64,000 bases of DNA from Owenia fusiformis (Eukaryota > Annelida > Polychaeta > Sabellida > Oweniidae): assembly GCA_903813345.2 (NCBI GenBank), contig CAIIXF020000003.1, positions 10,244,931-10,308,930 of the forward strand, in the 5' to 3' direction. Below, piece by piece: positions 1 to 64,000 of the stretch. The translations under genes were made by a program, and so were the position numbers. The notes below the pieces were generated by a model that searched no databases, was not told the DNA's origin, and was given only the letters and a program-made list of their open reading frames with translations. Each line of letters begins with the position of its first letter. Within the stretch, counting starts at the first letter, position 1.

Positions 1-312
1 CACTTTAATATTTTCCAAAGTATTATATGACATTTTATTCTTCATGTTACACCTACGAATGATTCATTTTGACCATAGGGATATTTGCCAATAATTGCAC
101 CTTGTCCTTTTGTAACAATAAAAAGCGAAAAATTCTACTATTCATTGTGTTTGCGATGCAATCATGCCAAAAAATGTGTAAAGTGTATCAACATTATTCT
201 AAATGCTTATTAAGATAAACATAAGTATTTTTCTTAATGAATAAATCTTACTTTTTATAATTTATTTATTATTCATTAAAGGTAAATACAATTGTGTTGT
301 ATTTACTAGACA

Positions 313-352
313 GATGGATGGATGGATGGATGGATGGATGGATGGATGGATG
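313..352. repeat. (GGAT)n microsatellite
   Basis: About ten head-to-tail copies of a GATG/GGAT tetramer followed by a G-rich tail. The tetramer gives an artefactual MDGWMDGW-type reading frame; there is no sign of a gene. Confidence 0.95.
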
Positions 353-547
353 GGGGGTGGTGGGGTAGATGGGTGGATGGAGGATCTTCTTTTTCTGATT
401 TTTATTGCATGAAAACATTATTCAACAAGGGGTTTAAATCTTCTTCAAAAGTAGAATGGTTTGAAAGTCTAGTTTTGAAGATGTCAATTTTCGGTGACCA
501 GAATTATGCTAAAAACAATGGATGGCATGAGTTTTACCTTCAAAAAA

Positions 548-1020
548 CATGGGATATGTGGTTTTCAATTTTAGCACTTTTCAAAACCAATCCTCTATCT
601 GAAATTGTTAATAATGGTGTAGAAGAAACTTTTGATATAACTTCACTTGAAAGAAAACATATTGTTTGAATAAAAAACATTGTATTTATTGTAAAAAAAT
701 AGTCATGGTTAAAGATATGACAGTCCATGGGATATGTGGTTTTCAACTTTAGCGCATTCCAAAACCCATCCTCTTTCAGAAATTGTTAATAATAGTGTGG
801 AGAGACTTTTGATATGTTTAAATTGAAAAAATAAGATCATCTCTTTAGAAAATAAGCCTTACATTTTAAAAAAAGTTTCAAGATGGGGTTCTAATTTTTC
901 AGAGAGCTGGATTGATATTTTATTATCATGGGGATTTCACTTGAAAGAAAACATATTGTTTTCATAAAAAACATTGTGTTTATGGTCAAAAAATACTCAT
1001 GGTTAAAGATATGACAGTCT
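548..1020. repeat. Two-unit direct duplication
   Basis: Two diverged units begin with catgggatatgtggttttca (548 and 726) and both end with a shared block, ttaaagatatgacagtc. The second unit carries about 115 extra bases in its middle. It looks like an old local tandem duplication of non-coding or repeat DNA. The 115-residue frame that crosses unit 1 is broken in unit 2, so it is not a conserved gene. Confidence 0.8.
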
Positions 1021-2896
1021 AAAATCACTTTGTGGCTACTTTTAACAAAACTATTTTATAAAACTACTGTTTACAGTGACGGGTTTTACGGGTTGGGGCA
1101 AGGCGGGACGACGAGTTATAAGTTTCGATTTGATATACTATAATTATTAACTAGGCTAGTTTAATTAAATTCTTTGTTTTATACTTACCAGTTTGATAAT
1201 CTGTCCCTGCCATGTTCTTTGCGCACTTATCCTTAATATTTAAAATTTCAAGGCGAAGTCTTCTCGAATCTAAGTCCAAAGCGAAAGACGGTAGAGCGAA
1301 AGACGCGCGTAGTATATAACCTAGTGCCTAGAATGATAAAAACGTTCAACTCTAGATCGATGGAGTCAATCAATTTAGTATTTACTTTACAAACAATGAC
1401 GTGTAAATCTTTTATCCCTTGACTTGACACAGGCTCTCAATATACACGCCGTTTTCTCAGTAAATATTATGTTTTATATCTTAACCAATGGCATGTGTTT
1501 AATTATCCATCGAATGTTATCTAAGATACAAAGTATTTTGTGAGGAGCGTTCGGTGTTTAGTATCGGCGTTTGGCATCTGTAACACGTTTTAATTTAAAC
1601 TAGTTTGTGACAAGTTGTCATATAAGTTCCTATTCTTTGCTTTGGTAAATACAAATCATGGTCGTCTGATCTATACTTTGAAGAGATGAATGTAGTAAGA
1701 AACAGTTTCATTTTGACATTGATTTAATGTAAAACATGTTCGGATGATAAAAGTTTAACTTATTGTAGTTTCTGCCTTTTTGTGAGTCAAGCGTGATACC
1801 AAAGGGTAACAACAAAGTATAAACTAATTGTTGCCAATCATACTAATTCTAATTATTTATTTTATGATAAATGTGTTGTAAAACTATACAAATCAATTTC
1901 TCTAATAAATCGGCTTTTTCTAAAATATTTGTAATAGCAAATGGATTGCATAATTAACAGGCTTATCATTCCAATAAGTGCAAATTCATTTGGGAAACAA
2001 AAATGTGGTCATTCATGGAAATTTGAACAACCAACCTGTATCAGGGGCAAATTATCTCTCCAAACAAAATTCTAATTAAGACTATATTGCAACGGCCGTA
2101 TATACACCTATACTTGATAAATCGTAAGCATTTGCACTACCACCCACATCATTTACTTCAATTATAATTTATTTTAGTTTGTTTCTTCGCTTATGATTTG
2201 AGAAACTCTTTATATTCATTTTTTGCGTCTGCGTTAGCGGCATGTATTCACGTGTATCAATATTGTTCCTGCCAATGTCAAATCGAATGTGGTGTGCTTT
2301 GATAGATGGCATATATATAGAATTCTGACATACAAAAAAATATCTAAAGAACATTTCTTGATTTATCAATATTTATAGGCGTTCATAGTGACGCAAATAC
2401 ATAATCCACCATTTTGTCTCATATTCCTTCAAAATTGGCAGCATTTTCGTCAATTTGAATGTTCAGTTGAAAATTAATCAACTTCAACTTTATCAAAGAG
2501 AAATTAGGGATCGCTGAACCAATTCGTATAGAATGATATCACCGAAATAGTCCCCTTAGAGATAATTTCGAACATAAACCCAGACCAATAACTGGGAATT
2601 TCAATCCGTATTATCACAAGGAACTGATTCTCCAAAAAGCCCCAAAACTAAAAGGATCCAAAATCTACATACCTGAACAATACCCTAAACCATGAGGAGC
2701 GGCGAAGATATGCATATGAACTTAAACAGGAAATTGCAAGAAGGACCCAACAGCAAAATGAACGCAACCTAAAGATTTCGAAACCTTACCTTTGTTTCGG
2801 GGAATTAGACGCCGAATTGGCTCCGTTAATCGGAGTCGCCTCCATTTGCGCCTGTTACGCGTTGCAGCCTCGTTTTGAACAGCTACATGTGGCTGG
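1021..2896. other. Intergenic AT-rich DNA, no gene seen
   Basis: No reading frame here shows a recognisable domain, codon bias or splice-site framing. No inverted terminal repeats were noticed. Confidence 0.5.
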
Positions 2897-3112
2897 AACG
2901 GGACAGCATCTTTTCCATTCAATCGAGGTTGAGCCATTCAACCATACAAGTAAGCCATACAACCGAAGGTAAGCCATACAACCGATTTTTGCCGATGCAA
3001 TCTGACGGAGAATGCCGAGCCTCTCTTTTTGACCAATTAGAGACGTCCTCTTCACATTCGTGGTACACTCGGCCAACTTCGTTTGCAAAGAAAATCTTCG
3101 GCAATCACCGGC
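2897..3112. repeat. Dispersed repeat, copy 1
   Basis: This stretch matches 59693-59895 at high identity, including the shared blocks cttttccattcaatcgaggt and ctttttgaccaattagagac. Both copies lack a long frame and terminal inverted repeats. It is a short dispersed repeat (SINE-like or a MITE fragment) present twice in the window. Copy 1 carries a small internal duplication of the 'gtaagccatacaaccga' block. Confidence 0.8.
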
Positions 3113-3822
3113 CTTTCCAAATCAAAATTAGATTTTTATAAAATGTGCACAATGATTACAACTAAGATTTTGATACCTCTTTCAAATTGTTTTATCTTTT
3201 CATGCCAATCAGTTTTATATGAAAAACTGAGGAGGGAATCAAGAGGCATTACAAATCAACAAAATGTTATCCTTTTGTATACATTATATCAAACAATGAA
3301 TAGAGAGATTTCGCACATAAGTGAAAGTACAACTTATACGTATACGTATACTTTAAAGGGTTGTGTCGAACTATTATATTTACTAAAATCAATTTTAAAT
3401 TGAACTTAATGGAACATAACTATTCCCCATATAGAAAAGCTGAACTAGAGACTATGAATGCACTGTCATATGCACATGTAGATCATGCACATTATAAATA
3501 AATGCTTGCTTCCGTGTCCTAGTAGTTGTAGTGTATTATAAACACGCTCCTTTAAATTGAGCCATGATTGTGAGTCATTACATAAACAAGTTGATTATTT
3601 CAACGTTTTCATGATCAGTATAAGTTCAATGAACTTACAAAACGGTATATACGAGGGGTGATCCAAAAGTCTTGGACGTCCTGCTCTAATTTTATTGGTT
3701 TTTGATAAAGTTACTTGAAACTTTCCAACAATAAAGACGAACGACCTAACTACTTTGTGTATTAATTTCATGGAAAAATGATATATTTTATGTAGTTTTC
3801 TAGATAGTTTTTAATATAGGGA

Positions 3823-4571
3823 CCCTGCCACCCGGAACGGTATTCGCAGATGGCAACTTTCAGCCTTAAATGTTGCCGCCATTTCACTTGTTTCGCATGT
3901 CTTGACCACTATCTTTCTTTGAATTTTGAGTGTTAAACCATGTTAGTTTACTTCCCTTGATACTAGGCAACCAATTAATTGTGTTTTAATTATAATGTCA
4001 CATATGACAAAGGCCGTATATGTCAAATTCTAAGAAAATGACATCAGACAAGCAACCCTCATTCTGGTATCATTTTTGCAGCAAGATGGCTGCTGAAATG
4101 CAGAACATAAAAGATATCAAAGTGAAACAAAGAATACACAACATATTTTCACTATTATGAACCTTGAGCAGCTACCATATGCACGATACAGTCTAAATAT
4201 GGCTCCGTGTGATTTTTTTCCTTTTCAGAAGTTGAAAGGAGGGTTGAAAGAAAATGTTTTTTACTCATTGGATGAGGTTTAGAGTGGCACTCAAGCAGCA
4301 TTTGTATCACATAAGCAATGGCGGTTTCATAAATGTCTTCAATTCATTGGTAGAGCGGTATGAAAAATGTGTTCAAATTCGTGGAAAATATGTTGAAAAG
4401 TAGGTCTTAATATGTGAAGATGATGATGGCAGCTGACGTTCAGATTGAAAATCGAAAATTCTCTCATATCTTGACTGGTGTTAGGTTGTGCACCTGCACC
4501 TAAAGTATTTGCCATATTATAACAGTTGTGGCGTGATTTGCTACATTTAAATACCGTTCCGGGTGGCAGGG
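3823..4571. mobile_element. Inner TIR element with transposase debris
   Basis: The termini CCCTGCCACCCGGAACGGTA (3823) and its reverse complement (ending 4571) bound 749 bp nested in the mariner at 3652-4742. No clear target duplication could be read. It holds the mariner-like C-terminal fragment at 4157-4400, so the inner element is probably a Tc1/mariner derivative as well. Confidence 0.75.
4157..4400 (+). pseudogene. Mariner transposase C-terminal remnant
   Basis: The frame reads LEQLPYARYSLNMAPCDFFP. This resembles the conserved mariner block 'P(Y/H)SPDLAPCDFFLFPKLK', which holds the third catalytic Asp. The translation continues with 'KGGLKENVFYSLDEV', then a stop and further mariner-like C-terminal residues (VERYEKCVQIRGKYVEK) in broken frame. 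Stops and the absence of the N-terminal and middle parts make it non-functional. The family assignment is established knowledge of mariner motifs; the degradation is seen directly. Confidence 0.8.
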
Positions 4572-4959
4572 ACCAGGTATGAAAAAATATTTAGAAAAGT
4601 AGCTAAAATATAATATTTTCTGTTGAAACGTATACACAAAGTTGTAAAGATGTTGATCTTTATTATCAGAAAGTTTCATGTAATCATATTAGAAAATAGC
4701 AAAGTTAGAGCAGGGCGTCCAAGACTTTTGGATCACCCCTCGTATATGTAGATGATAAACGTATACAGGTGGATCTCCGTATAAAGTGTTACCTACTTGT
4801 GTGTGGAACAATTGACCGCAAGCATTTTTTAAAATTAATTGGCTGAGTTGGAAAAGTATCCAATCAAATACTTTAACCATCAATTTGAAACACCAATCAA
4901 ACCAGTAGGTTCTAGCAATTCCTCGAAACGACCCATTCAGTAGCTCAACAAATGACATA

Positions 4960-5180
4960 CAGGGTGTTTCATAACGAACATCTCCAAAAAGTCAATTTGA
5001 GAAGAGATAGGTCTATAACATATGTATTATATATGAGCCTATTTTATTCTAGACAAACACATTTGGATCAACTAAACATGCTACAATTCAAGAAAGTACA
5101 AATGGCATCCATTTGACCTTTATTTATTACAGTCCGAGAAGATCTTTCCTGACGAAAAAGCCCTATTATGAAACACCTTG
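4960..5180. mobile_element. 221-bp MITE, mariner-like termini
   Basis: Short element with termini CAGGGTGTTTCATAA (4960) and its inverse ending at 5180 with one mismatch, flanked by TA at 4958-4959 and 5181-5182. It has no coding capacity and is a non-autonomous Tc1/mariner-type derivative. Confidence 0.8.
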
Positions 5181-5660
5181 TACGTTTACTTATAAGTATA
5201 AGTATACGTTATAAGTAGTACTTTCACGCCGTGCGAAATCTTTCTAATATCTATAAAATATTCCGTATTTTTGAGCAACAGTGCAAATATGATAACTTGC
5301 TTAACATGTGTTAAAAGGGTGGTGTGGCATTACGTTGTTTCATTAAATACAAACATGAGAGATGGAAAATACACTTATGACAAAATAATATAGGTACAAC
5401 AATCCTTTCATGCATTTAACAATATAAGCCATATCTCGTATATGTAGTTCTAATGGGATGGTTTTGGTTCGAATTTTAACAACATTTTTCTTGTTTCGAA
5501 ACTGAGGACGTCCAATATGTGATACATTGTCAGTGAGTAGTAGACAGCCGTGCCAACACGGATGTAACATAATTGAAAGCTTCTTTGTCCAAATCTCTAT
5601 ACTCAAAAATCAAAATGTAAATCCCTTTGCTGCTTTTCACTCTCTTTGGGACATCACCTT

Positions 5661-6535
5661 CTAATGGCCTTGACGTTCCAGTTCTCTCTCTCGAATCTGT
5701 AATCCCTGATGTTTACGTTCATATTTTTCTTGGCGTTCTGTTGCAATTTTTTTCCGACATCTTAATTGTTCAGCTTCAAGTCGAAGTTGCTCCTCTTCAT
5801 GTTTGTTCGTCCTTTCTCTATCTTCCTCGGCAAATATTTCATATTTCTTTCTTCTATCATCTTCCAACATTTCCACAAAGCGATGTTTAATCCTACAGTA
5901 ATCCTTTCCAAGACCCCAGTCATGAAGTGCACTGTAAAAGCGAAACGCTTCAGTCTTACGAGCGTCGCCTTTAGTTCTATTGTCGATCACAAACATTCTA
6001 CCAGAACATGCTGCACGCAGTTCCCCAAGTTGTGGGATCTTAGTAGCCCCTTCTTTAAACCTTTTCTCGCATTCAATACGAAACGCATCATCACCTACGC
6101 CATTGAATTCAAACCATTCATCCATATGATGTTTAATGTCATCACCGTGAGTGAATAAGAGAACGCCATAATTTTGAGTGAAATCTTCACCAAATAGTTC
6201 CTTCATTTGGGCAATGGCTTCATGATCTTCCTTTGTGAAACGATTAAACTGAAGAACAATAAGAAATACATGTGGACCCGGGTGTGCGTACTGTAAGGAT
6301 GCTACAACTTCTTCACAAACATTATGTTTATCTTTGCCGGTATCCATGAATCCTGGTGTATCGATAAACGTGTATGATATAGACTTGTGAGTACATGTGT
6401 TCCAATCGCATGCTGAAGTTACCGACTCCAAAGCTGTGTCAGTTGCAAAGTATTTATTCCCACCGAGTAAAGTATTGGCCGTCGAACTCTTACCGACTCC
6501 AGTTTTTCCAATAAGAACTATCCGAATATTGTCAT
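5661..6535 (-). CDS. AIG1/GIMAP-type GTPase, last exon
   Basis: A single large exon encodes about 290 residues of an AIG1/GIMAP GTPase. It begins at a clear acceptor (tttttcag at 6536-6543) in phase 1. G1 reads GKTGVGKSS, followed by the switch II motif DTPGFMDTGKDK, an FTHGDD element in the usual G4 region, and the 'CSGRMFVIDNR' block in the G5 region. A short charged coiled coil follows (EEDRERTNKHEEEQLRLEAE) and ends at a stop (5661-5663). GIMAPs are membrane- or organelle-associated GTPases linked to immunity and cell survival in vertebrates, and are expanded in several invertebrates. The coiled coil is far shorter than in the neighbouring paralogue at 9858-11212, so this copy may be C-terminally truncated. 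No 5' exons or start codon were identified, and a TTG inside the exon is not a plausible start. Confidence 0.88.
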
Positions 6536-6543
6536 CTGAAAAA

Positions 6544-9500
6544 TAATATTTATTTGAAAGGCAAAGAATAATATATTACGTATATGTATGTAAATGTGTC
6601 TCAGGTTAATTTACACGTTTTTACTGACAAAGGTTTTCCTTCAAAAATTAATTAAGTTCTTCAAAAAAGTAATTTTCACTCAATGAGCTCAAAAATCACT
6701 AGGTCACATCACGGGGGTTAGCAAAGTGAACTTATATAAAAGTCTTTCCGACGAATTTTCACCCAACAGTGGTTAAATTTCTTGAGACATTACATTTTTC
6801 GAAATATGATTTTTGCTCTTGATACTTTTTGATACACTGATGGTAGGCACTGTATATTATATCAGTCTTTCAAACGTATCTGCACCCAAAAGTGGTATAT
6901 GTCTTGAGATATTGCACTTTTCGAAACATGTTTCCCCTCTTTGTACAATTGTGCTGTTGCTGTTACATGGGACACACATTGCAAGAGTCACTTAATTTCT
7001 TGATCTAACATGTAACTCCATTTAGGTCATTGGACTGTAACTTTATGACCTCAGTGAAATGCGAATTGTGATTTACACTCCCCTCCATAAGTTTGGCAAC
7101 CTTAGCTCCCACATTAAACTACGTGTTAAAGCCTCTTTACGTTTGGATTTTTATTTACTTAACCTGCGAGGAAATAACGTAAAATATTGATGGAAACGTA
7201 ACTTGACTTTATTTCCAATACCTCCAAATTTTCCGATTTTTTCCTAAATTACAACAGGTCGAAAATTGATGATAAATTTGATGACGACTTTTTGAAAATC
7301 GTCATTCCAATGTAAACAAATGGAAAATGGAGGGTACGGGGCAAATCAGAAATCAGAATATCTTTCCAGCAAAAATATTTTTATATAGAAAATTGAATTG
7401 TCTAACTTTTTTGTACACTAAGTGTTTAGTTTATTTGATGAATACTAAAGTTACAGCGCTTCAAAGTCGTTTTTGATAATAATTTTTCGCCTCATGTGTT
7501 ATTTCAATGGGAGAGGTCTTTTGACTTCTAAGCCCTATAACTTTGGTGAAACCGAAGAAACATATCAAGTTTTCGTTGAATAAAGTTAGCAAATTCAACT
7601 GCCTACCTAGCTTGTATTTTTTTGCAAGGACTCGAATGGATGGATATTTTGTCATATGACTTGCGGCAAACCTACCATTCACCATTGAATAACATGGGAA
7701 TGTCGAAAACAAAGGAGATAAGCCCGACCTTTTTCAGAAAACATGAAAGTCTTGTTGAAAATCTAAAAAAGTTAAATAAAGTTAAATAACTGTGCAAATC
7801 AAAATTGTTTTGATAGAAAAGTACACACAGAATTCAAATATACAATAATATAGAAGAAACTGTTGGTCTTAAATGGTTAAAAATGCAGATCTAATCTAAT
7901 AAAAACGAGACTTTAACTAGGTTTCAATGCTATATGAAAACTACTTTATTTGATTTGATTTATTGTTCTGTATTCGCAAACATTAATATTAGTTTAAAAA
8001 ATAAACATGTTTGACATAGGGAATACATCTACCGCGACATCAGCTAAACAAAGCCGTTTGCGAGGTAAAGACAATATAATTTCTAACCTACACTTAAGAA
8101 AAAAAACATTATCTAACATGCGGCTCTGCGAATGCCTGCAGAAAACCCGAGTGTATTATATCTACAATAATTGTCACCTATACTAGTATATGTATACATG
8201 ATAGTTTCCAAAATGTGTCTCTGTGGCTGCGTCGCCGCTAGAAAAAACAAAAAAGTTTTTAATTAACAACTGATGACAAACTTACACTAATTATGTATAA
8301 ATAGCAAATTTCATTTTACAAAATAAAAATCTTCCGACCACCTGTAAAACCTTTTCCATCTTTAGCATCACAACCCCATTATCATCCAATTGAGAATATG
8401 GTGTTAATTTTGAAATCCTAAACTATTGAGGTTTCCGAAAAATTTTGAGACAAATTTTTAAACATTTTATTAATTTATCTCGCCGCTGAGAGCCTTAATG
8501 ACTTAATGTTAGTTTTAATACGTACCCTTTTCAATCACTAATACACCCTCTGTTTACATAACGTTAAACGACTAAATGCATGTAGAAATAATTCTAATTG
8601 ATAATCCGGACTACTTGAACACAATAAACATTTCTCCTTGTGACTTGTGATAATGCTAAATTATACTCTAGAAGTTATATGAATATATTATATTGATTAT
8701 TATATGAAATAAAAGTTTTACACGTGATAAACACATAATTTGATGTTTTAATCAAGTTATTTACACAAAAAGTTGCAAACCAAAATAATACAAAATAGGT
8801 TTCTCTTTCAAACTCATAAACTGTTTTCAAACTAAATAAAGCGTCATTTATGTGTCATATATCATTTTAAAGCTTATCCAAAGTTACATTGATTTGCCAA
8901 GTATCATCGTTCAACTTACAAATGGGAAGTTACAGGCATTTCAAAACGTAATGTTTGGCCAAAATTAAAGTTAAAATTAGTATCCTGGAAACACCGCTAA
9001 CTAAATGTGACCAAAAATATGGGCGCTATCGTCAAAGAGAGGATATATATTGAGTTGTAAAAAGAGGTTGGTAAAGGCAGATACTCCAAGGAAACTCTTC
9101 TAAAATGCCTTAAAAAGGTTTTGCGAGGATTATATAATGCCATACCATGCCATGAAGTGCATTTAAGGTCATAACTGGAAAGGATTGCTGTTGTTAACAT
9201 GGCCAAGGGAGACAGGCCGACTATTAATTTTGTGGAAAACTAAACTTTAATTTTGGTAAAACACTACATTTTGAAATGCGTGTAACTTTTTACCGTTTGT
9301 GAGTTGAACCATGATTATTGGCAAACCAATGTAACTTTGGACAAGCTTTAAAATGACATATGACACATACTATGGACATTGGTGTATGTCTGTATGTCTG
9401 GGGTCCATTCTTTCGGGACATACTGTACATGTGCATACTCTTTTTAAAGATTAGAGTAGTATTATAACTCTTGACTAAAGACATGGACCTAATTTTTCTT

Positions 9501-9857
9501 CCCTATTTAACACAATAACTTTCGAAGCATCTTTATATATGTAGTTACAATCTATAAAGTAATGTTCTAATGTATCTTGAACATCAGGCTGACAAAATTT
9601 ACAAAAAATCATTTTACAGTATTTTACATTTTTAAATAACTCATTTGATTATGTAAAATATAATATCTTGCACTGTAAAGTTAATAAAGACGCATCTTTA
9701 ATACATGAATATAAACATCTCCGTGCAGTAGTTCATTTTTTCCATTTCATTCCATAGTTGAATGGTGCTCGTATGCTTGTCGTGTTCTGAACCAACAAGT
9801 ACAACTGATCGAACATTGTTACCGTCAGCCTCGTATTCATCACCATAACACCTTGTG
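6544..9857. other. Intergenic/intronic DNA, no gene seen
   Basis: This stretch is AT-rich. An internally repeated block sits near 6740-6930 (two copies of 'acccaa-agtggt...cttgagata...cacttttcgaaa'). No UIM-type exon comparable to those upstream of the next GIMAP was found. It presumably includes the 5' intron of the 5661-6535 gene and the 3' flank of the 9858 gene. Confidence 0.5.
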
Positions 9858-11212
9858 TTACCACTTAAAAAACCATTTCACTCCTTTTACTACAGCTGAT
9901 GCTACAAAAGACGCAACTTTCTTAACCACTCCCCCAATTTTATCTAAAATACCATCGGATGGTTCTACTGGCTCCTCTTTCTTTTTTTCGAAATTTCTTT
10001 CTCGTTGTTCTTCTTTCTCCTTCCATTCATCGTTGATTTTCCTCCTTTTGGATTCTTCCTGTCTCTCCATTTCCTTCATCTTCGATTCAAATTCAAATCT
10101 GAGCTGTTCACGTTCCCTTTCCATTTTAGCTTGCATTTGGGTTCGTTCTTCCTCCTCCTGCTGGCGCTGAAGACGCTCTCGTTGTCTCTCTTGATCCAGC
10201 AATTCTCGCTGTTTATTTTCAAATTCTCTTTGAAGTTCCATCTCCCTCTCTCGAGTCTTCACATCTTGGTTCTTTTTCTCATATTCCCGTTGGAGTTCTA
10301 ACTCCCGCTCTCGATTCTTCAATTCCTGTTGCTTCTTCTCGTGCTCCATTTGCCGTTTCAGCTCCTTCTCGCGATCTTTTAATTCACGTTGTTTCTGTTC
10401 GAATTCTCTTTGCAGTTTGGCAGCGTGTTCCTCCCTTCGTTTTATTTGCTCAGCTTCAAGTCGAAGTCGTTCTTGTTCTGCCCTATTTCTCTGTTCTCTC
10501 ATTTCCCTCTCAAGCTTTTCGTTTCTTTTTCTCTTATCATGTTCCATCATTTCTGCAAGGCGATGTTTATCAATGCAATAACGTCGACCCAACCCCCACC
10601 GGTAGATCGCGTCATACAAACGAGAGGCCTCGGTTTTTTTAGCACGGCCTTTTGCTCTGTTGTCAATGAAGAACATTCTCCCCGAACATGCATCACGTAG
10701 TTCCCTTAATTGTGGAATCTTAGTTGCCCCTTTATTAAACCTTGCCTCACATGCCTTATAAAACGCATCATCATCAACTTCACCATCGTCCAGGCCTTCT
10801 GTCATATGGTGTTTTATGTCATCACCATGAGTGAATACGAGGATACCATAGTCCTTTGTGAAGTCGTTCCCAAAAAGTTCTTTCATTTGGGCAATAACAA
10901 TGTGATCTTCCTGTGTGTATCTTCCAAACTTAATAACAATGAGAAATATGTGAGGCCCGGGCGCCGCGTATTGAAGAGACATTGCCACTTCTCTACAAAC
11001 AGTATGCTTGTCTTTACCAGTGTCCATGAAACCTGGTGTATCGATGAACTTATAGGAAACTGCGTTGTGGGTACAGACATTCCATTCGCACGTTGATGTT
11101 ACCGAATCTAAACTAGTGTCCGTTTTAAAGTAGTTTCCTCCCATAAGAGTATTTGCGGTTGAACTTTTACCAACCCCTGTTTTGCCAATGAGAACAATCC
11201 GTATGTGTTTAT
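9858..11212 (-). CDS. AIG1/GIMAP-type GTPase with long coiled coil, last exon
   Basis: The exon starts in phase 1 after acceptor tttttcag (at 11213-11220) and runs to a TAA at 9858, giving about 450 residues. GKTGVGKSS lies at residues 10-18, DTPGF at 58-62, FTHGDD at about 127-132 and CSGRMFFIDNR at about 172-182. These are standard AIG1 landmarks. From about residue 225 to 415 there is a highly charged coiled coil with a repeated REREL/QREYEKK pattern. The last ~25 residues (VVKKVASFVASAVVKGVKWF) are hydrophobic/amphipathic and could contact membrane. Three upstream small exons (12119-12256, 12695-12763, 13108-13221) share phase 1 and orientation and probably belong to the same transcript, placing UIM motifs N-terminal to the GTPase. 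The start codon is not located and may lie beyond the element at 13319-17268. Confidence 0.9.
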
Positions 11213-12118
11213 CTGAAAAACGAGTCACGTGTGCATGTAGCCTAACATAATGCATCAAATTGCGGGTGTTTTAACTATATTTTGTTCCGTTGGGATCAGA
11301 AGACAAAAAACTAACACGCACTATGATGTTATAAACATTATTTCCAGTTCAGTTGTTATATTTAAATAATCTAAACGACTGCTCAATCATGGTAATATTC
11401 GGTCCATATATCAGAAAATGAAGCTTTTGTAATTGTTATTATATATGGCTGTGGATGAGGCGGGGGATGAGGTAAGGGCAGCCTATATAGTTGATTGATA
11501 TCATGTATTAGATGCGGCGATACTACATTTTTCTAATCCATAAAATTGCAACTTTTAGATGTTTATTAAATGTGACACCAGCAATCTACATATGGCTTTA
11601 AATTAATGCTAGGTAACTCCTTCACTAAAAACTCTAAAAGGAAATCAACATTTAATTGCAAATGTCTTTCTTTTGTGTGCAACTTTTCTTAGAGAGGTCA
11701 AATAAAGCACAATCCTTCAATTCAAGTCTTGTAAATATATTGTTTCTTTGGAGGATGAGTTAAATTTATTACAATAAGTCCGAGCATATTATAACATAAT
11801 ACAATCTTTATAGATTAGAAATTGAAGTAGACACATAGTTTTAAATGTTCGAGTTCATATCGCTTTATTGTAGTTCACACGGCCAATAGATCGATGGTAA
11901 CATGTCATTTTTATAATTTAATGCATGTGGCATTTGGACCTTAGACTTTTAAAATGGTTTCGAAATCTATAAGAGCAACTTTAACAAATCAGTAGAACGT
12001 ATTTTAGATAATAACTTAGGTTGTCACATTCGTTTTACATAGTAATGACTAATATACTCCTTGCCTTAACGTCTTCATACTATTTAAACAAACGTATATC
12101 TGGTACTTTTTCTTATAC

Positions 12119-12256
12119 CTTGATTACTGCTATGCACATCGGAATCAAACCATGGTTGCCTTTGGGAGAGTCCCGTTGCGCTTGACCCAGTGTGGTGTGG
12201 AATGTCTTGACTTAGCCGTAAAGCTTCTAACATCTGGGCCTCTTCACTTAAACCAC
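12119..12256 (-). CDS. Putative UIM exon b of the GIMAP gene
   Basis: A 138-bp open exon is bounded by acceptor ttttag and donor G|GTATAAG, with phase 1 on both sides. It translates as GGLSEEAQMLEALRLSQDI followed by a Ser/Gly/Gln-rich tail. EEAQMLEALRLSQD fits the ubiquitin-interacting motif consensus (acidic stretch, hydrophobic, invariant Ala, hydrophobic, Ser). It closely parallels the exon at 13108-13221 and splices in frame to the GTPase exon at 11212. Domain identity is from the known UIM consensus; membership in the GIMAP transcript is inferred from orientation, proximity and matching phase. Confidence 0.7.
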
Positions 12257-12694
12257 CTAAAAGATATATGTATCTAACATTTTCAGCGTGTGTTTATTCT
12301 ATTGTTCAATTTTTATATTCGAAATTCTTGTTTTTCTTGCTTGATTTTGCACTTTTTCAAATCGTTCAATCTTTCCTTACTTATCAGTTTTTCAAATTAC
12401 CCCCTTTATTTGTTGATATTTCAAATTAGCAACAACACGACATTAATTATGCTACAATTCAATCCAAAAATAAATAACTTTGAACGGAAAAAAAAACAAA
12501 TCCAATATACCGTACAACGTAAATATCAAATATTTTTATCTCGATTTGAACACCAAAAACGCCTAGACTTCAAATTATGTATATTCCAGTTCTAACCCTC
12601 GGTTATCAAATAGTTTGAAGCAAAAGGCAAATCATATTTTATGCATTCAGAAGTTCAAATCAAAATAGTACGAATGATATTATTTATATTTTAC

Positions 12695-12763
12695 CAGTTA
12701 TGTCAGAGTATGTGTTGTCACTAGTCCATTCAGTGTGTTGCGGATATGATAAATGGTCCCGAC
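12695..12763 (-). CDS. Putative 69-bp linker exon of the GIMAP gene
   Basis: A small open segment lies between acceptor attttag and donor ACTG|GTAAAAT, with phase 1 at both ends. It encodes RDHLSYPQHTEWTSDNTYSD plus a few residues. It carries no known domain. It is supported only by clean splice sites, length divisible by three and the same phase as the flanking UIM exons. It could be a chance open segment. Confidence 0.5.
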
Positions 12764-13107
12764 CTAAAATAAAGTACATCATTATACATATAGGATCGGA
12801 ATTTTGATATCATCTATTTTATTCAGCTATCCTTTCGACAAAAAAGTCTAATTAAGCAAACAATAGGTTGTAATGGTACTCCCGGGATTAGTTAAACTAC
12901 AGTCCATTTGTCAATCATATTATGGTATTTGTACGTCATTCCTCATGGTTCATTTCTACATATACATTTTTTTTTAAATTTATATTCACTTTAAATGTAA
13001 ATAACATTATAGATAAACAAAACTCAAATGACTGCCAATTTTAAAAACAGGCTTCAACGGTATTTTTGAATCATGAGAAAAATTGTCCCTTATACTTTCG
13101 TTTTTAC

Positions 13108-13221
13108 CTTGCTGTGGATTTATTTGAGTTGATTGTGTCTCGCCATGATCAATTTTTCTATCTGTCTCTTCTTCGCTACGCCTTAATGCCTCTTGAAGCT
13201 GTTCCTCTTCACTCAACCCAC
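13108..13221 (-). CDS. Putative UIM exon a of the GIMAP gene
   Basis: A 114-bp exon runs from acceptor cactcgtag to donor CAAG|GTAAAA, phase 1 on both sides. It encodes GGLSEEEQLQEALRRSEEET then a polar tail (DRKIDHGETQSTQINPQQ). EEEQLQEALRRSEEE matches the UIM consensus E-E-E-x-L-x-x-A-L-x-x-S-x-x-E at every defining position. The start 'GGLSEE' is identical to UIM exon b, so the two arose by exon duplication. UIMs bind ubiquitin in endocytic and proteasomal adaptors; pairing with an AIG1 GTPase would suggest recognition of ubiquitin-coated targets (inference). Confidence 0.75.
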
Positions 13222-14454
13222 CTACGAGTGAACAATCCAAATATGAGAAAACAATTAGGGTGATTGTTGTAGAACTATGGTCTGCCAAAGAAAAGTTCTC
13301 GCCTCGTATTACTTGATTCACGGGTAGTATCTAAAGCCCCGCTATGATTTAAAAATCGCGAGCAAGTTCCCGCTGAAATCGCGAGGAATAAAAAGAAGTC
13401 ATGGTTCTTTTTTGTGTTCTTGAATTGTATGATTTACAAAACGTTTTCTTTTAATTTTTCCCAATGATTACATGGTATTGAGACTAAAAAAGCAACTGCT
13501 GGAAAAAATGTATCACGAACGGTCGTCCTGTGGTTCGTTATTTGTCAATTGATGAGAGAAAGTATCATTTTGAATCTTTATCTTTATATTTCTATACGTT
13601 ATTGGTGAAGAACGATGTTGTCCTGTGGTTGAAATAACGATAGTGATATGAAATAAAGATGTACCGAGTTTCGCTTCCTAAAGCTTTACAGAACATTTTA
13701 TATTTAAATTTTATCATATCCCTCAAGGCCCCGCTTCTAGCAGGAGCAATAAAGCAAAGATCCCGCTGAAATCAGGAGGAGGCCCCGCTGAAAACATGAG
13801 GAGGTCCCGCTGAAAACAGGAGCAAGTGTCTCTCAAAAATGGAGTGAATCTCGATTATACCCTGAAAATCTCCCACTTTCGTACCCACCTTGATCCACTA
13901 TTGTAACCAGTTTGATGAATACATTATTTGTCAATACAATTCTCAATAACAGCAAATACAACTGTTAATATAGTTCATATTATGATACGTTGTTATGGAA
14001 AACTGCAGTATCATATTTCCATGCCATTTTACAGAATAAGAAAGATCATCTGAGAAATGTGAGTATTAGATCGGACGAAATGTTAAACATTTAACCTCAT
14101 TTTCATAATTTGAAGTAATATAAGTTATTGAATGATTTGAAGTGCAATGTAGGATACATTGTGCTCAAAAAATTCTGTATTGGCACGAGATGAAATCATT
14201 TGGAAATACAGCATATCGAGAGCACAATATATCATATGTTGCGCTTCAAATCGTTGTATAACGTTTTTTATCGTGTGATCTTACTACATAGTCAATAGGA
14301 AATATTCTGTATTCTCTGTATTGCAACTGTCCCCTCTGTTCCATCTTTGAGTACAAGTCGATATTCAGTAAGATACACGAATAAGCGTGCGTTTAGGTCA
14401 ACATAAAATGATTTAGTCAGAACAATGTTTATGAATATTATTCCGACATCAATC

Positions 14455-16072
14455 TCCTGTTGCTTACTTGCTTGCTCGCTTCCTCCCTTCCTTGCTTCTG
14501 TGCTTCCTTCCTTCCTTGCTTCCTGGCTTCCTTCCTCGCTTCCTCACATCCTTCCTTCGTCGCTTCCTTCCATCCTTGCTTCCTTCCTTCCTCGCTTTCT
14601 TCCTTCTTTGCTTCCTTGCTTCATTCCTTCCTTGCTTCCTCACTTCATTCCTTCGCTTCCTCCCTTCCTTCCTTCCTCACTTCCCTCCTTTCTTTCTTGC
14701 TCCCTTCCTTGCTTCCCTCCTCGCTTCCTTCCTCGCTTCCTTCCTTCCTCCCTTCCTTGCTTCCTCGCATTCTTGCATCCTTCCTTCCTCGCTTCCTTCT
14801 TTCCATCCTTGCTTCCTTCCTTCCTTTCTTGCATCCTCCCTTCCTCGCTTCCTCCCTTCCTTGCTTCCTCACTTCCTTCCTTCCTCGCTTCGTTCCTTCC
14901 TTGCTTCCTCGCTTACTTCCTTCCTCGCATCATTCCTTCCTTGCTTCCTCCTTTCCTTGCTTCCTCCCTTCCTTGCTTCTTTCCCTCCTTGCTTCCTCGC
15001 TTCCTTCCTTCCCGGCTTCCTTCCTTCCTTGCTTCTTTCCTTCCTCGCTTCCTACCTTCCTTTCTTCCTCGCCTCTTCTTTTCTTGCTTCCTTCCTTCTT
15101 TGCTTCCTTCCTTCCTCGGATCTTTCCTTTCTCGCTTGCTTCCCACCTTGCTTCCTTCCTTCCTCGCTTCATTCCTTCCTTGCTTCCTCGCCTCTCTCTT
15201 TCATCGCTTTCTTCCTTCCCTCCTTGCTTCCTCGCTTCCTTCCTTCCTCGCTTTTCTTGCTTCCTTCCTTCCTTGCTTCCTCGCTTCCTTCCGTCCTCGC
15301 ATCTTTCCTTCCTCGCTTCCTTCCTACCTTGCTTCCTTCCTTCCTTGCTTCCTCGCTTCCTTCCTTCCTTCCTCGCTTCCCTCTTTCCTTCGATGCTTTT
15401 TTCCTTCCTCGCTCCCTTTCCTCCTTCTTTGTTTCCTCGCTTTCTTCATAAATTTCTTCCTCACTTCCTTTCCTCCTTCCTTCCTTGCTTCATTCCTTCC
15501 TTCGATGCTTCCTCGCTTGCTTTCTTCCTTGCTTCCTCGCTTCCTTCCTTCCTCGATTCCTTCCTTCCTCACTTCCCTCTTTCATTCCTTGCTTCCTCGC
15601 TTCCTTTTTTCCTCCTTCCTTGCACCCTCGATTCCTTCGTTTTTTCCTCGCGTCCTTCCTTTTTTGCTTCATTCCTTCCTTGCTTCATCGCTTCCTCCCT
15701 CGCTTCCTTCTCTACTCCTTCCTTGCTTCCTCGCTTTCTTCTTTCCTTGCTTCCTCGATTCCTTCCTTCCTCACTTGCATCCTCCCTTCCTTGCTTCCTC
15801 ACTTCCTTCTTTCCTCCTTCCTTGCTTCCTCGTTTCCTTCATTCTTTCCTCGCGTTGTTCTTTTGTCGCTTCATTCCTTCCTTGCTTCCTTCCCTCCTTG
15901 CTTTCTCGCCTTCTTCCTTACTTACTTCCTTCCTTGCTTTTTTCCTTCCTTCCTTTCTTGTGTCTTTGCTTGCTTCCTTCCTTCCTTGATTCATCGTTTC
16001 CTTCCTTCTTTGCTTCCTGGCTTCCTTTCTTCCTCGTTCCCTTCCTTGCTTCCTTCCTTGCTTCCTTCCTTG
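14455..16072. repeat. 1.6-kb CTTCCTTCCTTGCTTCCTCG satellite
   Basis: A nearly pure polypyrimidine tract of imperfect CTTCC, TTGCTTCC and TCGCTTCC units. All three forward frames stay open for hundreds of codons (about 568, 509 and 327) as FLPSLLASFLP repeats. The reverse strand gives GRKEARKEG repeats. This is a compositional effect: no frame is favoured and the strand is almost free of A. Confidence 0.95.
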
Positions 16073-16084
16073 AAGGAAAGATAG

Positions 16085-16490
16085 AAGAAAACAATTTACA
16101 AAAGATCGAACCCACGCACGCAAGAACGTAGTTACAAACGAACGCACGAATGAACGCACGCACGAACGAACACACAAACGAACGCAAAAAGAACGAACAG
16201 ACGAACGCACGCATGAATGGACGGTTGAACGAAAGCACGCACGGACGAACGGACGGTTAGACGGACGAACCCACGAACGAAAGGGCAGTCAGACGAAAGC
16301 AAGCACAAACGGACGGTCAGACGAACGCATGCGCACACAAACGGACGGACAATCGCACGAACGGATGCACGCACGAACGAACGAATGGTCGGATGAACGC
16401 ACGCATGAACGAACGGACCGTCGGACGAACGCACGCACGAACGAACGGTCGGTCGAATGCACGCACGAATGAACGGTCGGACAAAGAGAC
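16085..16490. repeat. ACGAACGCACGA-type satellite
   Basis: Irregular runs of acgaacg, cacgcacg and ggacggtcgg words, directly abutting the polypyrimidine array. Opposite-strand frames such as VRSFVRAFVR are simple-repeat translations. It looks like an expanded tetranucleotide (ACGA/ACGC/ACGG) locus. Confidence 0.9.
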
Positions 16491-17274
16491 CAATGAAATA
16501 TATGTGTCCTCAGAAGTATAATCCTTGGAATAGTTAATTATCTAGAATGTACATTTAACTCCGAAATGCACAAAGTCTATTTACATATAAAAATTTGATC
16601 ATGCCGCTGACAGATGGATTAGACTGCCTGAAGTTGAAGAAGAAATATTTGTGATGTTGCCATAGAATGATATATTATGTGACTGTCATTAATACGTTAT
16701 TTGCACATTCGTGTACGTTCATATAAAGAAGCTCACTATATTCATGGAATAATGATGAAGCTTTCCTCGTGATCGAAGCGGGTAGTCGTGAAATTTGCTC
16801 GTGTTTTCAGCGGGGTCTCCTCATGTTTTCAGCGGGGCCTCCTCATTTTTTCAGCGGGGCCACTGGAACACCTTTAATCATGTATTTCGACCCCCATGGC
16901 AGGTGTCATTGTCCAGTAACTTATCAATACAGACCATCTTGATCCGATATTTATTATGGAGTATGTAAATCGTATTTATTGCCTTTATTTTAACGATAAA
17001 GGTAATATATGAGCAGTAAATTATGCAAACGTGCATGTTGACGCCCCTTTCCTTCATGCAAGTAAAAAATAATCATTTTTCATGTCATTTTTTGTCAAAT
17101 ATATCTGTTTTCAAAGTTTTGCTGGAGTATCAAAGAACGGTAATAAGTATTTTCATCCTTTTGGTTCATTTTCCAAAGTGATACAAATAAACAGGACTAT
17201 GCTCGCGATTTCAGCGGGAACTTGCTCGCGACTTTTCAATCATAACGGGGCTTTAGATACTACCCGTGTTGATT

Positions 17275-19090
17275 GATTGACATGAATATAAAGGTAGTGT
17301 ATAAGGCAAACAGTTGTAATTAGGTGCCAGGAGAACGACCGAAAGTGGGACCTTGAGTGTTTAATATTACACGTCCCCTTACAAATATCTAAGCACATGT
17401 GCCAAAGGGAAAGGACCAAAAGTTGTAATAGAACTTAGCAAGAAAAAGCAAACTCTAAGTGCATACCAGTTAAGAAAAACAAACCCCGTATATCCCAAAA
17501 CCATGATCTTATGTGAAAAGAAACAATGTCTAATACCCCATTCCCCCATCATTCAAGAGCCGATATCACAATCCAAGATCAGAACACCAAGGGACACCAA
17601 ATTATCTTAAAATACCCCTATATACTAGTATATAGTTTCAGACACATATGGTGGAACATGATATAACACATCATTCTGCCCAATATATAAGAACACAAAT
17701 TAGACAATTTATTCTGAAAACAGATGACTGCATTGGCTTAACCTTGACCTAGATCAAGGATGAAATTATTGTGTTCGCCAGCTTATGTATTCGAATCTTG
17801 TTCAAAAGTATAATTTAATTGTTGTCATATTTTTGTAAAATACATGTATTTCGTGTTACTTTTAAATTAGTTATTGAGGGCAACGCTCACTTTCGTAACA
17901 GTTCTCGAGAATCTGAATGCAAATTAGCGAGATTTCACCTAAAACCGTGTGGAGTTGAATTCTGTTTCGTTTTAAAATACCTGCTATATCACTCATACCT
18001 GTTAAATCATGATATGCCATACTGCCTGAATAACTTGAACCATGAAATCTACCGCAACCTAAAATAATAGTACAATAACGTCATTTCGAAGGGCAATATA
18101 GTGAAATATTGGACCGAGGTTCATTTTACAGAATGTTTTCAATAATTGGTTTGAGAGAAAAACATTGTTGAATTCAGTTCACCATATCGATACCAATCCT
18201 TTGCCTACATTGAATAACAGTTAATAGTATAACAGTCAATTTAACAAAATATTATATTTGCTAAAATAAAAAACTTTGTCTTAAAACTTCACTATGTTAG
18301 ATCACTAGCAGTTACTTACCAGCATCCTTCCTGTCTGTTATTCTCCCATTCACCCCTGTGCTACTTATGTTGATGTACGATAACCTAAAGTTTCTCAGAT
18401 TTTCAAAACTTCTATTTGATTTGAAGTGATGTTAAAGACAAGTGGCATGTCATGCCATATTCAGTAAGTTGACTTGACATGCTGGTTAATCAGTTACACA
18501 TGATATTGGCGTTTGTCAATTTGGTAATTGTTGTATTTTGAGAACTTCGCAATAAAAACGTTATTTAGAAACTGAAAGTTGCTTCTATTATGGTCTAACA
18601 TCAAACGAAAGATTATCAATAAATCAAGGGGCATACAGGTTTAAGCACTTGTTTTTAAACATCTTATATTATTCAGTTTCGTTTAGACTATGAGAGCGTT
18701 TAGTGAGTCGATTCATAAAACATGTACCCTTTGTTTATGAACTGTATGCGATATTACGATTAAGTTTCCTAAACATCTTCCGTCCAATGTCAACCAACAT
18801 ACTAGACTATTGACATTGGCATTTTCTAACGAGTCATGTTAAGAAACCACATAATGGTATAAATGGATGTGGTATATAGTGGTGTATATAAACTGTTTTA
18901 TATTCACTTAAAACATTATCTAGTATATAAGGTCAATTATTTTGAACTACTTACTCAAAACAAAATCAAAAAGCGTAAGGTCCAAATAGATTGGATGTTG
19001 TGTAGAAGAGTTCGAGTATAAAATGTCTCTAATAACCGTGATAGGTTCAAATGCCATTGCAGCTTTCAACAGGGTCCTTCTGTCTAAATA
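17275..19090. other. Intergenic DNA with one dispersed repeat
   Basis: No convincing gene was seen. A segment at about 18125-18215 is shared with 58022-58112. On the minus strand near 18312 a strong donor (GCTG|GTAAGT) follows a short open stretch, which could be an upstream exon of the GIMAP transcript. No acceptor in a compatible phase or ATG was found, so it is not called. Confidence 0.4.
18125..18215. repeat. Dispersed repeat shared with 58022-58112
   Basis: Both copies contain gagaaaaacattgttgaatt and caccatatcgatac with few differences. The copy in gene B lies in an open frame (NDWFKRKTLLNSVHHID) faintly like C-terminal parts of CR1/L2-type retrotransposon proteins, so it may be a retrotransposon fragment. 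Confidence 0.6.
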
Positions 19091-19092
19091 TA

Positions 19093-20087
19093 CAGGGTGT
19101 CTCAAAAAATGTACCCAAAAGTATATCAAGAGCACAGATAAACCAATCAATATTTTCAGACATTTTTTGCATGGTCATGTAGCTAAAACATGAAAGTTTT
19201 CTCCCCAATACACCATTTTTATTTCAGTCTTGTCTTTCTGATGCTTTAACCCTTTACCTTTTACACCACATAATCGATGTAACCTCATATTTCGATGACA
19301 GCCTGCATCCTTACTGCTACATTATTCATCACATTTGATAATAATTACGGTGGAATGTTTTGGATTTCTCTTTGGATGTTGCCCTTAAGTTGTTCTCGGT
19401 CTTTTTGCTTGGAATGAGCATTAAAACACTCCTTCAAATAGCCACAGAGAAAGATGTTTGAGGATGACAATGGCAGGACAAACACAGATAATCAGGTCAA
19501 TTATCGGCAAATGATTCAGGAGTTACCTTCCAGAGTTAGGCAGGCTAGCCTGGAGACAAAATAATATCCAAATGAAAACACAGTGGTCTCAAATTGATAC
19601 ACACAACAAAGGCTACACTAGAATGATAGAATCCCAACCAATGCAGTTTCTTGAACCTCTAGCCTCTCTGTATAAGGGGGCTATAAGACATCATGAGGGC
19701 CTCCCTATTCACCATATTTTAGGGCCCATACTTTTTCTCTGAGGCTATTTGAAGGACCATTTTTATGCTAAACCCAAGCTAAGAGACCTAGAACAACTTA
19801 AGACCAGCATCCAAACAGAAATCAAAGCATTTCACCAGAAATATCAAATGTGATGAACAATGTAGTAGTAGGGATGCAAACTGTCATCGAAATATGAGAT
19901 TACATTAAATATGCGGTGTAAAAGGTAACGGGTTAAAGTATCAAAAATGTAAACTGAATTAAAAACTGTGTATAGGGGAAAAAACTTTCATCTTTTATCT
20001 ACAAGGCCATGCAAAAAATGTCTGAAAATATTGATTGGTTTGTCTATGCTGTTGATATACCTTTGGGTACATTTTTTGAGACACCCT
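19093..20087. mobile_element. Mariner-type element, copy 1 (ACAGGGTGTCTC family)
   Basis: Termini CAGGGTGTCTCAAAAAATGT and the inverse at 20087 extend as an inverted repeat for about 90 bp, including 'accaatcaatattttcagac'. They are flanked by TA-rich sequence. The about 1-kb interior has no intact frame. It is homologous to 47086-47985, sharing blocks such as 'gatgaacaatgtag' and 'ctgtcatcgaaatatgag'. Confidence 0.85.
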
Positions 20088-20659
20088 ATATAAGGTCCAA
20101 AAACGCCAAAAAGACACATTTAAAACAATGGCAACTTAAAAATTGGCGCTCTCAGTTATGTAGCGTTTATAGCAGGCATTTGACCACCGCCCCGGTAATT
20201 TGAAGTCTTATTTAAAATCAATACGTCAACCTGTACGCAAAGTTGCCCTATACAAATGCATCTAGTTTTCTATAATACATATTTCAAACAAGCTCGTTTA
20301 GTAAGCTATTTGGAGCTGAAACATGTATGACGCACATAATTTTCTTCAGAAAGCATTATATTAATGTGCATTCCAATCATAATTCCGAGCATTGTATTCA
20401 ATAGACATGAGTATTATTATTCTCGTTAACACCAACGCGAAATTGTAAATCTCCTATTCTAAGCACAGCTCTGAAGCTGATCTGGTATTTGAAGTAGACT
20501 TACACCCCAGTCACATTTCCTACGGCGACCTTGCGGTTTATCATTTCTACGGCCAGTAACATTTCTACGCTCGCCGTGGAATTTCTGCGCTCTCATACTT
20601 TTACAGTCACATTTCCCACGGCAGCCGCACGGTGAATTTTAAATTTCTGTTGATAAATA

Positions 20660-23600
20660 ATAATTTTTTCATTTTATTTACATCGGGACAATTTATAAAT
20701 GTTATTCATGGTAATTATATCAAATGAAAAGTACCCAAACATGCAATAGCTCAATGTGTTAACGTGAATGCTATTGATAATGACATGTTAAACCTATCTG
20801 ACCACCTCCCGATTAAATTAACCGTTTGTCCAAAGCAAGAGGTCTTTTTCAAAAAAAAACTGTTAAAAAGAATGAAACAGAACGAGTCTCGTGGAAAAAA
20901 TCATCCTTAGAACATTTAAATGATTATTCCAATGAAGTTCATCGCTTAGTAGAAGAGCGCCTTATGCCTGTGCTAGCTAGATCGAGTGAGTTACGTGATA
21001 AAAGGTTTATCGACGACTGTTTTAATCTGCTAACTTCGATATTTCACGAGGCAGCAAATAAAACTCTCCCTAAAACCAAATACTGTAAACATTTAAAACC
21101 GTACTGGAATCAATCATTGAAAGCTATAGTAATTCAAAAGAAATCCACGTGGAATCGATGGATTATGCATGGAAAACCGCGCTCTCCGGGAAATGTTCAC
21201 TGGGATACATATAAGGATGCAAAAAGATGTTTTAGGCGGGAATTGTGAAAATGTGAGCAAAACTATGAAATCCGATGTCAGAAGGAGATTGACGAGCTAG
21301 AAGAAATATCTTTAAACCAATTCTGGCATCTGGTTAAAAAATGGAAGCCACGATCAGCTCCGAATATTGCAATCAAAACAGATGATGGAGTTATATTGAC
21401 TGATGATAACGACGTCACAAATGAATGGAGATCTTATTTTATGAAATTGGTGTCTGCTCATGGAAGTGATCAAGATGACTATGAAAATATGTTTTTTCAA
21501 AATGTTAATAATGATATCGCCAGAATGGAGCATGAAAGCTTTCTAAACAATGATCTAGCATTCGAACAACCTGTTTCTGTAGCAGAAATTGAAAAGGTTA
21601 TTTCCAAGCTTTCAAAAAATAAAGCCCCTGGTTTGGACCAAATATGCTCAGAACATTTAAACAAAGGAGGTACAATCGTTTTAAACGTACTTGTAGAATT
21701 ATTTAATTGTATAATATCTTTGGAACATATCCCTGATAATTTCAAATTGGGTGTCTTGATTCCGTTATTCAAAGGCGGTGTAAAAGATCCCCTAAATAAG
21801 GATCACCACAGGGGCATCACACTGATGACGTCATACATGAAAATAATGGAACGGTTAATGATGATAAGAAGTGAACAATGCAATTGTCTTGAACCCAAGT
21901 CTGAAATGCAAGGTGTTGGTCTTCCAAAATGCTCAAGCATTCACACGTCACTTCTAGCCAGAGAGGCTATATCCCATGGACTTGAGTTAGGCAATGACGT
22001 CATCGTGACGTCACTAGATATTAAAAAAGCCTTCGATAGTGTGTGTTACTATATAAATTATACAATCAAGGTATTAATGGCAAGTTATGGAGGTAAATCA
22101 AATTATCCTATAATCGCTACAGATGTACAATTAAGGCTTCTCCAAACTGCCCCATGTCTGAACCTTTTGTTGTTGAAAAGGGGGTCCACCAGGGCGGAAT
22201 TTATTCTATGGAATTGTATGCCAGATTTACAAATGATTAACTAAATGAAATACAAAAATGTAACATTGGTAGCACTATATGTTGTATTAACTCAACAAGC
22301 CCCATATTTGCAGATGATACTGTCTTAATTGCATATCATGCCAAATCAATGCAGCAACTATTGGATAAGGTGTATCGATACAGTGTTAAATGGAGATTCC
22401 AATATCACCCAGACAAATGCCAAACAGTCGTTTTTAGTTATCAAAGGGATCCGCCTAAACCCCACTTACTACTCGGGGGGAAACAGTTACAGGTAGTTGA
22501 TTCAATGCAGTATGTAGGATTACACCTTACACCAAAATCATATTTAAGCTATGTAGACAATGCCGTCTCTAAAGGAAGGCGTACTATGAATGCCTATATT
22601 GGTGTGACATCATCGATCATCAACCCCACGAACCCCTTAACTGCCTCAAGATTGTACTGGTCGATATGTATGCCATCTCTAACATATGGCCTGGAACTAA
22701 TTTCTGTGAACGAGCAAGCATTGAGTAAACTGGAAGGAGGGCATAGAGAAATTGCTAAAAAGAAACTGGTCATAGTAAGATTAACCTTTGCAACGCACTA
22801 TAACCTTCATAAACTGTCCCCAATTGGAGATTGTCTTAAGATAGCTAGATCTTTTGGACTTCTGGGTGATGTATATAAAATGCTTAATGTTGGAACTATT
22901 CCAAAATTGCAATGGAAAAGACGTGTGAAAAATGTTGTGTATGAACGGGAATTAAGCAATTGGAGAGTACAGTGTATTTTGTTTGAAAAATTGTCTTTAT
23001 TCAGAATGGTTCAAAAAGAGATAAATCCCCTTGTATGGTGGACCCTAGCAAAATGTAATCCCATGCTACTTAAACCATGTAGAACCATGGTTAAATTATT
23101 AACGGGTGAAGGAAACCTAATGGTTAACTGTAAACGGTGGTCGGGTGGCAAGATAAATGATCTATGCTTGGTATGTGGCGAAGCTATTGAGAATTTAGTT
23201 CATATGGTACTAGAATGTCCGGGGCATAAGGCAAAACGAAAAGATATTGAGAATATTCTTATTCAGATGTACCTTGATACCCCTCTCCCACCGAATGACG
23301 TGTTATTACCGATTTTATTTGGCGAAAATAATGTACTGACAGAGGATCAATATATTAAGATAGCTCTGTCAATTTATGGAATGTATGAGGCAAGACCAAA
23401 TGTAGATTTTTGATTAGTTAACCATAATTTTTAATGAGATTTGGTTTGATAAATGATAGTTGGACAATATCATATTGTAGCTAAAGGGTAATAGGTAAAG
23501 TGTAGGTTAACTGACGGCGTCAACGCGGTAGCCTGACGTCCGTCAACGGCAAATATTAGGTGGAGAACTTGTTTTCTTATTGCATGTAACAGATAGTAGT

Positions 23601-23888
23601 AACTTGACGGCGTCAACGCGGTAGCCTGGCGTCCGTCAACAGCAAATATTAGGTGGAGAACTTGTTTTTCTTATTGCATGTAACAGATAGTAGTAACTTG
23701 ACGGCGTCAACGCGGTAGCCTGACGTCCGTCAACACCAGGGATTGGTTGTACATAAACATTTTAATTTTTTTATTTTTTATTATTGTTTGTAACATAATA
23801 ATCTCAACCCCTTATGTAATATTTTATATAACACATGTAAACACACCAATTCTGGTGGATAAAATAAACATAAATAAATAAATAAAAG
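20660..23888 (+). pseudogene. Broken non-LTR retrotransposon (endonuclease tail, RT, CCHC)
   Basis: 5'-truncated LINE. The start keeps the end of an AP-like endonuclease (LNLSDHLPIKL, about 20793-20825). A linker follows to 21245, with an in-frame TGA at 21246-21248. Reverse transcriptase comes next: 'KNKAPGLDQICSEHL', motif A 'VTSLDIKKAFDSV' (near 22010-22040), 'GVHQGG', and catalytic FADD near 22306-22318. At least two frameshifts (about 22045 and 22245) disrupt it. The last frame (22349-23413) covers the RT thumb and a C-terminal zinc knuckle, CLVCGEAIENLVHMVLECPG. Then come three 93-96-bp tandem repeats (23508-23735) and an AATA-rich tail ending near 23888. The clade cannot be set by eye. 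The element is inactive. Confidence 0.88.
23508..23735 (+). repeat. 3' tandem repeats of the non-LTR element
   Basis: Three near-identical units, each with 'ttgacggcgtcaacgcggta' and 'ctgacgtccgtcaac', start near 23508, 23602 and 23698. Each unit also contains a short palindrome (gttgacg/cgtcaac). Such arrays are common in the 3' UTR of non-LTR retrotransposons. Confidence 0.85.
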
Positions 23889-24565
23889 TGATCGTGAAAC
23901 ATTGACAAATAATGATTCAATCTTGTTGAGCCAATTGATTTCTACGGGGACCTCAGAAATGAACAAATATAATAACTCCGAGTTATAATTTCTACGGCGA
24001 CCCTGCGGCCTGTAAAAAATGGATACGCCGTACGGAGGCCGCAAGGCGAGCGTAGTTTTCCTACGCTCGCCGCAGAAATACACTGATTTAATTGTATTGA
24101 TCTGCGGTCGACACACGGCCTCCGTACGACAAATGTGACTGGGGTGTAAGTAGCGCTTGTTTTGTATGCGCGCTATATACATTATTGTATTCATACATTA
24201 TACATACATTCATACATCTGCATACTAAATCACTGATTCTTATATGTAAATGTCTGTAGCAACGTACCATGTTTGGAGTTTGTGTAGATTTAACTATAAA
24301 ATTCATCAAGTTGTTGTTGTTGTGTTGCATAAGCCGCTTTTTCCTCGGCAGTTAGTCTCTTGTGCTTTTTCCTTGTATTTTCACTATGTGCTTTCTCTCG
24401 TACTTTATTCACTTGTTGCGCAGATTTTCAAAGTGTCATTCATTATTCATATTATTTCTATATTTCTCTCTCTCTTTCTTGTAGATTTCTTATAACACAT
24501 AAAAAAGCAGTCATTATCTGTAATTATAATTAAACAGTCTCTGTCTGTTTCATGGTTTGTTAATA

Positions 24566-26915
24566 TTAGATTATTTTAGTTGTCTTTAGATATGTCATTA
24601 ATAAATGTCTCATATCTCTGTTTTGTGTTTCATTTAGTGCTTTATGAAAGCCTGTCAAAATCTTTAAGTCAATATTTGGCTTGGGTCCTTCAATCCCTAG
24701 TAATTTTACTTCAGCCTTATGGAGCATTAGTTCCCGTTCAGCGTAGAACTTCTTACAATCGAAAATGTAGTGTTGAACTGTCTCTGCACATTTGCAGTGC
24801 TCACATTGGTTTGAAATGTCGGTCTGTATCTTAGACAAATGATTGTTTAGCTTGGAGTGTCCAGTAATCAGTTGATTTATCTTACAAAAGTAAGACCGAT
24901 TTTGTTCATTCAGATTATTTTGGACTCCTACAGTTTCAATAATTTCTTGTATGTGTTTGACTTTTGTCGAGTTATCATATAGAGTCTGCCACTTGTTCAG
25001 GGCAGTTTTCTTAATAGATCTATAAACTTCCTCTTTGCTTTGTTTAACAGAGGATTGGGGCAGTGTCGCTGCTTCCGCTGCTGCTTCCTTGGCATATGTA
25101 TCGGCTAATTCATTGCCGTGAATTCCTAAGTGGCTTGGGACCCAGTAGTAGGTTAAAACATTGCCGCCCTCGCTCAATCTGTAAACCAGAAACCTGGAAT
25201 TTTCAATGCATTTAATTTCAGACCTTGGTTTATTGCTACTGAAAGTGCTAAGAAGGGCTGGTTGACAGTCACCAAAGATGTGAATATCGTGGTTGTTAAT
25301 AGATATAGAGATATTTCCCCACAAAAATTATTGCTTCTGACACTGATTGCTTTTTTCAAGCAAACAGGGTCAGACTTGGTCCCGGCAAGAAATATAATCG
25401 CGCTTGACCCTGTTGGTCCTGGATTTGATAGAGTGGACCCGTCAGTGAATACAATCACAGATTTATTGCTCAGATTGTTGATTTTATCTTTGATGATTTT
25501 ACACTGCTCAGCTTTACTCACCCCTATTGTTTTGCTACAGGTACCTTCGAAAATGTTAAGCTGGTAGGGTGGAAATTCTAGACTTGTTTTGTATTCTTTT
25601 TCGACTTCTGCATTCTTGCCTGTGCTGTTAAACTCTCTTATTCTTGAGTTTAAAATGCTGAAAGTTGATGGTTTTCTTTCTATATAGGTTTGATTACTCT
25701 TTTCCAATTGTTGAATGTTTTTGCGAGTGGGTCATTATCATTTTTACATAGAACTCTAGTGAATTCTTGACTTTGTCGTGTTCTGATATGTATGTCCATA
25801 GGTTGGCAATTAGTTATGACGTCAAGAGCATCTGAACTTGTGTACATACATCCTGATGCCTTTATCAAGGCTAGTCTTTGTACTTTCTGAAATTGTTGTG
25901 TGGCTTCTTTATGAACGCAAGCTAGAAGTGCACATCCATATAAGTATACGAAAGCAGATTGTGTGCAACCAGAGCTTACACTTGTGAAGTCAGAAATTCT
26001 TTTAAGTGCTGTGAAGCCCTTCTTTGTTCTGTCTTCAATATGTAGATCAAAATCTAATTTGTCGTCAATTATTATTCCAAGCACTTTAGTAGATTTGACG
26101 ATGTTAATTTCCCCTTTTTCCAGTTTAATGGAAGAAGGTACTGCTGTCTGAATTCTAGGTGGAGAAAATACAAGTGCTTTGGTTTTGCTTGGTGCAAAAC
26201 TCATATTCCATTTGGTACACCATGTTTGTATGGTTGCTAGGTCTTCTTGAATTGACTTAATTGCTATGTCCAGATCCTTGTTGCTGGTCCATATGATAAT
26301 ATCATCTGCGTATTCTCCGTAGCTTGCCTTTATGTTGGTGAGGGCGTCTGCAGTGTACGTGTTACAGAGCTGCGGGCTAATTACGGCCCCCTGAGGGATA
26401 CCAATGGAGGACTTTCTAAGAGGAGTTGTATATTTGTTAACAGTGATTGAGTACTGCCTCTTCAAAAGGTATTCTGCTATGTAGCATAGAGTTCTACTCC
26501 TGAGTCCTTTGTTGATAAGTTTGTATAGCAGCCCCTCTCTCCAGATCCTTTCGAAACAAGACTCGTAATCTATAGTGATCGCAACAGTGTGTTGGTTCTC
26601 ATTCCATCCTTGTTGGACCTCCTGTGTAAATCTTAGAATTATTTGTTGGCAGCTGTGTTGTTCTAAGTACGCTTCCTGAAAAGGAGACAACAAATCTAAT
26701 TTAAGTGCAATCCAGGAGTATCTATATGCTATAATTTTTTCGTAGAGCTTTCCTAAAATAGATTCAAGGGTTATTGGTCTATAGGAAGTTGACTTGTTGT
26801 ATGTTGGTTTACTGGGCTTGGGGATCATATGTTTTGGATCTATGGTATATTCAATTGGTATTTCCGCTGATTTCCAGATTTTTTGGTACAATATTAAAAG
26901 GGCATCTATAATTAC
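24566..26915 (-). pseudogene. Non-LTR retrotransposon RT and RNase H (3' part)
   Basis: Reading leftwards from 26915: the RT block with 'YRPITLESILGKLYEKII', motif A 'VAITIDYESCFERIW', 'IGIPQGAVISPQLCN', and catalytic YADDIIIW. The frame ends at about 25680. An overlapping frame gives RNase H: VIVFTDGSTLSNPGPTGSSA (first Asp), 'IFGDCQPALL', then VPSHLGIHGNELADTYAKEA (His/Asp). A C-terminal cysteine/His segment, CEHCKCAETVQHYIFDC, follows. A frameshift near 25310 separates the two RNase H halves, so it is dead. Having RNase H places it with I/Outcast/R1/LOA-like groups rather than CR1/RTE. The upstream part resumes at 28758-29118 after an insertion. Confidence 0.9.
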
Positions 26916-28757
26916 CAGGCCCGTAAGACGCTTTTCTCCAAGGGGGGGGGGTGCGGTTTTCAGCTTTCTAAAGAGAAAACATGTATTAAATTGTCAATTT
27001 TTTTGCCGCGTAAATCAAATCGCGTAAGTCAGAGGGGGTGGCTCAGTTACTCCCTATATTGTTTTGGAATTAACAAATGCAACTTCCAAACGTTCCAATT
27101 GTTTTGTGGGGGTCATGGGCGTAGCGCCTATTACGCAAAATACGCACAGGCGTACCAAATGAATTTGAAAACAATTAAAAATGTGTTAAAATGCATTAAT
27201 TTATTTGCGAATTTATTGATGCTTCCTTTCGTATCTGTATGTTAACCATTGTCAACATTTAAAGTTGATAAAAACGCTTAGATTCCATCAAATAACATCC
27301 TTGAAAAAAAATTTGCTGGGACCCCTCGTGATGCGCGGCCTTCGGCCAAGCATTCAGGCATCCCCGAGTGTGCGTACCAAGTCAAAATATAGCCCTACGC
27401 CCATGGGGGTGTAAGGAGTGGTCCACTCCCCCTGGAAAATTTTACAGTTTCGAGATGCTATTGGGTGCTTTCTGGGTACTTTCAAAGTGTAAGTTTCCAA
27501 GCAGTACGCCACCACCATGGCAATAAGAGTTGAGTGAATAAAAAACCGAGCATTCAGGGGGGTCTGGGTCTGGTTCTCCCCCAGGAAAATTTTGAAATTT
27601 GGTTGTATTTGGAGCGAATTTGCAACCATCTGGTACGCCTGTGCGTTATGAATCAATAAGAAAAATGTGTATTTTTTTCAAATTCTTTTGGGGGTGTCAA
27701 AGTGGATGAGAGGGTGAAGTAGGGTGTGGTGCCAGTAGGGGAGCAAGGGGTTGTCCCCGAGAAACATTGACCATATCAAGGTGCTATTTGATGATGTCTG
27801 GGCACTTAAAAAATGTCTGAGACAATACATGAAATTCAGAATATTTTCTTTTGTTTTGTGGGGGATGTGAGGGGTGGCTAACTCTCCTAGAAAATTTTAC
27901 AATTTAAAGATGATATTTGGTGCTTCTGGGCAGAGGGGGAGGTGGGGCTGGGGTGCCACAGGGGGAGCAAGTGTTTGTCCCCCATATCAAAATTTACAAT
28001 ATCAAAGTGCTATTCGATGAAGTTTGGGCACTTTAAAAGTGTCTGTGCCTAAAAGTGGGGGGGGGGTGTTAAGGGGGGGGGGCTGCCAGAGGGGGAGGTG
28101 GAGTGGGGATGCCAGAGGGAGAGTAAGTGTTAGTCTTCCAGAATCATTAAATTTATCAAGGAGCTATTTGATGATGTCTGGGCAATTTAAAAGTGTCTGA
28201 GACAATACATAAAACAAATTCAGAACTTTTCCATTGTTTTGTTTGGGGTGTGAGGGGTGGCCCACTCCCCCTAGAAAATTTTACAATTTTACAACGCTAT
28301 TTGGTGCTTTCTGGGCACTTTCAAAGTGTATGAGTCGCAATTAAAGAATTTGAGAAAATCACAATTTTTTTCGGTGGGGGGGGGTCAAGGGTGGGGGGGG
28401 GGCGCCAGAGGGGGGGTCTATGCAAGTGCAAGATGCAAGAGCCCCCAGAAACACTAACTATATCGAGGAGCTATTTGATGATGTCTGGGCACTTTAAAAG
28501 TGTCTGAGACAAAACACTAAAATAAATTTAGAACTTTTCCAATTGTTTTGTGGGGGATGTGAGGGGTGGCCAATACCCCTAGAAAATTTTACTATTTTAA
28601 GATGCTATTTGGTACTTTCTGGGTACTTTCAAAGTGTATGAGTCAATGAAAAAAAATTACAAATTGTTTTCAAATTTTTTTTTCAAATTTATTTTGGGGT
28701 GTGACAAAGGGGGGTGCGGTCGCACCCATCGCACCCCCCCCCCATCTGACGGCCCTG
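26916..28757. mobile_element. 1.84-kb DNA element inserted in the RT gene, 5-bp TSD
   Basis: The element begins CAGGCCCGTAAGACG and ends as an imperfect inverse (CATCTGACGGCCCTG). ATTAC is duplicated at 26911-26915 and 28758-28762. Removing the element and one ATTAC restores an uninterrupted RT frame across the junction, which confirms the boundaries. The inside has G-tracts and at least four diverged copies of a unit containing 'gaggggtgg..actcccc', 'agaaaattttac' and 'gctatttggtgctttctggg'. No transposase was seen. A short relative lies at 49751-49894. CAGGG-type ends with a 5-bp duplication suggest a hAT-like group (inference). Confidence 0.9.
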
Positions 28758-29118
28758 ATTACATCCCCTCCCTTTTGAATAAGTATGTATTGCACCTTTT
28801 CCCTGGGGCTAGGGGCAGATTGGCTTTTTGCCTCTTTTACTGCCTTACAAATTTCATTCTTTGTGATGTTTTCAGCCCCGATATCTGATTTTTCGTCATA
28901 AAATTCCCTTTGAATTCTCATTTTTTCATTGTTGATGAATTCTTTGACAAAGTTTTGCACCTGATTATACCATTCTTTATTGCTATTTTGTACATCAAGG
29001 CATTCCTTGCCATAGTGTTTCAACATTTCGTTGGCTATCTCTTCATCTGAGAAAGCTATAGATTCACTGTATAGGATATTGTTACAGACATTTACATTAA
29101 AATATCTAGAAACTAGAC
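28758..29118 (-). pseudogene. Non-LTR retrotransposon, 5' part of the split element
   Basis: This minus-strand frame, ending at the insertion at 28757, encodes the region just before the RT: 'SDEEIANEMLKHYGKEC...', 'ITKNEICKAVKEAKSQSAPS' and 'ILIQKGGDVI'. The motif order matches the start of RT domain 0/1 in I-like elements. Upstream of about 29118 the similarity stops, so the element is 5'-truncated and lacks its endonuclease. It ends only about 180 bp before the conserved upstream block of gene A. Confidence 0.85.
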
Positions 29119-29302
29119 TCGATCTTTCTCAAACGATGAAAAACATCAGTTTGCTCAAATGTCATCTCCCTTGTGTTGTACCATACCCCGCGCATTCGCA
29201 TTTAACTGTCACGCTCAATTTAGTTCAGTCCATGTCGTTATACATTCCGATTGGTTATTTCTAAATCTATTTTAAGCGACTTAAACGCATAATGCGAATA
29301 GT

Positions 29303-29413
29303 ACGATTTGTGTTGCTCTGTATAGTATAATACTTCGAAGGTACAGTAGTATTGATTTGGCCCATGTGCTCTCTGTAAATAATTTTAGTATAATATTTTT
29401 GACTGTCTAAGTT
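29303..29413 (+). promoter_or_regulatory. Conserved upstream block of gene A
   Basis: The ~110 bp before the ATG align with 56905-57021 before gene B. Shared words include gttcgatttgt/gtacgatttgt, 'aatacttcgaagg-acag' (with a TTCGAA palindrome) and 'atatttttgactgt-taa'. Introns of the pair diverge much more, so this is a probable core promoter and 5' UTR. Confidence 0.6.
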
Positions 29414-32400
29414 ATGGCTATTCTGACTACAACACGACTTCCGAACTATGCAAAGGCTTTTGCGGTGTGCATAGTTTTGATCATGTGTTTGATGTTCGTA
29501 TACTTCAGAGGGTTACTAGCAGAACAAGAATCGAAGGTACGTTAGTATAGTCCATTCAAATGTTTTATTTTCGACAATAAAACCTAAAAAGGGATCAAAA
29601 TACCACAGTGCTGTAAAATAAGGAAAATATATGAGCCTGGCCATAGGAAACCCGGTCTTATCACAAAAATTAGAATTGTGCTACAGAGCCAAAAATGTGC
29701 CCAAGATTAAGAGGAAAATGTGCTCAATTCAAAACCGGCATGGCTCATATTGATATTGCACACGAAATTAATGACGTTCGTATATTTTAGATTAGTTAAT
29801 TGTATGTCCAATAAACCCGAGGCCTCTTGTAATTTAGAGAGTTTCAGCAAAATAATATGTACTTTTGATTAACTTTAAAGACATGTTAAGGACAGGGTGC
29901 ATGTTGGGAAATTTTCTGCATTCCTCAATTGAGTCACATGTTATTTTTCAAACAAGAATAACTCCTTCCCCACATTGTCTACATCTTCCAAGTTTGCACA
30001 AAGAGTGCACTTATGTGCCTAGAAAAGCCTTGTGAGAAGGTTTGCTTTGTAAAATGTATAAAAATGAGAAAATTCAGTGAAAAAAAATTCTGAAAATTTC
30101 AGTGTGCAAGTTTAGCATTGTTTTCCCATTGATCATTTGAGTTCTCATGTCAATAAATGGAAATAAAAATGATAGAGTAGTTTATTTTATTGTAAAAATC
30201 AAAAATAAAACAGGGTTTGGTCAGGAAGGGAACAGGTGAAATCCTTGGGATATATGAATTAATTAATTTTAAGTTAGAAACATATTCATGTTTCTACAAT
30301 TTAGGGTAACCCTGTGTATTATTCTACTGTGCATGGTTATACCCGTGCAAAATATTACAAAATGTTATTTACTTATTATAATAATGCAATGTGACAATAT
30401 CAGTTTTATCTTCAAATTTGTATATAATACTTTGCCTGTAAGGTTGGGCAAGCCATCTATTACGTTGATAGTATAAGATGTTGATTTTGCAAAGCAGTAC
30501 CAGTATATGTACAGTAACATATATGTAAGGGAAAAAAATGTAGTCCAGTATGTAGTAAAGAAAGGAGTATTTTGGTCAACTCAATACATGATCTGATAAA
30601 CACTACATAAAGTGTTTTCTATGCAATGATTATATACAGGCTGCTTATTCATTGTTACTGCGAATTTCAAAAGCTTCCAAATTGTGTGGAATAGAGCATG
30701 CAATGTTTTTCAGTTTCAAGCAGGTTTTAGTACATGCTGACCAATTGTATTTTCAGACTTATTCATTTCATGATTATGTAATACAGACCTACTTATCTGC
30801 TTAACATGTCTTTAACGCTACCTGAAAGAATTCCAGCTATGTTTATCCATGGGCTTTCAAGAAATCTCTTGAGCTCATGGTTAATCGTATTGAAAATACC
30901 GGGTGAAAATAATATAGAGAAGCATCCAAATATAAGATGCCACACACTGTATTAGCTAAACTAAAAGCAATCCAAGATAAACAAATGTCATTTATGTACA
31001 ATAGGAATATATATTTTCCATTTATTATTGGACAGTGATCTTTTGATTTCTTAGTTTTTAGGTTTTACTGACGCAAAAAAACAATGAAATGGGCTGTACA
31101 GCTCTGTTGTCTTATGACTTATGATTCTTTATTTTTAGGTTTAGGGGCGCGGGGTAGTTATCAGAAAATTACACCAAATAGGATTTGAAAAAATATGTGG
31201 ATTTTAACCTTCAATCAGTTTTACTACTCCCATATATTATTTACATGAGCAGGACCACAATGGTCATGGTCAAAATGACCCTTTACCATGCTGAAATAAC
31301 CTTTTCAGCCCTCTGAAATAGTGACTGAAAAAGTTGAAAGTTTCATTTTATAAAGCATTTCCGAAAGGTCACTGGAAAGAATATTTTGAAATGCTGATTC
31401 AACGTGCAAAAATTGGTGAAAATGTTTAAATTCTCCCCTATAATAAGAATGGTAACCATTCTTATCGAAAAATAATACATTATTGTAAAAATCTTTAGTT
31501 TTCCTGAAATAAAGTGTGCACTTTGGGGATTTTTGGAAAATAAACATGAAAAGGAATGACATAAGCCAAAAATATTATAAAAATTAAACATTTTATTTTG
31601 TTAGGCTGCTCGCTAGATCTGATTCTATCTTTAAGAAAACAACATATTGAATGGACTTTGCAATAGATCAATGAATAATAGAATTTGTTATCGTGAAACA
31701 CAATTTTGACATTATGGACAACTTAAAAACCAAAATAAAAAATATTAGATTAGTATTTAGGAAACATTTGTCAAACGTAATGATATACCTTAAGAAAAAA
31801 TATAGGAGTTTGTAAATTGTTGCCTTTAAATTTATTATAGGTCAAAACGAGAGATCAACAATTTGAACAAGAAAACATTAAGGTTAAATCTGTGGACAAA
31901 GAAGTATGGCTGCCACAGACAACTTTAGAATTACTTGGAAAACTTACCCATTTGAAAGACGTTTATAATTACACAGATGCTGATGTGAAGCACATTACTG
32001 AAACACTTAAATTTGCAGTAGATGAGATGTCTGGTTTTATGAGAAAATCTGGAAGACCATATTTTCAACATTGTGTAGGTAGGTCACTAAGTGTAGCAAT
32101 CTTTTGGGATATTCATTGGATGTACCAATGCCATCTAAAATTACATTATTTTGTAGATTTGAATAGGGTTTTCAGTTCAGGTATATAACTCACCGATTTC
32201 TTCGATTTCAATCTTTATAAAGTTTCATATATAACGTTTTGACACCACGTTGACTTATAGTGTACTCTTACCTAATATTACCAAAGTGTGAAATGTGAAA
32301 CATTTTTTAATTTCAAAAAAGTGATTTTGAAGAACTTTTAGTTCGAAAAATTGTAAATTTATTTTAGTCCACCTTTAAAAGGCCACTAAGTTTGAAAAAC

Positions 32401-35400
32401 TTTTTGATTTGCTAAAGCATTGAAGTGGCACATTATATTATGACATAATACTATTGTAAGTGTGTGTCCTTTGTTCAGCCTTTGCATTGGTGTTAAAAAA
32501 TAAAATATTTTTTAACTGTATAGTAGGATATTTGATGATTACAAAATTCTTTTTTTTAAAATGGCGAGAAATTTAAATAATTGAGAAATGAAAAGCTGAC
32601 AACTTTTTTCGAATTTTTTTTTAAAATCTCTAAAAAACTTTTCAAATCATGACAAATTTAAAAGTAAATGAATGATGAAACCATTCTTTCAAACTTAACA
32701 TCGGTACCAAGAATCCACAAAAATCATGGAGATTCTGGTTAAATAATGTACTACTCTTTTAACTAATTCAAGCTGACTTTTTTGCCCTGGGAGGTCACCT
32801 TTTGAAAAAATCCAGGGAAGGGTCACTTTGAAAATTATAACCAAAAATCAATTGATAGTGCTCATATGGTGCTAATGTATCTTGGTTTATATCATTTGGT
32901 TTATTAAAGGTATGGCTGGCTGTTTACTTGATATCGGAGCACCACTTGATCATGCGCTGTCGGGTCTTCTTCACTCCATTTATGTATTATGTATGTGCTG
33001 TCATTGGTTTATTTAAGGTATGGCAGGTTGTTTGCTTGATATTGGAGCACCGCTTGATCATGCGCTGTCATGTCTTCCCCACTCCATTTATGTATTATGT
33101 ATGTGCTGTCATTGGTTAATTTAAGGCATGGCAGGTTGTTTACTTGATATTGGAGCACCGCTTAATCATGCGCTGTCAGGTCTTCTCCACTCCATTTATG
33201 TATTATGTATGTGCTGTCATTGGTTTATTAAAGGTATGGCAGGTTGTTTACTTGATATTGGAGCACCGCTTGATCATGCGCTGTCAGGTCTTCTCCACTC
33301 CATTTATGTATTATGTATGTGCTGTCATTGGTTTATTAAAGGTATGGCAGGTTGTTTACTTGATATTGGAGCACCGCTTAATCATGCGCTATCAGGTCTT
33401 CTTCACTCCATTTATGTATTATGTATGTGCTGTCATTGGTTTATTTAAGGTATGGCACGTTGTTTACTTGATATTGGAGCACCGCTTAATCATGCGCTAT
33501 CAGGTCTTCTTCACTCCATTTATGTATTATGTATGTGCTGTCATTGGTTTATTTAAGGTATGGCAGGTTGTTTACTTGATATTGGAGCACCGCTTAATCA
33601 TGCGCTATCAGGTCTTCTTCACTCCATTTATGTATTATGAATGTGCTGTCATTGGTTTATTTAAGGTATGGCAGGTTGTTTTCTTGATATTGGAGCACCG
33701 CTTGATCATGCGCTGTCATGTCTTCTCCACTCCATTTATGTATTATGTAAGTGCTGTCATTGGTTTATTTAAGGTATGGCAGGTTGTTTACTTGATATTG
33801 GAGCACCGCTCAATCATGCACTTTCAGGTCTTCTCCACTCCATTTATGTATTATGTATGTGCTGTCATTGGTTTATTTAAGGCATGGCAGGCTGTTTACT
33901 TGATATTGGAGTACCGCTTGATCATGCGCTGTCATGTCTTCTCCACTCCATTTATGTATAATGTATGTGCTGTCATTGGTTTATTTAAGGTATGGCAGGT
34001 TGTTTACTTGATATTGGAGCACCGCTTGATCATGCGCTGTCAGGTCTTCTCCACTCCATTTATGTATTTGGTGCACAGGCACAGGTCAGTACATCCCCCG
34101 CCATCATTCTGATATTTTATTGTTTAGAAATTGATGATTCCAAAAGGACTTTCAGTTGCAAAACTTTTTAAACTACATTTCTGCCATTTTTATATGGCAA
34201 AAAACCTAGGCGTTTTTCAATAACGTAACAGTTGTTATTCAAATAGCATTGTATAAACTGTGCGTTTGTTCACAAACAGGGTGGGCCACAAACGTACATC
34301 TTTTCATCATAAAAAGGGTTATAACAAAATAAAATATGTAGAATGTTTATGGCCCATCTCATTTATGCAGACGCAACTAAACATCATCAAACTATCGTAT
34401 AAACTTTCAAATATCATGATATAATGTTTAAAACTCAATCATTTTAAATTGATTAAGTTTTAAACATTTCATGATATGATGTTATCATTACTCTTCAGGC
34501 TGTTACAAATGCTGATGACGTTTGTGTATTACGCAAAAAAGTTATAGAAGTCGTTGGTCTTGAAACGGAATACTATGTATGGGGCTACACTGTCTATCCG
34601 CGAGGAAATCTCGATGACAGCGCTGTGCAGATTGCAAGAGAAGCTTTAGATAAAGGACTATATGAAACTACAAAAATGGGTCCAAAATTGAAAGATGCTG
34701 TGTTGGGTCATTTCTGTAATGAGCTCGACGAATTCCACCAACTTGATCAAGTGTAAGTTTTTATTCGAGAATGGAAGTCATGCCACAACTTTGACAAAAT
34801 AAAATCATTGCATCAAATGAAATTATGTCTTCAATGGAATGTAGAACTATTGGACCTATTATAGATGTCTCTTAAACATTTGTCCAATAAAAATCAAAGC
34901 CGGCTATATTGTCTTGTGGAAGTTATAGTTAGGTAAACTTAGTAAATCTATAGGATGTACATAAAGTGTATTTGCAAACACAATGTGAAGGTTGTAGGTA
35001 GTGTGACCGTCATTTTTAATATGCTTAAGCGAATCTAATTATTACGACGCAATGGGTGCACAAACAATGCGTTTTCATCATGATATAGTGAATCAAATAC
35101 ACATTAAAGGGAGGATCAGATTAAGCAAGTAAGCCGAACAAAAATCATTTTACTTTTCCAATACTTACTACTTGGGGCCATTTCAATACTACTAGTATCT
35201 CCCCCATCTGTGCACTCTGAATCCGTATTAACCTCGGCAAGTTATAACATATCAACTCTCAAACCCAGTTGAACAATTCACAGTATATACATGAATAAAC
35301 CATAATTTCAAGGTATGCATTGCAGCTCTTTACTCCATATAATATATCATTACATATTGAATCTATTTTTACAGGTACTCGGGGAATCGCAAACGAAGTC

Positions 35401-35729
35401 CAGCTTTTAGGGAAAATGCTACGCATATCTTAAACAAATTAGGCTACCCCGATCTTGCAGATAAACTACTTACCTTGTATTCGAAACAAGATCAAATAGA
35501 CATTCCTAATACAGAAACTGATAAACAGCATACGAAGACAGTTAGGGAGTTTTCACAACATTTACACCAAGCGTTTGGTTCAGATCCAAAATATGGTGCC
35601 AGACCAAGAAAGTTTCATAGAATTTTGAATTTTGACAAAGTTGCTGTACATGAGGTTATGGAGAACTTTGATAAGCATTATGCAGAGGTGGAGAACTTGT
35701 GTCCAGATATACCTCTGTATAAACCTTAA
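29414..35729 (+). CDS. Gene A: signal-anchored protein of unknown function (HD/DUF6817-like core?)
   Basis: Five exons read by eye: 29414-29536, 31841-32078, 33990-34084, 34499-34752 and 35375-35729 (354 residues), with phases 0, 1, 0, 2. Exon 1 gives a short N-terminus and one hydrophobic helix (AFAVCIVLIMCLMFVYF), a probable type II signal anchor. Exon 2 contains 'WLPQTTLELLGKLTHLKDVY' and ends 'RPYFQHC'. Exon 3 reads GMAGCLLDIGAPLDHALSGL then 'LHSIYVFGAQAQ'. Exon 4 has 'VLRKKVIEVVGLETEYYVWG'; exon 5 is polar and ends 'LCPDIPLYKP'. The His-x(n)-GAP-x(n)-GLLHSIY pattern recalls DUF6817/HD-superfamily proteins; this is a hypothesis and the enzymatic role is unknown. Gene B matches it exon by exon. 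The intron before exon 3 is packed with ten extra copies of exon 3's beginning. All donors and acceptors are GT/AG. Confidence 0.8.
31561..31700 (-). mobile_element. Short retrotransposon 3'-end fragment in intron 1 of gene A
   Basis: The words 'ttgttaggctgctcgc-agatctgat' recur at 50480-50510, where they are the end of a CR1/L2-like ORF on the same strand. Here only the last residues (DRIRSSEQPNKI) survive. It is a small solo fragment. Confidence 0.55.
32909..33989 (+). repeat. Ten extra tandem copies of the exon 3 start, 108-bp unit
   Basis: Units start near 32909, 33016, 33125, 33233, 33341, 33449, 33557, 33665, 33773 and 33881. The eleventh, at 33990, is the true exon 3. Each unit carries an acceptor-like tttatt(t)aag, about 80 bp of exon 3 (GMAGCLLDIGAPLDHALSGL and 'LHSIYV'), then about 27 bp of intron-like sequence. 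Only the last has the VFGAQAQ end and its donor. Because 108 is divisible by three, long frames run through the array. In most units the exon frame meets a TAA; in units with 'ttattaaagg' it stays open across the junction. Confidence 0.95.
34409..34483. repeat. Hairpin-forming inverted repeat in intron 3 of gene A
   Basis: The arms 'atatcatgatataatgttta' and its near-inverse (about 34460-34483) flank a short AT loop just before the exon 4 acceptor. It could form a stem of about 30 bp close to the splice site. Confidence 0.6.
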
Positions 35730-37116
35730 CTAGTGTGAAGCCCAGTGGCTAGTAGATGGCTAATTAGTGACATAATAATGTATTGGGGAAAGTTGATTGG
35801 CGTTATGCATGCCGAGGTAGAGACCATGTGTCGAGATATACAAAATTGTACCTCTGTATCACGGGATGTCATCGCCTGATTTGGTCAATGTTAGGGAGCA
35901 GGTCGTTTTTACAATAAATTTCAATATTTTCACACAAAATATTTTTTTACTGAAAAACTGCTCATTCGCAGAGAAAATGTACTAGCACATGCAATGACAA
36001 TGTCAATCACGCTTCTGTACGAAATTCGGCGGAAGTCTTTTATAATCTAATACGAAGTTACTAAAAAAGGCGCGAACGCCCTACACTCAAAATGATCGTT
36101 TTTCCATTATAACTTTTTAACGTAATTTAACGAAGGCTTCTAATTATTATCCAAGATAGTCTAAATACCGATTAAAATATTTCTTACTTCAAACAGATAC
36201 GCCGTCTTTTATTCAATTTTTTAAAAAATAATAAAAAATAACTCTTGTCAATGTTAGGGAGCAGTCAATGTTAGGGAGCAAAATGATTTTATCAGAATAT
36301 TAAAAATGTAGCAAATGGCCATTTAAAATATGTATGGCATTTATAAACTAAACAATATTGTTTGAATGATTATTTTAAACCCCTTGCCTTAACAAAATTT
36401 AACAAAATCGATAAAAAAAATTGTTTTGCATTTTTGTTATCTTCAGAAAATGGACTCTCAAAGATTTTTGACGAAGGAAAGTTAATTATTATCATGGATA
36501 ATCTCAGTACATATTGAAATATTTCTTACTTCAAACAGGTACACCTTTCTTTAATTTTTTTTAAATAATAAAAAATAAGTATGATCAATGTGGCGGAGCA
36601 AACAATGCAGTGGGGCGAAATGGTTTTATCAGAATATCAGAGTAATTGGCCTTTACAAACATGTATGTCATTTATAAACTAGACAAGATTGTATGATTGT
36701 TTTATACCCCTTGGTATAAACCTTACAAGCATACAGTATTGCTCAGCACAATATACACAATTTAACCAGATACAATAATTACATGACATCTCCCTTTATT
36801 CATGATATTGTATTTAAATAAATGAGCTCATCTTTGTATATAAATTATTGTTTTGAAATAGACCGGTAACACTTAAAGAAAGTCTAAAACTTTGTCCAAT
36901 CATATTTTAGAAATGTTAGAATAATAAAACATTTTGGGACTTCACACATTTTCAACCCAAATATAGACATAAATTGAGCTGATTGTCTTTCAAGTATAGC
37001 TCAGCAAGCAGCACAAAAATTGAATATTAGGAAAAAATACCGTCACTTCTCTTGAACAACTAAAAATTCTTTCCAAAGTGTTATTTTTTCACCAATTACT
37101 AATTTGCAAATTAATC

Positions 37117-37404
37117 TGAAATGTGTACGTATGCAGCAAATGCCCAAAACAGTTCTCTAGGAAAAGCTGTTTGAACAGGCACGAGATGACCCACAAGGAC
37201 TCTGAGTTCTTTTGTGAGACTTGCCAGGACATGGGATCAGATATGGAGGGCACACGCTGCTTCAAAACAAAACATTACTTAAACGTTCACAAGAAGCTTG
37301 TTCATGGAAACACGTTATTCAAATGTCCACATTGTTGTAAGGAGTTTAAATACCGAGCAACCTTACAACGGCATATTAAAACGAATCATTCTTCAAACAT
37401 GTAA
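37117..37404 (+). CDS. C2H2 zinc-finger ORF/exon inside the transposon
   Basis: The open frame encodes a canonical finger CSKCPKQFSRKSCLNRHEMT-H (C-x2-C-x12-H-x3-H). A degenerate middle finger with 'FFCETCQDMG' and 'HYLNVHKKLVH' follows. A second canonical finger is CPHCCKEFKYRATLQRHIKT-NH (C-x2-C-x12-H-x4-H). The stop is at 37402-37404. A start at 37123 is possible, but the frame could also be an exon, since sequence upstream remains open for only a few codons. It sits wholly inside the 35860-39259 element. It is either an element-encoded DNA-binding protein fragment or a captured host exon. Confidence 0.65.
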
Positions 37405-37731
37405 GATAGCGTAATAAATGCGCAGCTGCAGTTGCTAGCTAGCTCATGATCTAGTAGCATGAAATGTAATGTTTTGTTATTTTAAAAATTATGTCTCCCC
37501 TGAACTGTAAATTTCAAAAATATTCTCAATAATTCCATGATAATTCATTCATATAATTACTGTAGTACATTGGAAAGTGAAATAAGTAGCTTGCACGGTG
37601 GATATGGATGACGCAGTCCAGCCACGTACTGTATGTGTAATCCCAGGTTAATATATAGGGTGTCCCCAAGTCTGCAAGTGAGCCGCTTTTTGACAATTAA
37701 ATTCATTCAAAACTTAAATAAAGTAGCCTTA

Positions 37732-38240
37732 AGCCCAGTATACACCAATGGGGCAAAATCCCACTTGCCCATCGAGTCCGATCTTGCCCTATCGAATCCG
37801 AACTTGCCCCAATGAGTCCAACGGAGTCCCATGGTTGATGACTTTGCCCCATCAAGTCCCAACGTGCCCCATCGAGCCCCATGGAGTCCCATCAAATCCC
37901 ACCTTGCCCCATTGGTGTATGTTGGGCTTCACATAACATGTGACCTGATCGGAAATCCCACGATGCCCCATGGAAAGAATGAACATGTTCATTCTCGATG
38001 GGGCAAGATGGGACTCCGTGGGATTTTGCCCCATCCTGCCCCATCGAATCCCATCGAGTCCAACGTGGGACCTCATGGGACTCGATGGGGCAAGATTATA
38101 TGCAAGTTGGGGCAAAATCCGACGGAGTCCCATTGATTCCCACGGACTTCATGGGGCAAAATCCCAAAAGGTCCCACTAGGTCCCACGCCATGTTAAGTC
38201 TATGGAGGTCCCAACTTGTCCCATTGGTGTATACCGGGCT
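37732..38240. mobile_element. 509-bp MITE, TTA target duplication
   Basis: Termini AGCCCAGTATACACCAATGG and the inverse (ending 38240, one mismatch) are flanked by TTA at 37729-37731 and 38241-38243. The interior is a maze of short repeats of 'ccccatcgagtcccatgg' type in both orientations. A 3-bp TWA-type duplication fits the PIF/Harbinger group (inference). Confidence 0.8.
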
Positions 38241-40367
38241 TTAGAGTATCATTAGCAAGTGGTACACATATAACAGAGATCGGTTATATACTGCATTGTC
38301 TGAGTATTGACAAATTGAAGTATACGTGTAAAAATCTACTATCATACATGTAACTGCGCAATGAGCCCTTCATAGCGTTTGTGCCAGCTATCAGGTGATA
38401 CCCGGTCGTAAAGATAAGTGCGAGACTAACTCTCTTACTTTAATACTAGGAAAATATCAAATCATAGAACTGAAGGATGTCGGAGATTTCTCAAGCCTAT
38501 ATATCAGTTCAGATAATTTATCATCCACAATTTAGGATTGTGAACTGATGACATCATCAAAAAGTGTATATAACGATACATCCATTCATTTACAGTTAGA
38601 GGTCAACGAATAAAGAAGGAATGGTTCGCATCTAAATATTTCTAAAACGAACGTAAACAGGATTTAGCTGAAAATAAAAAATGCAAAATAACCTTTTCAA
38701 TGATTTTCTTACAATTTTAACGCTTTCCTCCCCAAAGGGTATCAAATAATCATACAAACAAAATTGTTCAGTTTATAAATGCCATACATATTTTAAATGG
38801 CCATTTGCTACATTTTTAATATTCTGATAAAATCATTTTGCTCCCTAACATTGACTGCTCCCTAACATTGACAAGAGTTATTTTTTATTATTTTTTAAAA
38901 AATTGAATAAAAGACGGCGTATCTGTTTGAAGTAAGAAATATTTTAATCGGTATTTAGACTATCTTGGATAATAATTAGAAGCCTTCGTTAAATTACGTT
39001 AAAAAGTTATAATGGAAAAACGATCATTTTGAGTGTAGGGCGTTCGCGCCTTTTTTAGTAACTTCGTATTAGATTATAAAAGACTTCCGCCGAATTTAGT
39101 ACAGAAGCGTGATTGACATTGTCATTGCATGTGCTAGTACATTTTCTCTGCGAATGAGCAGTTTTTCAGTAAAAAAATATTTTGTGTGAAAATATTGAAA
39201 TTTATTGTAAAAACGACCTGCTCCCTAACATTGACCAAATCAGGCGATGACATCCCGTGTGTATACGCCTAAAGTATGAAGCCCAGAGGCAAGAATGAGG
39301 CTTATTAATAGCATTTCGTAAGAAAATAATGACGCATGTCGTTTAGTAATTACAATCACATTTTACGTTCATTGAATAAATACTCGTACTCGTATTATAT
39401 ATTGATAAAAAATATTGCATATTAACTTTCCCAATATGATACACATAATTCGTGTTTCGAATCTTTAGCAAATGACTCACTAATAGCATAATTATTTGGT
39501 ATTCCCGTATAACGTATACCTTTTGAAGCGTTTGCTCACGTCTTCATTATTTGCACAGCTGAATACGTCCACAAGTGTGATATTCTTAAGTATAGACGAC
39601 AATTTATAATAATATCACACTTATGGCTAAAGAGCTGAGCAATAAATGATGACGTCATCAAACGCTTCATAAGTTACACGTTATACGGGGAAAATAAACA
39701 TTCTATAATCTTTAATCTATGGCGCCTATAACTCTGTTAAGCGTGTGAAAATCTAATCATAGAGTATTTATACGCTCATCGAAATTTAATCACATCACGT
39801 TATTTAAATGGCTTACGTTGAGCTAGGAAGTTTTTGCAATATGTACAAGGGGATAAATACGTATATTTATTTCACTGCGTTATACAATATATATTCATCT
39901 TTACTATGTGTTGGTTTTAGTTTCTTACTCAACGTAAAGTTCTCATCCACTGCACGTAAACACATGGTTTAGTTGTTTCGTTTTTATTTTCCTACTTTAC
40001 ATAAAGGTTATATACACTTTATCTAAAAACGTATGGTTTAGTTGATCCGTTAAGGTTTTTGCGCGCTAGGCATAGTTCCCCAGACTTTTAGCAGAATTTG
40101 CATTCCATACTATTGTCAACATAGAAACGGTTTATATGTATCAATGTGTCCTATTTAAACGGTTGTTGTTTCGACGAGCCTCTCGTCCTCGGGGGTAGAA
40201 ACATGGTGTGTTTATTGATAAAAATGTTAGAGGTGACAGAGTTTCTTTTCTGTAAGTGTCTTGCTGACTTAATTATGACATGAAACTGGGAAGGTGGTAA
40301 ATTTCATGTAAAACTAACTAATACTGAAAGTAAGACCTACACTCTACAGTAGAAAACGTGACCTATA

Positions 40368-41342
40368 CAGTGTGTCTCAAAAAATGTTACACTTACAAAA
40401 AGTTCAATATCTTTCATGATTTTGACTTTTCCCCTAAAATTTACTTATATACCATAAGACCAGTCTTTCTCGAATAAATTCACACCATCAGATTCAAAAT
40501 CCGTCTAAGATTGGCTGCACAGAACAGATTTTATAGACGCATGTGAAATCTGATTAGCGCCAACTTCTCAGTGGCTGGACATAGGTGATCAATTATTTTT
40601 GGTGTGAATGGTGTGGACAACGATATCTTGATATGATCAATGATCCAGCTGTTTCTTTTCTGGATAGAAATACAAGATTTCATTGTCAGAGTGTTCAATT
40701 TTGTTACGTATGATGGCAACGGGATGATGCAAAGGCCTATGGCAGATCGTTTGGTAGAAATCTTTGGAAATCAGAAGATAGCATTGAATTACCCAATAAA
40801 TTGGCCCCCAGGGTCATCCCACTTTACACCCTCGAGTTGTTGAAGGGCCTCTGAAAGCGGTTTACAGCATCACAAACTGACCTAAATGAACTTCTGCAAA
40901 AATAATTGATAGAATCAGAGGGATATTACAATTCATGTGCACAAGGGCAATGGTACCTCAGATTTGCTTTAAAGAACATGTTGAGGGGATCACATGTTTA
41001 TGTGGATAGACCCAATGATCATATGTAAGACAAATAGGAAAATTACATAATGACTCAGTTTAGGTCAGGCTTCTACTCAGAAGAAAGTTAAATATTAAAG
41101 AAACTGTTCCTCTTTTGTCATTTGGTCAATCCAATCACTTAGAAGTTGGCGCAAGTCAGCTTTTACCATGGGACACTAAAAGCTGTCATGTGGAGCCAAT
41201 CAATGACAGATTTTGAATTTGATGGTGTCAAATTATTCGAGAAAGATTTGTCTTTTGGTATCCAAAGTATATTTTAAGGAAAAATCAAAAAATGAAAGAT
41301 ATTGAACTTTTTGTGAGAGTAACATTTTTTTAGACACTCTGT
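40368..41342. mobile_element. Mariner-type element with decayed transposase
   Basis: Terminal CAGTGTGTCTCAAAAAATGT and its inverse at 41342 extend as about 50-bp imperfect TIRs (with 'agttcaatatctttcat'), flanked by TA (40366-40367, 41343-41344). Near 40783-40840 the frame reads ALNYPINWPPGSSHFTPSSC. This resembles the 'INWPPRSPDLTPLDFFLWG' block of IS630/mariner transposases with the catalytic Asp lost. It is inactive. Confidence 0.82.
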
Positions 41343-42024
41343 ATTTGACAGAATGTGTCGTATAAATTGCAGAACTTGTGTTGCAGGGTATGTGGAAGAA
41401 TATATGGTATATGGGTTTTCAGTAAACTTAATAATTTCAAAAAAGATTAAATACGATACAGATCCCGAGGAGAGTGGTACTCCACACCTTAGATGAACTT
41501 GTGTGAGTAAAATGATTGATTTCTTTGCTTGTGAGGCAAGTTGACTTTTAGGCGGAGACCGGGAAATTCTTCTAGATAATAATCTTTGGTGGATCTAGAC
41601 TAACAAGGGGCACATTTCAAGTCATAAGAAATTCAGGCCAAATTTTGATAATTGGACCTTAAACAAATATTGTTCTTGGCCCATCCTATGGGTTGGGCTC
41701 TTCACCAGTCGGCCGGTGATAGGACAAAAACAGAACCCTCTAAAAGTGTTATGATTTCTTAAATACCTAATAAGGTGGTTTCATATAATTGACTATTTGT
41801 GATATCATGGATGATCTTAGAATCTGTCCAATTTTCGGAAAATCGACATTGAGATAGAATCATATCTTGAGCTTTATGAGGAATTGAGAAAGAAATGCCA
41901 AAAAAGTCGTCAAATGAAAGTCGCATCTGATATTTTAATTGAAAATGAAGAATAGGCAATGGTAAAACACCTAGTAATACATCAGATTACTGTCATTCCT
42001 GGACTCTGAGCAAGAACACCTCAG

Positions 42025-42485
42025 ACGGACGTTTTGGAAACAAAATGTCGGAAAGTCAGTACGATTTTCCTTTTTTCCTTAGTTCACACGTTGTAGGCAG
42101 AATCCATACGACATTTTATTACAGATGTGTGCCAGTATCATATGTTTAAGGAAATGTATATATTTGCGAACACATAGTTCACAAGACAACAGAATCGTAG
42201 ATTTAATTCCTCACTTAAGTTACATAAACGGTATTTTGAAAAATAGTTAAGATCTGCACTTTTAACCCATATCGTTTATGTAACTTAAGTGAGGAATTAA
42301 ATCGACGATTCTGGTGTCTTCTGACTTATTTTTTCGCAGACATGTACATTTTCTAAAACATGAAACACTCATACGCGTATGTGATAAAAATGTTGTGAGC
42401 ATTCTGTCTACGACGTATGAAATAAGGAAAATCGTACTTTCGACGTTCCGACATTTTGTTACCGAAACGACCGTTTTTGTAACCA
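42025..42485. mobile_element. Foldback element, ~460 bp nearly complete palindrome
   Basis: Inner arms 42186-42233 and 42271-42320 are nearly perfect inverses ('ttcctcacttaagttacata'). Outer arms 42028-42130 and 42385-42480 are also inverse ('aaaatgtcgg', 'gtacgattttcctt'). The same outer-arm sequence recurs, diverged, at about 62150-62235 inside another foldback element in gene B. No coding capacity. Confidence 0.8.
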
Positions 42486-42866
42486 GCGTAATAGATATGA
42501 GTTTAGAACGCATGAAATCATATACACAATGCTGGTAAACTTATAAAATCGGATCTGCATAAAAACCCTGACATAGTTAGGTGTGTAGACCAATTCAACG
42601 TTAATGCTTTTTTAAAGAAATGAGCCCAATATGTAAAGTATCCAATCTTTCAATCAGCGAAAAATGACAGTATCCTGCCTGGATACTATAAGTTATTCAA
42701 TGATTCGAGTGAAATACAGAAAGTATTCTTCCCGAGAAGGTTGTATTTTACGATGCACTAGCAGAGTGAAATACAGACGTTCAAGGTAGTAGTAAAGGTG
42801 GTACTTATACACATATCAGTCACCTTTACCAATTGAACATTTCCTGAAATTCATCTTCACTTTTTA

Positions 42867-44176
42867 TGTCCCCACCACATAGTGTGGGGCCATATTGTCG
42901 GCCTAGGCGCGTCCGTCTGTCCGTCTGTCCGTCTGTCTGTCCGTACGTCCGGCAGTTTTCTCCAAAACCGCTACAGATATCACCTTCAAATTTTCAGGGA
43001 TAACTTATGAGTGCATACAGATGTGGATGAAAAAAAATTAACTCGATACCTACTTCCTGTCGGCCATTTTGAAGTCAAATGCTAAAATCCTTGTCTGCAA
43101 ACTTTAAGAAAAACTGCTTCACAGTTGCTTTTAAAACTTTAACATCTTGTTCAGCTCACTTCATTCTAGATCTGATTAGGTTTTGGACCTGCTAGCTCAG
43201 TCATGTCAGCCATTTTGAATGTCTTAAGAAAAGTTAGCGCGCGATAATACTTTGTATCATATTGAATGGTGTTTTTGAGTTTTCATACTTTAACTATTTA
43301 GTAGCTTTATAAATAATTTCAGATGTACTTTGCTGTAAAAGCCTACTTTATTGTTAACAGTAGTTATATGTGATAATTTTGTAAAAAGAAATCAGCAAAA
43401 ACTCATAAGGACTTTTTTATTGTCGGCCATTTTGGATTTTTCGGTCCTAAAATCTTGTCTGTGAAGTCTTGTCTGCGCGTTTTCAGGTGAACCGTTTGGT
43501 GGATCAATTTCAAATTTTCAGGGATGATTGTTAGTATAAAAATCTAGATCTCATTAGTTTTTTGGCATTCTGGGTAAATGTCAAGGCAGCCATTTTGGAT
43601 TTTCCGTCCTAAAATCTTGTCTGTAAAGTCTTGTCTACTCGTTTTCAGGTGAACCGTTTCGTAGATCAATTTCAAATTTTCAGGAATGATTCTTAGTATG
43701 AAAATCTAGAACTGATTAGTTTTTTTGCATTCTGGGTAAATGTCAAGGCAGCCATTTTGGATTTTCCGTCTTAAAATCTTGCCTGTAAAGTCTTGTCTAT
43801 GCGTTTTTAGGAGAACGGTTTGATAGATCAATTTCATATTTTCAGGGATGATTCTTAGTATGAAAATCTACAAACAGATTAGTTTTTTGACATTCTGGGT
43901 AAATGTCAAGGCAGCCATTTTGGATTTTCCATCCTGAAATCTTGTCTGTAAAGTCTTGTTTACATGTTTTCTGGTTAACTGTGTGACGGATCAATTTCAA
44001 ATTTTCAGGGGTGGTTCTTAGTATGAAAATCTAGAACTGACTAAATTTTTGGCATTCTGGGTAAATTTTAAGGTGGCCACTTTGGATTTTCCGTCCTCAA
44101 ATTGTGTTGGTAAAGTCTTGTCTACTCATTTTCAGGATAACCATTTCACGGGATCACCACTTGGTGGGGACATTTT
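42867..44176. repeat. Dispersed GTCCCCACCA...GGTGGGGAC repeat with ~161-bp tandem core
   Basis: It starts with 'atgtccccaccacatagtgt' and ends with 'accacttggtggggacattt', which form short inverted ends. A (CCGTCTGT)n tract lies at 42906-42945. From about 43430 to 44100 there are five tandem units of about 161 bp, each with 'gccattttggattttccgtc', 'aaatcttgtctgtaaagtct' and 'aaattttcagg'. It appears to be a non-autonomous repeat family and encodes nothing recognisable. Confidence 0.8.
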
Positions 44177-44859
44177 GTACACATTTGTGTTCTTGTTGTA
44201 AAATGTCTCTCCAAGTCTTAACCAGTGTGGTCATACTGTATATCACTATGTACTTGCAGGCTGCCTTATGCATACTTATAATGTATATGGGTTTAAAGGG
44301 ACCCACCACCTTACAAAACTTCTTAACGGAGAGGAATAGGGAAAATGCTTGCCGGATTCTGAATCTGTGTATTTTTTTAATGATTTTTCACCGTCTTAGA
44401 ATTTCAATTTTTTTTCTTTGAAAAAATGAGATTTGCATTATTTTCCAATTAGAAAAATGAGTAAACATGAATAGCTCGAAATCTAACGGTGAGATTTTGT
44501 TTTAAAAAATCATGGATATCAAGGCTAAATATAGCTATACAGTTAACATATAAAAGCAATGCTTGGACTCTTCATATTCACACAAAAAAAATAATTTGTA
44601 AATGAGGTTTGATATTTGTGAGAATAAGTTGTACGAGGTGCAATGCTCTACAAACACCAGACTACAAGGTGGATTAGGATCAATGACACACATAAAAATT
44701 AATTTAAAAATATTTCATGATAATTATCTCAAACAAAAGCAGTTAGCGAGGGATACGTTTCATTACACTCAATAAATAGTTATCACTTTTGACTATATAC
44801 AGAATATCACATCATTTTGAGTGATATCATTTTTATCGCCGAGTTGATATCAAATATCA

Positions 44860-45395
44860 ACACGAGTGAGCGAAGCGAATGAGTGTTGATATTTGATATC
44901 TACGAGGCGATGAAATGATATCACGAGAAATTATGTGATATTGGGTTTATCCCATGATTACAATCACCTTGTGATGTTCTGATCAAATTTCCAGAACATT
45001 GGCAGACAACCAATACGATTATATACGATTGTAATATGCATTACTTTCTGTACATGATATAGTTCGTCATAAATACCATTTTTAATCGTTATTTAGCAGC
45101 CTTCTAATCAAATTATATACACAATCGTAATTCAATTCACCAATGAAACTTAAAGAGAATAGATTAACGGACCTATTTTCTCAAAAGAGAATAAATTATC
45201 TGACTTAATTTCCAACAATATTGTGGCGCGAAATGCAAATGTGATATCACACGGATATGCGTGAGATAAACGATATCACACGCATATGAGTGTGATAAAC
45301 GATTTTCTGGAAAATATCACACGGATTTCAATAATATCAGAAATATCAATAGCTGTTATTGTACAGATAACACATTAATCGTGGGATAAATATAC
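44860..45395. mobile_element. GATATC-rich palindromic MITE cluster
   Basis: A palindrome at about 44842-44925 ('gttgatatcaaatatcaaca' and its inverse) surrounds a GC-richer centre, gagtgagcgaagcgaatgag. Next to it, inverted ends 'tttatcccatgatta' (44946) and 'taatcgtgggataaa' (45376-45390) bound about 445 bp containing repeated 'tatcacacggatatg' words. It is probably two adjacent or nested MITEs. Confidence 0.6.
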
Positions 45396-45549
45396 ATATC
45401 TCATGAGAATGTATTTCCATCTGCTCAAGATATCATATTTCAGCTTCGAAAATCACAATCGTTGGATAATACATTTGTCTCAGATGATAGGCCACCCTGT
45501 AGCAATGTAGCTTTCACTTGAAGTGTACCCTTGAGAATAATGAACTTAC

Positions 45550-45627
45550 ACTTTCAAATTGGTCTTGCTTTTGTGGTGTATGTGGCTTTTTAGCAAATCT
45601 GCCACGCTCATTTCTTTCCAGAACCAT
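45550..45627 (-). CDS. Possible first coding exon of an unrecognised gene
   Basis: An ATG at 45627 opens MVLERNERGRFAKKPHTPQK and six further residues, and is followed in phase 0 by a strong donor (GT|GTAAGT at 45549). The basic RNERGRFAKK start resembles N-termini of some DNA-binding or transposon proteins. No downstream exon was found on this strand before 42.5 kb. It may equally be a transposon remnant. Confidence 0.3.
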
Positions 45628-45904
45628 CTTGTTCAAATGTATCACTATATTATACGCGCATGTATAGACAGATGACATAGTATACATATAAATTATATAT
45701 TGCACCTGTATTTACTTACATTGTTTCTCTTTCTTCTAATTTTCAAAATTGATACGGGAATGACGGTTTTTATATTACCTTTTTTGTCTATCTAAAATGC
45801 TGATGAGGGACGGGATGAAACAAATAACTAATTTTGAAGGAAATAAACTGAGTTTATGTTGAATTTATATGTTGAATTTAGCCTACTTTACTGGTATATT
45901 TGAT

Positions 45905-46066
45905 CATATATCAGTACCACGATATTGAACAAATATTTCACTCTATTGAGGTGAATACCTGTACATCTTTCACAAGTGATATTCCACGAAGCCCGAAGGG
46001 CAAGTGGAATATCACCTTGTGAAAGTGCTACAGGTATTCACCGAAAATAGAGTGAAATATTTGTTT
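45905..46066. repeat. 160-bp hairpin repeat
   Basis: Nearly perfect inverted arms 'aaatatttcactctat', 'gaatacctgta' and 'gtgatattccacgaag' meet at a short cccgaaggg centre near 45998. Similar in style to the GATATC palindrome at 44.8-44.9 kb. Probably a MITE or foldback element. Confidence 0.75.
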
Positions 46067-46358
46067 TATTATATCACTGTCTAGCTAAACATCCCTAATA
46101 TGTTTAAGTCATAGGTTAACATTGAAATACATTGAATCTACTCGGTTCGTCTGCCATTTTAACTTACACTGAACTAAATTATTTACTCTGAACGAAAACA
46201 AATTCTTTGAAAATTCCCGGGAGCGTGGGATATCGCTAGATATCTCACGGTTGTCTTTTCTGATTAGCATTGCCATTGAATATCGCCAGATATCCCACGA
46301 CATGTGACCCGGTTTTGACCAATCATACTGTCGCTAGCTAGATAGTGATATAATAATG
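46067..46358. mobile_element. ~290-bp MITE
   Basis: 'ttatatcactgtctagctaa' on the left is inverted on the right as 'gctagctagatagtgatata'. The inside carries two copies of a 'gatatcgc-agatatc-cacg' word in inverted order. No coding potential. Confidence 0.6.
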
Positions 46359-47085
46359 TCAATTATCCTGATCCATAAAAAGTAAAAAAAAAGTGTTTCA
46401 CACGCCATGGATGCGCGCGAGGTACGGTGTTTTTCTTAGAAATTGCAGAAAAAAGGTGGGGGGGGGTTTGGGCCACACGCGGGCAAGAATGAGAAACAAC
46501 CAATTTAATTAACCTAACCTTAGTTCATCCAGTAGTACGTTTTTACTGCAAAGTAGTGTTTTTATATGCAGCTTAATAGCATAAAATATGTTTAATGAAG
46601 CATATGGTGTGGATTCGTGTGACACACAAACTGACCAATACATGAGGGTATTAGCTACTTTTCACATAAACCAAAGGAGGACAGTGCTTTTATTTCAACT
46701 GGGAGCTTACCTCCACACGACTGATCATGTGACCATGGTGGTGGTCCCCTTTAAGTATATGTGTAGTTTTATTGTATGTGTTTATCTTTGAAAGAACACT
46801 GCTTCATATCCATAACCTACTTAGGCCATTTGGAACATTTTATTTATCAAAAATGACCTTCAGCTTATTGTAAATGATACTCTGCTTTTCCTTTATATGT
46901 TATATACCGAACACCATCCAAACTCTTCTAATGTTAAATTATGATGTTCATCCAAATCCTACCCTACAAAGATTATATTCAATGCTTTAAAGGACAGGAT
47001 CCATATGGAGAACAGTGAAGTTATTGGATTGTGTGAGGTTGGCAATATCACCCAAAAGGAGATCACTAGTGATTATTCAATTTAT

Positions 47086-47985
47086 TATTCAAGTATATCA
47101 ACACCATAGACAAACCAATCAATATTTTCAGACATTTTTTTGCATGGTCCTGTCGATAAAAGATGAAAGTTTTTTCTCCTATACACAGTTTTTAATTCAG
47201 TTTTGCCTTTTTGATACTTTAACCCGTTACCTTTTACACCACATATTCAATGTAACCTCATATTTCGATGACAGTCTGCATTCTAACTACTACATTGTTC
47301 ATCACATTTGATATTTCTGGTGGAATGTTTTGATTTCTTTTCGGATGCTGTTCTTAAGTTGTTCTAGGTCTCTTAGCTTGGGTTTAGCATAGAAATGGTC
47401 CTTCAAATAGCCTCAGAGAAAAAAGTATGGGCCGTCAAATATGGTGAATAGGGAGGTCCTCACAATGTCTTATAGCCCCCATATACAGAGCGGTCAGAGG
47501 GCTTTTCTTTTGGATATCATTTGGTCTTCAGGCTAGCTTGCCTAACTCTGGAAGGTAACTCCTGAATCATTTGTCGATAATTGACCTGATTATCTGTGTT
47601 TGTTCTGCCATCGTCATCCTCAAACATCTTTCTTTGTGGCTATTTGAAGGTTTTAATGCTCATTCCAAGCAAAAAAAAACAAGAGCAACTAAAGGGCAAC
47701 ATCCAAAGAGAAATCCAAAACATTCCACCGGAATTATTATCAAATGTGATGAACAATGTAGCACTAAGTATACAGGCTGTCATCGAAATATGAGGTTACA
47801 TCGATTATGTGGTGTAAAAGGTAAAGGGTTAAAGCATCAAAAAGACAAGACTCAAATAAAAATGGTGTATTGGTGAGAAAACGTTCATGTTTTGGCTACA
47901 TGACCATGCAAAAAATATTGATTGCAATGGTTTATCTGAGCTCTTGATGTACTTTTGGGTACGTTTTTTGAGACACCCTGTATGT
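47086..47985. mobile_element. Mariner-type element, copy 2 (same family as 19093-20087)
   Basis: The right end 'ttttgagacaccctgta' and the internal blocks match copy 1. The left terminal ~25 bp are missing: similarity starts at 'agtatatcaa'. Shared interior includes 'ttcagacatttttttgcatgg' on the left and the inverse on the right. The frame at 47571-47876 is broken transposon sequence, not a host gene. Confidence 0.8.
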
Positions 47986-47989
47986 ATTC

Positions 47990-49550
47990 AAATGTATTTA
48001 AATGTGGCTATTAATGTTTTAATACACAGCCGCTTCTTGTATTTGTATTTTCAAACGATTTTTTAATAAATTTAAAAAATCATAAAAGAGTATACCGTTT
48101 CTACTTTTCTCATTTATTAAATTGTAATGTAATCCATTTCATTCTGACACTAATCCTATTTTATTTAAGATTTAAATTTTATAAATACACTTCATTAAAA
48201 AATAATATTGATTCTAAAAGACACATCGTTGCTTCATTGTGAATTAGTAACTTTTCATAAAAACTATTATCAAGAATCGAATTAAATGAGCAAATACTAT
48301 GCTTTAATATTTTGATGAAACGATTTTGATCCTAGACATTCCGCCCTTGTTTTAGATTTGAATGGGACTACCACGCTACATGGGTCTACATGAACACACT
48401 AAATGGTTAAATCCATTCTGATACTCATCACATATTTCTGCATTCAACGAGAAATATGAAGGCCATGATTTCTCATGATGGCCTAAATCTTACCTAATTT
48501 AATTTCTGAACTACGAACTCCTCGAATCCCCGTTGGCTATGGGCAATGGCGTGTTTTTTACTCTCTGCATATTTTGCTGTTACATTTTGGGCACAAACCA
48601 TCTAACACAACGTTAAACACTTTTTATAAACACTACTGAGAAAGCATACCATATGTGTTATATTATATGTATCTCAGGAATAAAAAAAAGTTCACACTAA
48701 TCATAATACAGTGTATTGAGATCGACTTGCGAGATTTTACTTATCCTCGGCTAAGTTACATCTTATCCGTGTGTCATATGACTGCTGTGTTAATTAACTA
48801 TCTAATAAATAACGTATTTCATTGGATAACTGATCTCTGATCTGAAATCATTTGATTTAATCGTCTGATAGCTCATGTTTATTTTAAACTATTCTTTACG
48901 AATTTATGATAAGTGTATAATGTTCAATCATACAAATGTGGAGTCCGTGATTGGACTATTTTGTAAAACCATTGACAGTGTGGAAAGGATTCTTACACTC
49001 GAGTGTCAAGAGGGAGGGGCAGTTAGAAAAATACAAAGCAATGGTTTAATTGGACAATTTTGAAAACTGAAAGAATGCTTGCCTGGCGAGTGGTTTACTC
49101 TCGAATGCTAAAAACAAAAACTCTAAATTAAGATTTTCCCAAATACTTTATATTCATTAATCTTAACACCTTTTTAAACCTTCACTCTGATTACATATCA
49201 TGCCAATTAATACCATGAATGTATTGAGAGTATTAAATGTGATATCTATGGAATTATAATTTCTCGTTAGTCTAAATGATAAATAGTTCATAATTTAGTC
49301 TTGGCTGACTAGTCTTGTATCGTCAGAGTTGGATTGCAAATACCTCCTTAAATCAAATATTCAAAATTTGCTATTGTACAGGGTGAGGAAAGAAGTTTCC
49401 ATCCAACCACTAAAGTTTAAAATGGAAGAATGTAGTGTCCCTTGAATTCATTATAATTATCTTAGACAATAGTGAAGGGTATACTTATTGGAGTATTAAT
49501 CGGAATGCAAGTTAAAATAACTCCTTTTAATCAAAGATTTAAATTCTACT
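47990..49550. other. Intergenic DNA, nothing recognised
   Basis: This stretch is AT-rich, with short frames only. No inverted ends, repeats or splice-framed exons were noticed. Confidence 0.5.
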
Positions 49551-49750
49551 AGAGTGTGGAGAGTGGAAACGAATCAAGTAGTAAATATCAAAAGGAAGAT
49601 TTCAGGACCCCTTAACTTCACTCCCGGACTTCGCTATTCACCACCACCCGTCCTCCTTACCGAATTATCCCGTATAACCCCAGAATGTTCGTTTATGTGC
49701 GACAGCCCCCCCCCCCCCTCGTCCAGTAATAAATCTATGTGCATATTGTC

Positions 49751-49894
49751 CAGGCCCGTAGCCAGGATATGCGGGGGGTCAGTTTTCAAAAATTTCCAGG
49801 GGGTTCAAGTTTGACAATTTTGGGCCAAATATGGCTAAAATCACATCAGAAGTGCCCGAACCCTGCGACCCCCCTCCCCCTGGCAACGGCCCTG
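49751..49894. mobile_element. 144-bp MITE related to 26916-28757
   Basis: Termini CAGGCCCGTAGCCAGG and the inverse of CTGGCAACGGCCCTG, with a perfect 5-bp TTGTC duplication (49746-49750, 49895-49899). The G-tract near the left end and the C-tract near the right match the style of the larger element that splits the RT gene. A lone left end of the same family is at 63697. Confidence 0.88.
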
Positions 49895-50473
49895 TTGTCT
49901 CCCTCCCTAAGGTTCGAAGCTTGAAAACCCAGATGCAGAGAAAGACATTGACAATGTGAGGAGATTGAAATATGAAAAATCGTCTTGTTTTAGCTCTTAC
50001 TTAAATATTTTTGCACTGTTTAACAAAGCCGGTTTAAGAAAAAAGAGGCAGAAATAATTCCTAGATGATCTATCGCATTCTTACATCGCCCGGGAGTCAA
50101 TCACGGCGACCGCATCGTCAGCCTGAGCTGCCTTTCGCAACTCTCTGACACATTTAAAAATGCTAAGATCTAATTATGTATCAATGATTTCTCGTTTTCA
50201 ATCCCGGGTTTTCAATGCCCGTTAGATGTAAATAAATTGAGTTTTTTCAAATATGTTTTCATTAAACAGCCTGGAAAAATAAACTTATTTCAAAATTAAT
50301 CTAAACGTTTCAAAATTTGCGTTTAAAATCTATCACTTTGATGTTGTATGAACAAAAATAATATTTAGACAATTACACAGACTGGATATTCTAATCCGTT
50401 ATGAAATGCCATTTGTTTTTTCCTCTATAGGATGTTTCTATGGAAGTTGATTTGTTTACTAGTATCTTAGTGT

Positions 50474-50720
50474 TTAGAGGCTTGTTAGGCTGCTCGCAAG
50501 ATCTGATCCTCTCATTAAGTAATGATGTAAATTGTTGAGCAAGTGTAATTTTAAATTCTTTTTGAATGTGGAAAGAGTATTGGAATGAGTAATTTTATGA
50601 GGTAAAGTGTTCCACAGGTCTGACCTTGTCTTAGTTATAGAGTATTTTCCCATGTTTGTTCTGAACGTACTCGATCTCAGATTGTATATTATTTTGTCTA
50701 GTTTGAATGTGGTAGAATTA
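50474..50720 (-). pseudogene. C-terminal fragment of a CR1/L2-like retrotransposon ORF
   Basis: The minus frame reads '...NLRSSTFRTNMGKYSITKTR', then 'SDLWNTLPHKITHSNTLS' and 'TFKKNLKLHLL', and stops at 50474. The pattern '(D/T)(L/W)WN.LP..I....S...FKK.LK.(Y/H)L' is the standard end of CR1/L2/Jockey-like ORF2 proteins. Only about 80 codons remain. Confidence 0.75.
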
Positions 50721-51479
50721 ATGATTCTCAGTTTATATAATAAGGTTTTGTCTCTTGGAGCTGATGATTACATCATAATAAACTAATTACCCTTCATACA
50801 AGTATGCTGATTTTTTCATAAAACATTTGATATATCTCGAGCTCCAGCTACTGATAATTTGAAGATTCTACCTGATGCCTTTAAGACGTTTTAGAGAAAA
50901 ACTTAACAGTGAGGGCCTTTTGTACACTCCCCGCCCTTAGAGCTTCTATGGTCAATTGCTAATGAGTTAATAATTAGCTAATAAATCCATATTTTGCATA
51001 TAAGACTTCGATTGTTTATATTACGCTTCCTGCTATTGTTACAATTAGCAATGTTTAAAGCTATGAACGCTTTGACTGCTTTGCTATTTTGATGAAGTAT
51101 TTTGCTGACATCAGCACATTATATTTCGAATAAAGTTGACATCTTAGTTAAGAGAGTAACACTGTTCTTTAAAACATTACGTTTTGACCATTCAAGTCCA
51201 AATATACGGTTGTAAATTGATTAGATATTTAAAATCAATTGAAATGAGAAAAATATCTATTACCGCTGACTCAGCACTTAATTACGGCATTAATTTTTAT
51301 CAGTTTCAAGGTTCAGTTCAAGGTTAATCATGTAAATGTGACATGAAATCACTAAAACCATGTAAAAGCAAGTATATAAGTTCTTAAATCTAGATTCGTA
51401 AAATCTCTACTTCTGTACTTATGGAATATTGTAAATTCTGCTGACCTTCATCAGAACACATCAGACCAACACATCATGC

Positions 51480-52400
51480 AATAAAAAATGAGACACCAAC
51501 AATCTGACCAAGACCACATTAAGGTTAAATCTGTTGACAGAGATGTATGGCTGCCACAGACAACTCTAGAATTACTTGGAAAACTTACGCATTTGAAACG
51601 TTTATCATTACATGATATCATTTATGAGAAAATCGTGAAGACCATATTTCGAACATTGTGTGGGTAGTTCGATGTAATGTCTGGTTTTATGAGAAAATTG
51701 GGAAGACAATATTTCGAACATTGTGTGGGTAGTTCGATGTAATGTCTGGTTTTATGAGAAAATTGGGAAGACAATATTTCGAACATTGTGTGGGTAGTTC
51801 GATGTAATGTCTGGTTTTATGAGAAAATTGGGAAGACAATATTTCGAACATTGTGTGGGTAGTTCGATGTAATGTCTGGTTTTATGAGAAAATTGGGAAG
51901 ACAATATTTCGAACATTGTGTGGGTAGTTCGATGTAATGTCTGGTTTTATGAGAAAATTGGGAAGACAATATTTCGAACATTGTGTGGGTAGTTCGATGT
52001 AATGTCTGGTTTTATGAGAAAATTGGGAAGACAATATTTCGAACATTGTGTGGGTAGGTTGATGTAATGTCTGGTTTTATGAGAAAATTGGGAAGACAGT
52101 ATTTTCATTATGTGGTAATCTAATTTAAATGCTATCAATCCTTCGACATATTCACTGAATACCATCTGAATATCATTTGGAAAGATTATATTGTTTTAAA
52201 AATCGGTAACCTAACTAATATTTCTGATGACGTTGCAGATGACGTTTGTACATTAGAAGTTATAGAAGCTGTCGACTCGGATGGATTACTGCGTATGCCT
52301 ATTAGTATAAAAATATATATCGGGCTACACGTCAGTCTGTTCGCCGGACATTTTTGATGACAGCTCTACTATATGCAGATTGCATCCCCGGTTATTTGCC
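51480..52400 (+). pseudogene. Degenerate third copy of the gene A/B family
   Basis: 51515-51600 matches exon 2 of A and B (VWLPQTTLELLGKLTHLK) but then frameshifts. The end of exon 2 with its donor is repeated about eight times (51630-52100). About 52238-52400 matches exon 4 in damaged form ('gcagatgacgtttgta', 'gaagttatagaagctgt', 'gggctacac', 'gatgacagctct', 'atgcagattgca'). Exons 1, 3 and 5 were not found. The two exon remnants are almost adjacent, so most intron DNA is lost. Confidence 0.82.
51630..52100 (+). repeat. ~64-bp tandem array of the exon 2 end plus donor
   Basis: Seven to eight nearly identical units of 'gatgtaatgtctggttttat', 'gagaaaattgggaagacaat' and 'atttcgaacattgtgtgggtag'. 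They derive from 'MSGFMRKSGRPYFQHCVG' and the GTAGGT donor. The units are more uniform than the flanking pseudogene sequence, which indicates recent expansion or homogenisation. Confidence 0.92.
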
Positions 52401-52569
52401 ATTCCGTAATATCTTGGATATACAGGGTGGTCAAAAAATGGAAACCCTGCATTTTCCTAATATCTTTGTTATCTTAAGGAATAACTCCCTGATATTTCAC
52501 ACTTTTGTACACCATTCAATTTTCTACCACCATACCAAATTTCATGACCATCAGACTGATAGTTACAAT

Positions 52570-52810
52570 TTTACAGCACTTTGAATAACATGCTTCAAGT
52601 TTGGCCATCATCGCGCTGTAGGCAAACCTGCACAGTTGCCAATGGTCCGAATGCATCCTCAGCAGGTATGGCCTGAATGATACGGATGATCTCATTTTTG
52701 AGGTTTGTGATTGTCCTGAGGTCATTCTCATACACTTTTTCCTTGCCATATCCCTTCAGGTAGGGACATTTTGAACGGCGAGTGCAGGTGACCCGACAGC
52801 GCAAAAATGG
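52570..52810 (-). pseudogene. Mariner transposase C-terminal remnant
   Basis: The minus frame reads KCPYLKGYGKEKVYENDLRT followed by 'ITNLKNEIIRIIQAIPAED' and 'FGPLATVQVCLQRDDGQT'. It parallels the mariner end 'DFFLWGYLKEKVYENRPRTIEELKNAI...'. The catalytic Asp segment is altered (KCPYLKG) and the upstream two thirds are gone. Confidence 0.75.
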
Positions 52811-52999
52811 CCACTAGGGCATGTTCTGTTAAAGGACAACTGAAATAGCTTTCCTCAACTTGCAGCTACAAAAATGCGGTTTTCTCCATTGTTAGCCCAA
52901 CGTAGAGTTCTTGCGATAGTCATTATAAAATAAATGTTAGATAACTACTAACGGTCATGGATAACGAAATAAAACTAACTGTTCGATCAAATTGACCTT

Positions 53000-55010
53000 T
53001 TGCGATCAGAAATTGTTTATTTACAACGTTGCTATGCAGTTCGTTCGGTGTGGTCACGTGATCAAATTTTTGGCAGCCATTTTTGTTCTATTTACATTTT
53101 TATTCTATTTTATTGGATTTTTATTGGATTTAATACAAATAGACATTATTATGCGTTTTAAAGATAGAAAATGGAGCGTGATTTTAAGTTGCTGAACAGA
53201 AAGGAACTTCAGTCATACCTATTTAGAAGAGGAATTACGTTTTCAGGATACAACAAGGAGAATCTTTCAATTTTATGTTCTGCTGTTTCGAATTTGAATT
53301 TACCAACAAATCCAGACTTATTTTCAGACAATTCACCGAGCTATTAATTTCGTCAGAAGCTGCAAGACATTCATAGTTTTAAGCAGGACCCTTCAACATT
53401 ATGTTACAATTCTGATTTTCAATTCGCCCCACCCTTTGGACTTTGTGATATTTTCAATTATTTTTATATGCTACAGCAGAATATGATCAGCAGATACTGA
53501 AGGCCTGGAAGTCCTGCATTGATTATAGATTGTTTTATGATCGCAAATCATCAATTGGCCCCCACGTGATTATTAACGTCATATACAAAATATAGCTTTT
53601 GTTTATTGATTCCTTAGTAATCACAACGTCACGGCAACCATAAGATTGTTGTGCAAACAAATAACAAAACATTTTGGCAATACGACGTCATGATCTTATG
53701 GACCGAAACGGGCCACGTGGGGGGCCAGTGAGAGATCACGTGGGGACCAATAACGTCACAACCAATTCGAATATTGCTTATTCACTCAAGCCACGTATTC
53801 CTTTCATTATAACGAATTTTATGTAACATGACTTTATGCTTTTATTCCGCTATTTAATATACGCTCTACCATGAGTATTTGGTATCAAATTAAACGTCTC
53901 TTAATCCTGCAAAATATCATTTAGTTTTTATCTCAGGGTTATAAAAGCTGAACGCATTATCAATCGTCGAACATTCCAAACTATCATTTTTTGCCTTGTA
54001 ACCGATCACCCTTATGTTGATTGACAGTAACTTTTTTATATTCTGAAACGTATTTTGTTATAATAATTGACTATTTCATCACAAAGACTGCATCGTGTCG
54101 ATTGTACGTTAGCTGGAATTAATTTATTTGCTAATTTACTATTGAAAAATCGACATTAAGTATGTGTAACCCTCGAAGGCACCATCATCGACACCATGCT
54201 TGAAATCAACGGTGTCGAGAAGCCTCTGCACTATTCATGATAATTCCCCATTTACTTCTTTGAAATATAAATTGCCTTACTAACGGATGTAAAACATTTT
54301 CACAATACATTTGAATATAACATATTTAGCTTGTTACGTATTTTTCGACGTAAAGTACTATTTTTCAAAATCATCATCGACTCTACAAGTACGTTGTCTT
54401 TGCACTCTGCTTTCAATCAAAATCAGGTTTCAATGTTAAGTAATGGTGTTGACGGTTTGTCTCAATATATATTGATAATATAAAAATACGCTTTATTGAT
54501 GTTATTCTTTGACCACGTAAAGATTGAGATATTTAGGACCATCAACGACTCCACCACATACGACTCCAAAATACTATCCAGATATTAAGTAGGTCACATG
54601 TATAATCGAACGCTATATATTTGTTGAATGAACCTACATTCATTAAATGACTATTTTGTTGTATGTGTAGCATTTTACAGTGATACCGGGCTAAGGATTT
54701 AGAGGATATTGTTCATTGTGATTACAACGTATAGTGATAAGTAAAATTGATTCATGTTATTTACTTATGATGCATATTCTGTTTGTCTTGAAATGCTATG
54801 GTAATGTGACACAAGAATTGGGATGATTGAGCAGTTCATAGTTTTATAAAATCACTGACAAATATAGATGCACATTCCCCGATATTTCTTAATTTATAAA
54901 CGTTTCGTTTCGTGTACCACTAGATATAATAATTTCCCACACTCTCATTAATATATCTGTCTTACTTATCAGACCTTTCTGATGATATAAGAATATGGCA
55001 CTCACCACGC
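53000..55010. other. Insert DNA within the 52423-56771 element, no gene seen
   Basis: It contains inverted 'cacgtggggacc' words around 53560-53750 and a 'caccatcatcgacacc' word at about 54180, found again at about 56284. The latter may mark the ends of an inner element. No coding segment was recognised. Confidence 0.4.
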
Positions 55011-55079
55011 CGAGAAGTGCCGTCGTTCCCTACAGAGTACAGTACAGGTAGAGAAAGAAAAATAAGGATACTAAAGGCT

Positions 55080-55910
55080 TACACCGAGAAATAACCTGTC
55101 TGCTGAAGCTATTCAACGGATCGGAGAAAAGAACAACAAGGCATCCCGGGAATACAGGGCACGCATACGCCAAGTGTATAGAGAAACAATCAAAACACGC
55201 CAGACTGAAGGGAACGCTCAGAGTCTCAAAGTGAAACTACCAGGACACAAATGAAAATCCAAGAAATCCCAGAACGCATTATTAAAACATTGAAGATAAG
55301 GCGACTGGACTTAAGCCAGTACCAGGTACCTTTCGAATCAATGCTGTGAGAGGGGTTTCCGATAATATTGTTGAAACGCGAGAATTATCGTGCTATTGTG
55401 ACGCATGCAGAACAGATACGTCATCCTCACCCTGTGGTTGGCAAAGGAACAACCTTATAACCGTTAGGAAGACCCAGCAGGCAGCTAAGGTGGGCACCGA
55501 GCAACCATCTTTAAAACCAAAACGGAGCACACCCGACACCCAGTACGTCAAGTAAAGCATCGACGCCCTCCGACGTTTCCACTCTTTCAACCATATTGAA
55601 GCGTCGGCCTTTAGTAACCCCATCTACAAGTTCAACGTCTTCAGACACAATTGTTTCCGCGAGGAAAAAAGGAAAGGCCCGATAAAAAGAACAGACACTG
55701 TAAATATTTGCAAGGCATGCGGTGTCAACTATTATTCATTTACAATCGCAGTTCGAATGGATCAAGTGCTCTAAATGTCCCGACTGGTTTCATGATTCCG
55801 GGAAATGTTCTCGTGCAAAGGGGATACTCATTGGAGAAATATTTCCATGCATTAATTGCAATAAAAGACCTTAAATGTGTAAATTATGTAAACGTTATTG
55901 TTTAAAAACC
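55080..55910 (+). pseudogene. Remnant of a transposon-type protein with Cys cluster and PHD-like finger
   Basis: Successive frames give AEAIQRIGEKNNKASREYRA (basic helix, 55105-55165). Next is TRELSCYCDACRTDTSSSPC (55376-55435), a cysteine cluster, then a Ser/Thr-rich linker. Then 'ICKACGVNYYS' (near 55706-55738) is followed after a frameshift by EWIKCSKCPDWFHDSGKCSR and 'PCINCNKRP' with a stop (55755-55874). C-x2-C-x(n)-C-x2-C-x2-W-F-H-x(n)-C-x(n)-C-x2-C is a PHD-type zinc-finger pattern. Several stops and shifts make it dead. The parent element is not identified. Confidence 0.6.
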
Positions 55911-56904
55911 TAAGCGACCATCAGCGACACTGTTAAATAACACTTAATATCACAACGAGGAGTGATTGACCTATTCGTAACAATGTTGTATTTTGATGTA
56001 AGAAGACATATGTGTCTAATTTGTACATTCATTTTGTCGATCGACGAATTGACTTGGCATTTTATTTAGCTTAGAAAACAAAATCTTGAAATTAATTATC
56101 TTTAAGGAAACTCAAAACAATGTATTTCAATGGTTATCTTAATAAAATTCTCTTGTTAAGATAAACAACAACTATTGCAATTTATTTTTGTTCATGTGAT
56201 TGAATAATTCAAACTTAATACATTAGTTTATCTTTAAACTCAAAATTAATTTTGAAACATGAATCAATGTAAGCCTATGTATGCACCATCATCGACACCA
56301 GCAATTTAAGAGTATATTTATGTTTTGATGCACAATCAAGTAATTGTTTAAAGGGTAATAAAAATATTTTGAGAAACACTTCTTTAACCCTATGGCTAAT
56401 GGTATATGCATTTATATCTCAATCTAAAATTTCATTTTTTCAACTTTTACATTGATCAAATGTGAAGGAGATTCGTGGCTTGACTGTATTAATCAACTAT
56501 AACGATCGTTAGAGTGAAATAATTTCCACACCACTGATGAGAAAACATGTCTGAATACATTTATCTAAAAATTATATTGATTCCTTTAGGTTAAAAATAC
56601 CATTTCATATCTGCTTTAAGTGCTGTAACATTGTGACTATCAATCTGATGGTCATGAAATAAAGTAAGCTGGTTGGAAATTGAATGATGTACAAAATATC
56701 GGGGAGTTATTTCTTATAATGACAAATATATGAGGAAATGGTGTAAGGGTTTCCATTTTTTGACCACCCTGGTACTTGACGCTTGATAAAGAACCCTGAG
56801 CGACACGAATAGGCTTTTGTATGCAAACTGACAAATAATCACTCAACATCTAAACAACTTAACTCTTTACAAGTACGTACTGCATATGAGGTTAAATGTG
56901 AATA

Positions 56905-57021
56905 GTTCGATTTGTATTGAACGGATATAGCAATACTTCGAAGGGACAGCACGTGTTTTTATTAGGCTCCTGTCGATAATTTTACAAAACCTCTATAAGA
57001 ATATTTATGACTGTTTAAAAT
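56905..57021 (+). promoter_or_regulatory. Conserved upstream block of gene B
   Basis: It aligns with 29303-29413 upstream of gene A. Common words are 'gttcgatttgtattg', 'aatacttcgaaggGacag' and 'tatttatgactgttTAA' before the ATG. It is the probable promoter and 5' UTR. Confidence 0.6.
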
Positions 57022-60000
57022 ATGGCTATTTTGACAAAACGAACTCCGAAGTATGCGAAGGCTATTGTAGTGTTCACAGTTTTGATCCTTTGTTTGATGT
57101 ACGTATACTCTAGAGGGCTACAGACAGAACAAGACTCTCAGGTAGTACAGCAATAAATAGTTGATAAAAGAGGTTTCGCACAACGGGTTAAAGCTGAACG
57201 TATCTGCAACCGCATGTTGTTTGGATTAAGCATAAATTTGGTGATTGCGTCACGGATTTTAGTTAATTAATGAAAACACAGAATGAAATCCTTAGCTACC
57301 GTTGCGCGAAACCTATCTAATATCTTTCATAATGCATTTTACTGAATTAGGAACCCTATACCAGGGATTAAAGAAAGAATGATCATACATACCTTCATAA
57401 CAATATAATTTAAACGCATAGCAAACATTTGCTTGATTCGATTTTTAAAACAAAAATAATGTCAACACAATCTACACGAATCATGTAATGTGCTTACGTT
57501 GTTAAATTCAAAGGAGTGGTATCGATATGGTGAACAATTTGAACACGCGTTTCTCTTTAAACCAGTCATAAAAATCTAAAAATTTAACACATCGTCAATT
57601 TAATGGTCATATTGTTTTAGAAAACACATCAAACACTTGTTTTGTTCTTGGTATCATGTTTCCAGAGTGAAATGAAACATCTTTCCGAAAAAAGTATCTT
57701 GTTAATGAAATAAAAGGTTTATCTTGATTTTTATCTATTCTGGGGAGAGGTTGTTTTAATTTTTTGAATACTTTTATAAAATCAACCAAAAAATCCTTTG
57801 TATAACTATAATATTGAGAGGTCAAAAAACATGTTGTATATTATGCTATTTTGTTCCAACAAGGTTCGAAAAGACATTTCATTTCATTCTCAAGAATTGG
57901 TAGAAAAGAGCAAAAACGATTGCACTAAAAAATGTTAACAAAAAACAGTTATGTAAAATATTTATTGTATATTATATATTAAATTGTTATCAATCAGTCA
58001 ACATTGCATAAAATACCGTATATTTTACAGAGTGTTTTTAATGATTGGTTTAAGAGAAAAACATTGTTGAATTCAGTTCACCATATCGATACATATCCTT
58101 TGCAAATAACACGGAGAGTACATGCATGTCACCCCTTTATACATAATGTATATCAAAAGATTATGTTCGGGAATTTTAGATCACATTTAACTCTATTTGA
58201 AGATTCTTTAAGAATGTTGGGAAAATGTATAGGAGTTTTATAGAATTAATCTAAAGAATTTTTTAGAATAACATTTTGTCATATGACTAGCCAAGATATA
58301 GCCATCTTTACCCCATGCAAAATATTGCCATGTTTCTTCGCTTTGATAATGTTTCTTTATCTCGTCTGCAACTCGATAAAGAAGAATTATCAAAAAGCTC
58401 ATCAAGAATGGAATATCTTGCACAGGTACTCATATAAGAACCTTTATATATTTTAATGCATTTTTATTTAGTTATGTGTTGGACAAATTGCTGCATTTGT
58501 ATTATAGGTCAAAGCGAGAGCCAGAGAATATATTAAGTTTAAATCTGTTGATAAAGATGTATGGCTGCCACAGACAACTCTTGAATTACTCGGAAAACTT
58601 ACGCATTTGAAAGACGTTTATCATTACACAGATGCTGATGTGAAGCACATTACTAAAACACTTAAATTCGCAGTAGATGAGATGTCTGGTTTTATGAGAA
58701 AATCGGGAAGACCATATTTTCAACATTGTGTGGGTAGGTTACATTTAAGGCTAACAGTCCTTTGGGATATTCATTGAAATATATCAACACCATCAACAAT
58801 TATGTTTTTCGTGAAGCTTTTTACTTAAGATTTTCTTGTAAAAGAGCCTTAGACGCAAGTATCGATTTTTTTTCTTAGTCTCTAATCATTTACTAGATTA
58901 GTATTTCAAATTCGTCTTTTCAAATAATTTATTGTATATTGAACTAAAAGGCCTTTCATTTTATTTTAAGGTTAAATTTTAATCATACAAATTATTTCAA
59001 TGGCAAAGTTGCTTGAATTCTTTTGGACAAAATAACTTTTGAAAAAAGTTATCAGTATTTTGCCATTTTAGCAACAATAAATCAATTTAAGATTTTGAAG
59101 GGTAGCACTTTTTAATTTGCATTGAATCTTGGACAATTTTGGACCAAAATCACTTAAAAAGTGCCTAAAGTTGTGAAAAGCTGTTGAAAGACTTTTGGTC
59201 ATGGTTCTCAGTGGCTATGGGCCTGCTTACACCAATAATATCTTGATTTGCTGTCATTGGTTTATTTAAGGCATGGCAGGTTGTTTACTTGATATTGGAG
59301 CACCACTTGATCATGCGCTGTCGGGTCTTCTTAAAGACTTTTGCTCATGGTTCTCCTTGGCTATGGGCCTGCTTACATCAATATTATCTTGATTTGCTGT
59401 CATTGGTTTATTTAAGGCATGGCAGGTTGTTTGCTTGATATTGGAGCACCGATTGATCATGCGCTGTCAGGTCTTCTTCACTCCATTTATGTATTATGTA
59501 TGTGCTGTCATTGGTTTATTAAAGGCATGGCAGGCTGTTTACTTGATATTGGAGCACCACTTGATCATGCGCTGTCAGGTCTTCTCCACTCCATTTATGT
59601 ATTTGGTGCACAGGCACAGGTTAGTACACCCCCGCGATAAGTTTGGTAATCGGAAAATGTCATTCCAACGCAGGTTGCCAAATTAATTATTGAACGGGAC
59701 AATATCTTTTCCATTCAATCGAGGTTTGGCCATGCAGCCGAAGGTAAGCCATACAACCGAATTTTGCCGATTCAATCTGACAGAGAATACCGAGCCTCTC
59801 TTTTTGACCAATTAGAGACGTCTTCTTCACATTCGTGGTACCCTCGGCCAACTCCGTTTGCAAAGAAAATTTTCGGCAATCTCCGACTTTTCTTGAGGTA
59901 TCTTCAGTTGCAAGCCAAAAGTCGACACCCAATATTGAACATATCTGCAAGAATACGTTTTCACAATCCATTTATTAGTGTTCATTGTCACAGACTTCAT

Positions 60001-63000
60001 TTATTATTTGCCTGTGACCATGAACACTAATAAATGGATTTAATATTACAAGACTATGAACTAATTTAATGTAATAAGTTTTCACGATATTGTTGACAAA
60101 TGTACCAATACGACGTCGGTTTCCTAAAATGTGCAAGGCCTTCATTATAACTGCTACTCTTATGAGCCATGACATCCATATGTTAAAAAAGGCGCAATGT
60201 CACAAGTATGCACAAATTCAACGCATCAATAACATAATCAAGAAAAATATGTAAATCAAGTAATCGGAATGAACATGATAAATAGTGTACTTGTATAACG
60301 TTGTCATTATAAAAAATATGATATTGTTTTTTTGTAATGCCCAATGTAACGTTACAAAAACATAAAAAATGAAATGCCTGCGCGATACCCTTGCCAGGCA
60401 CTATACATGTATTTTAAAATATTTTCGAACAATTCTTTTACCGTAAGTTTTGATACCGTTTGTTATGTAAACGTGTTAAAGGTATTTATTATATACAACA
60501 ATGGTTGATTTACCGTTAATTTAAATTTTGCATTCTGGCGACATTGGGTCCTTTGGTCTCATTTTGTAGCAGTCAACAAAAACGCATAGTTCATAATTTC
60601 CTTAAAAGATGGCAGTACAACCCACCTGTATATCTAGAGAATGATAACATATGAACAACACCACTGCCATCTTTATGTCGCCTAAAACCTAGTATGCATT
60701 TTACAAAGAGGAGGGAAAGCCCCAGAGTTTAAAGATGACAGACATAATTACCTCTCTTGCTTACCACCTTCGTTCGTTCGAATTTTCATCGGCTAGTTAT
60801 CAAATACTACACTTCGATGGGATGTTTTAATTGATATAGGCATATTCCGTACACCTTTCTTTATCTTGATGTGAAATGAGAAGCTATGATATTGGTTTAC
60901 GCGCCAGAAATGAACATAGTATTATTCGAAGCGTATTTCGAAAATTTTGAAACCGCCATTGATGACGTCATTTGTTTGTCGACTTTTGACCAATCAGCGA
61001 CGATGTCATCTCAATACAGATTTACATTATAAGCGTATGTCATCTTTGAACCCTGGTGTTTCTCCCCCTCTGCATTTTACAATAACTTAGTTGTGATTCA
61101 TATAGCGATTGTATAAACTTAATCCGGATTGTACGTTTTACGTTCTGGATCAGATTCCATTTGTTCAAATACAGGCAAAACAACGTCTATATTTTTATTA
61201 TAAAAGTTTTTTTTTTAAATGTGGACGTTTTATGATATATCTTGTAATGGTTTATACAGACGCATTCAAGTATTATAAATAACGTATTAAATTGACCAAG
61301 TTATAGACATTTCATGATATGATGTAATCATCAACTAATACCATTTAGGCTCTAACAAATGCAGATGACGTTTGTGAGTTACGCAAAAAAGTTATAGAAG
61401 TTGTTGGACTCGAAATGGAGTACTACGTATGGGGCTACACAATCTTCCCGCGGGGAAATCTTGATGACAGCGCCATGGAAATCGCGAGAGAAGCTTTAGA
61501 TCGAGGACTTTATGAAACAACAAAAATGGGTCCAAAACTGAAAGATGCTGTGTTGGGTCATTTCTGTAATGAGCTCGATGAATTCTACCAACTTGATCAA
61601 GTGTAAGTTTTTTTTAATATGATAATTCAGTTGTCAATTTAAATGTCTGAATGGAACGTAAGAATATCAGATTAAATATATATGTCTCTTCAATCACTAG
61701 TTCAATAAAACCATAACCGTCTGATGAAATAGCCTTGTAATAATGTTAGGTGTTTGGCTAAATTTCCATGGGAACGTATGTATGGTCTATCGGGCCTGTA
61801 TTTCTTAAAGGTTTATGGACAACTCATCCCTGGATAACTCATCCCCTGGAAATCTCATCCCCTTGACAATTCATCCCCTGGAAAACTCATCCTCTAGACA
61901 ACTCGACCTCTGGACAACTCATCCCCTAGACAACTCATCCCCTGGACAACTCATCCCCTAGACAACTCATCCCCTTGACGACTCATCCTTTGCCATGTTT
62001 GAGTAATGTAATGTTATATTATCAATTCATATATTCAAATGATTTGTAAATGTTTTTGTTATCAATATGATCAGTTTTAAGTTTCAAAAACATATATTAC
62101 AATAACACTGGTACTCCACTCCATTATGTTGTTACAGAAACGGATCGTTTCGGTAACAAACTGTCAGAGCCTCGATTTTTCTTTTTTCCTTACTTCATCA
62201 GTTGTAAGCAGAATTCCAACAACATTTTTATGTCCAGGGATGAGTTGTCCAGGGGATGAGTTTAGAGGATTAGTTGTCCAGGGATGAGTTGTCTAGGGGA
62301 TGAGTTGTCCGGTAACCTTCTTAAACACCGGGTTATTTATAATGATATTATGTTCATTTAACCAATATCATGGCTTGTTATTTCACATCAAGATAAAGAA
62401 AGATGTAGGGAATATGTTCACACCGATTAAAACATCAAAATGACTAATATCATACATTTACAAAAAGCAGGATTGATGAAGAATGTTTAACTGCAATAAT
62501 TTTATGCATCATCACATGGCATCGTTTATCGCATCAATGATTGTGTTCGACCACTTAATTTCTATGAAGATCGAATGGAAAATGTTTTTTTAACTATTGT
62601 AAAATTCAATGAGTGCTATTTGATCTACAAATGACAACCTGTTGGATAAAACATGTTTTTGAATTATCTATCTTCGGCCATTAGTAGGTAATAGCGTATC
62701 ACAAATCTTGAAGCTTAAGTGAAATACCACTTAGTGCAATAACAAACTACGTATGGGTATGCGTAATGGATTTACGCTAATCTTAAACTGCATATTTACC
62801 AAAAAAAGAACGCTCGTAGGGAATGATTTTCAAAGCGTCTCTCATTTCACATTTTCTTTTCAGGTATTCGGGAAATCGCAAACGAAGTCTCGCATTTAGG
62901 AGAAATGCTACGCATATCTTAAACAAACTAGGCTACCCTGAACTCGCAGATAAACTACTAACTGTGTATTCGAAACAAGATCAAATAGACATTCCTAATT

Positions 63001-63224
63001 CAAAAACGGATCAACACCATACAAAAACAGTCAGGCAGTTTGCAAAAAAGTTACACCAAGTATTTGGGTCAGATCCAAAATATGGTGCCGCACCAAGAAA
63101 ATTTCATAGAATTTTGAATTTTGACAAAGTTGCTGTACATGAGGTGATGGAGAACTTTGATAAGCATTATTCAGAGGTAGAGAACTTGTGTCCAGATATA
63201 CCTCTGTATGAACCTAAAGTGTGA
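57022..63224 (+). CDS. Gene B: paralogue of gene A
   Basis: Five exons: 57022-57141, 58508-58733, 59525-59619, 61349-61602 and 62864-63224 (351 residues), with the same phases as gene A (0, 1, 0, 2). Exon 1 has a signal anchor (AIVVFTVLILCLMYVY). Exon 2 reads 'VWLPQTTLELLGKLTHLKDV' and 'KSGRPYFQHCV'. Exon 3 has GMAGCLLDIGAPLDHALSGL and 'LHSIYVFGAQAQ'. Exon 4 has 'EYYVWGYTIFPRGNLDD' and 'LKDAVLGHFCNELDEF'. Exon 5 has 'FGSDPKYGAAPRKFHRILNF' and 'PDIPLYEPKV'. Exon 1 and the N-terminal part of exon 2 are the most diverged; exons 3-5 are highly conserved with gene A. This pattern suggests constraint on the core and relaxed linker sequence. Function unknown, with an HD/DUF6817-like core as a hypothesis. 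It lies head-to-tail with gene A. Confidence 0.8.
58022..58112. repeat. Dispersed repeat, second copy (see 18125-18215)
   Basis: Lies in intron 1 of gene B. It is shared with 18125-18215 through the block 'agagaaaaacattgttgaat' and neighbours. Local frame: QSVFNDWFKRKTLLNSVHHI. Probably retrotransposon debris. Confidence 0.6.
59180..59524 (+). repeat. Two extra exon 3 copies in gene B
   Basis: A truncated copy of exon 3 at 59272-59332 and an 81-bp copy at 59417-59497 precede the true exon at 59525. The stretch 59180-59271 is itself repeated at 59333-59416 ('aaagactttt-gtcatggttctc', 'ggctatgggcctgcttac'). So the duplicated unit here includes more intron than the 108-bp unit of gene A. Confidence 0.88.
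59693..59895. repeat. Dispersed repeat, copy 2 (see 2897-3112)
   Basis: High-identity partner of 2897-3112, located in intron 3 of gene B. It lacks the short internal duplication of copy 1. Its antisense frame is the same repeat product seen at copy 1, so not a gene. Confidence 0.8.
59968..60037. repeat. Short near-perfect hairpin
   Basis: ccatttattagtgttcat is inverted as atgaacactaataaatgg, with inner 'tgtcacag'/'ctgtgacc' pairing and a loop of about 16 bases. No terminal duplication identified. Possibly a small foldback element in intron 3 of gene B. Confidence 0.75.
60040..61348. other. Gene B intron 3 remainder, nothing recognised
   Basis: Plain AT-rich intron without recognisable repeats or extra exons. 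The last 60 bases align with the intron before exon 4 of gene A ('catttcatgatatgatgt'). Confidence 0.5.
61803..62325. mobile_element. Foldback element with 18-bp 'ggacaactcatcccct' repeats
   Basis: The left arm has about ten tandem units of 'ctggacaactcatcccct' type. The right arm (62236-62315) has five inverted units ('ggggatgagttgtccagg'). The outer words 'ttcttaaaggttta' and 'aaccttcttaaac' also relate the ends. The interior at 62150-62235 is related to the outer arm of the palindrome at 42025-42485. It lies in intron 4 of gene B. Confidence 0.85.
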
Positions 63225-63779
63225 TTCCAGGAAATAGCAGTAGGGTATTACTAACACTATCACATTATATTGTCTATTTATACTATCTACTCATTTTAGA
63301 ACGGGCATAAGTCTCACTTCTTGGAGGATGTGTATTGGAATACACAATTATGCAGAAAGTCCTGCGCATTATATAATGACAAGAGAGAAGCTAGGGATCT
63401 CAGTCCACGCGCTGATACCAATTCACTCGTTCACTCGTCCAGATATTGATATGAACTCGTGGATAAAAATGATATATCACAAAAATGTAGGATATCCAAT
63501 ACTTATTTCCATTCACTCCTCAATATTCTATGGTTCTTGGGTCTTACATCAGTTATAAAATGTACATTGTACCTCACCATAGTTGACTCAATGAGGTATG
63601 TTATTTGTGTTTCTTATAAGATTATTTTACTTGGGTGCATTAGTGTATTTTTGTTTACTCTCTATGCATCAACGTTCATTAGTGCAATGATATACAGGCC
63701 CGTAGCCATGGCAATCACAAGTATTATCGCTGTATTTCGGAATAGTTTACCTCATGAGGATGTTTGCAACTATAATTAA
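63225..63779. other. Gene B 3' flank with a stray MITE end
   Basis: No gene seen. 'caggcccgtagccatggcaa' at 63697-63716 is a left end of the CAGGCCCGTAGCC family without a matching right end nearby. The two frames crossing this segment show no domain. Confidence 0.5.
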
Positions 63780-63965
63780 TGTTTATTCCATTCTGTGCTC
63801 CATTATGCTCTATACCTAACACAGTTCAAGCTATTTTTACTGAGCAAATCCACCCAAATCCAGGACCTGCAAATCATTTTCAATTCAAAACATCATCATC
63901 TCAAATATCGACATTATGAACTTTGTCTTGTGCAACTCATTGATGAACCAACTCGTTGTAACAAA
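63780..63965 (+). pseudogene. Start of a non-LTR retrotransposon ORF (internally deleted)
   Basis: One frame reads AIFTEQIHPNPGPANHFQFK. '(G)(D/E)IHPNPGP' is the hallmark N-terminus of many CR1/Jockey-like ORF2 proteins. About 70 bases later another frame reads CLVQLIDEPTRC, resembling the endonuclease block 'LHQLVTEPTR'. The usual 100+ residues between them are missing, so it is a deleted copy. It may continue past the window edge. Confidence 0.6.
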
Positions 63966-64000
63966 CACCAGCAGATTATGTATAGACTTACTCATCTCAA

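Follow-up and report, generated by a model that had tools for sequence, protein, structure and literature searches.

Gene A, its paralogs and the array in intron 2

The window, i.e., the whole 64-kb stretch of DNA that was analysed (G000:C3:10244931-10308930 in the 498-Mb assembly of the annelid Owenia fusiformis), contains gene A, a related gene C and a degraded paralog, B. The spliced model of gene A has five exons and encodes 354 aa with no internal stop. The features that bear on its tandem array are listed below; positions are those of the window, and a slash within a motif marks a splice junction.

29414..29536, forward strand: exon 1 of gene A, encoding an N-terminal hydrophobic stretch, anchor-like by eye; boundaries set by inspection and by comparison with gene C
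31841..32078, forward strand: exon 2 of gene A, ending GTAG/gtaggt, phase 1
32909..33988, forward strand: ten 108-bp units, each consisting of the terminal intron base, 79 nt from the start of exon 3 and 28 nt of the intron-end type
33747..33752, forward strand: GTAAGT of unit 8, which outscores all other cassette-type donors of the array
33990..34084, forward strand: true exon 3 of gene A (unit 11), with its own end VFGAQAQ and donor CAG/GTCAGT; single-copy counterpart in the genes L001 and L002
34499..34752, forward strand: exon 4 of gene A (spliced model)
35375..35729, forward strand: exon 5 of gene A, with the stop (spliced model)
51621..52104, forward strand: array of 65 bp x 7.4 over the exon-2 end and donor of degraded paralog B (repeat call and exon-2 protein matches)
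57022-57141, 58508-58733, 59525-59619 (true exon 3), 61349-61602 and 62864-63224, forward strand: exons of gene C, intact, 351 aa, stop at 63224
59187..59603, forward strand: three tandem exon-3 starts of gene C, in duplications of 146 bp and 108 bp, the second of which shares its junction with gene A

Intron 2 of gene A is 1,911 nt long, and its final 1,081 nt consist of ten complete 108-bp units and the last intron base. Tandem Repeats Finder called the array at 32896-34068 with a period of 108, 10.9 copies, 94% matches and 0% indels, and all 11 unit starts are spaced by exactly 108 bp. Both results agree with the initial annotation, in which ten extra head-to-tail copies of the intron 2 end and exon 3 start were placed before the true exon 3; the underlying proposal, a tandem duplication of an acceptor together with an exon start, fits the array and the gene model alike. 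A genomic DNA search gave 16 matches, located in gene A, gene C and two distant paralogs, with one assembled copy of the array. A 322-aa ORF also crosses the array (33144-34112) in the +1 frame of the units, kept open by a unit length that is a multiple of 3; its match to the Pfam family AAA_lid_2 (E 2.8e-10, 40.2 bits, cut-off 22.7), in which no stretch passes alone and the best one has 19 residues, was taken as a repeat artefact.

The products of genes A and C pass the Pfam gathering cut-off of DUF6817 (PF20680; 28.3 and 30 bits, respectively, against 25.2), a family for which our literature search found no paper. The match of the gene A product to HD_4 was below the Pfam cut-off, and RelA/SpoT-type chains matched the whole protein with a best E of 0.0056 and the core piece with E 0.21-0.78. 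In the two RelA/SpoT alignments shown, YFQHC of exon 2 stands opposite YFSHP or YITHP, and in exon 3 GLLHS is paired with GLLHD; the His-Asp dyad of this domain type is thus absent from the gene A product. From these alignments, exon 3 probably encodes part of an HD-like core in which Ser replaces Asp. The units had been said to cover the GAP..GLLHSIY motif that defines the core, and the gene model, the Pfam match and the chain alignments agree that they overlap part of it.

A search of the genome with the exon-2 protein gave 12 matches in five loci (A, B, C, L001 and L002), eight of them in B. A genome search with PF20680 for further DUF6817 loci yielded a single weak hit, interrupted by a stop (E 2.18); because the known intron-split loci escaped it as well, this search carries no information on further loci. 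L001 and L002, two genes located 17 Mb from the window, have a single exon 3, which also starts GTATGG, and no array at the intron 2/exon 3 boundary. In both genes a 44-bp minisatellite precedes exon 2 and probably lies within intron 1 (L001, 598-2396, 41 copies; L002, 1465-2256, about 18 copies). In the degraded paralog B (51486-52300), exon 2 has a stop and a deletion, there is no exon-3 match, and a remnant of exon 4 was recognised by eye.

In gene C, the 146-bp tandem duplication is 94% identical and all three unit starts read GCATGG. Use of the second copy's acceptor in gene C would give an open 203-nt exon 3 (59416-59619), with an in-frame duplication of 36 core residues and no stop, in contrast to what the upstream acceptors of gene A would give. 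Genes A and C differ by a dS of about 0.32 overall and of 0.09 in exon 3 (2 of 23 sites); the low value in exon 3, based on small numbers, may hint at sequence exchange.

Splice signals and variation of the units

AAG precedes the exon start in 11/11 units, so the acceptor AG is kept in every unit. Other properties that the initial annotation had ascribed to each unit hold for part of the array. The exact 20-residue core GMAGCLLDIGAPLDHALSGL occurs only in units 1, 4 and 11 (3/11), and is altered elsewhere by D>N (units 3, 5, 6, 7 and 9), G>C (units 2, 8 and 10) and by G>R, L>F and A>V, once each. GTATGT lies 81 bp into eight of the ten upstream units; unit 7 has GAATGT, with no GT, and unit 8 has GTAAGT. 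A symmetric exon of 27 codons (81 nt) is accordingly available in units 1-6, 8 and 9 (8/10) but not in units 7 and 10, the latter having an in-frame TAA within its would-be 81-nt exon. The product with one 81-nt insert would have 381 residues. The shortest intron that skips between units would start at the donor of unit 9, end at the 33990 acceptor and measure 135 nt, and the estimate of about 135 bp or longer was therefore correct. Since the cassettes of neighbouring units are separated by a gap of only 27 nt, adjacent units could never both be used. Read-through from an upstream acceptor to the exon-3 donor meets a premature stop in 10/10 cases, after 146-227 residues.

Candidate donors were scored with a human matrix from the literature and with a matrix from 15 introns of the gene family, which was shrunk towards the human one and has sites of genes A and C among its 15 introns; scores are given in this order. 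The copied acceptor reads AAG/GTATGG because exon 3 begins with GTATGG, and this sequence, present at the start of 9/11 units, scored 8.28 and 9.14 as a donor. The common cassette donor, TAT/GTATGT, scored 4.49 and 7.58, TAT/GTAAGT of unit 8 scored 7.47 and 9.68, and the true exon-3 donor scored 8.60 and 6.36 (the second value leave-one-out). By both matrices, the best GT is that of the unit start in seven of the ten upstream units (1, 2, 4-7 and 9), in which the cassette donor is weaker or absent. Units 3 and 10 have GC at their start, so the 81-nt site is their best donor, and the two matrices rank the two sites of unit 8 differently. Joining exon 2 to a unit regenerates TAG/GTATGG (6.82 and 8.40), which is stronger than the common cassette donor and weaker than the donor of unit 8. 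The acceptor scores of the units (5.0-9.9) spread around that of the true acceptor (7.2).

The first 81 bases of the units contain 19 core variants, 12 synonymous and 7 non-synonymous, a synonymous excess with p 0.002 at kappa 2; without the variants found only in unit 1, the numbers are 8 and 7 (p 0.04). All seven variants whose base also occurs in the C units or in exon 3 of L001/L002 are synonymous, one of which matches L001/L002 only, in a different codon, and may be a coincidence. The 12 private variants comprise 5 synonymous and 7 non-synonymous changes (about 28% synonymous expected, p 0.24). With gene C as the only reference, the shared variants are 6 synonymous to 0 and the private ones 6 to 7 (p 0.13). 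The private variants are therefore about as expected without coding constraint, and no clear constraint is seen, in a set small enough to accommodate weak constraint on one or two units. We read the overall synonymous excess as inherited from, or exchanged with, functional exons; once the variants common to paralogous exons are separated out, coding constraint on the units is unsupported. Variable sites in units 1-10 are 17/81 in the exon-like part and 4/27 in the spacer (Fisher p 0.58).

Units 4 and 11 are identical over 62 bp, as are units 5 and 7. Units 2-10 differ pairwise by 0.9-8.3%, with private variants present, and their mean divergence from one another is 5.2%, against 7.9% between them and unit 1. 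The differences of unit 1 are 4 to C1 and C3, 5 to A4 and A11, and 8 to C2, so that this boundary unit is only slightly nearer to C1/C3 than to A4/A11; unit 11, at the opposite boundary, is the same as unit 4. The identities of 4 with 11 and of 5 with 7, with unit 1 standing apart, suggest a partial homogenisation of the array; for concerted evolution with the boundary units excluded, the pattern is suggestive only.

Likely origin and splicing of the array

The frequency of such arrays in the genome was estimated from 16 stretches of 10 kb (160 kb, six contigs, GC 30-36%), counting arrays with a period of at least 30 and at least 3 copies. The sample held 13 arrays, which occupy 7.9% of the bases, and six of the 16 stretches had none. 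By the same rule the window has 3 arrays, a fourth (43426-44136, 162 bp x 4.4) being dropped by the overlap rule. The five loci have approximately 40 boundaries; with an 8% chance of coverage at each, about 3.2 would be expected to carry an array, a rough estimate, and three loci (A, B and C) were observed. Enrichment of arrays at the boundaries of this DUF6817/HD-like family thus shows no excess, and nothing special about gene A is needed to account for its array.

The closest counterparts are the mirage minisatellites of amphioxus, described in Adh3, the globins BflGb6 and BflGb9, PGBD5 and troponin C, whose units measure 10-72 bp in Adh3, 150-160 bp in the globins, and 60 and 108 bp in PGBD5 (PMC3087553, PMC3902484). 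According to these reports, they strike 5' and 3' boundaries alike, AG/GT signals are found in many but not all units, and one case has two haplotypes with 6 and 3 units; the units of the globin mirage evolve in concert with the boundary units excluded, and RT-PCR together with Adh3 data suggest regular splicing. The array in gene A has the same two structural properties: its 108-bp unit spans a boundary, joining the end of intron 2 to the start of exon 3, and splice signals are retained in many units (AG in 11/11 and a donor-like GT at the start of 9/11). It differs in its host, a spiralian and not a cephalochordate, as is also argued by the low GC and by an FMRFamide precursor with 16 copies of KRFMRFG, of a type that marks spiralians; host range, however, is no structural criterion. 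The array is known here from DNA, with ten extra units and AAG/GTATGG in 9/11. In the literature searched, which lay largely outside subscription journals, arrays under the name of mirage minisatellites were found only for amphioxus. Duplications of boundaries or of AGGT-bounded units are described under other names in potato (PMC4974935) and in human UBC and VCX3A (PMC10809524).

We consider the array in gene A a real but ordinary structure, namely a mirage minisatellite that is neutral and that splicing most likely bypasses, and give this reading a probability of about 0.8. We favour it because of the structure of the array, the single exon 3 in L001 and L002, the ratio among private variants, the base rate, the array in paralog B and the amphioxus counterparts. 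A 108-bp segment across the intron 2/exon 3 boundary would have been duplicated in tandem at about the time when A and C split or earlier; alternatively, one of the two genes would have received it from the other by exchange. In gene A, ten extra copies would then have arisen by amplification accompanied by partial homogenisation, presumably through unequal exchange or gene conversion. The array most likely leaves with intron 2 when the end of exon 2 is spliced to the 33990 acceptor, which has the exon-3 donor 95 nt downstream. We infer that splicing proceeds normally around the array and that its copy number is unstable; by analogy with amphioxus, copy-number variation between individuals is likely. 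The neutral reading has a counterpoint in the total synonymous excess of 12 to 7. A recent origin is at odds with the junction that A and C share despite a dS of about 0.32, and the first duplication must therefore be old, predating the A/C split, or have been exchanged.

Since AAG/GTATGG combines an acceptor with a donor-like sequence, the units could be peeled off stepwise as zero-length exons, as in recursive splicing at ratchet points: entry into a unit would regenerate TAG/GTATGG at the exon-2 junction, which would then be spliced onward. We regard this as unlikely. By sequence match, the juxtaposed acceptor and donor of a ratchet point are found in 9/11 units, the unit start is the best GT in 7/10 upstream units, and the regenerated junction outscores the common cassette donor. 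In Drosophila, donor competition strongly influences the skipping of cryptic exons at ratchet points, as described in PMC8605326, but the same report describes that exonic signals can override it and that donor strength alone failed to predict all reporters. The Drosophila ratchet points and RS-exons resemble the units of gene A in that a donor directly abuts the acceptor and another donor lies further downstream; unlike the putative, repeated sites in the 1.9-kb intron of gene A, they are conserved and lie in long introns (PMC8605326). The human UBC units have likewise been described as bounded by AGGT, usable as donor or acceptor, and, as in gene A, they are tandem and divisible by 3; in contrast, UBC units are protein-coding and the mRNA retains them to a variable extent, as seen in an RT-PCR ladder (PMC10809524), whereas those of gene A are intronic, without clear constraint and mostly ending in a stop (TAA in 8/10). 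Against stepwise removal, the dual site can be explained without any function, as a legacy of the coding sequence with which exon 3 begins, GTATGG being present in L001 and L002 too; units 3 and 10, with GC, have no donor, the ranking in unit 8 depends on the matrix, the units of gene C start GCATGG in 3/3, and removal of a 1.9-kb intron in one step is enough. A little less probable still is that the array would erase itself, mis-entry into most units being undone by recursive splicing at these candidate ratchet points. This would explain how the array grew to eleven copies without harm in an apparently live gene, and would make unit 8, with GTAAGT, the likeliest leak into the mRNA, as a 27-codon insert.

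The initial annotation had also raised the variable inclusion of units as 81-nt in-frame repeats of the HD-like core segment. Frames and splice sites make this mechanically possible, in-frame inclusion being available for 8/10 units; unit 8 has a good donor, and units 3 and 10 have no competing donor at their start, so that single units could be included. In potato RdRp, where an intron end and exon start are also duplicated and a GT lies within the copied exonic part, a cryptic exonic GTAAG gave rise to a new intron (PMC4974935); the potato case involves two copies and is backed by RNA-seq reads, whereas gene A has 11 copies and candidate sites. We consider variable inclusion in gene A very unlikely. 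Constrained copies with their own donors were not found among the units: the private variants are 5:7 (small numbers), the exon-like part varies as much as the spacer, unit 7 has lost its donor, unit 10 has a stop, the donors elsewhere are weaker and neighbouring units are incompatible. The fold would probably be disturbed by a second copy of the core segment. Moreover, the genome is rich in similar arrays, and regular splicing is reported for the amphioxus mirages. It is almost as doubtful that the upstream acceptors act as poison or sink sites, entry into a unit leading to a stop, nonsense-mediated decay and a lower output of gene A. The early stops in all ten read-through frames and the acceptor scores around that of the true site would suit such a role, but there is no sign of selection for it, and regular splicing is reportedly left undisturbed by the mirages of amphioxus (PMC3087553, PMC3902484).

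Long near-identical arrays are prone to mis-sizing in assembly, and the array in gene A could be mis-sized. That its copy number or the whole array is false seems highly improbable to us: units 2-10 differ from one another and carry private variants, the 108-bp junction is found again in gene C, and the window contains no N.

The array in gene A appears to be a mirage minisatellite outside the cephalochordates. It adds an apparent spiralian case to those of amphioxus, with three paralogous copies affected at two different boundaries within one 64-kb window. It probably matters little as a generator of protein diversity, but it provides a natural test of how the spliceosome chooses among eleven near-identical acceptors and of whether combined acceptor and donor-like sites make such growth harmless.

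Other features of the window and genome

Several further repeats were observed in the window. Intron 4 of gene C has two inverted 16-bp minisatellites (61816-61988 and 62231-62310), perhaps the ends of a mobile element. A 17-bp tandem pair at 36247-36280 and its reverse complement at 38839-38872 lie 2.6 kb apart, as if flanking an insertion. At 13762-16861, a 1.6-kb TTCC-rich array and a 0.35-kb ACGA-rich array are bounded by 22-bp repeats that are partly inverted copies of each other.

Upstream of gene A there are retroelement pieces on both strands (25680-26891 and 24566-25324, reverse strand; 21396-23413, forward strand), with Pfam matches to reverse transcriptase (E 2.3e-30, minus strand) and weaker ones to RNase H, RVT_1 and zf-RVT. 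AIG1-family GTPase domains were found in two frames of the reverse strand, at 5661-6431 (E 1.5e-24) and 9858-11258 (E 7e-38). A genome search for COX1 gave no match. Elsewhere in the genome, a pattern search for FMRFamide gave 5 clustered matches against 0 in the reversed control, and the precursor at L019 (G000:C6:23756600-23757500) has 16 copies of KRFMRFG, followed by KK 11 times, KR 4 times and KS once.
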